Below are positions 1 through 46,774 of a DNA stretch of 46,774 bases, piece after piece. A program made the translations under genes and the position numbers. The notes beneath the pieces are model-generated. The model made no database searches and had not been told where the DNA came from. It was given only the letters and a program-made list of their open reading frames with translations. Origin of the DNA: a bacterium (lineage in GTDB: Bacteria; Patescibacteriota; Gracilibacteria; Peribacterales; Peribacteraceae); contig JAQBVR010000008.1 in NCBI GenBank assembly GCA_027623015.1, positions 1 to 46,774 of the forward strand. Direction: 5' to 3'. The first letter of the stretch is position 1, and every line of letters starts with the position of its first letter.

Positions 1-2
1 AG

Positions 3-3000
3 AATGATATAGGGGTACGAGGGCCAAATGGGAAAATACTTACTCTTGATGAAGCGGGTGTCATCACAAAAGAAGAAGCAGTTGTGGAAGCAGACCAAGC
101 AGAGTTTGTAGAGGTTCAGCAAACACAGAGGCAGAACTTTCGCTTCATGCCATCAGATGAAAGCTCTTTACTTCTTACGTTACCGAAAACACTGAAAAGA
201 TATGGAAGCCATCGAATCAATATCATGTATAAGCAACATCCTCCTCCTGCATTTCAGAATCTCATTACCGTACAGGGGGATACTGTTTCGAATATAGTTG
301 TGGATGAATCAGCTCAACAAAAATTATTGAATGTGCCTAAAGGATTTACCGCAGTTATGGAAAATGTCCCAAAGTCTGTTATGCCAAGACGTCTAAAAAA
401 TGTTCATGGGAATCCACAGGTATTTATAGATGTACAAAGAAAGAATACGATCATGGCAGAAGACATCTCTTATGCTCGGATAGGACTCGAAAAAGGCCGT
501 TCTCTCATCGTTCAGCGAGAGAGTGGAACTGACACGTATGGTGAGAAGGACTTTCAAAAGCAAGAGATGGCTCAGGCAGATGTGTTACAAACAGTTGCAA
601 ACGTCCCCGCAATGCGCGCACTAGAAAATGGAGGAGATCAAGTTCTTGGTGGAGTTCGCTCTTTGCAAAGTGCATTTGACGTTGGTAGTGAATCAAATAT
701 GACACAGTCCTATGTGAACGATGTCCGCGGTGCATCGGACAATTTACTGGCGATGTACCAATCCAGTGGACTCAAAGAGAGTGCTGCATCTATTCGTCAG
801 GCAATAACACAGCTTCGTGCTGTAAACAAAGGAACGTATACTGATGAAGTAGAACAGTATCTGTCTGGTCTAGAGGAAAAGCTGCAAGTTATCGAACAGT
901 TGATCTCGTCGAAGTTCATCGAAAAACTTAATGAAGAAGTGCACAAAAATACGTTTTCCCCAGACTCACTTGCTACGTGGTGGGCGCGTAATGGTGTGAT
1001 CATCGTTAGTGCGATCGTCATTGCATGTCTCTGTGCTTCTGGTATCGGCTTAGCTGCAGGCGCGGCAGGTATAGCGATGACAACTGCTACTGGAGCGATG
1101 ACGTGGACAGGTCTTGTTGTTTCGAGTATCGGTTCAGGAGTAGGTGGGTACATCGGTTCAGAAGTTGGTAAAGAGCTAGCACGTACAGAATTTGCTACGT
1201 TTGGCAATGCTCAAGATGATATGGCAAGTGACTTACGACTGTATAAAGAAGGAAAGATTGATGGAGGAGAGTATGTGATGTCTGCCATACAGCAAATTGG
1301 AACAAACACTGCTATTTCGTTTATGCTTATTGGTGCAGGACAAGCGATTGGCAAGTGGGCGCAGGTTCAACTTGCATCCAATGCTGCAGGTCCAGAAGTC
1401 ATAGTGGCCAACATCGTGAACATGGCTAGAAATTCTCTCAATGTTGTCGATGAAGCATGGGATAAGCTCTTTGGAGGAGCAAAAGGGTTCTTTGCAGGTT
1501 ACATGAAAGAAGTCGGTCAGGAGTTTTACGAGGAAATGGTCTTCGAACCTGGAGCAGAACTTCTCCTCGGGCCATATCTTAGTAAAGTCGCAGCAGCTCT
1601 GAAGTGTTCTGGAAAGTTCCCTGGTATCAATACTGACTCAGATGTAGGGGTGACTGTCGCAGAAATGAGGCGCGTGGGTAACAGTATCGAACAGGTATGT
1701 GACTATACCAATAGTGATGCAAATCGTAAGCAGCTTCTCAAAGAGATAAGTGAAAATGGCGGTACGACAGAAGTGGATCCTGACACTGGAGACATCATCG
1801 CAGAAGCAGTAGAGAATGGTTTCCGTGTAAAGACAACGTATAGGGCATCTGCAGAACCTCAGTTGGTTCGTGTCCTCAAGCAGCGACCTATTGGAAAAGT
1901 GGATCCTGAAAGCACAGAGCTACCTGTCACCATGGTTACTGAATACAACATGCGACAAAATGCGGATGGTGCTTGGGTATATACACATCCAGGACCAGGA
2001 AATCTGACACTTCGTCAGTTCCTGAACAATCAAGATGACATCATTACCCTCAAGGGAGAAGAACCTGGAACGTTCCGTGTACGTATCGGAGCAGAGGTTC
2101 TTGTCCTCTTGGAGGCAGAGCTCGACACAGATACACAGCAGGAGACTGCATCAAAGCGATCACAACTATTTCCAGCAGCGCTAGATCCAAAAGTACGTTA
2201 CGAAAGTAAAACGCCATACAGCGAAGCAGATTTACTAACTATTGCGGAGCTTTCACGAGACAATCCACGACTTCTCAAAGTAGCCATAATTGTGCAGCAA
2301 GAACTAACGAAAAGTGATATCGATGCGGATCTTCGTGTACGTCTTGCAACTGCAGTAACCAATAAAACAGAACTTCCACAGGTTGTTGCTAAGGCACTGC
2401 AAACAGTGCATGAGCTTGAAGATGCAGCTGGTAACCGTGGAACTATTAAATTAGAAGGAACTCAAGATGGGCAAGAGGTGCTCAATGCACGGAAGCTCAA
2501 GATTTTATCTGATGCATACATGGAGTCTGACCCAAGGCTTAGTCGTACAGATGCATTGCAAAATGCAAAATTCTTACTCGATGCAGCTTTGGGTGGTGTG
2601 ACAGGTACTCTTGAAGCGAGAAGGCACGCTGTTGTCGATGGCGGACGATTTTCTATCGATGATATTGAAGGGTTAACTGAGCAGGCAGAAGCTGCGAAAG
2701 AAGAAGAATCAAAACAAAAAATATTTGAATACTACAATGGCAGTCCATCTGTCCAAGATGCTCAGTCACGACTAGAAAGTATTATTTCAGAGCAGTTTCC
2801 AAGAGATTTTGCTGAGCTTAAAGCACTCACAAGGGAGGTGATGACTTACTATGATCAGACGGACCAATACCATAACGCGGAGCACATGCTCCAGATGACA
2901 AGTGACATCTTCTTGCTAGCCGATACTGACAAGCTCACACCAGAGAGTATGCGTGAGTTGCTCATTGCCGGTTTGTATCATGATGTGGGCAACGCAGAAC

Positions 3001-6000
3001 ACCCTAACACGACTGCAGGTGTGGATGAACTAGCTGCTATGACAACATTCGTTGATGATAATCTGGCAGCAAAAAATGGACCTCTGGCAGATCTGGCTGC
3101 TGACCCAAGTGCTGTGCAACGCACGGCAGCAAATATACTGGGGACCGTCTTTGCCGATAGGCATGCGAGCCCCGAGCAACTTGCAAAACACGAGTATGTA
3201 CAAGAGGCAGCTGCGTACTTAACTGCTCAAGGGATTGAAACAACGACAGAGCAGTTGGCAGATCTTATGATTGCACCAGATGCTCTGACGGTGAAAAATG
3301 CAGACCTTCTTGGGTCTCTCAAAAAGGAAAATGCAGTGATCAACGGACTGAAAAACCATAGTGAAGATACCCGTAAAGACCTTACAAACTTGCGTAACTT
3401 CGTGAGGGGTAATCCAGAAGGTCCTGCCGCAGATCTTCTTGCACGCATCGATGCCGGAACCATAGATGCCGCAGGCATTCGCGAATTTATAGCGCCGTAT
3501 GCTGGTAAGTACGATATTTTTCCACCTATTTCTGCCCTTGGAAAGACGCCTGCACAGTATAAGGCAGGATTTGATATGTTTGTGGCTGGGAAGTTTCATG
3601 GATTTCGAAATGATGGAGAGACGGACTTTAGTCGCGAAGCAGGAGAGGGAAATGGTCTTTTGTCTTTACCTGGTGATCGATCGCAATCGGAGCAGGGGGC
3701 AGCAGTTTCAGCAGAGTCGAGTGCGTATTTCGATCAGGTCGTCCAGTTCGATGGAGAGATAAATTCCGTAATGCAGGATCTGCTGACAGAGGCTGCTATC
3801 GCAAGTCCTCAAGTTAATCTCATTGCGATGCCTATTGAACAGCTTGCTCAAAGGCTTTCTGCACGCATGGGAGCTTCTCGATTCGCACCATATCAGGCGC
3901 ATATTGATGCGCTGAGCGATGGAGAGCGTGCACTAAGTATTTCACAAATGAGCCCATCCCAGGTCAATGCATTGTTTGCACTGCAGACAGAATTAACTGT
4001 ACAAAGAGATGCTGCTGAGTTGGAGATACAATCCACTGTCACTTTTACAAAACAAGAAGTAAACGACCTTGCTCAAGCAGCTATTCGAAGCATTGTTGAT
4101 CCAGAGGGTACAGCTAGCAGTCTTGGAGAAGGGGTATTGCACTATCTAAAGACTGTGAATACAGATCCTGGCAATTTTGATGATATTAGACTTTTAGCAA
4201 AACAAGAGATTGGTGATGTCTCACCTGAAAATCGTGCCTATATAGAAGCGGAAATCGAGAGAGCCGTCACATTATTTAAAGATCTTCAGCATGGTAAAAA
4301 GGGTGGTCTCGATGGAGTAGCAGAATTCTTTATTCAAGAGGGTAGTTTTCCTATTGAGGAATTACATCAGCAATCAGCTATACCACTAAACACTGCAGCT
4401 GAAAAACAGTTGCATCAAGACCAAGTTCAGCAACTCAAAGAGCAGAGTGAAGTTGGTCTCATTCAAGCACGAAATACAGTCGGTGCGACACCGGAGGCTA
4501 TACAAGAGGTGGCAGCGGAGTTTGTAACTCAGAGAATCGATATGGCTAATGCAGCACTAACAGGTGACCCCGTGGCACTTGCTACGTACATCACACTTCT
4601 TGGAGGCCGAGAGAAAGTTGCGCAGGGTATGGCACAAAAGAACGAAAAGAGGGCATCTAAAGGAAAGCCAGAATATGCTACTGTAGAAGAATTTGTTCAA
4701 GCAGAATACGCGAAGGAGTTTGTGACTATTACCGATGCTATCGCACGAGGGGAGATTGGTTTAGATGCGGATAAGTATATCGATACAACGTTTACTGCTA
4801 TTCGGGATCTTGATGGTATCATGCCAGGCTTAGACATGGAGGCGAAGCAAGCGCTTATTCGCAAGTTGCACACTGCCTCTATGGAGAAACTCAATGCGAG
4901 TGGCAAGCACAATTTTGCAGACTTGAAATCGTATCTTGAATGGTTGATGAGTCCAGACCAGACCATCAAGGGCGGTCGTCCAGAGGCACGAGAGATTTCT
5001 GTAGATGAAGAGGTGGCGATGTCGTATTCTCAGGAGGCTTCATCACGATTGAATGCATCTATTGCAACTATTCAAGGTGCTGAAACGTCTGCATTTACGG
5101 CAGATGCAACGTCGGAGACTCTTGCACAAGTGGATAATGCTCTTGATAAAGCGGTGTTACAGGAAACGGCACGCATTTTAGTGGGTATAGAAACGACTGC
5201 TGGAGCGCGTGCGCTACCTGATGCTGAGCGATGGTTGATTCTAGAATTCTCCGCAACATTCTTACAAGATTTCCGTGTTGCTAATTTTGGTACCGAAGTT
5301 TCACCACAACAACTCACAGAGCTTGTGGTGCAGAATGCGGTAAATCTGGCGCATCAAAACATCATGGACCATATGACACTGGTTGGGTCTAGTCATGGCA
5401 CATTACATGTACTTCGTGGGAACTCAAGGATGCTTATGAATATGTTTAGTGATCCTGCATCTGGCTTCACACCAGAGATGCGTGTTCTTGCCCTTCAGGC
5501 AACATTTGATCATGACATGGGGTATACGAAGAGGACGCTGACGGGTAGCACGGAAGGCCAAGGTGTATTTGCTGCCTCCAAGGATCATCCACTGGAGAGC
5601 ACACTGCGTTTGGAAGCAAATAAGGATCAATACGTCGCTTTGTTTGGTCAAGAAGGATTTGTTACATTGAGGAATTCTATTTTGGATCATTCGGATCCAG
5701 TAGGAAAAGAGCAGTATGCAGATGGAAGAACTAAGGTCGATATTCTAGGGGACCCAAATGCAAGCCCTGCAGAGCGCGTTGCTGCTGCTGTTGCATGTGT
5801 GGATTGTCTTGCCACGGTAAGTAACCTGAAGGCATCTCCTCTCATTCGTGATAATCCGGAGATCATGGCAACGATGATACGTATACAAAAGATTCATACA
5901 CGTATAGATGCTGCCAAAACTAGTGCAGAGAAAGAGAGTCTACAAGCTGAGGCAAAGGCAATTCGGCTCCAGTTGCAAGATCGTATACAGTCTATGGATG

Positions 6001-6824
6001 GCTTAGAACAAGATGCAAAAGATGCCATTGTGCTGTCACTTGACGCAACAATGACTTGGGAAGAAAGCCCATTTGCTATTGGGCTGAACTTGCAAATGCT
6101 TGGTGCTACCGTTGATCCTGATGTTCGTATCGTTGATGGAAAACCTAATGTAACGTATTTGATAGATCCTGCAGGTCAGCGCTTGATCGAAGATGCTGTT
6201 GGGCCTGCACAAGCTGAAGAGATTGGCGAGAAGGGCATTACGAAAGCTGCAAAGGACTTTGGGGGTCTCGATGACACAAATATGGCAGTATTCAAAGAGT
6301 ATATGCAACATGCTCGGCATTTTGCTACTGGTACAGAAGCAGAGCATCAGTCTGCAAGAGAATACTTTGCTGCTACACCAAACATCGTCATAGAAACTCA
6401 AGAGCATCTTGTCATTACCTTGGCGCTAGGAGAAAGTCCGCAGTATGCAGAAGTAGCTCAGTCGGTAGAAAAGGCAGTACATATAGACAACTTACGTCAA
6501 TTTGCTCGGCAGAATATAGAGAAGTTAATCGCAGGAGAGGCACTGACTATTACCGATGCAGAAGGTAAAAAGCTAGAAATAACTGACCGAGAAGAACAGC
6601 GAAGCACTATTACAGAATCCATTCAAACTATTGTTGAGCAGCTACCCAAAACGTATGTAATCAAGAGTGTCGATGGTAAAACAGATGCCTCTTTGCAATC
6701 AGAGTATGAAGCAGTTCAGAGGGCTGTCATTGGTATGGATCCTGCTTCTGCAATGCAGACATGGGCAGACTTTTGTGTTAGAATATATACATCGGCAGGT
6801 AGCTCTTCCCCCATTCGCCAATGA
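3..6824 (+). CDS. Giant protein with two HD-hydrolase-like domains (5' end outside window)
   Basis: The frame is open from the first bases of the window, with no stop before the GTG at 84, so the true start lies upstream and the visible part is about 2,270 codons. Residue numbers here count from that GTG. A glycine/alanine-rich hydrophobic stretch at about 304-360 looks like a membrane hairpin. A first HD-like domain carries YHNAEH (H930) and YHDVGN (H966, D967), the layout of metal-dependent HD phosphohydrolases and cyclic-nucleotide phosphodiesterases. A second near the C-terminus has SSHGTLH (H1771), FDHDMG (H1810, D1811), KDHP (H1835), LDHSD (H1869) and CVDC (D1907), a full H...HD...H...D series. 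The rest is mostly helical, acidic and unrecognised. Its stop overlaps the next start (ATGA), which suggests translational coupling. The enzymatic role is inference from metal-ligand spacing; the substrate is unknown. Confidence 0.8.
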   Translation, partial: NDIGVRGPNGKILTLDEAGVITKEEAVVEADQAEFVEVQQTQRQNFRFMPSDESSLLLTLPKTLKRYGSHRINIMYKQHPPPAFQNLITVQGDTVSNIVVDESAQQKLLNVPKGFTAVMENVPKSVMPRRLKNVHGNPQVFIDVQRKNTIMAEDISYARIGLEKGRSLIVQRESGTDTYGEKDFQKQEMAQADVLQTVANVPAMRALENGGDQVLGGVRSLQSAFDVGSESNMTQSYVNDVRGASDNLLAMYQSSGLKESAASIRQAITQLRAVNKGTYTDEVEQYLSGLEEKLQVIEQLISSKFIEKLNEEVHKNTFSPDSLATWWARNGVIIVSAIVIACLCASGIGLAAGAAGIAMTTATGAMTWTGLVVSSIGSGVGGYIGSEVGKELARTEFATFGNAQDDMASDLRLYKEGKIDGGEYVMSAIQQIGTNTAISFMLIGAGQAIGKWAQVQLASNAAGPEVIVANIVNMARNSLNVVDEAWDKLFGGAKGFFAGYMKEVGQEFYEEMVFEPGAELLLGPYLSKVAAALKCSGKFPGINTDSDVGVTVAEMRRVGNSIEQVCDYTNSDANRKQLLKEISENGGTTEVDPDTGDIIAEAVENGFRVKTTYRASAEPQLVRVLKQRPIGKVDPESTELPVTMVTEYNMRQNADGAWVYTHPGPGNLTLRQFLNNQDDIITLKGEEPGTFRVRIGAEVLVLLEAELDTDTQQETASKRSQLFPAALDPKVRYESKTPYSEADLLTIAELSRDNPRLLKVAIIVQQELTKSDIDADLRVRLATAVTNKTELPQVVAKALQTVHELEDAAGNRGTIKLEGTQDGQEVLNARKLKILSDAYMESDPRLSRTDALQNAKFLLDAALGGVTGTLEARRHAVVDGGRFSIDDIEGLTEQAEAAKEEESKQKIFEYYNGSPSVQDAQSRLESIISEQFPRDFAELKALTREVMTYYDQTDQYHNAEHMLQMTSDIFLLADTDKLTPESMRELLIAGLYHDVGNAEHPNTTAGVDELAAMTTFVDDNLAAKNGPLADLAADPSAVQRTAANILGTVFADRHASPEQLAKHEYVQEAAAYLTAQGIETTTEQLADLMIAPDALTVKNADLLGSLKKENAVINGLKNHSEDTRKDLTNLRNFVRGNPEGPAADLLARIDAGTIDAAGIREFIAPYAGKYDIFPPISALGKTPAQYKAGFDMFVAGKFHGFRNDGETDFSREAGEGNGLLSLPGDRSQSEQGAAVSAESSAYFDQVVQFDGEINSVMQDLLTEAAIASPQVNLIAMPIEQLAQRLSARMGASRFAPYQAHIDALSDGERALSISQMSPSQVNALFALQTELTVQRDAAELEIQSTVTFTKQEVNDLAQAAIRSIVDPEGTASSLGEGVLHYLKTVNTDPGNFDDIRLLAKQEIGDVSPENRAYIEAEIERAVTLFKDLQHGKKGGLDGVAEFFIQEGSFPIEELHQQSAIPLNTAAEKQLHQDQVQQLKEQSEVGLIQARNTVGATPEAIQEVAAEFVTQRIDMANAALTGDPVALATYITLLGGREKVAQGMAQKNEKRASKGKPEYATVEEFVQAEYAKEFVTITDAIARGEIGLDADKYIDTTFTAIRDLDGIMPGLDMEAKQALIRKLHTASMEKLNASGKHNFADLKSYLEWLMSPDQTIKGGRPEAREISVDEEVAMSYSQEASSRLNASIATIQGAETSAFTADATSETLAQVDNALDKAVLQETARILVGIETTAGARALPDAERWLILEFSATFLQDFRVANFGTEVSPQQLTELVVQNAVNLAHQNIMDHMTLVGSSHGTLHVLRGNSRMLMNMFSDPASGFTPEMRVLALQATFDHDMGYTKRTLTGSTEGQGVFAASKDHPLESTLRLEANKDQYVALFGQEGFVTLRNSILDHSDPVGKEQYADGRTKVDILGDPNASPAERVAAAVACVDCLATVSNLKASPLIRDNPEIMATMIRIQKIHTRIDAAKTSAEKESLQAEAKAIRLQLQDRIQSMDGLEQDAKDAIVLSLDATMTWEESPFAIGLNLQMLGATVDPDVRIVDGKPNVTYLIDPAGQRLIEDAVGPAQAEEIGEKGITKAAKDFGGLDDTNMAVFKEYMQHARHFATGTEAEHQSAREYFAATPNIVIETQEHLVITLALGESPQYAEVAQSVEKAVHIDNLRQFARQNIEKLIAGEALTITDAEGKKLEITDREEQRSTITESIQTIVEQLPKTYVIKSVDGKTDASLQSEYEAVQRAVIGMDPASAMQTWADFCVRIYTSAGSSSPIRQ

Positions 6825-7420
6825 ACATGAGAGAAACACTAACAACGTCGGAGCCTCGTTTAGCCCAGATCCAAGATAATCTCACTGCAGAACAGTTACG
6901 TTTACTGCTTACCTCTAGGCCAGAGATAGAACGATACCTTACGTTAGGTGAACAGTTGGGCGCATTTGCATTGAGCACTGATTCTGAACAAGCGCAGAGA
7001 GACATTCTTGTTCGACATGCTCCTGCATCAGTCATTGCTGTAATTGTGGATCAAGATATTCCTATCAATGATCTAGTAAATGACCCTATAGCTATTGCTG
7101 GTTTTCTTCTTAATGTAGCCGAGAAGACGCAGCAGGAACAAGATAGTCCTGTAACAGCAAATGTAGCCCGTGAACAACTTACTGTTTTGAATGCTGAGAC
7201 AGCCCCTTTGAGCTTGGTTATCGCTACACATCAAAAAAGCCATCCAGCATGGTTTGCATTAATAAATCATGGAAATCCTAATCTGGAATTTCTGGCTCCT
7301 TCGGACATTGCTGCCATCTATAATGCGATTGATCAGAACGAATGGAAGGGGGCAACATCTCCAGATATTGATAGGATTGTCGGAGATGCTCGTGAAAGTG
7401 AGGCTGGAATTCTGTCGTAA
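6821..7420 (+). CDS. Hypothetical protein coupled to the giant HD protein
   Basis: A 199-aa protein whose ATG overlaps the stop of the giant gene by 4 nt, so the two are probably translated together. It is soluble, acidic and predicted mostly helical, with no signal peptide, membrane segment or motif I recognise. The 4-nt overlap and the 130-nt gap with a separate promoter before the next gene make this a two-gene (or longer, extending left) transcription unit. Conserved coupling would suggest that it is an adaptor or regulator of the giant protein; that is inference only. Confidence 0.75.
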   Translation: MNMRETLTTSEPRLAQIQDNLTAEQLRLLLTSRPEIERYLTLGEQLGAFALSTDSEQAQRDILVRHAPASVIAVIVDQDIPINDLVNDPIAIAGFLLNVAEKTQQEQDSPVTANVAREQLTVLNAETAPLSLVIATHQKSHPAWFALINHGNPNLEFLAPSDIAAIYNAIDQNEWKGATSPDIDRIVGDARESEAGILS

Positions 7421-7510
7421 TAAATAGCTCTGAAGGTTGCTTTAGACCCAAGGATTTGCTTTGATGACTCCTTATGTCCTTTTTGCTTGGTTGACGATAC
7501 TCTCATAGTA

Positions 7511-7539
7511 TTGCATAAAGTACATAAATATGTTATAAT
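7511..7539 (+). promoter_or_regulatory. Promoter of the DHH phosphoesterase gene
   Basis: TTGCAT (7511-7516), a 17-nt spacer and a perfect TATAAT (7534-7539). The start codon at 7551 begins 11 nt after the -10 box, so the expected transcript has a leader of only about 5 nt and no room for a ribosome binding site. Confidence 0.75.
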
Positions 7540-7550
7540 ACTATGATCAA

Positions 7551-8912
7551 ATGAGTATAAATAGTTCAGACTTATCGGCTTGTACAAGCGCAATACACGA
7601 ATACCAGCGCTTCCTCGTCATCCCACATGCGAATGTGGACCCAGATGGGCTCAGCTCTGCTCTTGCGTGCTTCCATATGCTTACAGCTCTAGGGAAGGAT
7701 GTGACGGTGGTATGCCCCGATACAAAGCCAGAGTCTCTTAGTTTCCTCCCTGGATTTGAGCATTTCACACAAGATCTCTCTGGTAACCAGCAGTTTGTCA
7801 TTACGGTGAATCTTGATGACGGAGTAGAGGTGGACAAGCTTCGATATACTGTCGAAGATCAGAAGGTGAACATCATTATCGTTCCGAAAACCGGTGCCAT
7901 TCAGAGCAAGAACATCACTTTAGGTGGTGGTGACCAGCCGTATGACTGTATTATTGCTGTGGATACTGCAGATTTGCATCTCTTTGGGAGTGCATATACG
8001 GACAATATTGACTTATTTTCTAGTGTGCCGATCATGAATATCGATCACCACATCAGTAATACTCGCTATGGCCAGCTCCATATGATCGACCCTACAGCAT
8101 CTAGTGCTACCGAAGTTCTGTATCATTGGTTTACACAAGTGCCGAGTCTTAAGGAACAGATGACTCCAGACATTGCCACACTTCTCCTTACAGGACTTAT
8201 CACCGATACACGTAGCTTTCAAAATCCTAATACAACACCCCGATCTTTGGAAGTAGCTGCTGAGCTCCTTGAATACGGCGCCCGTCAGCAGGAGATCATC
8301 CAGCATGTGTACAAGACGAAGCCTCTCAGTACACTAAAGATCTGGGGACGCGCTCTCAATGGTATACAGATGGACAAAAATGTTGGTATTGTCTGGTCTT
8401 CTGTATCAAAGGAGGACTTAGCGGAGATGGATGCATCGAGTAAAGAGACGGGTGGTATTCTTGATGAGCTTATTTCAACAATTCCAGATGCAGATGTGCA
8501 TGTACTGTTTACTGAACTAGAAGATGGAGGACTAAAGGCAAGTATGCGTAGTAGTGAGAGTATCGATGTGAGTGCACTTGCTGGGCAGACGTATGGAGGA
8601 GGAGGGCATGCTCGTGCTGCTGGATTTCGTGTTGCTGAGTTTTCAAACTTTTCTCTGCAGGTTATACAGTGTGTTACCAAGCTTAAAGAGGGGATGGCAA
8701 ATCAGCGTGCTGTTGTGAATGATCCTCCGAAGAACTTTATGCCTAAGCTTCCACTTGTTGAGGGTGCAAAGGCTACACCCCAAATCCCAAATTCCAAACC
8801 CCAAACCCCAAACCCCAAATCAGTCGATGTGGTGGGTACATTGGGAGGTGGAGACGAAAAAAAAGGAGGTACGGACATTATGAAAGAGATATCTGGATCT
8901 AATGAAAAGTAA
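7551..8912 (+). CDS. DHH/DHHA1 family phosphoesterase (NrnA/RecJ-like)
   Basis: A 453-aa protein of the DHH superfamily, whose members hydrolyse short oligoribonucleotides, pAp or cyclic dinucleotides with bound Mn ions. Seen in order: motif I NVDPDG (residues 28-33), motif II AVDTAD, the signature DHH (165-167), a GLITDT motif, and a DHHA1 substrate-binding domain ending in GGGGHARAAG (H353). All expected metal ligands are present and there is no membrane segment, which favours the soluble NrnA-like type over GdpP. The last ~60 residues are low-complexity and partly encoded by a heptanucleotide tandem repeat (8777-8818). It has its own promoter and lies upstream of infB. Whether it acts on nanoRNA, pAp or c-di-AMP cannot be decided from sequence. 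Confidence 0.88.
   Translation: MSINSSDLSACTSAIHEYQRFLVIPHANVDPDGLSSALACFHMLTALGKDVTVVCPDTKPESLSFLPGFEHFTQDLSGNQQFVITVNLDDGVEVDKLRYTVEDQKVNIIIVPKTGAIQSKNITLGGGDQPYDCIIAVDTADLHLFGSAYTDNIDLFSSVPIMNIDHHISNTRYGQLHMIDPTASSATEVLYHWFTQVPSLKEQMTPDIATLLLTGLITDTRSFQNPNTTPRSLEVAAELLEYGARQQEIIQHVYKTKPLSTLKIWGRALNGIQMDKNVGIVWSSVSKEDLAEMDASSKETGGILDELISTIPDADVHVLFTELEDGGLKASMRSSESIDVSALAGQTYGGGGHARAAGFRVAEFSNFSLQVIQCVTKLKEGMANQRAVVNDPPKNFMPKLPLVEGAKATPQIPNSKPQTPNPKSVDVVGTLGGGDEKKGGTDIMKEISGSNEK
8777..8818 (+). repeat. Heptanucleotide tandem repeat inside the DHH gene
   Basis: Six consecutive 7-bp units of the type ACCCCAA (variants ATCCCAA and ATTCCAA) within the coding sequence. They encode a Pro/Asn/Lys-rich tail. 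Because 7 is not a multiple of 3, 21 bp (three units) make one repeating 7-residue block, so gain or loss of single units would shift the frame. Confidence 0.85.
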
Positions 8913-8940
8913 AAGAGACAAGAGACAAGATACAAGATAC
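8913..8940 (+). repeat. Heptanucleotide tandem repeat directly after the DHH stop codon
   Basis: Four 7-bp units, two AAGAGAC and two AAGATAC, starting on the base after the TAA stop (8910-8912). Different unit sequence but same period as the array 100 bp upstream. Confidence 0.8.
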
Positions 8941-9016
8941 AAAAATGACCTAAAACTTGTGTTTATAGGGCTTTTTGCTAAAGTTTGTCCGTATATTTTC
9001 GTTTTCCCTGTAATAC

Positions 9017-11284
9017 ATGCGCCTTGTTCAGGTGGCAAAAGCATTGGGTATGACTGGACAGGAGCTCCGCAAGGAGCTGGAATCTGTTGAATTTGGTATT
9101 AAGCAAACAGACCGTGAGATTCCTGATAATCTGGCACAGGGAGTTCTGCGTTTTGTGGCGAACAGGAAAGGGATCGTCGTCGATATGGATGCTCTTGGAT
9201 TCTCTATGGAAGATGAGGAGTCAGAAGAAAAGTCTACAGAGTCCAAAGAATCTGATGCTGACGAAGATGCTGTAGTTGAAGATCCTATACCACAAGCCCC
9301 GAAAGGTGCGGCAAAGAAGGAGTCACTCAATGTACTACGGAAACTTTCTTTGGAAGATGTGTCTAAAGAGGCAATCTCTAAGCAGCAAGCGAAGATGGAT
9401 ATAGAAAAGAAGCCTTCGAAATCTGAGATAGAAGAGCTAAGACATGAAGAGAAGATAATGGCTGATCGTGCAAAGGTTTCTAGAGGTACACATCAAGAAC
9501 AGATCAAGAGAAAAGATGGGATCGTCATGCTCTCTGACCTGGTGACTGTAAAAGAGTTTGCTGAAAAGATGGGTATTCAAGTACCGAAAGTTATCCAAGC
9601 ACTTATGAGTAATGGTGTGATGGCAACCATCACGCAGACTATCGATTTTGATACTGCTGCTATTGTTGCAGAAGAGCTCGGTGTCACAGTCCAAAAGGAA
9701 CAAGCAAGTGCAGATGTGCAGCATATGATTAGTGGTAACCTCGAAGAGATGCTGAAGGACGAGCCTGAAAATCTCGTAGAGCGTCCTCCAGTTGTTGTGG
9801 TCATGGGGCATGTCGACCATGGTAAGACTGCTATCCTCGATGCTATTCGCAATACAGACGTTGTATCTGGCGAGGCAGGTGGTATCACGCAGCATATAGG
9901 AGCGTATCAAGTAGAGTTTGTTCCTTCTGGTTCTACGGAGCATAAAAAGATCACATTTCTCGATACCCCAGGTCATGAAGCATTTACTGCTATGCGTGCA
10001 CGAGGAGCTCAAATCACAGATATTGCCATCATTGTCGTATCAGCTGAAGAGGGGATCAAGCCTACGACAGTCGAGGCAATAAACCATGCAAAAGAAGCTG
10101 AAGTTCCCATATTAGTCGCGATCAACAAGATTGATAAACCAAATGCAGACATTGAGAAGGTAAAAGGGGAGCTAGCAGGACATGGACTACAGCCAGAAGA
10201 CTGGGGTGGCAAGATACCCGTTATTCCCTGTAGTGCTGTAACGAAAGAAGGCATTTCTGATTTAATGGAACATATCATCATGATAGCTGAGCTTGCTGAA
10301 CTCAAAGCAAATCCAAACCGTAGTGCTGTAGCTACTGTCATAGAAAGTCACCTCGATAGCTCCTTTGGCCCACTAGCAACTGTAATCGTCAATACTGGAA
10401 CACTCAATACGAGTGATGTTATCGTTTGTGGTACGTCCTTAGGACGTGTCCGTACGATGATGGATGCCCATGGTAAGCGTGTAAAGTCTGTTCCGCCAAC
10501 AGGGTCTGTCCGTGTTATAGGATTTTCTCAAGTCCCTGAAGTAGGAGACATATTGCAGGTTGTACAGAGTGAAAAAGAAGCGCGTGAACTATTGGAACTC
10601 TTCAAAGAGCATGCAGCTCACAATAAAAAGCATAGCTTTGCAGATCTAGTTTCTCGACTCTCAGAAGGTAAGCTACGACAGTTGAAAGTCGTTCTTAAGG
10701 CAGATACACAAGGTTCTTTGGGGGCGTTACAAGAGTCACTCAATAAGCTTGCTACGAGCGAGGTTGCGGTGAAGGTGATACACGCAGGACTAGGTGCAGT
10801 GTCTGAATCCGATGTGATGATGGCTGCAGCGAGTGATGGTATCGTCGTTGCGTTTCATGCAAAGGTTGGATCTAATGTCAAAAGAACTGCCGACCGTGAA
10901 GGCATTGAGATCCGTGAATACGATGTGATCTATGCTCTTCTCGATGACTTAGATGGCATTATAAAGGGCCTTGTTGAGCCCGTGGAGGAAGAAGTGATCA
11001 TTGGGCACCTGGAAGTAAAGGAGGTGTTCCTCACGAAGCGTAAAGAGCAAATTGTTGGTGGTCGTGTGACAGATGGATCTATCAAACGGTTACCATTCCG
11101 CTTGTTCCGCGGAGATGAAGAGGTTGGTAAAGGGCGTATCACTTCCGTACAATATGTCGATAAGGACATCAAAGAAGCAAAAGAAGGTACAGACTGTGGT
11201 ATGCGTGTCGAGACGTCTGTTGGCATACTACAAGGAGACAAGATTGAGGTATTTCTCAATGAGTTGAAAAAGAAGACTAAATAA
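9017..11284 (+). CDS. infB: Translation initiation factor IF-2
   Basis: A 755-aa GTPase that places initiator tRNA on the small ribosomal subunit and promotes subunit joining. The start gives an N-terminal IF2N-type helix (VAKALGMTGQEL), followed by an acidic low-complexity linker (about 55-110) and a second IF2N-like segment (about 175-200). The G domain has G1 GHVDHGKT (264-271), G3 DTPGHEAF (from 316) and G4 NKID (from 370). EF-Tu-like domain II, domain III and the C-terminal fMet-tRNA-binding domain follow, ending near the stop. The length is that of a short bacterial IF-2. A TGTAAT box sits only 2 nt before the ATG, and the 104-nt upstream gap holds a heptamer repeat. No Shine-Dalgarno sequence is visible. 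It is convergent with the next gene, 33 nt away. Confidence 0.97.
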   Translation: MRLVQVAKALGMTGQELRKELESVEFGIKQTDREIPDNLAQGVLRFVANRKGIVVDMDALGFSMEDEESEEKSTESKESDADEDAVVEDPIPQAPKGAAKKESLNVLRKLSLEDVSKEAISKQQAKMDIEKKPSKSEIEELRHEEKIMADRAKVSRGTHQEQIKRKDGIVMLSDLVTVKEFAEKMGIQVPKVIQALMSNGVMATITQTIDFDTAAIVAEELGVTVQKEQASADVQHMISGNLEEMLKDEPENLVERPPVVVVMGHVDHGKTAILDAIRNTDVVSGEAGGITQHIGAYQVEFVPSGSTEHKKITFLDTPGHEAFTAMRARGAQITDIAIIVVSAEEGIKPTTVEAINHAKEAEVPILVAINKIDKPNADIEKVKGELAGHGLQPEDWGGKIPVIPCSAVTKEGISDLMEHIIMIAELAELKANPNRSAVATVIESHLDSSFGPLATVIVNTGTLNTSDVIVCGTSLGRVRTMMDAHGKRVKSVPPTGSVRVIGFSQVPEVGDILQVVQSEKEARELLELFKEHAAHNKKHSFADLVSRLSEGKLRQLKVVLKADTQGSLGALQESLNKLATSEVAVKVIHAGLGAVSESDVMMAAASDGIVVAFHAKVGSNVKRTADREGIEIREYDVIYALLDDLDGIIKGLVEPVEEEVIIGHLEVKEVFLTKRKEQIVGGRVTDGSIKRLPFRLFRGDEEVGKGRITSVQYVDKDIKEAKEGTDCGMRVETSVGILQGDKIEVFLNELKKKTK

Positions 11285-11317
11285 TTATAACTACGAAAGA
11301 TACTCTTTGAATTTTTA

Positions 11318-12649
11318 CTATTTATTAGTATTCTCAGCACCATCAGGTGGTTTTATCTGTGCTAGTGTCGCTGTTGAGATTCCTTGCTGTGCAAATCCGA
11401 CAAGACTATACCGAGCACCTTCATCTGAGATTTGCGACAGTGCAGCTGTAATGAAGCTGAACTGACTTGGCTTTTCCTTCTTGAGATCTGTAAGGAATAC
11501 AATGTGCTCTTCTTTGACACCATTATCTCGTAGGAATTCGAAGTACTCTTTTACTTTCTCTTCATCTCCGTCATTCTTTGCTACTTCTAGTGACTGTGCG
11601 CGGATGTCAGCATCTTCCGTCATCGAGAGGATGAAGTCTTCATTGAGTTTTGCTTTTGTGTCTGGGTCTTCCATCATAGCTTTCCATCGAGGGTCTTCTA
11701 TGGTGAAGTTTAGCTGTCTAGCTACTACTTGTTCAGACCCTTTGAATAAGTCTGGGCGGGCAAGAGCAAGAGCCAGTCCACCATACATCAGTGTGAAGAA
11801 GGGGAATTTCCTGTTCCGTTCTATTGCAAGTGACATCACTGCGCCAAAAGCAAGAAGGCCTATAAGTAGGAGTTTCATCGATTTCTTTCCTCGCTGCATA
11901 ATTGCGGATTCTATCTTTGTTGGTTGTGGAGGCGTGAAACCAAGTCGATTGATGGTGTCGACATTTTTTAGTGCCTCAAGTTTGGCGATAAATGTAGCGA
12001 GTACTTCGCGACCAGCTTTATTGGAGAAGGGCGGTAGGGCATTCTTTCCTTCTTTTCCACCGAGTGTCCGTATGTCTCTATCGACATTGATCGTATTGAC
12101 TCTGAGAATTCCTTCTGTGATCGTAAAATACCTGTGACCTCCGTCACTAGCCTTTTTGCTGATCTCTTCTGCAGATTGCTTACTAGGCAATACAAAACCC
12201 GTATCAAGAATCTCGTACATCAGTTCCATTCGGCGAGTCTCATCTTCACGCTCAAGCGCTGGCTCAGCATCGTCTGCGGCCTTGAGTTGCGCTTCTAAGC
12301 TACCTCGCTCTGCTGCATCTGGCATGACCTCTGCTAGGCCATCGAGTATGGAATGACCAAGCTCTTCTATGCTGACTTGGCTTTCTGCGACAATGCCGAG
12401 CTTTCCTTTGAGTTGCTTTATTTGTTCTCGGTAGGGGAGGTTGGAATTTACAACGAGTCCAACATCTTTCATTACTGCAGTCGTAACAGCTATTGCATTG
12501 GCTGCCTCTTTGCTTATTTCAGATCGTGGTTTTAAGCCAGCAGGGGAATTGATACGATCATACACACTCTTCAGCATGCCTTCCTCTTTCTCAGTTTTTT
12601 CAACGGTCTTTGTAAGAGCCGGTTCAGATGGTCTTGGATCTGTTGACAC
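11318..12649 (-). CDS. Hypothetical membrane-associated protein, partner of the upstream membrane protein
   Basis: A 443-aa protein with a long helical, charged N-terminal half, two adjacent hydrophobic segments in the middle (around KLLLIGLLAFGAVMSLAI and FFTLMYGGLALALA, residues ~255-295) and a soluble helical C-terminus. I recognise no family. The GTG at 12649 is the first start after an in-frame stop. An ATG at 12577 (residue 25) is preceded by GAGGAAGG and may be the real start, giving 419 aa. It follows the polytopic protein gene by 15 nt on the same strand, so the two are probably one operon and may form one membrane complex. Confidence 0.75.
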   Translation of the reverse strand: MSTDPRPSEPALTKTVEKTEKEEGMLKSVYDRINSPAGLKPRSEISKEAANAIAVTTAVMKDVGLVVNSNLPYREQIKQLKGKLGIVAESQVSIEELGHSILDGLAEVMPDAAERGSLEAQLKAADDAEPALEREDETRRMELMYEILDTGFVLPSKQSAEEISKKASDGGHRYFTITEGILRVNTINVDRDIRTLGGKEGKNALPPFSNKAGREVLATFIAKLEALKNVDTINRLGFTPPQPTKIESAIMQRGKKSMKLLLIGLLAFGAVMSLAIERNRKFPFFTLMYGGLALALARPDLFKGSEQVVARQLNFTIEDPRWKAMMEDPDTKAKLNEDFILSMTEDADIRAQSLEVAKNDGDEEKVKEYFEFLRDNGVKEEHIVFLTDLKKEKPSQFSFITAALSQISDEGARYSLVGFAQQGISTATLAQIKPPDGAENTNK

Positions 12650-12664
12650 GGGTTTTTCTTAAAA

Positions 12665-14395
12665 TTATTTGATTGATGCTTTTCTAATAGCTTCTCTTAT
12701 TTCTGCTGTTACATTCGCTGCACCGAGAGCCTTTTCTGTTGCTTGCACCAGTACTCTTTCTCGAACAGTCTTATCACTATTTGCAATCTCTAAATTACTA
12801 TCGAGTATTTTTCTAAATTCAGTTTCAGAATTTGTACTACTTGCAGCGTTTTGGATTGTAGTATTGTTAATGTTATTGATGAAGTTCGTTTCATTACTCG
12901 TGACTGGACCTCCTCCACCTCCACCTCCAGATCCACCCTTTCCTCTTAGCAATTCATCGAGCTTACCACGGCTTGCACTGCTCGAGGCCTGATCAATCAA
13001 ACCACTTTGTCCAACGATTTCACCGATACTTGTATACTCAGTTGTGCCATCTGCACGTTTAGCTCCAGGGAGTACAGGGATGCTAAGTGGGGCCTTTAAT
13101 GCTATATTACCAAGATTGTCTCCAAAGCTCTTGATGCCACTGACAGCGCCTGTGTACATCTCATCACCTGAAGCATTTACAGCCATGAAGAATCCTTTCC
13201 AGATTATAAGTATAGATGTGATCATAAAGATCAGCTGATAAATATTATCTACACCACCTGGGAAGTTGCTGGCAGCAGATCCAGTTGCAGATGGAGCTTG
13301 CGCAATAAGTATTGTTTCATTAATGAGGAGGTATCCTATTGACATGGGTATTGCGACAATTGCTGGAAGGAAGGCAGCAGAAACAAACTTCTTGAAGATT
13401 GCCATGGTGTTAAATGATGACGTGATGTCGCCTATGACAAAACCGATAAACATAAATGGCATAAATGCTATGGTTATCCACAGTACAGGTATACGGATCA
13501 TAAATATAACAGCCATCGATATCATTACTAGCGTTACTGCCACAAGAATTGCAATAGTAAAGCCAGTTTTTACAATGTAAGTAATAAGTTGCTGAATAGC
13601 TTGAAGTGGATCTACCGTACTAATTCCACTCAGTGCTCCTGATGGATTTTGTATTTGCAAGAGCTCTCCAAGCTTGGCATGATTCATGATCAACCCGTTA
13701 AGAATACCATTTGCTGTGTTTGTTGTTGTGCTTAGAAGTTCTGTTTTGTAGCAAAAGTTAGGATTTGGACATTTGTAAGCCCCAGTTGACAGTACTCCAC
13801 CTGGCGCTGCATCGACTGAGTTTGCAAATGCTAAGTCAAAGAAACGGAAGTCGCTTGCAAATTCACAGGGGTTCCCATCCATTCTCAGACATGATGTCCC
13901 TATTGTTGTGGGTAAGTGATAGATCGTTGCTGCTAGCACATTTCCAACATCAAGAATGACTCGTGGGAAGAACCATGAAAAGTTTACAAGGATCAATGCG
14001 ATAACAAATTTAAATGCATAGCGCTGGAAAAAATCACCTTTTGCAGTAATAACTGTAGCAAGAGCACCTATGACTAACATAAATGCAAAGATTGTATTTA
14101 CGATATCTCGAGATAGCTTCCAAATTCTATGCAGTTTTTTTTCAACTTTACCATTCATTTCCAAGTAGAAATCTGGATCTGCAACAAGTGTGACAATGTC
14201 AAAGGCTATACCACCAACAGTCTGAAACATAGTAGCCATGATTGAGTACTCTTGAGCTTTTTTTGCGGCGACACTATCGCTTGGTGCTGCTGCATATGCT
14301 TGTGGCACAAATGTAGTACTATCAGATGCTTGTACAATCCATAGAAGAGTAAAAACAGAGATTGCTGTGATGAGAATTTTCTTGGTAGATGGCAT
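12665..14395 (-). CDS. Polytopic membrane protein, VirB6/TrbL-like topology
   Basis: A 576-aa protein with an N-terminal signal sequence (hydrophobic ITAISVFTLLWIVQA, likely cleavage after QAYA). At least six membrane segments follow: near residues 90-110, 125-145, two or three in the 270-330 block with RIPVLWITIAFMPFMFIGF, one near 345-365, and one around 390-410. The cytoplasmic C-terminal region contains a glycine run and an Asn/Thr-rich stretch. The RIPVLW...FMPFMF block resembles the core of VirB6/TrbL-type conjugation and type IV secretion proteins; that similarity is from memory of the family pattern, not a search. There is no ATPase in the window to confirm a secretion machine. It could instead be a lineage-specific channel. 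It is transcribed from TTGATC-N17-TATACT (14421-14449), with the 443-aa gene behind it. Confidence 0.7.
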   Translation of the reverse strand: MPSTKKILITAISVFTLLWIVQASDSTTFVPQAYAAAPSDSVAAKKAQEYSIMATMFQTVGGIAFDIVTLVADPDFYLEMNGKVEKKLHRIWKLSRDIVNTIFAFMLVIGALATVITAKGDFFQRYAFKFVIALILVNFSWFFPRVILDVGNVLAATIYHLPTTIGTSCLRMDGNPCEFASDFRFFDLAFANSVDAAPGGVLSTGAYKCPNPNFCYKTELLSTTTNTANGILNGLIMNHAKLGELLQIQNPSGALSGISTVDPLQAIQQLITYIVKTGFTIAILVAVTLVMISMAVIFMIRIPVLWITIAFMPFMFIGFVIGDITSSFNTMAIFKKFVSAAFLPAIVAIPMSIGYLLINETILIAQAPSATGSAASNFPGGVDNIYQLIFMITSILIIWKGFFMAVNASGDEMYTGAVSGIKSFGDNLGNIALKAPLSIPVLPGAKRADGTTEYTSIGEIVGQSGLIDQASSSASRGKLDELLRGKGGSGGGGGGGPVTSNETNFINNINNTTIQNAASSTNSETEFRKILDSNLEIANSDKTVRERVLVQATEKALGAANVTAEIREAIRKASIK

Positions 14396-14420
14396 AGTGT
14401 TTGTTTTTATAAATCATATA

Positions 14421-14449
14421 AGTATACCAAAAATACTGATTTTGATCAA
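14421..14449 (-). promoter_or_regulatory. Promoter of the polytopic membrane protein operon
   Basis: On the minus strand, TTGATC (14444-14449), a 17-nt spacer and TATACT (14421-14426). The start codon is about 25 nt downstream of the -10 box, so this transcript has a short leader, but it contains no Shine-Dalgarno motif. Confidence 0.6.
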
Positions 14450-14533
14450 TTATTCTATGGAGACTAATTCCTCTTCATCTTGAATGGTAAATGCAAAGAA
14501 AAGTTACTAAGAACACAAAAGTGCTTCAACAGC

Positions 14534-14550
14534 GAGTACAAAATGTGTTC
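14534..14550. promoter_or_regulatory. Possible operator, interrupted palindrome
   Basis: GAGTACAAAATGTGTTC, an imperfect inverted repeat (ACA-N3-TGT core) in the 285-nt divergent intergenic region. A closely similar word, GAGTACAGTTTGTGAAC, occurs at 14670-14686 over the likely -10 region of the winged-helix regulator gene. The rest of this intergenic region (14401-14680) is AT-rich and holds no other feature I can support. Confidence 0.35.
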
Positions 14551-14669
14551 ATAAATTAGTCATAGTTTTGCAGTTAATTACTACTTTGCAGCTTAAATAA
14601 GCCACTAAATCTGTATACATACTTTATACATCATACTGAATACTTTTCTTGCACTATATGTATGTTCTT

Positions 14670-14686
14670 GAGTACAGTTTGTGAAC
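14670..14686. promoter_or_regulatory. Possible operator overlapping the regulator's promoter and start
   Basis: GAGTACAGTTTGTGAAC repeats the first ten positions of the 14534 site almost exactly. It overlaps the -10 candidate TACAGT (14673-14678), which pairs with TTGCAC at 14649-14654. Binding here would block transcription, as expected of autorepression by the wHTH protein encoded directly downstream. This is inference. Confidence 0.35.
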
Positions 14687-14689
14687 ACT

Positions 14690-15304
14690 ATGGCTTCTCC
14701 AATTTTAAAAGCACTGTTTAGTTCCCAGACGCGGGTAAAGCTTCTCTCCACATTTCTTTTGCATCCGGAGGAGGAGTTCTACATTCGCGAGCTGACCCGA
14801 CTGCTCAATGAGCAGATCAACTCTATTCGACGTGAACTCGAGAACCTTCGTCGCATCGGACTCGTACGAGCACGCAACCGAAATAGGAAGAAGTTTTATC
14901 GCATAGATCCTGACTTCCCACTCTTCTCTGAACTTCGCAGTATGTTTGCAAAAGAGGTGCAGGCAGATAGTCCAGTCGTTGCAAGTCTGAAGAAGATTCC
15001 TGGTGTAGACCTTATTGTTCTTGCTGGTTCTTTCGTAGGTACAGAGAGTAAGGTTGACCTTCTTGTTGTAGGGTCGGTAAAGAAGGAAATGCTCGAAGCG
15101 ATGCTTCTACAGGATCCAAGTCTCAAGAATGTAAAATACAGCCTCTTCCCTCAGGCGGACTTCCTTTATAGGTTAAGTCTAAAAGATAGATTTATCTCCG
15201 ATATATTGAACGATCCTCGACATCTAACAGTTCAGAACGTTATTTCTAAGCTCATAGATGAAGCTAAAGGGGAGACTAGGGCGCGGGTAAGGGTGGCCGC
15301 CTAA
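14690..15304 (+). CDS. Winged-helix transcriptional regulator fused to a nucleotidyltransferase-like domain
   Basis: A 204-aa protein. Residues ~1-85 form an ArsR/MarR-like winged helix (start ASPILKALFSSQTRVKLL, recognition region EQINSIRRELENLRRIGL, then a basic wing RNRNRKKFY). The C-terminal half has AGSFVGTESKVDLLVVG, which matches the GS...(D)xD pattern of MNT-type minimal nucleotidyltransferases, with the first Asp replaced by Lys (SKVD), so it is probably catalytically weakened. I chose ATG 14690 over GTG 14681 because the -10 candidate TACAGT at 14673-14678 leaves only 2 nt before the GTG, whereas the ATG lies 11 nt downstream, in line with other genes here. Palindromic sites upstream suggest autoregulation. 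Targets are unknown. Confidence 0.75.
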   Translation: MASPILKALFSSQTRVKLLSTFLLHPEEEFYIRELTRLLNEQINSIRRELENLRRIGLVRARNRNRKKFYRIDPDFPLFSELRSMFAKEVQADSPVVASLKKIPGVDLIVLAGSFVGTESKVDLLVVGSVKKEMLEAMLLQDPSLKNVKYSLFPQADFLYRLSLKDRFISDILNDPRHLTVQNVISKLIDEAKGETRARVRVAA

Positions 15305-15442
15305 TATCTAAGGAACCAGGCCAGTAGGATACAGAGCAAAGTATTATGGCCGTGCGTACTTTTCTGTTTTTTGAATTACTATCTGATAAAGGGCATGAAT
15401 TCCCTTTACAGTAGTATATTTGCTCTGTAATCTTGCGTAGCT

Positions 15443-15979
15443 ATGACTTCAAAACTCCACACATTGGCTGCTGCCTTCGTAAAGCCAAGGCCTGAAATCC
15501 GCCCTGGATATACCGTACGTGTACATGAGCGTATTCAGGAGGGTGGTAAGGAGCGTATTCAGGTATTTGAAGGTTTGGTGATTTCTGTACACAAAGGACT
15601 TTGCCCAACAGATAGTACATTTACAGTGCGAAGAATCGCATCTGGTGTAGGTGTAGAGCGTAATTTCCCACTTCATAGCCCAAAACTTGAGAAGGTAGAG
15701 GTAAAGAAGGTGGCTAAGATCCGTCGAGCAAAGCTATTCTTCCTTCGTGGACGAAAAGGTAAGGCTGCACGACTCAGTGAGAGATTTACGACTTCTGAAG
15801 AGTTTGCTGTAGCAGCAATGGTTCCCGACGAAGAGCCAGAAGAGGAGATGATGACAGAAGAGCCTCCAGTAGAAGATGCAGAAGAGCTTAAAGATGCAGA
15901 GGCTACAGAAGAAGTACAAGACGAAATGAAGTCTGAAGAGGAATCTGCTGAGAAAGAGGAAAAGACAGAAGAAAAATAA
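15443..15979 (+). CDS. rplS: 50S ribosomal protein L19 with long acidic C-terminal extension
   Basis: Residues ~10-115 match bacterial L19, which sits at the 30S-50S interface: [39 protein letters not shown], a FPLHSPK segment and a basic end ([18 protein letters not shown]). The canonical protein is about 115 aa, but this one is 178 aa. The last ~50 residues are almost entirely Glu/Asp with scattered Lys, an acidic tail that is not part of the ribosomal fold. TTTACA at 15405-15410 and TGTAAT at 15426-15431 are the best promoter candidates; the ATG follows the -10 by 11 nt, with no Shine-Dalgarno sequence. The pyruvyltransferase gene follows after about 20-26 nt and may be cotranscribed. Confidence 0.95.
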
Positions 15980-16005
15980 GAACTTGATCGCTATACTCTA
16001 TGTAT

Positions 16006-16938
16006 ATGCAACTCGTGCTTGTTGGTAATTACGGCGTGGAAAACTTAGGAGATGAGGCTCTAAAAGAGTACTTCTTGAACCGATTTACCGATATTGATTG
16101 GAAGGTACTTTCTGCTAATCCAAGCGAAGGAGAGTATCCTCGATTGCCCACTGGCCTTCGTTCCTTTCTCACGACAAATTGGCTCAAGACTCTGTCTGTT
16201 ATCCGTCGCAGTGACGGAGTTGTCTTTGGTGGGGGGTCATTATTTACAGATGTGGAATCAGTCTTTGCTTGTTTTCTGTGGGGATGTCATGCATTTGCTG
16301 CGATGCTATTTCGTAAAAAAATCTATCTTGCCTTCCAGGGAATCGGACCATTTCAAACAGCGATAGGGGAGAGGCTTTCGCGGTGTGTTTTCGCTCATTC
16401 TTCGGTAATAATTGTGCGAGATGCTTCGTCGCTAGAACGTACCAAATCTTGGCGAAAGAACACAAAAGTTGTTCAATCCTTCGACCCTATATACGCCGCT
16501 ATAAATAGCCAAAATACTACCGTGAGAACACAAAATGTACTCATAGTAATACCACGAAAAAATTCTGGGGAAATGTTTAGTAAACGTGTCCAAAATGTCG
16601 TTAAAAATTCAAAATTTGAGAGTGCGATTATCGTCTCGATGGAGCCTTTGAATAGACAAGAACAATTGACATGCTCTCACCTGCAAGCATCACTCGAGCT
16701 CTCATCTGTCATCGTGGCGGTTCATTCGATTGATGAACTTTCACAAACACTCAGTTTGGGGTCACAGATAATTTCCCATAGATACCATGGTGCATTGACT
16801 GCTCTGGCTCTCGGAAAACCTCTGGAGATCGTTTCGCAGGTCGAAGGAGATAAGCTTTCTAGTCTTCGTGCTGTGGACCAATCTCAGATCCCTACGCTCA
16901 TCTCTGATGGAGAGAATGCATTGTGTGATGCGTTCTGA
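16006..16938 (+). CDS. Polysaccharide pyruvyl transferase family protein (CsaB-like)
   Basis: A 310-aa member of the family that transfers pyruvate from phosphoenolpyruvate to a sugar of a wall polymer or exopolysaccharide. Seen: N-terminal GNYGVENLGDEAL, then FGGGSLF, AFQGIGPF, a VRDASSLE segment, FDPIYAAI, and near the C-terminus SHRYHGALTALALGKP, the family's conserved His/Arg block. I take the second ATG (16006); the first (16000) is also possible, but a TATACT at 15992-15997 ends only 2 nt before it. In Firmicutes, CsaB pyruvylates the polymer that SLH domains bind. An SLH-repeat protein is encoded 13 kb away (29852-31084), so a role in anchoring surface proteins is a reasonable inference. 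A GAACACA...TGTACTC palindrome lies inside the gene at 16526-16542. Confidence 0.85.
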   Translation: MQLVLVGNYGVENLGDEALKEYFLNRFTDIDWKVLSANPSEGEYPRLPTGLRSFLTTNWLKTLSVIRRSDGVVFGGGSLFTDVESVFACFLWGCHAFAAMLFRKKIYLAFQGIGPFQTAIGERLSRCVFAHSSVIIVRDASSLERTKSWRKNTKVVQSFDPIYAAINSQNTTVRTQNVLIVIPRKNSGEMFSKRVQNVVKNSKFESAIIVSMEPLNRQEQLTCSHLQASLELSSVIVAVHSIDELSQTLSLGSQIISHRYHGALTALALGKPLEIVSQVEGDKLSSLRAVDQSQIPTLISDGENALCDAF

Positions 16939-16939
16939 A

Positions 16940-16968
16940 TTGACAACACGCATCAGCTCCAACACAAT
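16940..16968 (+). promoter_or_regulatory. Promoter of the A1-B1 gene pair
   Basis: TTGACA (16940-16945), a 17-nt spacer and CACAAT (16963-16968), with the ATG at 16975 only 6 nt later. It is a consensus -35 with a start codon at the expected transcription start, hence a leaderless mRNA. Confidence 0.7.
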
Positions 16969-16974
16969 TGAGAT

Positions 16975-17391
16975 ATGCCAACTCTTTATCTTACTACACA
17001 GGAGCTTCAGTCATACGAAGCACTCGGAGACGATGTTAAGGTGGAATGCCTTATAGAAGAAGAAAGCTGTGGCACACTTGAGACGGATGAGGAGCTTGTT
17101 GTTCGACTTCGGCTTGTAGCATCAGATTCACATCCTGAAGTTCGAGAGATTATCTTTGTGATCCTCGAAGCACTTCAGCAAGGTAATGAGCTAGACCCAA
17201 ATTTACTAGATCGCATACCACATGCCTCACTTCCTGTTGTATTCTTTGGGATGGGTGTTCGTGGCATGTCTGCTTTTGTTGAACTGATCCTTACAGATAT
17301 GCAGGGTGCGGAAGATATAGAAAGCTTGGCTGCTCTTACAAAAGTTCGACACCTTCTTGTGAGTGCAAATGCATCCCCACTTGTAGCATGA
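16975..17391 (+). CDS. Hypothetical protein A1 (paralogue of A2)
   Basis: A 138-aa soluble, acidic protein of no family I recognise. It is clearly related to the gene at 18204. Both open with M.T.YLT, both have RLR/RLS plus HP/DP in the middle, and both end with FF..G....(S)AF....LT......DIE.(L/V)AAL..(V/I)R..L. Its stop overlaps the ATG of B1 by 4 nt, as A2 overlaps B2. The repeated order A-B-A-B shows a duplicated two-gene module, which suggests that each A acts with its B. It has its own leaderless promoter. Confidence 0.8.
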   Translation: MPTLYLTTQELQSYEALGDDVKVECLIEEESCGTLETDEELVVRLRLVASDSHPEVREIIFVILEALQQGNELDPNLLDRIPHASLPVVFFGMGVRGMSAFVELILTDMQGAEDIESLAALTKVRHLLVSANASPLVA

Positions 17392-18149
17392 GTGAAATAC
17401 CACAACCTCAGCAGGCACTGAGTCTAGATACTCTTCCTGAAAAAAGCCGTGCAGCGCTAATGAAAGCGGTGATCGACACATTGGATCTCCAAGAAGAGGG
17501 TATGGGAGCATTACCCACATTGCGTGCTGGTATCCGTGAGGTTGCAGCCCAACAAAAGCTAGGTGAAGTTGTTACTATATTGGAAAATGATACAGCGTTT
17601 GAAAATCGTGAAGACTTCGAATCACTTCGTGATCTTTTAAGGCAAGAAGTAATCTTATTTGATTTCGAAAGACAATATGCTGCGGAGATGACTCCCGAGG
17701 AAGAGAGTTCAGTGATGAGATTCCTTAAGCGAAACAAAGTGGCAATCGCAGTTGTTCTTGTGGCTCTTGCTACAGGAGGAATTGTAGCCGGTCTGCATAG
17801 TGCAGGCATTATTACACTTACGCGATTACCATTTACTGAACCAGTGCAAGCTTTCTTTGCTAGTGCATCTGACACAGTGCAAGAATGGTGGGGTTCACTG
17901 CAGTCTTGGTGGGCAGGAGGAGGAGATGTAGCAGCAACGGATGCAGCTAAGAGTGAGGCTGGACAATTAGCAGAAGAGGCTGTTAGTGATGCACAAAGGG
18001 CTTACGATGGCGATATTGTTTCAGAGGCCCCGCTGTCACCTAGTCCGTCAGATAAGTTCTACGATAGCTCAGGAGGCATAAATGCTGATCCTCCAGCCAA
18101 ACTAGATAATGGAACGGATCCATTTTCTTTGGACGATGGCTCAAAATAG
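17388..18149 (+). CDS. Hypothetical single-pass membrane protein B1
   Basis: A 253-aa protein: a helical, acidic N-terminal ~115 residues, one basic-flanked transmembrane segment (FLKRNKVAIAVVLVALATGG, about 118-142), then a Trp-rich and Pro/Ser-rich C-terminal part that would lie outside the membrane if the positive-inside rule holds. There is no signal peptide or known domain. Translation is coupled to A1 by an ATGA overlap. Its architecture matches B2 (N-terminal soluble domain, one membrane segment, Pro-rich tail), although sequence identity is low by eye. Confidence 0.75.
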   Translation: MSEIPQPQQALSLDTLPEKSRAALMKAVIDTLDLQEEGMGALPTLRAGIREVAAQQKLGEVVTILENDTAFENREDFESLRDLLRQEVILFDFERQYAAEMTPEEESSVMRFLKRNKVAIAVVLVALATGGIVAGLHSAGIITLTRLPFTEPVQAFFASASDTVQEWWGSLQSWWAGGGDVAATDAAKSEAGQLAEEAVSDAQRAYDGDIVSEAPLSPSPSDKFYDSSGGINADPPAKLDNGTDPFSLDDGSK

Positions 18150-18164
18150 GGCAAGTTACTTTTA

Positions 18165-18193
18165 TTGAGTAAAACAGCATTAAATGCTATAAT
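18165..18193 (+). promoter_or_regulatory. Promoter of the A2-B2 gene pair
   Basis: TTGAGT (18165-18170), 17-nt spacer, perfect TATAAT (18188-18193). The ATG at 18204 is 10 nt downstream of the -10. The promoter overlaps the apparent TTG-started extension of A2, which argues against that earlier start. Confidence 0.75.
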
Positions 18194-18203
18194 CAGACTA
18201 TAT

Positions 18204-18629
18204 ATGCTTACGAAGATCTACCTTACTTCGGCAGAACAAAAGCAATTTAGTTCTCTATCTGAAGAACTTAAAGAGGGTTGGAAAGTTACTGATCAGGAAA
18301 TCACATATAAAGATACTCCTGAGCGTTTCAAGATGCGTTTATCTTTCTTGCATGTGCATGATCCAAAACTCCTTGCATTCAAAGAGCAGCTTCAAGAAGT
18401 AGAAGATAAAGCATCAGCAGTTGCACTACTAGAGGCCATGGACCTTTCAGATGTGCATCAGCCAGATCTAGCGCAACTATTCTTTACACTAGGGCCGGAT
18501 GCAGTGACTTCATTTATTGGTGGTATGCTTACATCTGCAAAAAATGACAAAGATATAGAGGGAGTTGCAGCATTGTCCATGATTCGTAATCAGCTCATCA
18601 AATCTCTTGCCTTACACTTCGCATCATGA
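18204..18629 (+). CDS. Hypothetical protein A2 (paralogue of A1)
   Basis: A 141-aa acidic helical protein related to A1; the closest match is in the last 60 residues (LFFTLG, TSFI, LTSA, DIEGVAAL, IRNQL). The frame is open upstream to a TTG at 18165, but I chose the ATG at 18204: its MLTKIYLT aligns with the A1 N-terminus MPTLYLT, and a complete promoter occupies 18165-18193. Its stop overlaps the B2 start by 4 nt. Function unknown; the paired arrangement suggests a cytoplasmic partner of the membrane protein B2. Confidence 0.78.
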   Translation: MLTKIYLTSAEQKQFSSLSEELKEGWKVTDQEITYKDTPERFKMRLSFLHVHDPKLLAFKEQLQEVEDKASAVALLEAMDLSDVHQPDLAQLFFTLGPDAVTSFIGGMLTSAKNDKDIEGVAALSMIRNQLIKSLALHFAS

Positions 18630-19468
18630 GTACAGCAGATATCCTTCCAGAGGCAGAGCCAACGATAGACTCAAACGAATGGTCGGGTCCTGCACCGCTT
18701 TTGCCTACACCAGAACGCGTATCGCAATTTCTCGAGATGGATATCGAAACGGTACGGACGATGTTTATCAATGTGAATGAACGGGCAGGCCTCGTAGATA
18801 GGATCATCGCAGAACAAGATGCACTAGCAAACGTGCATAACAACATCACGCATGAAGAGATTTCTGCATTGGTGAATATAGCAGGGGAGCGCTTAGCTCT
18901 AAATCCTACGATGGATCTCGAGGAACTGGAGTTTACATTGCACGAAGCTCGCTCTACTTTTGCAGCAAATAGTCACTTCCTTGAAGCATCAAGCCCTCAT
19001 GCGCTGGATAGTGGGGAGGCGAAGGCTGCAGTCCTTGAGAAGGTGACAGATTCGAAAGTAAAAGCAGAAACAACAGAAGAGAGGAGTTTGTGGGCCAAAG
19101 CTTGGGATGTCATCACATACATGCCTCGCAAACACCCTGTAATCACAGCGCTAATCGCACTTGCTGCAGCGGGGTGGGGGATCTACGCACTGTGGGATTA
19201 TTTGGGTGAAGCCATCGTTATACCGAATCCTATGGATGGTGCAGCTGATGTAGCTAATGAACTTGTTGCTCCGGTAGGAGGGGAGTTTGGTGCAATCAAT
19301 GATGGAGGAATCGTTCCTCCCAATTTGGATATTCCAGACCCTGGTGCTCCAACTTACGATCCTGGAGCAGGAACTCCAGATGTATTTGCGAGTCCTCAAA
19401 CTCCAGATGTACCGACACCAACTGTAAATCCAAAGATATCGGATCTATATCCAGATGGTCCGAATTGA
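18626..19468 (+). CDS. Hypothetical single-pass membrane protein B2
   Basis: A 280-aa protein with a helical N-terminal ~165 residues, one membrane segment (ITALIALAAAGWGIYALW, about 172-197) after a basic RKHP, and a Pro/Asp/Gly-rich C-terminal tail of about 80 residues with repeated PD/PNP/PGA motifs that looks extended and probably extracytoplasmic. It overlaps A2 by 4 nt. It lies directly upstream of the 1,677-aa giant gene, which may belong to the same transcript. No known domain. Confidence 0.75.
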   Translation: MSTADILPEAEPTIDSNEWSGPAPLLPTPERVSQFLEMDIETVRTMFINVNERAGLVDRIIAEQDALANVHNNITHEEISALVNIAGERLALNPTMDLEELEFTLHEARSTFAANSHFLEASSPHALDSGEAKAAVLEKVTDSKVKAETTEERSLWAKAWDVITYMPRKHPVITALIALAAAGWGIYALWDYLGEAIVIPNPMDGAADVANELVAPVGGEFGAINDGGIVPPNLDIPDPGAPTYDPGAGTPDVFASPQTPDVPTPTVNPKISDLYPDGPN

Positions 19469-19595
19469 TCTGATCACATAAAAATATTACACCAATACAA
19501 ACATAGCAAATGAAAGACCCAATCAAGGCGAAAATACAGAAGCGAAAGAATCGCAAGAACGTTTATTCGAACAATATGGCCTGATTTCTCAGCTA

Positions 19596-22500
19596 ATGCG
19601 ATATCGTAGATCACTTGGTCCTGAGCGTGAGTCCGTACAAGATCTCCAAACTTTGGAGTTAAAAAAAGAACGTGAAATACTTCAGGATAAGACAATGTTT
19701 ACTGATTTTGGAGAGATTGCACGTGCAAATGAATTCTATTGGAGAATTAAGTCAATGCAATTAGAAGCATTGCTAAAAGGTAAAACACAGCCTCTAAGAT
19801 TACTATCAGCACAAGAGACAAAAAAATACAGAAAAGAACTCATCGTAGGAAATCAAGCCATGACGTATTACCAGTATATGCCTCAAGTTCAAGAACAGGT
19901 GATTGATTTTATGGATATGTACGACCAAGAATTTGTACGGGTATTACCCTTTCTTTCTAAGGTTCAGCGTGAACATTTACAAGAGGAACATGCAATAGCG
20001 CTTGAGTACATGCTTGTGTTACGAACAGCAGTAGATGACCGAAGAAATTATTCATCTATATTTTTAATTGACCAAGAGCATGCTCGTATCGAAGACCGAC
20101 TGATTGATGAGAAGGACATGAAACAACAGGAGCGTACGACATTAGAAAAGGAACAACTGTCATTGCATAGCGCACGCGGAACTCTTGCTAAATCTCTCAC
20201 ACCTGAATCCAAAGAAGCTCTTGCTAAAGAGGACAAGATGATAAAGGACTTTCGTGATACTGAAGATGTTCAAAAAAAAATACAAATTCAAAAAGACCTA
20301 ATACTTTATCGTCGAGAAGTTAGATTTGATCAAGATAAGAAAATCATCGACATATTGAAGGGTAATCCTGAGGGGAAGGATATTCCTGGTGCGCCGAAAA
20401 ACTTTCTTCCGCAACGATTGTATCTTCAGACTATTCAGCTTCGCTATAATCAGAGTCGAAAGATTCAGGTTGAACTTGCAAAGGACGAACAATACAAAGG
20501 TTGGGAACCAGAAGACAAAAACGCAGCACAGAAACTGTTGAGTCAAGAGCGCCGCAGTTACATGGATCAGATGATAGCAGTAACGCAACAGATGGCAGGT
20601 TACCACCTTGCAATGTACGAGATGACCTCAATTCAAAATCACTTTGGAAATGACTTTTCCCTTGAGCACACAGGTAACCCTTATGAAGCAGAAACACCAA
20701 AAGATATATTAGAAAATGTAGACAAGAGTATCGATGGTGCTCGAGATTTTCATGATGAAAGATTGCAAGCTGCTTTGAATAAAGTTGACTCTGCATTTAG
20801 TCCAAATGGCTTTGAAAATCTGAAAGATGCTGGAATCATGGAGATCCTAGAATCAGCTGATGGCATCTCCTCAGTCGTAAGAAATCTCATTCTAGCAACA
20901 ACACCAGAGGGGGCAACCCGAGACTCCATTGCTGCTTGGATAGATAAAAATCTTCCACTCGCCATTCAAGATTCTCTAGGAGAAGGTCCTACGAAAAAAG
21001 AAAAATTACAGAAAATAAGAGATGTATTTATACGTTTTCGAGACACTGGGGCTATTGGCAAATTTAGAAAAACGCTAGCTAGGGTACAAGAAATGCCAGA
21101 TGCATCCCAATTTGCAGGTCAAGAATATCAGTTGGAGGCTGCTAAGCAATTGAATCCTGATACAGTATCTAAAGAAACTATAGGTAAAAAAGTGATTGTG
21201 AATAAAAAGGAAGTTTTTGTAAATGGTGCAACTGTGTACAGAGTGTTACTCGACCAAATGCACAAGGATGGAGAGGCATTCGAAAAAGGATATGGTACGT
21301 TCTTGAAGGAGATGGAGGATCTTGTAGATGTCCGCTTAGGACTTATAGCAGAGATTGATTCTATCAAAGAGGGTTGGAGGAAGCTTTCCATCACTATTAC
21401 TGCAGTCGTAGGTGGTTCGACTGGATTAGTTATTGCTGGCGCTGCACTTGGTGGCTCCGCTCTGACCTATGGTGCAATGAAAGTGCCTAAGGCTGTCTCG
21501 TTACTCCGATCTGGTACAGGTAATGTTGTACGACTCGGGAATCAAGCTGTACGTGGAATGATGCGCCCAGATAGATTGCTTACTGGAGGAGCTGCTGTCT
21601 ACCAAGGATACCGCACCTATAAGGACATAGAACGACTTGGGGAGATAACTAAATCTCTAGAAAAAGAGCGTACGAAAAGAATTACTGAACTGAAAAGAAC
21701 AGGGTTTGAGTCAGTAGATGGAGATAAGACTTTTACCTATGAGGGAGCTGGGAAGAAGATAACAATAAAAGTTAATGATCTCGATAAGGCTCTACAGGGA
21801 CAAAGTACTGCTCAAATTATCCGTACAGTTGTTAGTGCTACTGAAACTACTGCATTGGCGTATTTAGCTATTCGTGGTGTAGGCACTGCTGTAAGAACGG
21901 TTGCAACACGTGCATTTTTACCGTTAGTTATAGCTGAAGTTGCCATCGAGTCAGTCGTTCATACAGTAGACCAAAGCGCAGATCGTGAGTTCCTTCTCAA
22001 TGCACCAGCGTGGCTCATTGCACGTATCAATCTTGAGGATGCGATAGGGGAGACACCGTATTCTATGCTTGCCAAGTCTTCTGGTCGCATGATCACAGAT
22101 AATCTATTCTCGTATGGAGAAAAGACGAAAAACGTGGAAGAGAAGACAGATATTCGCATGAAGATGATCTTTTCTATTTTAAATAACGAACTACGTTCAT
22201 TCCCAGACATAGCTACTGATCTATATGGAGGAAGTACGCACCCAAGTAATCTCGAGAGATTCTACGAAGGGAAAGAAGCATTCTTCAATGCAACATTTCT
22301 TCCTGTATTTACAAGACGTTTGCAAAGCGTTGCAGGAGGAAAGCTGAGTCTAGAAGACATTTCCAAGGGTAAGGTGAATAGTAGCTGGGGCGTGCCACTA
22401 CCTGGTTGGTTAGACTCACCAAATATTTCACTCGTTGAAGTGCGCACGGCAATGCGTGAGTCTATGGTCTACTGTCAGCAGCTTGTACGCATGAGTGATT

Positions 22501-24629
22501 ACTCTGATGCTGTTGCTGAACAGGCAAAGATCCAAGAAGAACTTAAAAAGAACCCAGATGACCTCAAACTTAAACTTCGTTCGGATATATTGGCAGATAT
22601 TATTTCTGCACTTGGTCAGAGGAAGGTCTTTGGAAAGCCTGCATCAGAACTTGATCCTAAAGAAGACATTGGCTTGAAATATGCTAACAGAGATGATATT
22701 TACAAATTAGCAGTAGAAAATGCAGGAGATCGTGGTCGTCTTGCACACGTCGTTCCTGCAACATATGAAGAGTCAGAAGCTGCTACAGACCCCGACTGGA
22801 TACATAGACACATACGTCCGATACTTGGTAACAAGCCCTTTGGCATCACGCATAAAGAAGTAGACAGACAAAAATATATGTATGCAGCACAGCAAGTACG
22901 GAACTTATTAAAGGATCCAAAGTTGCCGGAAAATACCTCTGATCGTGCAGCACTTGTAGAGATGACGCGATCTGCCGTTGAGCATGTTTCGAGTAAGCGT
23001 AGCACTCTTCGCCGTAGTGGAGATGGTATGAACCCTATTCAATTTAATGGAAGGCTTGGTGCGGGTAATGCTGGACTTGGACTTGGTGAACTTGCTGGAA
23101 AGAAAGAATTTGATCAAAGTAAAGTAATAGGTGAGCTGTCAGAATCTGTACGCCTTACAAATGGTGACAAGCTGTACCTAAAAACGTATGTGTATGGAGA
23201 TCTGAAAGATCCCTCAAAGATGTACGTGGTGCAAAAGGCGTCTTTAGATGTAGACTTAGCTGTTCCAGTTGCAAGAGCTATATGGGTCAACACTCGCTCT
23301 CTTCGTAACGAAGGCTCAAGACGTATAGTACAAGGTCAACCACTGATCATGTCTGGTGCAGATTTTGCTAAACACCAGCCAAATGGAAAGAAACTTCTCG
23401 ATGAGATAGCTTCTATAAATACGGCGTTTGATGCTAAGAATGATGCAGATAATCTGAAGCGTTTCGAAGCAATGCGTGCTGCGAATAAGCCAAAAGTTGC
23501 TGAAGTACATGAAAAGGCTATCAAGCAGCAAAGTACTTTACATAAGTTGCCATTTGGAGAGCGGTACATGTATGTGTCGTATTCAAAAGAAAACGGCTTT
23601 GTGTATCTCGATATGTATCAAGATGATCGTATCAACTATCCAGCATTTAGAGCTCCACCAGATCAGCAACGGATAAAGGAGAAGAAAGACAATCCTCCTG
23701 TAGAAATGAAGATGGGAGACAGTAGTCCATATTTCCTTAATGCTGATTATCGAGAAACTTTTGCAAAGAATGGTATAGATCCTAAGCTGTATGAAGATGC
23801 TTTGTCATACCCAGTAGTAAATGAGGGGTATACAAAACTTGATGATCGCTATTCGATTCAGAAGATTCTCTCTGTCTATGTAAAAGTACATACAGAATTG
23901 TGTGAAGATGCTGAGAATAACATTCTTCCACTCTATAAGAAGATGAATACACCTGAAGACAAGATCCTGTTCTTGCGAACGCTGAATAACTTGATTCAAG
24001 AAGAGCGAAACCCTCGAAGGCCAAACTACACAAGAGCATTCGATGTAGCAGCTCGTAGAGTTCTCTTGGAAGTTGCACGTGCGAAGGAAGAACATGCGGT
24101 CTATGAGCACGTAAGCGAAGGGAAAGTACATTGGCAGACAGAGATGCACGTAGATGGGAACACCTATGATGTTGGTATCAAAAGCAATTCACGTTCGAAA
24201 AGTGGTGGTGTGTTATACCAACCAAACAAAGAGACAGATTCAGTTACTGTCATCTATAAAGAAAAGGGGACAGATAAAGAACACAAGTGGACGGTATGGG
24301 GACATAGATTCTTTGCTTCTGAGAAGTTTCCAAAAGAAGTTCGAGATATCGTATTTGCAGCGATAACGACGCCAACAGAAAATGGTATCGCATGGAATAG
24401 CATGCAACATGTTTACGAGAGATTTCCTCACGATAGTGGTTACACTAGCAGACTCTATGAATCATGTGAGGAAATGTATGAACAAGCTTTGAACAAGCAG
24501 GAAGTACTAAAGGGCTTGTTCGAATCTATTCGTGATAATGGTGCGAAGGTTACGAAGGAAACTTGGGTGGATATACGTAATGATATGCGAAAGAGCGAAA
24601 TAAGGGGGGATTTTGACAAAACGAACTAA
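19596..24629 (+). CDS. Giant hypothetical protein with two hydrophobic regions
   Basis: At least 1,677 aa. The first ~600 residues are highly charged and predicted helical or coiled-coil. A Gly/Ala-rich hydrophobic segment lies at about 597-625 (TAVVGGSTGLVIAGAALGG), a second hydrophobic region at about 740-790, then ~880 mainly soluble residues with no domain I recognise. The Gly-rich hairpin resembles the one in the giant protein at the left edge, so the two may be analogous, though I see no convincing homology. The coding-like frame continues 38 codons upstream of this ATG to a TAA at 19479-19481, without ATG, GTG or TTG. The real start may therefore be non-canonical (ATA 19503 or CTG 19581) or this ATG. 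It follows B2 by 127 nt. Confidence 0.82.
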   Translation: MRYRRSLGPERESVQDLQTLELKKEREILQDKTMFTDFGEIARANEFYWRIKSMQLEALLKGKTQPLRLLSAQETKKYRKELIVGNQAMTYYQYMPQVQEQVIDFMDMYDQEFVRVLPFLSKVQREHLQEEHAIALEYMLVLRTAVDDRRNYSSIFLIDQEHARIEDRLIDEKDMKQQERTTLEKEQLSLHSARGTLAKSLTPESKEALAKEDKMIKDFRDTEDVQKKIQIQKDLILYRREVRFDQDKKIIDILKGNPEGKDIPGAPKNFLPQRLYLQTIQLRYNQSRKIQVELAKDEQYKGWEPEDKNAAQKLLSQERRSYMDQMIAVTQQMAGYHLAMYEMTSIQNHFGNDFSLEHTGNPYEAETPKDILENVDKSIDGARDFHDERLQAALNKVDSAFSPNGFENLKDAGIMEILESADGISSVVRNLILATTPEGATRDSIAAWIDKNLPLAIQDSLGEGPTKKEKLQKIRDVFIRFRDTGAIGKFRKTLARVQEMPDASQFAGQEYQLEAAKQLNPDTVSKETIGKKVIVNKKEVFVNGATVYRVLLDQMHKDGEAFEKGYGTFLKEMEDLVDVRLGLIAEIDSIKEGWRKLSITITAVVGGSTGLVIAGAALGGSALTYGAMKVPKAVSLLRSGTGNVVRLGNQAVRGMMRPDRLLTGGAAVYQGYRTYKDIERLGEITKSLEKERTKRITELKRTGFESVDGDKTFTYEGAGKKITIKVNDLDKALQGQSTAQIIRTVVSATETTALAYLAIRGVGTAVRTVATRAFLPLVIAEVAIESVVHTVDQSADREFLLNAPAWLIARINLEDAIGETPYSMLAKSSGRMITDNLFSYGEKTKNVEEKTDIRMKMIFSILNNELRSFPDIATDLYGGSTHPSNLERFYEGKEAFFNATFLPVFTRRLQSVAGGKLSLEDISKGKVNSSWGVPLPGWLDSPNISLVEVRTAMRESMVYCQQLVRMSDYSDAVAEQAKIQEELKKNPDDLKLKLRSDILADIISALGQRKVFGKPASELDPKEDIGLKYANRDDIYKLAVENAGDRGRLAHVVPATYEESEAATDPDWIHRHIRPILGNKPFGITHKEVDRQKYMYAAQQVRNLLKDPKLPENTSDRAALVEMTRSAVEHVSSKRSTLRRSGDGMNPIQFNGRLGAGNAGLGLGELAGKKEFDQSKVIGELSESVRLTNGDKLYLKTYVYGDLKDPSKMYVVQKASLDVDLAVPVARAIWVNTRSLRNEGSRRIVQGQPLIMSGADFAKHQPNGKKLLDEIASINTAFDAKNDADNLKRFEAMRAANKPKVAEVHEKAIKQQSTLHKLPFGERYMYVSYSKENGFVYLDMYQDDRINYPAFRAPPDQQRIKEKKDNPPVEMKMGDSSPYFLNADYRETFAKNGIDPKLYEDALSYPVVNEGYTKLDDRYSIQKILSVYVKVHTELCEDAENNILPLYKKMNTPEDKILFLRTLNNLIQEERNPRRPNYTRAFDVAARRVLLEVARAKEEHAVYEHVSEGKVHWQTEMHVDGNTYDVGIKSNSRSKSGGVLYQPNKETDSVTVIYKEKGTDKEHKWTVWGHRFFASEKFPKEVRDIVFAAITTPTENGIAWNSMQHVYERFPHDSGYTSRLYESCEEMYEQALNKQEVLKGLFESIRDNGAKVTKETWVDIRNDMRKSEIRGDFDKTN

Positions 24630-24669
24630 GTAGATTCATTCTATGTGGTTTTCCCCTAGAATCAGCGCA

Positions 24670-26487
24670 ATGGATATACGAAACTTTTGCATCATAGCTC
24701 ACATTGATCACGGCAAATCCACCCTAGCTGACCGCATGATTGAAAAGACAGGGACACGTGAAAAGCGTGAGATGAAGGATCAACTTCTAGATACCATGGA
24801 TCTTGAACGTGAACGGGGTATAACAATCAAATTGCAGCCTGTCCGTATGACATTTAACGGGCTACAGCTCAATCTTATCGATACGCCAGGGCACACAGAC
24901 TTTCGCTATGAGGTAAGTCGTTCTCTTGCTGCATGTGAGGGGGCTATCCTCTTGGTAGATGCATCACAGGGGATTCAAGCGCAAACTCTTGCTGTTCTGT
25001 ACATGGCTATGGAACATGATCTCACTATTATCCCTGTCCTTAATAAGATAGACCTTCCAGCCGCAGACCCAGAGCGTGTGTCTGAAGAGGTTATGAAGCT
25101 TCTTGGTTGCAAAAAGGAGGATATACTTCGGATTTCTGCCAAAGATGGTATTGGCGTTGAAGATGTCTTGCAAGCGGTTATCGATCGCATTCCTGCTCCA
25201 ACACCAAGTACTCAAGAACCAGATGTTGCTCGAGCTCTCATCTTCGATGCGGTTATGGACCAGTATAGAGGTGCAGTTGCCTACGTTCGCGTTGTAGAGG
25301 GAGCCCTAGTAAAAGGCATGAAGATACACCTCCTTGGAACCAAGGCTCAGTATGAGATTCTAGATATTGGTCACTTTTCCCCACAATACGTCTCAAACCA
25401 GGGTTTGAATGAAGGGGAGATTGGTTACGTTGTTACAGGTGCAAAAGATGTATTTGATGTACGCACAGGAGATACTATTTCGAGCAAAGAGGGTATAGAT
25501 CCATTGCCTGGGTACAAGCATGTCCAGCCTATGGTATTTGCTGGGCTGTACCCGTCTGAGGCAGATGGTTACCCAGACTTGCGTGATGCATTGGAAAAGC
25601 TCTCTCTTAACGATGCTTCACTTTTGGTCGAGCCTGAACGAAATGCAGCTCTTGGAAATGGTTTTCGTTGCGGTTTCCTTGGATTACTCCATATGGACAT
25701 CGTCCAAGAGAGACTCGAACGTGAATACGACTGTGACCTCATCATTACTGCCCCAAGTGTACTTTACGAAATCAAACTCCAGTCGAAGAATCCTGCAGAA
25801 ATCGTTCGATCAAGCATGTTGAAAGTTGATGAGCCAGACGTAGCAAACATCAGCAATCCTGCAGATTTTCCAGATCCGACATACATTTGTGAAATCCGAG
25901 AGCCATGGGTGAAGCTTGAGATTGTCTGTCGTGAACAGGATGTAGGCCCAGCTATGACTCTGGTCCAAGAACGTCGAGGGTTACATCAGGCAATTGAGTT
26001 TCTCGATGCCGATAGAGCCTTACTGCACTTTGAAGTTCCCCTTCAGGCAATTGTTTTAGATTTCTTTGACAAGCTAAAGTCTTCAACTGCAGGCTATGCA
26101 TCTATGAGCTATGAACCTCTCGGGTACAGAGCTGGAGATCTTGTAAAGTTGTCTATACTACTTTTGGGTGAACCGGCAGAAGCTCTGAGTACTATAGTTC
26201 ATAAGTCGGAATCTCATACCGCGGGTGCGGCTATTTGCAAGAAATTGAAAGAGGTCTTACCAAAAGCGCAGTACCAGATATCTATCCAAGCAGCTATCGG
26301 AGCAAAGGTGGTAGCACGAGAAACTCTTTCTGCATTTCGGAAAGATGTGACAAGCGGACTGTATGGAGGGGACATCACGAGAAAACGTAAGCATCTTGAA
26401 AAGCAAAAGAAAGGTAAGAAGCGTCTAAAAAAGATGGGAAAGGTGACACTAACCCAAGAAGCATTTCTCAGTGTCTTAAAACGCTAA
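24670..26487 (+). CDS. lepA: Elongation factor 4 (LepA)
   Basis: A 605-aa ribosome-associated GTPase, back-translocase/biogenesis factor, of the usual length. N-terminal IRNFCIIAHIDHGKSTLADR carries the P-loop. Switch region RERGITIK, DTPGHTDFRYEV (G3) and NKIDLP (G4) follow, then domains II, III and V and the LepA-specific C-terminal domain with AIGAKVVARETLSAFRKDV, YGGDITRK and a basic end. I chose ATG 24670 rather than 24643 because it matches the family's N-terminus, and TAGAAT at 24657-24662 puts the -10 box 7 nt before it. The last bases overlap the stop of the convergent downstream gene. Confidence 0.96.
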   Translation: MDIRNFCIIAHIDHGKSTLADRMIEKTGTREKREMKDQLLDTMDLERERGITIKLQPVRMTFNGLQLNLIDTPGHTDFRYEVSRSLAACEGAILLVDASQGIQAQTLAVLYMAMEHDLTIIPVLNKIDLPAADPERVSEEVMKLLGCKKEDILRISAKDGIGVEDVLQAVIDRIPAPTPSTQEPDVARALIFDAVMDQYRGAVAYVRVVEGALVKGMKIHLLGTKAQYEILDIGHFSPQYVSNQGLNEGEIGYVVTGAKDVFDVRTGDTISSKEGIDPLPGYKHVQPMVFAGLYPSEADGYPDLRDALEKLSLNDASLLVEPERNAALGNGFRCGFLGLLHMDIVQERLEREYDCDLIITAPSVLYEIKLQSKNPAEIVRSSMLKVDEPDVANISNPADFPDPTYICEIREPWVKLEIVCREQDVGPAMTLVQERRGLHQAIEFLDADRALLHFEVPLQAIVLDFFDKLKSSTAGYASMSYEPLGYRAGDLVKLSILLLGEPAEALSTIVHKSESHTAGAAICKKLKEVLPKAQYQISIQAAIGAKVVARETLSAFRKDVTSGLYGGDITRKRKHLEKQKKGKKRLKKMGKVTLTQEAFLSVLKR

Positions 26488-27185
26488 GCGTCATCGTCTT
26501 CCTCCGCTTTCGTTGGCACAAGATCTAAAAATGCCTTTTTTGCAGCAGGTAAAAATGGTTCGAAGACTGCTTGGAGAATGTTTGCTGTGAGTGGCTGTAT
26601 TTTCTCAAATGGTGTTTTCATATCTTTCCCAGCAAGGTAATCCTTCATCACGAATGTAGCGAGTTGCAATACCGTTCCATCGATGTTTCCTTCATCGACC
26701 ATAAGTTTTAGGAGTATCTTCTCTGGTTCAACGGCGAGGACCATCTGCATGCGGGTGATCCACTCTACGAGTGTTCGGTTTGTTTCGTCGCTAAATTGCC
26801 CGTCTTCTGTAAGCTGTATACTTTCTTCTACCTCATCTGTGGAGGTTTTATTCATAGATTCAAGTAAGTATGTTTGCACTTCTTCTTTGCAGCCTTCATG
26901 GACGAGAGAGATGATCGCAAGGATGAAGATGCTCGGACAGTCGCGTGCGACGAGACGAGAGATAAGTACGAAGAGGTGAGAGTACTTGTCGTCACCCAAG
27001 AATTGGATGATGGTTTTGGCTACTTGATTATCTCGCTTCTTCGACTTTTTTTCCTGCTTACGTACTTGTTTGGCTGCAGCAGCATTTGCCGCAAATCGCG
27101 CTTTGGCTTCTTCGCTCAATTCTTCTGGAGCTCCTCCTGTGCTTTCATCTGGGCCGGCGATGTCTAGACCTCCGAGTTCGGACAT
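26484..27185 (-). CDS. Conserved-looking hypothetical protein
   Basis: A 233-aa protein with an Ala/Glu-rich N-terminus, a very basic segment (KQVRKQEKKSKKRD, about 39-52), a helical core with a short hydrophobic stretch (FILAIISLV) and an acidic C-terminal end. No family recognised. Its TAG (26484-26486) overlaps the TAA of lepA (26485-26487), so the two convergent genes share stop-codon bases. On the minus strand, TATACT at 27192-27197 ends 6 nt before the ATG, a leaderless arrangement. Confidence 0.75.
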   Translation of the reverse strand: MSELGGLDIAGPDESTGGAPEELSEEAKARFAANAAAAKQVRKQEKKSKKRDNQVAKTIIQFLGDDKYSHLFVLISRLVARDCPSIFILAIISLVHEGCKEEVQTYLLESMNKTSTDEVEESIQLTEDGQFSDETNRTLVEWITRMQMVLAVEPEKILLKLMVDEGNIDGTVLQLATFVMKDYLAGKDMKTPFEKIQPLTANILQAVFEPFLPAAKKAFLDLVPTKAEEDDDA

Positions 27186-27233
27186 AGAGATAGTATAGCT
27201 GAATTATGTTTTGTGTATCATGAATTATGAGTG

Positions 27234-27265
27234 AAAAAACCGAGAGCCATAGGCTTACTCTCGGT
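27234..27265 (-). terminator. Intrinsic terminator of the tRNA pair
   Basis: On the minus strand an 8-bp stem ACCGAGAG/CTCTCGGT (27239-27246 with 27258-27265, 11-nt loop) is followed by six T (complement of 27234-27239), directly downstream of the two minus-strand tRNA genes. Confidence 0.85.
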
Positions 27266-27279
27266 ATGAAATCTTGTAA

Positions 27280-27353
27280 TGACCCTGGAAGGATTTGAAC
27301 CTTCGTTACCAGACTTTAGTCAGGCGTCCTGAGCCTAGCTAGACGACAGGGCC
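27280..27353 (-). tRNA. tRNA of the Glu type with an aberrant anticodon arm
   Basis: A full cloverleaf context is present on the minus strand: a 7-bp acceptor stem (GGCCCTG/CAGGGTC), D arm GTCT...GGAC, variable loop TAAC and a perfect T arm GAAGG-TTCAAAT-CCTTC, discriminator A, no encoded CCA. The TCGTCTAG...CAGGAC...GGTAAC framework is typical of tRNA-Glu. But the anticodon arm is only 16 nt (CCTGACTAAAGTCTGG). The best fold is a 5-bp stem with a T-T mismatch and a 6-nt CTAAAG loop, and no reading gives U33 plus a Glu UUC anticodon. It could be a decayed or repurposed tRNA, or contain a sequencing indel. It lies 3 nt from the tRNA-Ala gene and shares its promoter and terminator. Confidence 0.65.
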
Positions 27354-27356
27354 AAA

Positions 27357-27430
27357 TGGAGATGACGGGATTCGAACCCGCGACCTCTTGCTTGCTAGAC
27401 AAGTGCTCTCACCACCTGAGCTTTATCCCC
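27357..27430 (-). tRNA. tRNA-Ala with anticodon AGC
   Basis: Minus strand. Acceptor GGGGATA/(C)ATCTCC with the G3-U70 pair that identifies alanine tRNAs; D arm GCTC...GAGC; anticodon stem CTTGT/GCAAG with loop CTAGCAA, giving anticodon AGC; variable loop AGGTC; T arm GCGGG-TTCGAAT-CCCGT; discriminator A; CCA not encoded. The body matches bacterial tRNA-Ala closely. Bacteria normally use GGC or UGC, so an A34 (to be inosine) is unusual. Confidence 0.9.
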
Positions 27431-27478
27431 ATTAAAAGGATCAAGATTTCTCCCTACAGCAAGGCCGTAAGGTTCAAG

Positions 27479-27507
27479 ATCCTACGCTTAGGTTGATTTG
27501 TATACAA
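27479..27507 (-). promoter_or_regulatory. Promoter of the two-tRNA transcript
   Basis: On the minus strand, TTGTAT (27502-27507), a 17-nt spacer and TAGGAT (27479-27484), about 50 nt upstream of tRNA-Ala. The leader between promoter and tRNA can fold (AGGATC with GATCCT). Confidence 0.5.
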
Positions 27508-27519
27508 GTACTCTACGTA

Positions 27520-27804
27520 CTATGCAGCGACAGGCTCGATGTGCACAAATGTTGCTTTTTCTCTTTTGCCATTGAACTTGAGCATGCGCTTCTGGGTGAA
27601 TTTTACTATTCCTTCTGTATTTGCGTGGATGGTCCAGTCTTTCCCGAGGTGTGTGTTGTCTCCTGGGCGGTACCAGAAACCCTTCTGACGGAGGATGATC
27701 TCTCCTGCAGATACTTTTTGCCCACCACAGCGCTTCAGACCTCGTCGCTTCGCTTTACTATCTCTGCCGTTACTAGTGGAGCCACCGGCTTTCTTATGTG
27801 CCAT
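27520..27804 (-). CDS. rpmA: 50S ribosomal protein L27
   Basis: A 94-aa basic protein with the L27 signature: the N-terminal [10 protein letters not shown] reaching toward the peptidyl-transferase centre, [27 protein letters not shown] and the beta-rich C-terminal part. There is no cleavable N-terminal extension. In most bacteria rpmA is next to rplU (L21), but here rplU is 16 kb away (43566-43958). Minus-strand TTGCAT (27836-27841), a 16-nt spacer and TAAAAT (27814-27819) end 9 nt before the ATG, so it has its own nearly leaderless promoter. Confidence 0.97.
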
Positions 27805-27880
27805 ATCGTAAGGATTTTATGGATTTCAACGTATTATGCAACTAGAAATCATATTTTTCCCGTAAATTCTCCACTCTTCC

Positions 27881-27909
27881 TTGCTCTATAGTAGTATTTG
27901 CTTCAAAAT
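27881..27909 (+). promoter_or_regulatory. Promoter of the initiator tRNA gene
   Basis: TTGCTC (27881-27886), a 17-nt spacer and CAAAAT (27904-27909). The mature tRNA would start 15 nt after the -10 box. Confidence 0.5.
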
Positions 27910-27922
27910 CCCGTACGACTTT

Positions 27923-28001
<79 letters not shown>

Positions 28002-28002
28002 A

Positions 28003-28452
28003 TTATAAAGCCTTCTTTAACTCTTCTATCTTCTCTGGATAGAAGAGAAATAGCTTCCAGTGCTCTATGACGGGCATCTGACGGAGTAATTCATTGTACA
28101 TTGCTTCTTGCTGCTCCTCGGAGGCTGCTTCTGGTTCTGCAAGTGCGGGGTCTATACGTTTGCCACTATCACTGAGGATCAAGGCGGTCTCGCCATGGTG
28201 GGCTAGTCCGAGGTTTTCTTTGGCATACTTATCTTTGTATTGTGTAGAGCGATAGTACTCGAGGTCTTGGTATCCGAGGTCTATCTTGTCCTGTAGTACT
28301 TTGTTTTGGATGTGAATGTTTTTCAAAGTCTGGTCAAACAGCGCATTTCTGTAAAACGATAGTGTCAGTCCAAAAGCCATAAATCCTACTACTGTGAGGC
28401 CGATGACGATCGTGAGCTGTTTTGATACAGGCTCCAGTCGCTGATAACTCAT
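28003..28452 (-). CDS. FtsB/DivIC-family septum formation initiator-like protein
   Basis: A 149-aa bitopic protein: short cytoplasmic N-terminus, one membrane helix (about 13-32, LTIVIGLTVVGFMAFGLTL), a coiled-coil stretch (about 40-62), and the conserved end of the FtsB/DivIC domain where Y(A)KENLGL is followed by a beta-like segment ETALIL. These proteins form the FtsB-FtsL-FtsQ subcomplex that activates septal peptidoglycan synthesis. The C-terminal ~50 residues are Glu/Ala-rich and unusual in length. It is divergent from murC with start codons 46 nt apart, which fits cell-wall and division co-location. TAATAT (28459-28464, minus) is 6 nt before the ATG. Confidence 0.8.
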   Translation of the reverse strand: MSYQRLEPVSKQLTIVIGLTVVGFMAFGLTLSFYRNALFDQTLKNIHIQNKVLQDKIDLGYQDLEYYRSTQYKDKYAKENLGLAHHGETALILSDSGKRIDPALAEPEAASEEQQEAMYNELLRQMPVIEHWKLFLFYPEKIEELKKAL

Positions 28453-28498
28453 GAGAGTATATTAACACACTCATAGCTATACATTGTATTATAGCTAT

Positions 28499-29764
28499 GT
28501 GAAGATCTTCTGTTCTGGCATTGGCGGTATCGGTCTCAGTGCATACGCTGCGCTACAGGCGCAACTCGGCCATAGTGTCTCGGGGAGTGATCGCGAAGAT
28601 AGTGCATTGATCCATGATCTGAAATCACAAGGTATTCCAGTATCCCTTATGCAAGACGGCAAAGCAGTTCCAGATGACAGTGATCTTTTTGTCTATAGTG
28701 AAGCGATCGACAGTGACAACCCAGATCGACTTCGCGCACGCGAACTGGACATTCGAGAGATATCATTTTTCAAAGCACTTGGAGACATCGCTCTTGCATA
28801 TCAGCTTATAGCAGTATGCGGTACACATGGAAAATCTACGACGACTGCTATGGCAGCGCAAGTTCTTATTGATGCAGGTGTAGACCCTACAATCATTGTA
28901 GGTACAAAGCTTCCCATACTCGATGGTCGCAATTGGCGTAAAGGAGAGAGTAAAGTGTTTTTGGTAGAAGCATGTGAGTATCGTAGAAACTTCCTACATC
29001 TCTCACCAGACATCGTTCTTATTACCAATGCAGATGGTGATCACTTCGATGCGTTTGAATCTGTCGAAGATTATCGCAGTGCATTTGTAGAATTTATAGG
29101 GCCAGTTCCAGATGATGGCGTGATCATCTTCCATGGATCAGATGATTCATCTGTAGAAATTGCATCCACAAGAGCAAATACTCTGGATGCAGATACCTAC
29201 GATCTTCCAACACTATCTGTTCCCGGAAAGCATATGCAGAAAAACGCTCAGCTTGTCTTAGCGTTGGCAGAGCATCTCCATATTTCGGATGCTACAGAAT
29301 CTTTACAACGATTCACGGGCACATGGCGTCGTATGGAGGTCAAAGGAGATACTGCAGATGGTGTTACCGTCATCGATGACTATGCGCACCATCCTATTGA
29401 GATAGCCGCTACGATCTCCGCTACGAAAGAACGGTACCCTGGTAGACGTATTGTTTGTGTATACCAGCCACATCTTCACGAGCGTACTCGAACATTTTAT
29501 GATGCATTTTCTCCGAGTTTTCAAGGGGTAGATGTTCTTGTGATGTCCGATATTTATGAAGCGCGATCTGAGGTTAGTAATCCAGTCGATACTGCTCAAT
29601 TTGCAAAAGATATCGATGCTGGTATAGAAGGAGAGTGTATCTATGGTGGTTCTCTTCAGGCATCTGAGACATTACTCAGATCGTCCATACTCCGACCTTT
29701 CGATGTGCTTATTGTTATGGGCGCAGGTGATGTTACTACAGTTGCTGAGCACTTGATTTGTTAA
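28499..29764 (+). CDS. murC: UDP-N-acetylmuramate-L-alanine ligase (MurC)
   Basis: A 421-aa ATP-dependent Mur ligase that adds the first amino acid of the peptidoglycan stem peptide. Seen: N-terminal nucleotide-binding SGIGGIGLS (residues 6-14), ATP loop GTHGKST (108-114), EACEYRRNFL, a TNADGDHFD segment where many MurC have TN.E.DH.D, DDYAHHPIEI and the C-terminal YQPHLHERT. The open frame reaches a TTG at 28484, but GTG 28499 begins exactly at the family's first strand, and TATTAT (28487-28492) leaves 6 nt. It is slightly short for MurC (usually 450-490 aa). Mpl, which ligates a peptide, is the alternative, but the N-terminal and central motifs favour MurC. Confidence 0.92.
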   Translation: MKIFCSGIGGIGLSAYAALQAQLGHSVSGSDREDSALIHDLKSQGIPVSLMQDGKAVPDDSDLFVYSEAIDSDNPDRLRARELDIREISFFKALGDIALAYQLIAVCGTHGKSTTTAMAAQVLIDAGVDPTIIVGTKLPILDGRNWRKGESKVFLVEACEYRRNFLHLSPDIVLITNADGDHFDAFESVEDYRSAFVEFIGPVPDDGVIIFHGSDDSSVEIASTRANTLDADTYDLPTLSVPGKHMQKNAQLVLALAEHLHISDATESLQRFTGTWRRMEVKGDTADGVTVIDDYAHHPIEIAATISATKERYPGRRIVCVYQPHLHERTRTFYDAFSPSFQGVDVLVMSDIYEARSEVSNPVDTAQFAKDIDAGIEGECIYGGSLQASETLLRSSILRPFDVLIVMGAGDVTTVAEHLIC

Positions 29765-29785
29765 ATATATGTTCTACTTTGTAGA

Positions 29786-29853
29786 AAATTCCAAATACCA
29801 AAACCTAATGAATAAATTCGTTTTTGGAATTTGATGCTTGGAATTTGGAATTT
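29786..29853. repeat. Inverted pair of heptamer arrays between convergent genes
   Basis: Left: ATTCCAA, ATACCAA and AACCTAA units (29788-29808). Right: TTGGAAT, TTGATGC, TTGGAAT, TTGGAAT (29824-29851). The arms are inverse complements; an exact 11-bp pairing joins AAATTCCAAAT (29786-29796) with ATTTGGAATTT (29843-29853). It sits between the stops of murC and the SLH gene, so it may act as a bidirectional terminator. Confidence 0.6.
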
Positions 29854-31084
29854 ACAGTTCTATATACAATTCTACTGCAGATCCGAGCATCTTTGCCATT
29901 TCTGCTCTATTTATAGGAGCCTCTGGCCTGAAGCTGCCATCTGGGTATCCTCCAATGAGCCCATCTCTTGCTCCAGTTTCTATAGATGCTGCGAAACTCG
30001 TAGATCCATCTACATCTGTAAATAGGTTTCCATGTGCCCATTGTCGTGGTGTATCGAGAGCTTGTAGTAATGTAGCAACGACTTCTGCACGTGTAGCCGA
30101 ACGATTAGGATCGAGACGATGATCGGTGAATACTAGCCAGTGTAGATTTTCTGCAGAGACAAAGTAGTCTTCGAACCAAGTTCCTCGGGCACGAGTATTG
30201 CTTGCTTTACCATAATATCTAGATTCGTCGATGCCTGCTATCTCATTTGCTATCTTTGCAAGCTGTGCGATGTTTATGTTATCGCTTGGTCCAAACTTCC
30301 CTGTTGGTGTGCCAGAAGAGTCACGGTACCCAGACATGACGTTGGCTTTCAGTGCTTTCGATACATAGGGTGCAAACCACTCGTGAGTAGGTACATCTGT
30401 AAATATTACACTTTCTCCATCTATGATTGATGACACAAATTCAAAGCTACTTTCAAATTCACCTTGTTCCTCTAAGTTCTCTATCCCTTTACAGTCAAAT
30501 GTTATGGAGAAAGAGATGCGCCCATCTTTCTCTAGCCTATCGGATTGAGGTCTGGGCACAGGACAATCTTCGATCTCTTCAAAGATAACGGAATAGAGTC
30601 CCTCTGGCATATCTTCAAGAGTGCTTGGCGTATCCCCTGTTTCTTGGAGGTCATTTGGTCCGCGAATTGAAAACTCAATACCGGGAGGTTGGCTTGTGAT
30701 GGATATCTTTCCGATACGAGAGAGAGTGTAGTCTGCTCGTAGACGAATATGCATTCCCTCTTCAAGGGTAAAGTTTGCTTGGGGAGACGTAAACGTGTCG
30801 AGAAGGTCATGTTCTAGGAAAAGTTGTATCTGTGTATTTGTGCCTGCAGGCGGTGTAATGAGTAGTGTATAGACTCCTACAGGAGTATCTTTCAGGGTGT
30901 AAGATTCTTTCTTGAGTGATAGTCTTTTACTTCCTGGCTTGATGAGTGTCCACTCTCCCAAACTTCCTGAAGGATTTTTTTGCTCTATTGTAATGGTCCC
31001 AGTAGCGTCGGCTGCACGAAGATGCATGGGAGCTGCAAGAACAAGGAATGTAAAAACGATAATAGCTTTATAGTGTGTACGCAT
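29852..31084 (-). CDS. Secreted SLH-repeat surface protein
   Basis: A 410-aa protein. A signal peptide (KAIIVFTFLVLAAPMHLRA) precedes an ectodomain of ~200 residues starting GTITIEQKNPSG, with a PEGA-like segment (TSQPPGIEFSIRGPNDLQ). The C-terminal half has three S-layer-homology units: FTDVPTHEWFAPYVSKAL...GKFGPSDNI, a more diverged middle unit, and FTDVDGSTSF...GGYPDGSFRPEAPINRAE. SLH domains bind pyruvylated wall polymers. The open frame extends to a GTG at 31180, but that part runs through a 12-bp hairpin, and the ATG at 31084 starts a textbook signal peptide. The ectodomain is paralogous to that of the gene at 31231-32385. The end overlaps a heptamer repeat. Confidence 0.88.
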   Translation of the reverse strand: MRTHYKAIIVFTFLVLAAPMHLRAADATGTITIEQKNPSGSLGEWTLIKPGSKRLSLKKESYTLKDTPVGVYTLLITPPAGTNTQIQLFLEHDLLDTFTSPQANFTLEEGMHIRLRADYTLSRIGKISITSQPPGIEFSIRGPNDLQETGDTPSTLEDMPEGLYSVIFEEIEDCPVPRPQSDRLEKDGRISFSITFDCKGIENLEEQGEFESSFEFVSSIIDGESVIFTDVPTHEWFAPYVSKALKANVMSGYRDSSGTPTGKFGPSDNINIAQLAKIANEIAGIDESRYYGKASNTRARGTWFEDYFVSAENLHWLVFTDHRLDPNRSATRAEVVATLLQALDTPRQWAHGNLFTDVDGSTSFAASIETGARDGLIGGYPDGSFRPEAPINRAEMAKMLGSAVELYIEL

Positions 31085-31156
31085 AATCAGTAGGGGGTGA
31101 GTACTATACATTCTCGTTGGTTTTGTGGATTGTTGCAAGTCTTGTATATAGCTAAC

Positions 31157-31193
31157 CCGACAAAGCAGCGTGCGATGCACACTGCTTTGTCGG
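31157..31193. other. Strong stem-loop between the two surface-protein genes
   Basis: Perfect 12-bp inverted repeat CCGACAAAGCAG (31157-31168) / CTGCTTTGTCGG (31182-31193) with a 13-nt loop. There is no T-run on either strand, so it is not a classic terminator. It lies in the leader between the two minus-strand surface-protein genes and could be an RNA processing or stabilising element. The rest of 31085-31230 shows nothing I can name. Confidence 0.6.
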
Positions 31194-31230
31194 AACTTTC
31201 CTTATATGAATTGTTATAAGGCTGTTGTTA

Positions 31231-32385
31231 CTACATCTTGTAGATGCGGTTTCGCAAAGATACAATTGAGAATGCTGCCATTGCAGAGAATAGAGCGAAG
31301 AGTAGATCGAAACTCATACCAGTTGCTGGCATAGAAACGACTCCAACCATTCGAGAGCTTGAGAGTAGATCACCATGTACTGTGTGAAGATCGTCTCCTG
31401 CGATACGAGCAGTAAGCTCGATTTTCTCTCCTTCTTTAAGTCTTTCGCTGACACGTACAGGTAGTGTTACTGACCAGCTCTGACCAGCAAAGATTTCAGG
31501 GATTTGCCATACAGCTGTTGTACCTTTTCGGATTGTGCCACCTTGTGGCAGGTCATCGAGTGAGAGCGCAGTTGGATCGAACTCTTCTGTAAGCTCGATG
31601 TTTCGTAGTGTGCTTTTGCTTAGGTTACGCACACCGATGGTTACACGTACCATACTTCCAGCTACAGTTTCTGTCTGGTGGATCGTGTGCCAAAGACGAA
31701 CGTTATTTATTGGCTCTGTTTCCTCTGATGAGGAATTACTAGATGTAGCACTACTACTTGCTGCAGCTACGATCTCGTCGTCACATACATAGTTTCCAAA
31801 GAAGTCGACACTTTCGTTTGGACGCAGAGTACGGTGTTGTGCCTTTGGAAGCTGTGGGCAGTTTGCAATGTTTGACCACGCTACTGTGTAGTAGAGAGGA
31901 GGGAAGCCAGCAAATGTTGCAGGTGTAGTACCTGTGTAGCGAACATTGTTTGGACCTCTGAGTTCAAATGTTGCACCTGACGGGTCACTGTTTACGGTAA
32001 CCACACCTTCGTAATGCATCTCTAAAACAGCACGGAGTGTTCCTGTGCCCGGGAAGATAAACGAGATATTATTTCCTTCGATCTTCTGGAGGAGTGTACC
32101 AACTCCGTCATAAAACTTCATGGTAAGGACAGCACCCTCAGGAGGTGTCACTACGAGAACAAACAGTCCTTGCTCTGCATTTACAGATCGAGACTGGTCT
32201 TTGTTTCGGTTTACGATTGTTCCGTTTGGAGTCGACAAGCGCCATTCTGCAAACTGTTCGATCGGGTTTACCTGATCGATAGTGATAGTCCCTTGTGCCA
32301 TAGCAGAAGGGGAGTAGATGCTAAATGCAGCAAGTACCAAAATTGCGTTGCGGAGAACGCGAGTGACGAGTGAAGACTGTTCCAT
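31231..32385 (-). CDS. Secreted surface protein with LPXTG-like C-terminal sorting signal
   Basis: A 384-aa protein. The signal peptide (LVLAAFSIYSPSAMA) is followed by GTITIDQVNPIEQFAEW and a ~170-residue ectodomain that parallels the SLH protein block by block: TPPEGA/TPPAGT, NSDPSGATFELRGPNN/TSQPPGIEFSIRGPND, and a Cys pair (NCP...YVC / DCP...FDC). A Ser-rich linker and a DUF11-like beta domain (about 230-340, VRVTIGVRNLSKSTL) follow. The C-terminus is MPATG, a hydrophobic helix and RNRIYKM, the layout of a sortase substrate with Met in place of Leu. No sortase gene is in the window. The promoter TTGACA (32439-32444)-N17-TTTAAT (32416-32421) starts inside the end of purL. Confidence 0.85.
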   Translation of the reverse strand: MEQSSLVTRVLRNAILVLAAFSIYSPSAMAQGTITIDQVNPIEQFAEWRLSTPNGTIVNRNKDQSRSVNAEQGLFVLVVTPPEGAVLTMKFYDGVGTLLQKIEGNNISFIFPGTGTLRAVLEMHYEGVVTVNSDPSGATFELRGPNNVRYTGTTPATFAGFPPLYYTVAWSNIANCPQLPKAQHRTLRPNESVDFFGNYVCDDEIVAAASSSATSSNSSSEETEPINNVRLWHTIHQTETVAGSMVRVTIGVRNLSKSTLRNIELTEEFDPTALSLDDLPQGGTIRKGTTAVWQIPEIFAGQSWSVTLPVRVSERLKEGEKIELTARIAGDDLHTVHGDLLSSSRMVGVVSMPATGMSFDLLFALFSAMAAFSIVSLRNRIYKM

Positions 32386-32440
32386 ACGGAAGGTGGGTAT
32401 ATCAAAAAGGATAGTATTAAATCAAATTACTATCATAATG

Positions 32441-34903
32441 TCAACCATTCAGTGCTTTCTTTAGCCCATTTCTCCAATTTGCATGAGAATTCTTCAGATC
32501 TAGCTCTAAGACTATGTTATTTCCATCTTTGATCGAAAGGTAGCTCTCTGAGGTCGTATTTCCAATGAAAACACATGATACATTGTGTTTTGATGCTATC
32601 TCCTCCAGTGCCTTGCAATGATCTGCCGATATTTCGACTATAAATCCTCCTGTTTCACTGAAGAGTGCTATATCTGTACGTAAATCATTTTTTAGAGTAG
32701 AAATATCTATATTTAGGCCAATATCACCTCCTACTTTTCGCTGGGGAAGTGTCATCTCAAATAATGCCATATATAAACCTCCTTCTGAGATGTCGTGTGA
32801 GGCAAGACATATACCACTTCCGATAGCCTCAGTCATAGTTCTGATCTCATTTGATACCTGTGAGAAGTCTGGCTTTGGTACATTTGCGCCTAAGAGCGTG
32901 TTTCGATTTGCAATGCATAATTCTTCTAGTATGTGATAATAGAGAGATCCTCCGCATTCATCTTTTCTCTCACCTATATGGTATATCTGCGATTTTGATT
33001 TCTTTACTTGCATCGTCACTGCACTTCGTGCGTCTTGTATGATTCCTATACAACTTACGACAGCAGTAGGATCTATGGCAGATCCATCTGGGAATGAGTT
33101 ATAGAGACTGACGTTGCCAGAAATGACAGGAACTGGCTCATCATCGACAGAGACTTGCGCACTTGTTTCTGCGATACCGCGTACTCCTTCGGAAAACGCC
33201 CAGAGATGTGTTGGAATTTCAGGGTTTCCATAGTTGAGACAGTCTGTGATAGCACGAGGAGATGCGCCGACAGCTGCGACATTGCGCATGGCTTCTACTG
33301 TTGCATTGACGCCCTGCCAGTAGGGTGAGATGCGTCCGTAGCGTCCGTTACCATCCGATGCGACTGCGACACCTCTCCACTTTTCTTCTTCTGTTATGTC
33401 CCACCCAGGGTGTTCACCTTTGTGGACATAGCTTTGTAGGTCTTGCAGTGGTGCGATGACTCCTGCATCTGCTTCTCCGGGTTCGAGTACAGTATTGCCG
33501 ATCACATTTTTGTCGAAGTGACGAAAAACAGGCTCTTTGCTTGCGCCGTTTGGATGAACGAGCATAGCCATGCAGATTTTTTCTAAAGAATGCTGCTTCC
33601 CATCGACTCTCACACTCTTCGATGTGCTGTCATAGGAAATATCTGGTTCACTTCCTTTGTAGGTGAGTTCTTCTGTCGGTCTTTCATAGAGAAGTCCTGA
33701 GGTTATGGCTGTCGCTTTTGCTTCACATATCGTTAGTCCGTCATATGTGACAGTATAATTATCGTTTTTTGTTACTTTTCCGATGACACTTGCTCGTGCG
33801 TTTTCTGCGACACTTGGCAAGTCCCAGTCTATGTTGTAGTGGTCTAGGATGTGCTGTGTCAGGTCTGGGTGGCATGTCCAACACAGTCGTTCTTGGGTTT
33901 CTGCACAGGCGATAACCTCTGGTGGTAATCCGTCGAGAGCAGTATGAACCTTGTTGAGGTTGATGTTTGCTCCAAATCCTTGGTCTGCGACTTGCTCTAC
34001 AGATGCACATACAACTCCACCAGCCCCGAGGTCTTTGCAACTTACTTTATCGAGCTTATTATTGGCGACAAGCCAGTCAAATAATGCATAGGATGATGCA
34101 AGAATATGCCGTTCGAGGAATGGATTTGGCTCTTGTACTGCACCAGAGTTTTGCTCTTTCTTGTCTTCTTCCATGTTTGCACTGGCAAATGATGCTCCGC
34201 CAAATCCACTTCTATCTGTTGGCTTTCCGACGAGGATGATGTCGTATCCTACTTCTCCTGCTTCTTCTGGCACATAACTATGGATGATCTCATCTTCACG
34301 GACGATGCCAAGTGCGATGGCGTTGACCAGGCAGTTACCGTTGTATGCACTATCAAACACGGTATCTCCACCAAGGTTTGGTACGCCAAGAGGGTTTCCG
34401 TAGCCGCCTATCCCTCTGACCACCTCTTTTGCAATAGTGCGTGTCTCTTCAGTTTTCAAGTCTCCAAGACGGAGGTTGTCCATACAGCCTATTACTCGAG
34501 CACCCATACAAACGACATCGCGCACAGTACCACCGATTCCTGTGGCAGCTCCTTCAAATGGAACGATCTGTGAAGGGTGGTTGTGTGACTCATGTGTGAC
34601 AACAAAACCCCAGCGTTTTCCTTCTGGTTGGTCGGTAATAGCTACAACACCACTATCTTCCACAGGACCAAGGATGATGTGCTTTCCAGATGTAGTAAAT
34701 TGTTTCAAAAATCTGCGACTAGACTTATAGCTGCAGTGTTCGCTTCCTTGTATACCCCAGATTACGGCTTCTACAAGCGAAGGGTCTCTAGCAAGAAGCT
34801 CAGAGATCTTTCGTGCTTCGTCTACGGTCAATCCGATCTGGTATTGCTTGAGGAGTGAGAGAACTTCCTCGTCGTTCGATGTTGAGAAGGGGAGGTGGAT
34901 CAT
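32441..34903 (-). CDS. purL: Phosphoribosylformylglycinamidine synthase, synthetase subunit (PurL)
   Basis: An 820-aa enzyme of purine synthesis that converts FGAR to FGAM using ammonia delivered by PurQ. Motifs: GSEHCSYKSSRRFL near the N-terminus, THESHNHPS (about 101-109), GTVRDV, GRSGFGGASFAS-like substrate loop (TDRSGFGGASFAS), CKDLGAGG, and the second-half repeat with GGDIGLNIDIS. It is somewhat longer than typical small PurL (about 720-760 aa) but lacks the glutaminase domain of the large PurL, so PurQ and PurS must come from elsewhere. No other purine gene is in the window. Upstream on the same strand there is an intrinsic-terminator-like hairpin 41 nt before the ATG (34945-35011), possibly an attenuator. 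Confidence 0.95.
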   Translation of the reverse strand: MIHLPFSTSNDEEVLSLLKQYQIGLTVDEARKISELLARDPSLVEAVIWGIQGSEHCSYKSSRRFLKQFTTSGKHIILGPVEDSGVVAITDQPEGKRWGFVVTHESHNHPSQIVPFEGAATGIGGTVRDVVCMGARVIGCMDNLRLGDLKTEETRTIAKEVVRGIGGYGNPLGVPNLGGDTVFDSAYNGNCLVNAIALGIVREDEIIHSYVPEEAGEVGYDIILVGKPTDRSGFGGASFASANMEEDKKEQNSGAVQEPNPFLERHILASSYALFDWLVANNKLDKVSCKDLGAGGVVCASVEQVADQGFGANINLNKVHTALDGLPPEVIACAETQERLCWTCHPDLTQHILDHYNIDWDLPSVAENARASVIGKVTKNDNYTVTYDGLTICEAKATAITSGLLYERPTEELTYKGSEPDISYDSTSKSVRVDGKQHSLEKICMAMLVHPNGASKEPVFRHFDKNVIGNTVLEPGEADAGVIAPLQDLQSYVHKGEHPGWDITEEEKWRGVAVASDGNGRYGRISPYWQGVNATVEAMRNVAAVGASPRAITDCLNYGNPEIPTHLWAFSEGVRGIAETSAQVSVDDEPVPVISGNVSLYNSFPDGSAIDPTAVVSCIGIIQDARSAVTMQVKKSKSQIYHIGERKDECGGSLYYHILEELCIANRNTLLGANVPKPDFSQVSNEIRTMTEAIGSGICLASHDISEGGLYMALFEMTLPQRKVGGDIGLNIDISTLKNDLRTDIALFSETGGFIVEISADHCKALEEIASKHNVSCVFIGNTTSESYLSIKDGNNIVLELDLKNSHANWRNGLKKALNG

Positions 34904-34944
34904 CTTGTGCTGTAATTATGCAGCAAAGTTTTCGTTGCGCATAT

Positions 34945-35011
34945 AAAAAAGCCGTGGAAGGATCGCGTCTCTACTTGTCGGTTCATACAAGTATTGATTT
35001 GATCCTTCCAC
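34945..35011 (-). terminator. Terminator-like hairpin, possible attenuator of purL
   Basis: On the minus strand an 11-bp stem GTGGAAGGATC/GATCCTTCCAC (35001-35011 with 34954-34964) encloses a second 6-bp stem (ACTTGT/ACAAGT) and is followed by GGC and six T. It lies 41 nt before purL in the same direction. A competing 5-bp hairpin (CCTTC/GAAGG, 35004-35017) overlaps its 5' arm. It may simply end an upstream transcript. Confidence 0.6.
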
Positions 35012-35176
35012 AGAAGGGATGGTCGGAGTATTCACTGCATCCATGGTGTCTCTCATCACCAGAGATGAGGAACGCTCCGACCTGTGTACATTGTGAAGGT
35101 TGGTGTGCCCGTGCACTCATACATGTTGTATGAGTAGGGCAATGTGGCATGTCGGCCACTGCCAAACTTCACAGTT

Positions 35177-35215
35177 GGCTGATCCAAAGGGCAACTCAGC
35201 CCCTTTGGATCAGCC
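35177..35215. other. Perfect 15-bp stem-loop
   Basis: GGCTGATCCAAAGGG (35177-35191) pairs exactly with CCCTTTGGATCAGCC (35201-35215) across a 9-nt loop. There is no T-run on either strand. It is part of a cluster of hairpins. Confidence 0.7.
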
Positions 35216-35305
35216 AGAAATAAGAACAAGAAGGAGGGCACACGCACAAGTTTCCTCATGGTGACGACATGTCGAGTATCATGCCTATCCCCCCTTCTTG
35301 GGATC

Positions 35306-35348
35306 GTCCACTGCGCATTCAATGCGGCGAGCAATGAATGCCGTGGAC
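35306..35348. other. Two-part stem-loop
   Basis: GTCCAC (35306-35311) pairs with GTGGAC (35343-35348), and inside it GCATTC (35315-35320) pairs with GAATGC (35336-35341). Confidence 0.55.
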
Positions 35349-35420
35349 AACCCATATATCAATGAATAAATGAACTAAATGGCATCCTATAGCCCACAGC
35401 ATGGTACTGTCGAGTGTTTT

Positions 35421-35458
35421 TAAGAAAAAACCGGCTTTCGTCGCGATGGACGAAAGCC
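35421..35458 (-). terminator. Intrinsic terminator of the 72-aa protein gene
   Basis: On the minus strand a 10-bp stem GGCTTTCGTC/GACGAAAGCC (35449-35458 with 35433-35442) is followed by GG and six T, 31 nt after the stop codon of the gene at 35489. Confidence 0.85.
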
Positions 35459-35488
35459 AGTAGTGGATCCAATAAGTTCCGAGTTGTG

Positions 35489-35707
35489 TTAATTTTGAGA
35501 GAGAGTGCTTAGCTGGTCGTAGCGTGATCGTACTGCTTCAAGTAGCTCTGTTCGTTGTTCTGCACGGCTGGCGAGACCTTCTGCACTGTAGAAGTCTTCG
35601 CCACAGAGTGTCATCTCGCACATGCCGAACCCTGGGGTTCGAAACACTGCGCTGGCCATAATCAAAATGTCGATGTGGCCATTGCTCTTTGGTTGTGGGG
35701 AACTCAT
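35489..35707 (-). CDS. Small hypothetical protein (72 aa)
   Basis: Starts MSSPQPKSNGHID and ends with a helical LEAVRSRYDQLSTLSQN. The frame is open to 35782, but ATG 35707 has TAGGAG about 11 nt upstream, one of the few real Shine-Dalgarno sequences in this window, and an intrinsic terminator follows the stop. It is soluble, has two Cys near the middle, and belongs to no family I recognise. Its GC-rich codons and SD-type start differ from the leaderless neighbours and resemble the small gene at 46025-46390, which may point to a shared, later origin. Confidence 0.65.
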   Translation of the reverse strand: MSSPQPKSNGHIDILIMASAVFRTPGFGMCEMTLCGEDFYSAEGLASRAEQRTELLEAVRSRYDQLSTLSQN

Positions 35708-36229
35708 AAGCGTCGTGCTCCTACTGTGAAGTGAAAAATGAATTGCTCGTCTCACTGGACGTTCTGCGACAGCTGTAACCATCTGTAACCTCTCTTTCTG
35801 AAAGTTTCTTTGACCACCCGGAACTCTTACCCTTTACATTGGGGCTGCATGTTCTGGTTTCCCATGCGCCCTCATACGACAGAAGGAGCAAGACACGAGT
35901 GGTCGGTCGATGATGTAAATGAACAAAAGCCCCGCTTCTTGTGAAAGGGGACTGCTGCTATATGAGAAATTTATTTATATTTCATACAGCGTCCCTCTTC
36001 TCTTAATAGAGAGAGTGATATGCACTGTGATGAGACGAGAATTGCTCATAAGAGATAAAAAAATAACCCTTCACTCTGGTAGGAGGAGGGCAGCAATAGA
36101 AGAAAAATTATATTATGCAGTTGCCCCCTGTCCTAGCTTAGAGACGGTAATCGGGTGGCTGTGCTTGATGGATAGATTACTCACACCCCTATTATAGGCT
36201 TTTTCGCTTATGCGTCAAATGTTAATACG

Positions 36230-36264
36230 TTACTGGTTACTGGTTACTGGTTACTGGTTACTGG
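36230..36264 (+). repeat. Perfect heptanucleotide tandem repeat upstream of murJ
   Basis: Five exact copies of TTACTGG, ending 24 nt before the murJ start codon and 11 nt before its -10 candidate, so it occupies the -35 region. Confidence 0.9.
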
Positions 36265-36275
36265 TTTACATGTGG

Positions 36276-36281
36276 TATTCT
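36276..36281 (+). promoter_or_regulatory. Candidate -10 box of murJ
   Basis: TATTCT preceded by TGTGG, 7 nt before the ATG. No good -35 is visible because the heptamer array lies there. Confidence 0.4.
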
Positions 36282-36288
36282 TTATTAA

Positions 36289-37593
36289 ATGAATCGCTTA
36301 ACATCTATCTTCGGCCAGCATCGTATATTAGGAGGTGCATTGGTTTTGGCTACATTGCAGCTTGGAGCGTCGATAATGGGATTGATACGAGATCGTGTAC
36401 TTGCGAAGACATTCCCTGGGCTCGATACAGTCGATGTTTACATCTCTGCATTTCGCCCAAGTGACCTCCTGTTTCAGATGTGCATCATGGCGGCGTTCTC
36501 TGTGGCACTGGTTCCACTCCTTGCACACTACAAGTCGAAAGATGAGATGCAGCATATGTCCGACCTACTCAGTAGCACGGTAGCAGTTGCTGCACTTGTA
36601 TTTGGAGCCATCACTCTTGTCATCGCTGCAGCATTTGAAAACATCGCTCCACTTCTTACGCAGTTTCGTGGAGAGTCCTTGGAGCTGTACATTCATTTTG
36701 GACGTATTGCCCTGCTGACAAACTTCTTGTTCGTCTTTGGCAATGCATTTGGACAGTACCTCATCACCATTCAGCGCTATTGGCTCTATGGAATCACACC
36801 CATCCTCTATACCCTTGGGACTATCCTTGGAACGATCTACCTAACACCTGTGTATGGTGACTTTGGTCCTATCTATGGAACACTTATAGGATCCATCGTT
36901 TATGTAGTGGTTCGTTTTATCGCAATATACAGAGCAGGGTACAGACCACATCTGACGATCTGGCATCCTGACCTCTCCGAAGTAGGCCGCCTCATGCTTC
37001 CACGCATGGTGGCACTTGGTACACTACAACTTGAGCTTCTCCTTTTCGATAGTGTGGCATCTGGACTTGAGGCAGGTTCGGTAACCATCAACGCATATGC
37101 GAGAAACTTCCAGTCCGTTGCAGTTGGTGTAGCAGGCATAGCTCTTGCTCAGTCTGCATTTTCTCTCCTTAGTCAGTCTGCAGCGGCAGGGTCTTCAGAT
37201 AGGTTTTGGATCTACCTTCGAAAGGGAATCTTCTTCATGCTCTTGCTTACTATTCCTGGGGCCATCGCGCTCGTACTTCTTACTCCAGTCGCGGCGATGC
37301 TCGTACACTTAGAGCATGTACTACCGGTATTTTCTGGCTGTATTCTTCTCTATGCCATCTCTATACCGTTCGAGAGTATCAACCATCTATTGCTCCGTTC
37401 TTTCTATGCACTCAAGAATACGCTTACTCCAGCTATCTTCAGTGTACTCAATGGTACAGCTGCAATAGCATTTGCATGGTTCCTTGCTCCTCGATTTGGT
37501 GTCTACAGCATTGCCATCGGATTTACGATAGGGCAGATCATCCAGTTGATCGGGCTGAGTTTCTTGCTTCCGAGGTATGTGAAGCGAATATAG
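36289..37593 (+). CDS. murJ: Lipid II flippase MurJ (MviN family)
   Basis: A 434-aa polytopic protein of the MOP exporter superfamily that moves lipid-linked peptidoglycan precursor to the outer face of the membrane. About twelve hydrophobic segments are visible. Family features include LGASIMGLIRDRVLAKTFPG near the N-terminus, the DVYISAFRPSDLLF segment, GFGNAFGQY-like VFGNAFGQYL, and LLLRSFYALKNTLTP in the C-terminal half. It is shorter than typical MurJ (about 510 aa, 14 helices), with the last helices missing, as is common in reduced genomes. It probably works with MurC, encoded 7 kb away. It is transcribed alone, with a heptamer repeat in its promoter region and another after its stop. 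Confidence 0.9.
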   Translation: MNRLTSIFGQHRILGGALVLATLQLGASIMGLIRDRVLAKTFPGLDTVDVYISAFRPSDLLFQMCIMAAFSVALVPLLAHYKSKDEMQHMSDLLSSTVAVAALVFGAITLVIAAAFENIAPLLTQFRGESLELYIHFGRIALLTNFLFVFGNAFGQYLITIQRYWLYGITPILYTLGTILGTIYLTPVYGDFGPIYGTLIGSIVYVVVRFIAIYRAGYRPHLTIWHPDLSEVGRLMLPRMVALGTLQLELLLFDSVASGLEAGSVTINAYARNFQSVAVGVAGIALAQSAFSLLSQSAAAGSSDRFWIYLRKGIFFMLLLTIPGAIALVLLTPVAAMLVHLEHVLPVFSGCILLYAISIPFESINHLLLRSFYALKNTLTPAIFSVLNGTAAIAFAWFLAPRFGVYSIAIGFTIGQIIQLIGLSFLLPRYVKRI

Positions 37594-37604
37594 TTCTGAT
37601 TTCC

Positions 37605-37639
37605 GAGTTATGGGTTGTGAGTTATAAGTTGTTAGTTAA
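37605..37639 (+). repeat. Degenerate heptanucleotide repeat after murJ
   Basis: Five 7-bp units with consensus rAGTTrT: GAGTTAT, GGGTTGT, GAGTTAT, AAGTTGT, TAGTTAA. They start 11 nt after the murJ stop codon. Confidence 0.65.
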
Positions 37640-37671
37640 ATACTTGATCTCAATACACAACAGATAAGTGG

Positions 37672-37950
37672 TCAGTGCCATTCATGATCTATTTCAAAAG
37701 AAGTGTAGCCGAAGTCATCGACTGGCTGTACAAATATTCTTTCTACTTTTGCAGATGGTGGTCCTGTGTGACACCATTTTTCAAATCGATCGACGGCCTC
37801 TTGTGGACCTTCAATGTGCATCTCGACATTCCCCTCATCTGTATTTCTAACCCATCCTTTTAGTCCCATAGCTACAGCGATATCACGTGATGTTGCACGG
37901 AAGAATACTTCTTGTACGCGGCCAGATACGGTGATCTGCTTTGCGGTCAT
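37672..37950 (-). CDS. acyP: Acylphosphatase
   Basis: A 92-aa single-domain enzyme that hydrolyses acyl-phosphates such as acetyl- or carbamoyl-phosphate. It has the two catalytic residues in their motifs: Arg18 in GRVQEVFFRATSR (the usual GRVQGVGFR) and Asn36 in GWVRNTDEGNVE. The length is normal. On the minus strand a perfect TATAAT (37957-37962) ends 6 nt before the ATG, and TGTACA (37981-37986) is an 18-nt-spaced -35, so it is probably leaderless and monocistronic. Confidence 0.95.
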   Translation of the reverse strand: MTAKQITVSGRVQEVFFRATSRDIAVAMGLKGWVRNTDEGNVEMHIEGPQEAVDRFEKWCHTGPPSAKVERIFVQPVDDFGYTSFEIDHEWH

Positions 37951-37956
37951 ATATGG

Positions 37957-37986
37957 ATTATATTATCCCATATAGTATTATGTACA
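37957..37986 (-). promoter_or_regulatory. Promoter of the acylphosphatase gene
   Basis: Minus strand: TGTACA (37981-37986), 18-nt spacer, TATAAT (37957-37962), then 6 nt to the ATG. Confidence 0.6.
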
Positions 37987-38079
37987 TTGTATTATTGTCT
38001 GAATGTGTTTATGTCTATATTAGTACCAAAATTAAAAAACAAGAAGCGTTGACTAAAGAAGCAGAAGAAATATATGAAA

Positions 38080-38625
38080 CTACTTCCTTTTTGCTTGAGT
38101 GAACTCAAGTTCGACAGGTGTTTCACGGTCGAAGATGAGTACCATAACGTTGATCTTTCCTTTGTTTACATCGACGCTGTCCACTGAACCTTCGTAGTTT
38201 TTGAACGGACCATCGACGATGACGACAAGGTCACCTACTTGGAAGTCACTCTTGAACTTCGCCTCTTGTTCGCCGACACGACGTTCGATGACACCATACT
38301 CATCTGGTGTAACAGGAACAGGGATGTTTCCAGATCCAACGAATCCTGTAACGTTTGGTGTGTTTCGTACAAGGTACCAGCTTTGGTCTGTAACGATCAT
38401 GTTTACGAGAACGTAACCTGGAAAAAGTTTTTTTTCTTCTTCTACAGGTTCTCCTTTGCGGAAGGTTAGCTGCTTCTCTTTTGGTACTTGCACATCGAAG
38501 ATGTAGTCCTGCATTCCCATAGACTCAATTCGCTGTCCAAGTGCTTGTTTTACAGCATCTTCGTATCCTGCGTATGTGTGAACGACGTACCAGTTTTTTC
38601 CTGCATTGGGATCTTGCTTTACCAT
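38080..38625 (-). CDS. nusG: Transcription termination/antitermination factor NusG
   Basis: A 181-aa protein that binds RNA polymerase and links it to Rho or the ribosome. The NGN domain runs from KNWYVVHTYAGYE through FPGYVLVNM to the region around NVTGFVGSG, and the KOW domain carries GDLVVIVDGPFKNYEG. The frame extends to GTG 38658, but that would overlap secE; ATG 38625 gives the normal length and lies 4 nt after the secE stop. It is not followed by rplK-rplA as in most bacteria. Confidence 0.96.
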   Translation of the reverse strand: MVKQDPNAGKNWYVVHTYAGYEDAVKQALGQRIESMGMQDYIFDVQVPKEKQLTFRKGEPVEEEKKLFPGYVLVNMIVTDQSWYLVRNTPNVTGFVGSGNIPVPVTPDEYGVIERRVGEQEAKFKSDFQVGDLVVIVDGPFKNYEGSVDSVDVNKGKINVMVLIFDRETPVELEFTQAKRK

Positions 38626-38629
38626 ATGT

Positions 38630-38818
38630 TTAGACGAGAGAAAGTAAGAAACGGACACCTTGAGCTAGAAGGTAATCTAGAAAACCAAAGAGACCAGAAG
38701 ATACTGCTACGAATATCAATACGATAGTAGAGAGTCGAATAGACTGCTGCCTCGTAGGCCAGCGCACATGGTGCAGCTCGGCAATTGCATCGTTGATGTA
38801 GTTAGTGATAGCGCTCAT
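38630..38818 (-). CDS. secE: Preprotein translocase subunit SecE
   Basis: A 62-aa single-span protein: an amphipathic helix with ELHHVRWPTRQQS, the conserved W-P-(T/S)-R motif before the membrane helix, and one transmembrane segment (about 31-52). It stabilises SecY in the membrane. AGGAAG lies 5 nt before the ATG, an SD-like sequence that is rare in this window. It forms the standard secE-nusG pair with a 4-nt gap. Confidence 0.93.
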   Translation of the reverse strand: MSAITNYINDAIAELHHVRWPTRQQSIRLSTIVLIFVAVSSGLFGFLDYLLAQGVRFLLSLV

Positions 38819-38928
38819 ATTTCTTCCTGAAAAAGCCCCGACAGGACTAAGTACGTATTCATTTTACTCCAGATGGGGTCATATGCAAGGAAAAGGTACT
38901 AATAGCATCTAGGAGTGCAAAAGGGTAA

Positions 38929-38958
38929 TTGTACTAAATTAATATAGTAGTGTATAAT
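38929..38958 (+). promoter_or_regulatory. Promoter of the arginase-like gene
   Basis: TTGTAC (38929-38934), 18-nt spacer, TATAAT (38953-38958). The ATG at 38967 is 8 nt further on. Confidence 0.6.
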
Positions 38959-38966
38959 ATATATAT

Positions 38967-40448
38967 ATGAATGAAAACCTTTCTGAGCAACAGAATCCCC
39001 ATAGCAGCCAGACATGGAGGTATATTCCTGAAAATCTTGAAGATACGACAATAGATGTCGTCATGTATCCTACAGATCTAGGGAAGCCAACTGTAGGAAC
39101 TGCTAAAGGGCCTGAATATATAATGGATAACGGACTAGAGCACTACCTCAGCACTACAATAAAAATGAATGTACGAAAGTTGTTTGGAAATAAGGGTGTA
39201 GATGCAACATATAGAGAACCAGATGATGTTATGCTACTTCCTAATACAACAAAAAATCAGGAAGGTATCATCATTGCGGGGAAGAATGCAGCAGATAGAG
39301 TTGAGCAATCACTGCATGATGGAAATAAAGTTCTTACGTTACGTGGTGATCATTCAGGATTGCATGATGTAGCAGGAGCTCTGCGACATACAAAGGGTGA
39401 GATGGGAATGGTGTATATCGATACTCATTTTGATTTGCAAAATCCTGAAACATCTACTTCACACAATGCTCATGGTATGCCACTTCGAACGCTACTTGGC
39501 GATGGAGGTTCACTTAATGCAATTATGGAAAATACACCTGCACTTAAAGGTGAAAACTTAGTAATCATTGGTATCTCTGAACCTGACCCTGAAGAATTTG
39601 AATTTTTAGAGAAACATCCTGAAATTGCTGTTTTTACTACGTTGGATATAAAGACAAGGGGTTGGCCTGAAGTTTTCAAGGCTATAGATGAAGTGCAGTC
39701 TCGTGTTCCTGTTTGGTTTGATATGGATGTTGACTCTTTGCAAGGTGGTGCTACACCAATGGAGGGCGGAGAAATGTCTCATCAAGATTTAAAAGATATA
39801 GCTTCATTTGTAGGCAGTAATGCCAAAAAGGCAGACAGGCATGGTGTTGTTGGTATTGGCATAGCAGAGTTCTTGCCACCAGATCCAAACGCAAAGAGAA
39901 AGGATCGCAAAGCACAGGAAGAGAGAGCAGATGTCACTATAAATACTATCAAAAGTGTTACATCGAGATTACTGGGTGCAAGTAAGCCAGAGTTGCATGA
40001 ATATGATCCAGTTGCATCAGTTAGAGCGCAAACATATACTACAAGATCACGATTCAAAAAAGCGGGGATATTGGCTACAGCAGCTTCTGCTGCTGCTATT
40101 GTGGTAGGGTCAGTTGGCTCATATTTTCAGTCGCCAGTAAGCACGTCTATCGACAATACAAACGTTGCTACAGCAACATCTCCAGATGATATGCAAAAAT
40201 TGATATATAGTAGGCTTCAGCACAAGTTTAGAGAGAATTTACAAAACTATAATAATCCTGATCGTGCTAATGCGTCAGATATACATTTTTTAGAAATGGT
40301 ATCGGAAGTTCAATATGCATATGATTTGTCACCAGATGATGAAACGAGAGGTGCTGTTGGTCGTTATGTTTTAAGTATCATTAGCCAAGAACTCGATTCA
40401 ACAAAATGTACAGAGACGTTCAATGCAGTGATTTCTAAAGTTAGCTAA
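38967..40448 (+). CDS. Arginase/agmatinase-fold protein with C-terminal membrane anchor
   Basis: A 493-aa protein. Residues ~28-335 are a ureohydrolase domain; the family hydrolyses guanidino compounds (arginine, agmatine, formiminoglutamate) with two Mn ions. All six expected ligands are visible: H129 in LRGDHSG, D152/H154/D156 in YIDTHFD, and D252 and D254 in WFDMDVD. The SHNAHGMPL block parallels the family's substrate loop. Unlike known arginases (about 300 aa), it continues with a basic linker, a membrane segment (ILATAASAAAIVVGSVGSYF, about 367-387) and ~105 mostly polar residues. This suggests a tail-anchored enzyme facing the cytoplasm. The substrate is unknown. No arginine or polyamine gene is nearby. 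Leaderless promoter. Confidence 0.85.
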   Translation: MNENLSEQQNPHSSQTWRYIPENLEDTTIDVVMYPTDLGKPTVGTAKGPEYIMDNGLEHYLSTTIKMNVRKLFGNKGVDATYREPDDVMLLPNTTKNQEGIIIAGKNAADRVEQSLHDGNKVLTLRGDHSGLHDVAGALRHTKGEMGMVYIDTHFDLQNPETSTSHNAHGMPLRTLLGDGGSLNAIMENTPALKGENLVIIGISEPDPEEFEFLEKHPEIAVFTTLDIKTRGWPEVFKAIDEVQSRVPVWFDMDVDSLQGGATPMEGGEMSHQDLKDIASFVGSNAKKADRHGVVGIGIAEFLPPDPNAKRKDRKAQEERADVTINTIKSVTSRLLGASKPELHEYDPVASVRAQTYTTRSRFKKAGILATAASAAAIVVGSVGSYFQSPVSTSIDNTNVATATSPDDMQKLIYSRLQHKFRENLQNYNNPDRANASDIHFLEMVSEVQYAYDLSPDDETRGAVGRYVLSIISQELDSTKCTETFNAVISKVS

Positions 40449-40453
40449 GTAGT

Positions 40454-41077
40454 CTAGAACCCATAATTCGGCAGCTCCAGCGCATGGATCTTGGTAATAG
40501 GTAGTGCTATGAACCATACACGACCCTTTACGTTCTTTTCGAGGACATAGGGGCTGTGGCCACCTCCATTTTCTGTGAAGCTGCGAGAGTCTAGACTTCC
40601 TTGTCTATTGTCTCCAAGAAGGAAATAGCTTCCTTTGGGTACTGCAAAGCCCTTTTCTTTGGTATTTCCACTTGTTGGAGGGTGTTGGTAGGTTTTTCCT
40701 GCGTTGCGGTCGCTGAGGTATGGTTCATCGAGTTCTATTTCTTTATGTGTTCCCGCAGGAGTGAGGTACACCAGACCATTTCGAATGGAGATCTTGTCCT
40801 CTGGAAGACCGATGATGCGTTTTACGTAGTGCTTTTTTGGCTCATTTGGTGGCCGAAAGATAACGATGTCTCCGCGATCTGGCTTGCCGATGAAGTAGCC
40901 AAGCTTATTAATAATGATGTATTCCTGATGCTCCAGAGTTTCAAGCATGGAATTCCCTTCTACCTGAAATGGTGAGATGAGAAATGTGCGGATTGCAACG
41001 ACGATACCCACAATGATGACGATGTTAAGAACAACATCAAACAGGTGAAACCATATACTGGAACGAGCTTTAGTCAT
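40454..41077 (-). CDS. lepB: Signal peptidase I
   Basis: A 207-aa membrane serine protease that removes signal peptides from exported proteins, such as the two surface proteins here. One N-terminal membrane helix (about 14-34), then box B with catalytic Ser43 in GNSM, the YIIINKLGY and RGDIVIF segments, catalytic Lys86 in YVKRIIGLP, and the box E motif LGDNRQGSLDSR. Upstream ATGs exist in frame (41095, 41113), but TATACT at 41085-41090 with ATGACT at 41108-41113 makes ATG 41077, 7 nt after the -10, the likely leaderless start. It is convergent with the arginase-like gene and divergent from the PH-domain gene. Confidence 0.93.
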   Translation of the reverse strand: MTKARSSIWFHLFDVVLNIVIIVGIVVAIRTFLISPFQVEGNSMLETLEHQEYIIINKLGYFIGKPDRGDIVIFRPPNEPKKHYVKRIIGLPEDKISIRNGLVYLTPAGTHKEIELDEPYLSDRNAGKTYQHPPTSGNTKEKGFAVPKGSYFLLGDNRQGSLDSRSFTENGGGHSPYVLEKNVKGRVWFIALPITKIHALELPNYGF

Positions 41078-41084
41078 TATATGG

Positions 41085-41134
41085 AGTATAGACATAAAAT
41101 GCTCTCTAGTCATCTCCTTCTATGTTGCTACAAT
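41085..41134. promoter_or_regulatory. Overlapping divergent promoters of lepB and the PH-domain gene
   Basis: Minus strand: ATGACT (41108-41113), 17-nt spacer, TATACT (41085-41090), ATG 41077. Plus strand: TAGTCA (41107-41112), 16-nt spacer, TACAAT (41129-41134), ATG 41141. The two -35 hexamers share the same bases, so only one polymerase could bind at a time. Start codons are 63 nt apart and both genes would be leaderless. Confidence 0.6.
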
Positions 41135-41140
41135 GCTTAT

Positions 41141-41764
41141 ATGCATAAGCTCAATTCGTTCTTCTTTCGCCGGCACCTAGATAACGAAGAAACACTTCTT
41201 ATGGTCGTGCATAAGCACTGGCTTATAGGGATCAAATTTCTCTTCTGGCCAACTACTTCTTTCTTTGCTGCGTGGTGGGCTCTGTATAATCTTCCGATTT
41301 ATGCCATCTTTTATGTAGCTGCTATATGGGCAACTGTGTCTTTGATCTGGTGGTTTCGAAATTTTTTTGATTACTACCTTGATGCTTGGATCATCTCAGA
41401 CCAAGGCATCATGGATGTGGAGTGGCATGGCTGGTTTCATCGTGAGTCTACTCGTGTACTTTTTAGTGACATTCAAGGTGTGAGTTATGAGATTAATGGG
41501 ATTGCAGCAACTATGCTTGGTTTTGGATGTATTTCTGTAGAAAAGGTTTCTACAGGAAATGTCATCGAGTTAGATTATGTTCCAGAGCCACGTAAAGTGG
41601 AAAAGGTAATCTTGAAAAATATGGAAGGGTACATGCATAATAAAAATCTCAAGGACTCACGCCATGTACAAGAGATCCTTTCACAGATGGTCGCAAACGA
41701 GATACAATTACAAGAATTATCAGAAGAGGATGATAACGAAGATGATTCCGAAGATGATATCTGA
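41141..41764 (+). CDS. Bacterial PH-domain (YdbS-like) membrane protein
   Basis: A 207-aa protein. The N-terminus RRHLDNEETLLMVVHKHW is followed by two membrane helices (about 25-70) and a bacterial pleckstrin-homology-like domain (about 75-165: DYYLDAWIISDQGIMDVEWHGWFHRES, here given as the family's strand pattern) with GFGCISVEKVSTG. The C-terminus is a run of Glu/Asp. The open frame begins at 41045, but that would overlap lepB's promoter. ATG 41141 has TACAAT 6 nt before it. Function of this family is unclear; some members are membrane-stress or competence related. The next gene starts within its stop codon (TGATG). Confidence 0.82.
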   Translation: MHKLNSFFFRRHLDNEETLLMVVHKHWLIGIKFLFWPTTSFFAAWWALYNLPIYAIFYVAAIWATVSLIWWFRNFFDYYLDAWIISDQGIMDVEWHGWFHRESTRVLFSDIQGVSYEINGIAATMLGFGCISVEKVSTGNVIELDYVPEPRKVEKVILKNMEGYMHNKNLKDSRHVQEILSQMVANEIQLQELSEEDDNEDDSEDDI

Positions 41765-42147
41765 TGCAAATATTCATCATTCTTATTTTTCTGGCTCTTA
41801 TCCTCCTTGCATTTGTTGCGTTGAAGCTACGCAAGAGGGTGCTTTCACATGAAGACAAAAAGAAGATAGTGAAAATGTGGAAAAGTCTAAATTCTATCAA
41901 TGATCCTGCACTACGCATACTTGAAGCGGATAGCATATTCGATAAGGCACTCGGAATGCTCGGGTATACAGGTTCCGTTGCAGACAAACTCAAAGCTGTA
42001 GGGCCCCGTATAGGCAATGTAAATGCTGTCTGGTCTGTACACAAAATGCGTAACCGTATCGCGCATGAGCCAGGTACGTCTATCTCTGAGGCAGAAGCAA
42101 AGCGTGCAGTCTCTGTATTTAAAAATGCAATAGATCATCTATCATAG
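41764..42147 (+). CDS. Membrane-anchored HEPN-like protein
   Basis: A 127-aa protein with an N-terminal membrane helix (MQIFIILIFLALILLAFVA) and a helical cytoplasmic domain ending in KMRNRIAHEPG and EAKRAVSVFKNAI. The RN-x2-AH spacing resembles the R-x4-6-H motif of HEPN domains, many of which are ribonucleases or tRNA/nucleotide-binding scaffolds. It overlaps the previous stop by one base and is followed 4 nt later by pth, so it is part of a three-gene operon with a tRNA-related enzyme. No antitoxin partner is evident. The assignment rests on the motif alone. Confidence 0.7.
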   Translation: MQIFIILIFLALILLAFVALKLRKRVLSHEDKKKIVKMWKSLNSINDPALRILEADSIFDKALGMLGYTGSVADKLKAVGPRIGNVNAVWSVHKMRNRIAHEPGTSISEAEAKRAVSVFKNAIDHLS

Positions 42148-42151
42148 AATT

Positions 42152-42703
42152 ATGAAGCCATCACTTGTCATCATCGGCTTAGGTAATAGTGGTAAGTCCT
42201 ATGAAAAGACACGTCATAATGCGGGGTTCTGGGGACTTGATACATTGTCCGAGGCATATGGTGTTGGAGAATGGGAAGACAAGCAGAAGTTCATCGCACA
42301 TATCCAAGAAGCAAGAATCGTGACTATTCCTGTTCTTCTTGTAAAACCACAGACTTACATGAACTTGTCTGGTAACTGTGTACGCAAGATTGTGGACTTT
42401 TTCAAGCTCGACCCATCAAATCAAGTTCTTGTGATAAGTGATGATATAGATCTCCCTCTAGGAGATGTACGCTTAAGAGAAAAAGGAGGTCCTGGTACCC
42501 ATAATGGTCTCAAATCTATCTGTGAACAGATCGGAGAAGTGTATCCACGTATTCGAATAGGACTTGGAGATAGTCCTGCAGGATCTGATCTTGCAAGTTG
42601 GGTGCTTAGTGTTCCATCTGCAGAAGACATGAAAGTTTTGAATGATACACTTGCTGGGTTACCGGAAATGGTGAAGGAGTTTGTGTTGGGCAAGTCGGAG
42701 TAG
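42152..42703 (+). CDS. pth: Peptidyl-tRNA hydrolase
   Basis: A 183-aa enzyme that frees tRNA from prematurely released peptidyl-tRNA. Family motifs: IIGLGNSGKSYEKTRHNAGF with Asn12 and the catalytic His22, KPQTYMNLSG, the Asp-rich ISDDIDLPLG, and GGPGTHNGLKSI. Length is normal. It ends the PH-HEPN-pth operon and is followed by a non-coding GC-rich stretch. Confidence 0.96.
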   Translation: MKPSLVIIGLGNSGKSYEKTRHNAGFWGLDTLSEAYGVGEWEDKQKFIAHIQEARIVTIPVLLVKPQTYMNLSGNCVRKIVDFFKLDPSNQVLVISDDIDLPLGDVRLREKGGPGTHNGLKSICEQIGEVYPRIRIGLGDSPAGSDLASWVLSVPSAEDMKVLNDTLAGLPEMVKEFVLGKSE

Positions 42704-43049
42704 CACACTTATTCTTTTCTGAAATACCAGAAACTACTAAAAACATTCCTTCTTTTCTGAAACATCAGTACTTCGTCGAGCTCAGCAGAAACAAAAGAAT
42801 GTTCGTCATCTGCAAATCACTCTCATCTTTCTTTTGTCTGCCGAACAAAGAAAGAAGCAAAGAAAAATCCACCGCCGCCAAGACCATCCCGCACCGCCCT
42901 GTGTTTCGTCACTGAGTCCTATTCGGACCCAGTTCCTCAACTGCCTATCGGCAAACAGGGCTACCCCTCGCACCCCCCGTGGCGGACGGACTCCTCCAGG
43001 TTTAAAAAGAGCCCCATTCGGGGCTCTTAAGATTCAATATGAAAAGCAG
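42704..43049. other. GC-rich non-coding stretch with cloverleaf-like element
   Basis: No convincing gene. A purine/pyrimidine-rich inverted repeat (CTTTCTTTTGT near 42829 with ACAAAGAAAG near 42846) precedes a GC-rich segment. In it GCCCTGT (42896-42902) pairs with ACAGGGC (42955-42961) around two small hairpins, GTCC/GGAC (42916-42919 with 42925-42928) and TGCC/GGCA (42942-42945 with 42950-42953). A plus-strand frame through it (42834-43256) has an implausible composition. The base composition differs from the flanking genes, suggesting an inserted or mobile palindromic element or a structured RNA. Confidence 0.4.
43004..43028 (-). terminator. Intrinsic terminator of the DoxX-like gene
   Basis: Perfect 9-bp stem AAGAGCCCC/GGGGCTCTT (43007-43015 with 43020-43028, loop ATTC), with a T-run on the minus strand (complement of AAAAA at 43004-43008), just downstream of the minus-strand stop codon at 43050. 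Confidence 0.85.
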
Positions 43050-43493
43050 TTACTCTTTCGTACTACAGCCAGATGTGCATTTTATAACAAGCATGAAGAC
43101 GATCAGCCAGATGAATCCGTTTATCGCTGCAGGCATAAGAGACGGAAGCTGAACTCCGCCAACGACAGCTTTGAGAAGCATTCCCGCTGGAATAGATCCA
43201 AGAGCGACCCCACCAGCCCAGGCAGCGATCTCTGTGTACATACCGACCGCAAGTAAAGCGCCTCCGACGATCATCAGAGCAGGGAGGATGAGAGCCCAGA
43301 GAGCACCAATTGGCTCAAGAGGTCCAAGTCCTTCCATTGCCATCGCCTTGAATCCAGCCATGGTCATGTAGTGGGCAAGACCGACAAATAGAAGAGAGAG
43401 ACCGAAGCTTACTCGAAGACAGAGAGCGGCGATCCCTTTTGGGGAGCTGGTACAGCATGACATAGGGAGAAAGGGGGAATGAGTGAAATACAT
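43050..43493 (-). CDS. DoxX-family membrane protein
   Basis: A 147-aa protein with four membrane helices and the DoxX pattern: RVSFGLSLLFVGLAHYMTMAG-type first helix, a GALWALILPALMIVGGALLAVG pair of helices given here by position (about 65-95), and a Gly-rich third loop. DoxX proteins are linked to thiosulfate oxidation, quinone or redox stress. Cys pairs occur at both ends (SCCTSS near the start, KCTSGCS at the end), which could bind metal or form disulfides. Starts considered: 43541, 43493 and 43463. TTGTTC-N17-CAAAAT ends 5 nt before 43493, which I prefer. A CRP-like palindrome lies at 43527-43542. Confidence 0.75.
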   Translation of the reverse strand: MYFTHSPFLPMSCCTSSPKGIAALCLRVSFGLSLLFVGLAHYMTMAGFKAMAMEGLGPLEPIGALWALILPALMIVGGALLAVGMYTEIAAWAGGVALGSIPAGMLLKAVVGGVQLPSLMPAAINGFIWLIVFMLVIKCTSGCSTKE

Positions 43494-43498
43494 CAAGT

Positions 43499-43527
43499 AT
43501 TTTGCTCTATATACCAAAAATGAACAA
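43499..43527 (-). promoter_or_regulatory. Promoter of the DoxX-like gene
   Basis: Minus strand: TTGTTC (43522-43527), a 17-nt spacer, CAAAAT (43499-43504), then 5 nt to the ATG at 43493. Confidence 0.45.
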
Positions 43528-43542
43528 GTGACCTGTATCACA
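43527..43542. promoter_or_regulatory. CRP/FNR-family-like binding site
   Basis: AGTGA-N6-TCACA on the plus strand (TGTGA-N6-TCACT on the minus strand), one mismatch from the CRP half-site palindrome. Its centre is 41.5 bp upstream of the predicted transcription start at about 43493, the classic class II activator position. No CRP-type regulator is encoded in the window. Confidence 0.4.
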
Positions 43543-43565
43543 TTGCATAGACTTGTCCAGTCTCT

Positions 43566-43958
43566 CTATTCTTTCTCTTTTACCTCTTTCTTGTCTACTA
43601 CCTCTTTCTTGTCTACCGTAGCTTTAGCGGAGGAGGATGTTCCTCCTACCTTGATCCCAGTGATCTCGATATAGGTGTATCCCTGACGGTGTCCCTGTGT
43701 CCTGCGGTAACGCTTGCGACGTTTGATCTTGGTAACACGTATCTTATCGCCCTTTCCGTGGGCAAGTATCTTCGCATCTACAGTGGCTCCAGCAATGTAT
43801 GGGTCTCCTATTGTGATGTCACTATCGCTTTTTGCGACAAGTAGGACAGTGTCGAATGTCATAGATTCCCCCTCCTCTGCCTTGAGAGTAGGCACTTCGA
43901 GCTTGTCACCCTCGGTGACCTTTTCCTGACAGCCTGCGATAGAAACTACAGCGAACAT
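43566..43958 (-). CDS. rplU: 50S ribosomal protein L21 with C-terminal extension
   Basis: A 130-aa protein. Residues 1-105 are L21: FAVVSIAGCQEKVTEGDKL, the DTVLLV strand, GDPYIAGATVDAKIL and the basic RRKRYRRTQGHRQGYTYIEIT that binds 23S rRNA. The last ~25 residues are a Lys/Glu-rich tail partly made by an 18-bp tandem duplication (VDKKEV twice). The gene is not next to rpmA, its usual partner. TTGCTG (43992-43997), a 17-nt spacer and TAGACT (43969-43974) on the minus strand end 10 nt before the ATG. Confidence 0.95.
   Translation of the reverse strand: MFAVVSIAGCQEKVTEGDKLEVPTLKAEEGESMTFDTVLLVAKSDSDITIGDPYIAGATVDAKILAHGKGDKIRVTKIKRRKRYRRTQGHRQGYTYIEITGIKVGGTSSSAKATVDKKEVVDKKEVKEKE
43581..43616 (-). 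repeat. 18-bp tandem duplication in the rplU 3' end
   Basis: Two exact adjacent copies of TACCTCTTTCTTGTCTAC (43581-43598 and 43599-43616), in frame, adding a second VDKKEV to the tail of L21. Confidence 0.9.
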
Positions 43959-44025
43959 AAGCTGACGCAGTCTAGGGAATGAATTTCACCTCAGCAAGTG
44001 ATTTTGAGGGTCTTTTTGGAGATTT

Positions 44026-45876
44026 CTAGTATATGTCCTCATTTTCTCCACCTCTCTTGCCTGCAACATGATACTTCAAATGCACCTGCCCCAAGGCTGA
44101 TTCTGTGCCAGCTTGTCTTGATATTCGGTCTTTCATTCTCTCTATGATATCGCTGTGCATTTGAGAGATTCTTGATTCTGATAGATCAAGTTCATCTCCG
44201 ATAGCTGCCATTTTCATTTCCTTTTGGTAGTACATAGTTATTATTTGCGCTTCAGTTTCGTTAAGTCCAACGAGTAGCAGTTCCATCAATTCCTTTCTTT
44301 CGGATAGTGACATTCTCTTCTCACTTCCATCAGATACTGTTGCATAGCGTTCTTGATCGTTACCCTTTCCCTCATTCATGATTGCATCGAGTGACTCTAC
44401 TCTTGTTCTTCCTGTAAGGCGCATCATATTGATCACTTCATTATTGGAAACTTCCATAATTTTAGCGAGATCTGCAATGGAAGGCTCCATTCCGGTTTGC
44501 CTCTCTTTGAATTTTGTATGTGCTTTCTTCAGCCTACTTTCTGCAGCACGAACCATTCGGGGTATCCAGTCTCGCTCACGGAGTCCATCTTTCATAGAGC
44601 CGATGATGCGTCGTGGGCAGTATGTTGTAAATTTAGTACCAACAGAAGGGTCATACAAACGTACAGCATCCATTAATCCCTTACTTCCAAATTCTTCTAG
44701 GTCATCAAGTGTTACCATATCAGGGAGTTTCTTAAGATAACTTCTCGCATGCATCGTTACGAGTGGAAGATACTGAACGACGATTTGATTATACGAGCGA
44801 GTATCGGTTTTGTCTTCAGTATAAGCTGTCCATAGGTCGACAAGCTCATCGGTACTTATGACTACACCAGCCGCCATCACTTGTGTTCCGAGGTCGCGAA
44901 GGTTAAATGTTTTGAGCCATGTCTGTAGTTTTTTCTTTGGCACTCCTGCCTTTTCACTAAGCGCATCTATCTGCCTAGGGTGAAGAACTCCGTCCTTTCT
45001 CTTTTCAGCTTCTTTAGATACTACTCTTGTAGTCTTTGCCCATTCTTTTTTTGTTGCAGGCTGATAGCCGAGACGCTCGAAGACTTCATCTTGCGTGTGA
45101 GATGTGTGCTTAGCAATATATGCACTACGTTGCACAAGGTGTACCTTTCCTTCTGTGCTAATGCGAAGCTTGTGCACGGGAAGTGACGTCTTCCTTCCTA
45201 ATGTTATAGGAAATATAGGATGCATATGTTGTTCACCACTCCATGTTGTGAAGTCACTATAGGTAATTCCAAGATCTAAACATGCTTGCTGTATCTTGCA
45301 TTGGAATGCTGCACACAGTAGATGAACGGATTCACAGACAGTACGTCTTTCTTCGTCATCATGAACTTCGCGAAAGCGAGGGAGGTGAACAGTGCGAAAG
45401 TCTGTAATATCTGCATGTCCATTTCCTGTTGCCTCAGCTCTTAGAGCTATGCGCTGTGAGGATATCGTCGTATAGTCTCGTTCACTAATGCTGGAGTTTT
45501 TACACGCAATGTCGAGTGGTGTTCCAGATATAACTGCATCATCTACATGGTGAAAGACCGCTAACTTTTGCGCGGGTGTAAGATGAGATAAGGGCATCGT
45601 CCTATTTGCCCGAGTGCGTGTTTCAGTTCTTCTTTTTAGCTTTGGCTCAGCTGATACCGTGTCTATAAAGTCAAAGTACGCTATGCGGTTGATACCTAAA
45701 TGATCCACAACATCATGTACACGCATATTGTGATCTGCTGCAAGCTTCTCTACTTCTGACTTTAGACGAATTTTTTCATCTATCTTAAGAGACCGAATAA
45801 TGCGATTCACTAGTAGTCCATCTGCAAATTCTTCTACTGTTGGCAGTGTGCCGAGAGTGTCATTGTTTAATACCAT
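44026..45876 (-). CDS. FliA/WhiG-type sigma factor with long N-terminal HTH-like array
   Basis: A 616-aa protein. The C-terminal ~260 residues are a sigma-70-family factor of the FliA/WhiG/SigF type. Region 2 (about 360-432) has TLDDLEEFGSKGLMDAVRLY, FTTYCPRRIIGSMKDGLRE and the RDWIPRMVR segment; region 3 has PSIADLAKIMEVS; region 4 (about 536-585) has LNETEAQIITMYY and LSESRISQMHSD, a helix-turn-helix for the -35 element. The first ~340 residues are not part of any sigma factor I know. They contain four or five helical units of ~40 residues with an (A)xxLGIxxxDFxxW-like turn. Its promoter is TTGACA (45907-45912)-N17-AATAAT (45884-45889), 7 nt before the ATG, so it is leaderless. No flagellar genes are present. 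Confidence 0.88.
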   Translation of the reverse strand: MVLNNDTLGTLPTVEEFADGLLVNRIIRSLKIDEKIRLKSEVEKLAADHNMRVHDVVDHLGINRIAYFDFIDTVSAEPKLKRRTETRTRANRTMPLSHLTPAQKLAVFHHVDDAVISGTPLDIACKNSSISERDYTTISSQRIALRAEATGNGHADITDFRTVHLPRFREVHDDEERRTVCESVHLLCAAFQCKIQQACLDLGITYSDFTTWSGEQHMHPIFPITLGRKTSLPVHKLRISTEGKVHLVQRSAYIAKHTSHTQDEVFERLGYQPATKKEWAKTTRVVSKEAEKRKDGVLHPRQIDALSEKAGVPKKKLQTWLKTFNLRDLGTQVMAAGVVISTDELVDLWTAYTEDKTDTRSYNQIVVQYLPLVTMHARSYLKKLPDMVTLDDLEEFGSKGLMDAVRLYDPSVGTKFTTYCPRRIIGSMKDGLRERDWIPRMVRAAESRLKKAHTKFKERQTGMEPSIADLAKIMEVSNNEVINMMRLTGRTRVESLDAIMNEGKGNDQERYATVSDGSEKRMSLSERKELMELLLVGLNETEAQIITMYYQKEMKMAAIGDELDLSESRISQMHSDIIERMKDRISRQAGTESALGQVHLKYHVAGKRGGENEDIY

Positions 45877-45883
45877 CTATGGC

Positions 45884-45912
45884 ATTATTGATGTTACGAG
45901 CCCTCTTGTCAA
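45884..45912 (-). promoter_or_regulatory. Promoter of the sigma factor gene
   Basis: Minus strand: a perfect TTGACA (45907-45912), 17-nt spacer, AATAAT (45884-45889), and the ATG 7 nt later. It is the clearest leaderless promoter in the window. Confidence 0.8.
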
Positions 45913-45954
45913 AGGTCATGATTTGCCCTGCCATTAGGTCAATAATCAGGTAAT

Positions 45955-45997
45955 AAAAACAAAAAAAAATCCCAGTCCGCCTAAGGCGGACTGGGAT
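45955..45997 (-). terminator. Strong intrinsic terminator of the 121-aa protein gene
   Basis: Perfect 13-bp stem ATCCCAGTCCGCC/GGCGGACTGGGAT (45969-45981 with 45985-45997) with a 3-nt loop and a long T-run on the minus strand (complement of the A-run before 45969), 28 nt after the stop codon at 46025. Confidence 0.93.
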
Positions 45998-46024
45998 ACT
46001 GCTCTGCTGATACAGACTCAAGAT

Positions 46025-46390
46025 TCAGACCAATTTGTTGCCGATCTTGCCGTCTAGCTCGATGACGTACACTGCATCGTAGTGCACATACACCTGCCGA
46101 ACAGGAAGCTCAGCCGTTTTTTGGATCTGAGCGGGGATGAGGTTCACACCGCGGACTTTGCACATGTCCAGTTTCGCAGAGCGAAACCAGCCAGCTACTA
46201 CCTTCAACGAGTCACCATTGGCATCTGCGATGATCGTATCGACTTCGGGGTCAGGTCTCTCTCTGTACTCGACCCAGTATCTTTCTTCATCGTAATCGCG
46301 TGATCGATCACATGGCTCAAGTACATTGATCTTCCATCGACCTTTTTCGCATCGTAGCTTCACGAACTCGGGTAGGGGTTTCTTCGACAT
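46025..46390 (-). CDS. Hypothetical protein (121 aa)
   Basis: A soluble, charged protein of mixed alpha/beta character (EFVKLRCEKGRWKINVL, later VYVHYDAVYVIELDGK) with no motif I recognise. AGGAGAG lies 6 nt before the ATG, a true Shine-Dalgarno sequence, and a strong terminator follows the stop, so it is an independent SD-led unit unlike most genes here. The higher GC and SD-type start resemble the 72-aa gene at 35489-35707. Confidence 0.75.
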   Translation of the reverse strand: MSKKPLPEFVKLRCEKGRWKINVLEPCDRSRDYDEERYWVEYRERPDPEVDTIIADANGDSLKVVAGWFRSAKLDMCKVRGVNLIPAQIQKTAELPVRQVYVHYDAVYVIELDGKIGNKLV

Positions 46391-46774
46391 TTCTTCTCTC
46401 CTAGAACATGGGGAATCTTGAAGCCTGCATACAGTCAGCAGGGCGGACTATAGACATACATCTACAGTCCTCCACACTGCTCTTGAAGATTTGAAAGAAC
46501 AAAAAAAACACCCTCTGCGGAGTTGCAGGAGAGTGGCTGTATTCTTGGTTATTTACTTTCTATACACACAAAATCTCCTGCTTGGCTAGTAGTCCGCGGA
46601 GGAGGAGACCTGAGATGAATGTGTGATTAATCATATCTGTTCATATTGTAGTTTTTTGGAGGGTTTTGTCAATGTTGGGTGTGATTGAGGCATGTTGATA
46701 TTAATGATCAATTCTTTGACCAATTCCATTCACGCTCTACATCTGCAAAATAATAGCACCGGTATCTGTTTTTA
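46391..46774. other. Right-edge intergenic stretch with a further terminator
   Basis: No complete gene. An imperfect hairpin (CACCCTCTGC with GCAGGAGAGTG, about 46512-46538) with a T-run on the minus strand (complement of the A-run at 46502-46509) looks like the terminator of a minus-strand transcript coming from the right. The last 37 bases form a minus-strand frame ending in a TAG at 46737-46739 that could be the end of a gene outside the window; twelve codons are too few to claim it. Confidence 0.4.

What the first reader, a model, noticed from the sequence alone, without database searches (positions are those of the whole stretch)
3..7420. Giant protein with two HD-type hydrolase domains and a coupled partner
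Two complete HD-like metal sites (H930/H966/D967 and H1771/H1810/D1811/H1835/H1869/D1907, counted from 84) sit about 840 residues apart in one chain of more than 2,270 residues that also has a Gly-rich membrane hairpin. HD domains usually occur once in proteins of 200-800 aa, often as nucleotide or cyclic-nucleotide phosphohydrolases. A giant, membrane-associated protein with two, translationally coupled to a 199-aa partner, is not an architecture I know. Candidate roles (nucleotide signalling, defence, surface-associated giant) are open.
Basis: partly seen in the sequence, partly recalled or inferred. Interest (0 to 1): 0.75.

Follow-up and report, generated by a model that had tools for sequence, protein, structure and literature searches.

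The report
Modular giant proteins with HD-enzyme payloads
The window holds the broken-off end of a giant bacterial protein that belongs to a mix-and-match family in tiny parasitic-type bacteria (Peribacteria and relatives), in which a shared front half carries exchangeable enzyme modules, here two HD-type hydrolases, followed by a matching small gene that looks like an antidote; this would be a previously undescribed toxin-like weapon system, though no toxicity has been shown.

Summary
A 2,273-residue open frame, cut by the contig start, has two separate H...HD sites 841 residues apart, a Gly-rich hydrophobic hairpin and a 199-aa gene overlapping its stop by ATGA. A shared N-terminal trunk with the hairpin, mostly behind a small conserved helical gene, is joined to interchangeable C-terminal modules: HD2 plus partner, other HD types, zeta-toxin kinases, calpain+FHA, cNMP-binding domains. 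HD1 is a fused copy of a stand-alone enzyme family whose relatives score above Pfam's cut-off for class I cyclic-nucleotide phosphodiesterases. HD2 is a divergent HD domain with a 4His/2Asp ligand set invariant in 11 homologues. The partner follows HD2, evolves faster, and persists alone under purifying selection at the same locus in a genome lacking the giant. Best reading: a polymorphic effector (toxin-like) system in which HD2 is the payload and the partner its immunity protein; secretion, target and toxicity are inferred. An intracellular signalling/defence role is the main rival. AlphaFold and Foldseek gave nothing usable.

The parts
3..6824 (+). giant protein, 5' end missing at the contig start (2,273 residues present; estimated full length about 2,750)
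   Evidence: open 5' end; window residue 75 aligns with trunk position 546-567 in full-length relatives
3..2177 (+). conserved trunk, C-terminal part (residues about 60-725), shared with giants that carry other payloads
   Evidence: profile match E 7e-180; the window is a member of the profile
966..1172 (+). Gly-rich hydrophobic hairpin, residues 322-390
   Evidence: hydropathy maximum 2.67; aligned hairpin in all nine trunks
2727..4232 (+). HD1 module (residues 909-1410), homologous to stand-alone 549- and 641-aa proteins in relatives
   Evidence: (E 4e-32 and 5e-22)
2871..3305 (+). HD1 metal-site residues H957 (2871), H993-D994 (2979-2984), D1101 (3303), with Y-H-N-x-x-H and H-D-x-G-N motifs
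   Evidence: invariant in A10; PF01966 21.8/22.2 bits against cut-off 22; relatives PDEase_I over cut-off
4425..6821 (+). HD2 module (residues 1475-2273), 44-47% identical to C-terminal modules of five other giants
5268..5960 (+). HD2 core with invariant ligands H1798 (5394), H1837-D1838 (5511-5516), H1862 (5586), H1896 (5688), D1934 (5802)
   Evidence: 11 sequences; profile link to HD3 E 8e-6
6821..6824 (+). ATGA stop/start overlap (translational coupling); second ATG at 6827 is the start that best matches relatives
   Evidence: 4-nt overlap in L026, L027, L028, L029, L030
6821..7420 (+). 199-aa all-helical partner, proposed immunity protein of the HD2 module

Best explanation
This is a polymorphic, toxin-like effector of a Peribacteria-type bacterium. 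A small helical protein encoded just upstream (lost here beyond the contig end) would act as chaperone or export adaptor for the shared N-terminal trunk; the trunk, with its single Gly-rich hairpin, would carry the chain into or across a membrane of a neighbouring or host cell; the C-terminal module is the payload. In this copy the payload is HD2, a metal-dependent HD phosphohydrolase, preceded by a second, fused HD enzyme (HD1) related to class I cyclic-nucleotide phosphodiesterases. The two would hydrolyse phosphodiester or nucleotide signals or pools in the target. The ATGA-coupled downstream protein is the cognate immunity protein. Shown by sequence: module swapping on a common trunk, the upstream gene, the HD2-partner linkage, conserved metal ligands, the PDE-like ancestry of HD1, the orphan partner under purifying selection. 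Inferred: export, delivery to another cell, toxicity, substrates, neutralisation by the partner.
For: Same trunk, different C-termini: L028 and L035 are 59% identical over about 900 trunk residues and then unrelated (HD2 versus cNMP-binding), while L028's C-terminus is 44% identical to the window's on a barely similar trunk (cNMP). Payloads on related trunks include zeta toxin (L091 E 3e-14; L036 subthreshold), calpain-like protease+FHA, other HD types. A small helical gene abuts the giant start: leave-one-out profiles find it in 16 of 23 giants at E<1e-3 (one of 529 background frames, itself ahead of a short trunk-bearing gene). Partner next to HD2 in all six close loci; a small downstream gene follows HD2 also on a different trunk type, with a shared P-x-W motif. 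The partner diverges faster than HD2 (21-36% against 43-50% identity in 13 of 15 pairs; dN 0.19 against 0.11 in L026/L027). Orphan partner in G059, 72-76% identical, dN/dS about 0.2, beside the same neighbour gene as in L027, no giant found there. Patchy occurrence: HD2 in 11 of 353 class genomes.
Against: No signal peptide and no recognised secretion system linked to these loci. No toxicity data. HD domains are not among the terms found in the held main text of the standard polymorphic-toxin survey (PMC3482391). About 340 residues follow the last HD2 ligand, unlike the short terminal payloads of CDI or Rhs toxins. cNMP-binding and FHA domains usually act inside the producing cell. No structure support: mean pLDDT 50.9, no Foldseek hit. 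G059 is a 95%-complete draft, so a giant elsewhere cannot be excluded. Partner homology between the two trunk types is marginal (E 0.007). Seven of 23 giants failed the E<1e-3 test for the upstream gene.
Confidence: 0.5

Rival explanations
1. Intracellular membrane-tethered signalling or abortive-defence protein. The hairpin anchors the giant in the inner membrane; cNMP/FHA modules in relatives sense signals; HD1 (class I PDE-like) and HD2 degrade cyclic or other nucleotides inside the producing cell; the partner is a regulatory subunit.
For: HD1 relatives match PDEase_I above the cut-off and PDE4/PDE10 sequences; one HD1 stand-alone protein ends in a cNMP-binding domain and two giants carry such domains; FHA domains in L088 and a weak one in L086; no signal peptide.
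Against: Zeta-toxin payload on a related trunk, wholesale C-terminal swapping, fast-evolving partner that also persists without the giant, very patchy occurrence, no PADLOC match to the window giant or its partner (the TIR/PycC-type hits of L036 cover only its cNMP-binding region).
Confidence: 0.3
2. Large surface or attachment protein of an episymbiont, with the HD domains incidental or degenerate.
For: Giant proteins are reported as membrane/cell-surface proteins in Vampirococcus (PMC8080830), and very large, partly extracellular proteins as a main source of strain variation in Ca. Peribacter (PMC4736985).
Against: No signal peptide or multi-TM anchor; metal ligands strictly kept over large divergence, so the sites are catalytic or at least metal-binding; enzyme modules are exchanged as units.
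Confidence: 0.1
3. The partner is an obligate subunit or folding chaperone of the HD2 enzyme rather than an immunity protein (possible within the effector view or the signalling view).
For: Tight ATGA coupling in all six close loci and co-travel with HD2 across trunks.
Against: Intact orphan partner under purifying selection at a locus without the giant; faster divergence than HD2.
Confidence: 0.2
4. HD2 is not an HD domain; its His/Asp pattern belongs to another metal-binding fold.
For: No Pfam HD match for any of the 11 members; no PDB profile hit of sense; direct profile comparison with dGTPase, RNase Y and HD-GYP sets not significant.
Against: Profile link to HD3 at E 8e-6 with the H, HD and H positions aligned; HD3 in turn matches Pfam HD (E 0.0028, below its cut-off) and the dGTPase set (9e-4), against controls of 0.02-0.35; the invariant H..HD..H..H..D order and the predicted all-helical content agree.
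Confidence: 0.12

Closest known systems
Polymorphic toxin systems (CDI/CdiA, Rhs, LXG-type; Zhang et al. 2012, PMC3482391)
   Same: conserved N-terminal trunk, exchangeable C-terminal enzymatic module, small module-specific downstream gene, orphan copy of that gene, patchy distribution
   Different: no known trafficking domain or secretion signal; payload region about 800 aa with the catalytic site in its middle; HD hydrolase payload; a conserved small gene upstream; lineage is Peribacteria/Gracilibacteria
Class I cyclic-nucleotide phosphodiesterases (PDEase_I, PF00233; PDE4, PDE5, PDE10)
   Same: HD1 and its stand-alone relatives share the YHN-x-x-H and HD motifs and a downstream D; relatives pass Pfam's cut-off; a cNMP-binding domain occurs in one HD1 protein
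   Different: window HD1 itself does not reach PDEase_I; the second metal motif reads G-N instead of the usual H; similarity is confined to the first part of the PDE domain
HD superfamily (PF01966) hydrolases such as dGTPase, HD-GYP, PgpH
   Same: HD2 ligand order H..HD..H..H..D resembles the multi-ligand, probably two-metal sites of HD-GYP/PgpH (from general knowledge)
   Different: too divergent for Pfam; linked only through HD3; embedded in a giant protein
Giant surface proteins of Vampirococcus and large variable proteins of Ca. Peribacter (PMC8080830, PMC4736985)
   Same: size class and lineage; the large proteins are among the most variable between strains
   Different: those passages do not describe a trunk/payload/partner organisation; identity with this family was not tested

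Membership tests
HD superfamily, HD1 | H...HD...D metal motif, helical domain, Pfam HD | tested here: met
   E 1.5e-4, 21.8 bits (22.2 with neighbours) against cut-off 22; ligands conserved; profile E 2e-4 to HD-GYP and 5e-4 to RNase Y. In the full-chain scan 18.1 bits, below cut-off
HD superfamily, HD2 | H...HD...D ligands conserved across homologues | tested here: met
   six ligands invariant in 11 sequences
HD superfamily, HD2 | recognised by HD family models or fold | tested here: inconclusive
   Pfam none; bridge through HD3 E 8e-6; AlphaFold model too poor
Class I cyclic-nucleotide PDE, HD1 | match to PDEase_I | tested here: inconclusive
   relatives 25.9 and 29.8 bits against 24.8 and PDE4B E 4e-5; the HD1 profile itself matches PDE5 only at E 0.19; the window chain gives no PDEase_I match
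Class I cyclic-nucleotide PDE, HD1 | 3',5'-cyclic nucleotide hydrolysis | not testable with these tools
   needs a biochemical assay
Polymorphic toxin system | shared N-terminal region with unrelated exchangeable C-terminal modules | tested here: met
Polymorphic toxin system | small module-specific gene immediately downstream | tested here: met
   window plus five relatives with ATGA overlap; the five HD2 loci on the other trunk have a small downstream gene with marginal homology
Polymorphic toxin system | orphan immunity-like genes | tested here: met
   one case, G059/L039; draft genome
Polymorphic toxin system | trafficking or secretion domain | tested here: not met
   no signal peptide seen, no Pfam/NCBIfam trafficking domain in the window giant, and none by Pfam in its full-length close relatives; full membership therefore not claimed
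Polymorphic toxin system | toxic payload neutralised by the partner | not testable with these tools
   needs expression experiments
Known anti-phage defence systems | match to PADLOC models | tested here: not met
   window giant and partner

The most novel reading that the evidence does not exclude
An undescribed class of giant polymorphic effectors specific to Peribacteria/Gracilibacteria-type ultra-small bacteria, with its own upstream adaptor gene and no known secretion route, that delivers HD phosphohydrolases (including a class I PDE-like one) into other cells, with cognate immunity proteins: a contact weapon of epibionts acting on nucleotide signalling.
Probability: 0.35. Interest if true: 0.82.

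Novelty: new variant of a known kind. Interest (0 to 1): 0.63.

Why it matters
How ultra-small, host-dependent bacteria act on the cells they live on is largely unknown, and their genomes hold many uncharacterised giant genes. A family with a recognisable trunk, named payload enzymes and candidate immunity genes turns those giants into testable effectors, and offers HD hydrolases, one of them cyclic-nucleotide-PDE-like, as a possible new payload class. It also shows that giant genes should be compared module by module rather than as whole proteins.

Tried and rejected
AlphaFold of residues 905-2045 with the four sequences allowed: mean pLDDT 50.9, not usable; Foldseek against PDB without any E<=0.001. 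Partner model: all-helical, pLDDT 62.8, no fold match. PDB profile search with HD2 gave only spurious repeat-protein hits. Not viral and not on phages or plasmids at the sensitivity used; the trunk could not be searched in viral contigs. The missing 5' part was not found on another contig of the genome (no positive control in that search). PADLOC: nothing for the window giant or partner. The upstream small gene has distant paralogues in 73 of 74 family genomes, in three examined contexts beside a GreA-like gene, so its mere presence in a genome is no marker; only position and close similarity count. Literature searches found no description of this system in the open-access library, which is not proof of absence.

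Full report
Setting. The window is the first 46,774 bases of contig 12 of a 1.10-Mb, 99%-complete genome. Close relatives of the gene lie in records titled Candidatus Peribacter and uncultured Ca. Peregrinibacteria, and some genomes of the same class need TGA read as an amino acid, as in Gracilibacteria; the host is therefore a Peribacteria-type member of the candidate phyla radiation.

Observation. The frame 3..6824 is open from the first base. The start at 84 is not real: full-length relatives continue about 480 residues to the left of the equivalent point and are preceded by another gene.

A mosaic family. Searching 74 genomes of the family with the giant gave three separate kinds of partial match: the trunk, HD1 alone in small proteins, and the C-terminal HD2 module. 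All-against-all comparison of the fetched giants shows a shared trunk of about 1,100 residues that contains the hairpin, followed by unrelated modules. L028 (HD2) and L035 (cNMP-binding) are 59% identical in the trunk and then unrelated; L028 and the window are 44% identical in the last 800 residues although their trunks are barely similar. A trunk profile finds 24 of 353 genomes of the class. C-terminal modules seen are HD2 (six loci on this trunk, five on another trunk type), a third HD type (L082, L090), zeta toxin (L091, E 3e-14; L036 subthreshold), calpain-like protease with FHA domains (L088, the calpain match just under the cut-off), and cNMP-binding pairs (L035, L036).

The operon. Directly before the giants lies a gene for a helical protein of about 100-118 aa, often with a 4-nt overlap. 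Leave-one-out profiles detect it at E<1e-3 in 16 of 23 giants, against one of 529 background frames, and that one precedes a shorter trunk-bearing gene in L085. Weak paralogues occur in nearly all genomes of the family, three of those examined beside a GreA-like gene. In the window this gene would lie beyond the contig end.

HD1. Residues 909-1410 are homologous to stand-alone proteins of 549 and 641 aa, one of which ends in a cNMP-binding domain. Further relatives include 144-329-aa open frames in other families. HD1 itself sits at Pfam HD's cut-off. Two of its small relatives exceed Pfam's cut-off for PDEase_I, and one matches PDE4B at E 4e-5. HD1 is thus best placed beside class I cyclic-nucleotide phosphodiesterases, with the reservation that the similarity covers only the first metal-binding part. 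None of the other ten HD2 loci carries HD1, so the double-HD architecture is a local fusion.

HD2. Eleven homologues (the ten others 23-66% identical to the window) share only 12 invariant positions, and six of them are the H, HD, H, H, D set. Pfam does not recognise it, and direct profile comparisons with dGTPase, RNase Y and HD-GYP sets fail; the link runs through HD3 (E 8e-6, ligands aligned), which itself matches dGTPase (9e-4) and Pfam HD (0.0028, below cut-off), while control profiles gave 0.02-0.35. Structure prediction was uninformative. HD2 as an HD domain is likely, not proven.

Partner. A downstream gene of about 200 aa overlaps the stop by 4 nt in the window and all five close relatives. 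In five HD2 loci on the other trunk a 142-198-aa gene follows closely; homology is marginal (E 0.007) but a P-x-W motif recurs. The partner diverges faster than the module it accompanies. In G059 an intact partner 72-76% identical to those of L026 and L027 stands alone, next to the same neighbour gene (by its sequence an L,D-transpeptidase) that flanks the operon in L027; no trunk or HD2 was found in that genome, and its dN/dS of about 0.2 shows selection to keep the protein. That pattern fits an immunity gene better than an obligate subunit, with the caveat that the genome is a draft.

Mechanism. The best-supported reading is a toxin-like polymorphic effector: upstream adaptor, delivery trunk with a hairpin, HD payload(s), downstream immunity protein. 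Shown: modularity, linkage, conservation, orphan partner. Inferred: export, delivery, substrates, toxicity and neutralisation. The main rival is a membrane-tethered intracellular nucleotide-signalling or abortive-defence protein, favoured by the cNMP, FHA and PDE-like domains and by the lack of any secretion signal.

Comparison with the known. The organisation works like polymorphic toxin systems, but the trafficking criterion was tested and not met, so formal membership is not claimed. The passages consulted on large proteins of Ca. Peribacter and Vampirococcus describe size, variability or surface localisation, not this organisation.

Noticed in passing
window 16975-24629 +: A second cluster: two small genes that look like paralogues (138 and 154 aa, similar C-termini), two mid-size genes (253, 280 aa) and a 1,677-aa protein without Pfam match, just before lepA.
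   Followed up: partly
window 32441-34903 -: 820-aa protein similar (E 2e-47) to 991-997-aa proteins that lie next to giants in L086 and L089.
   Followed up: no
L085 11973-14075 -: A 701-aa gene in tandem with a giant shares its first 240 residues and has its own upstream small gene: short versions of the effector exist.
   Followed up: partly
L129 6534-8093 -: A 520-aa protein with the giants' N-terminal type directly behind the small upstream gene, another short version.
   Followed up: no
L122 8299-8688 -: Distant paralogue of the upstream small protein, next to a GreA-like gene here and in L124 and L125; paralogues occur in 73 of 74 family genomes. Function unknown.
   Followed up: partly
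L126 8090-8548, L127 5356-5814: Two further giant genes are cut by contig ends shortly after their start, suggesting these loci break assemblies.
   Followed up: no
L026 5003-6238 +: A large-serine-recombinase-like gene (by sequence) about 440 bases upstream of the giant, hinting at mobility of the cassette.
   Followed up: no
L088 7601-9466 - and L053 16249-18027 -: Stand-alone 593-622-aa proteins matching the calpain+FHA C-terminal module of a giant lie beside giants: possible free payload cassettes.
   Followed up: no
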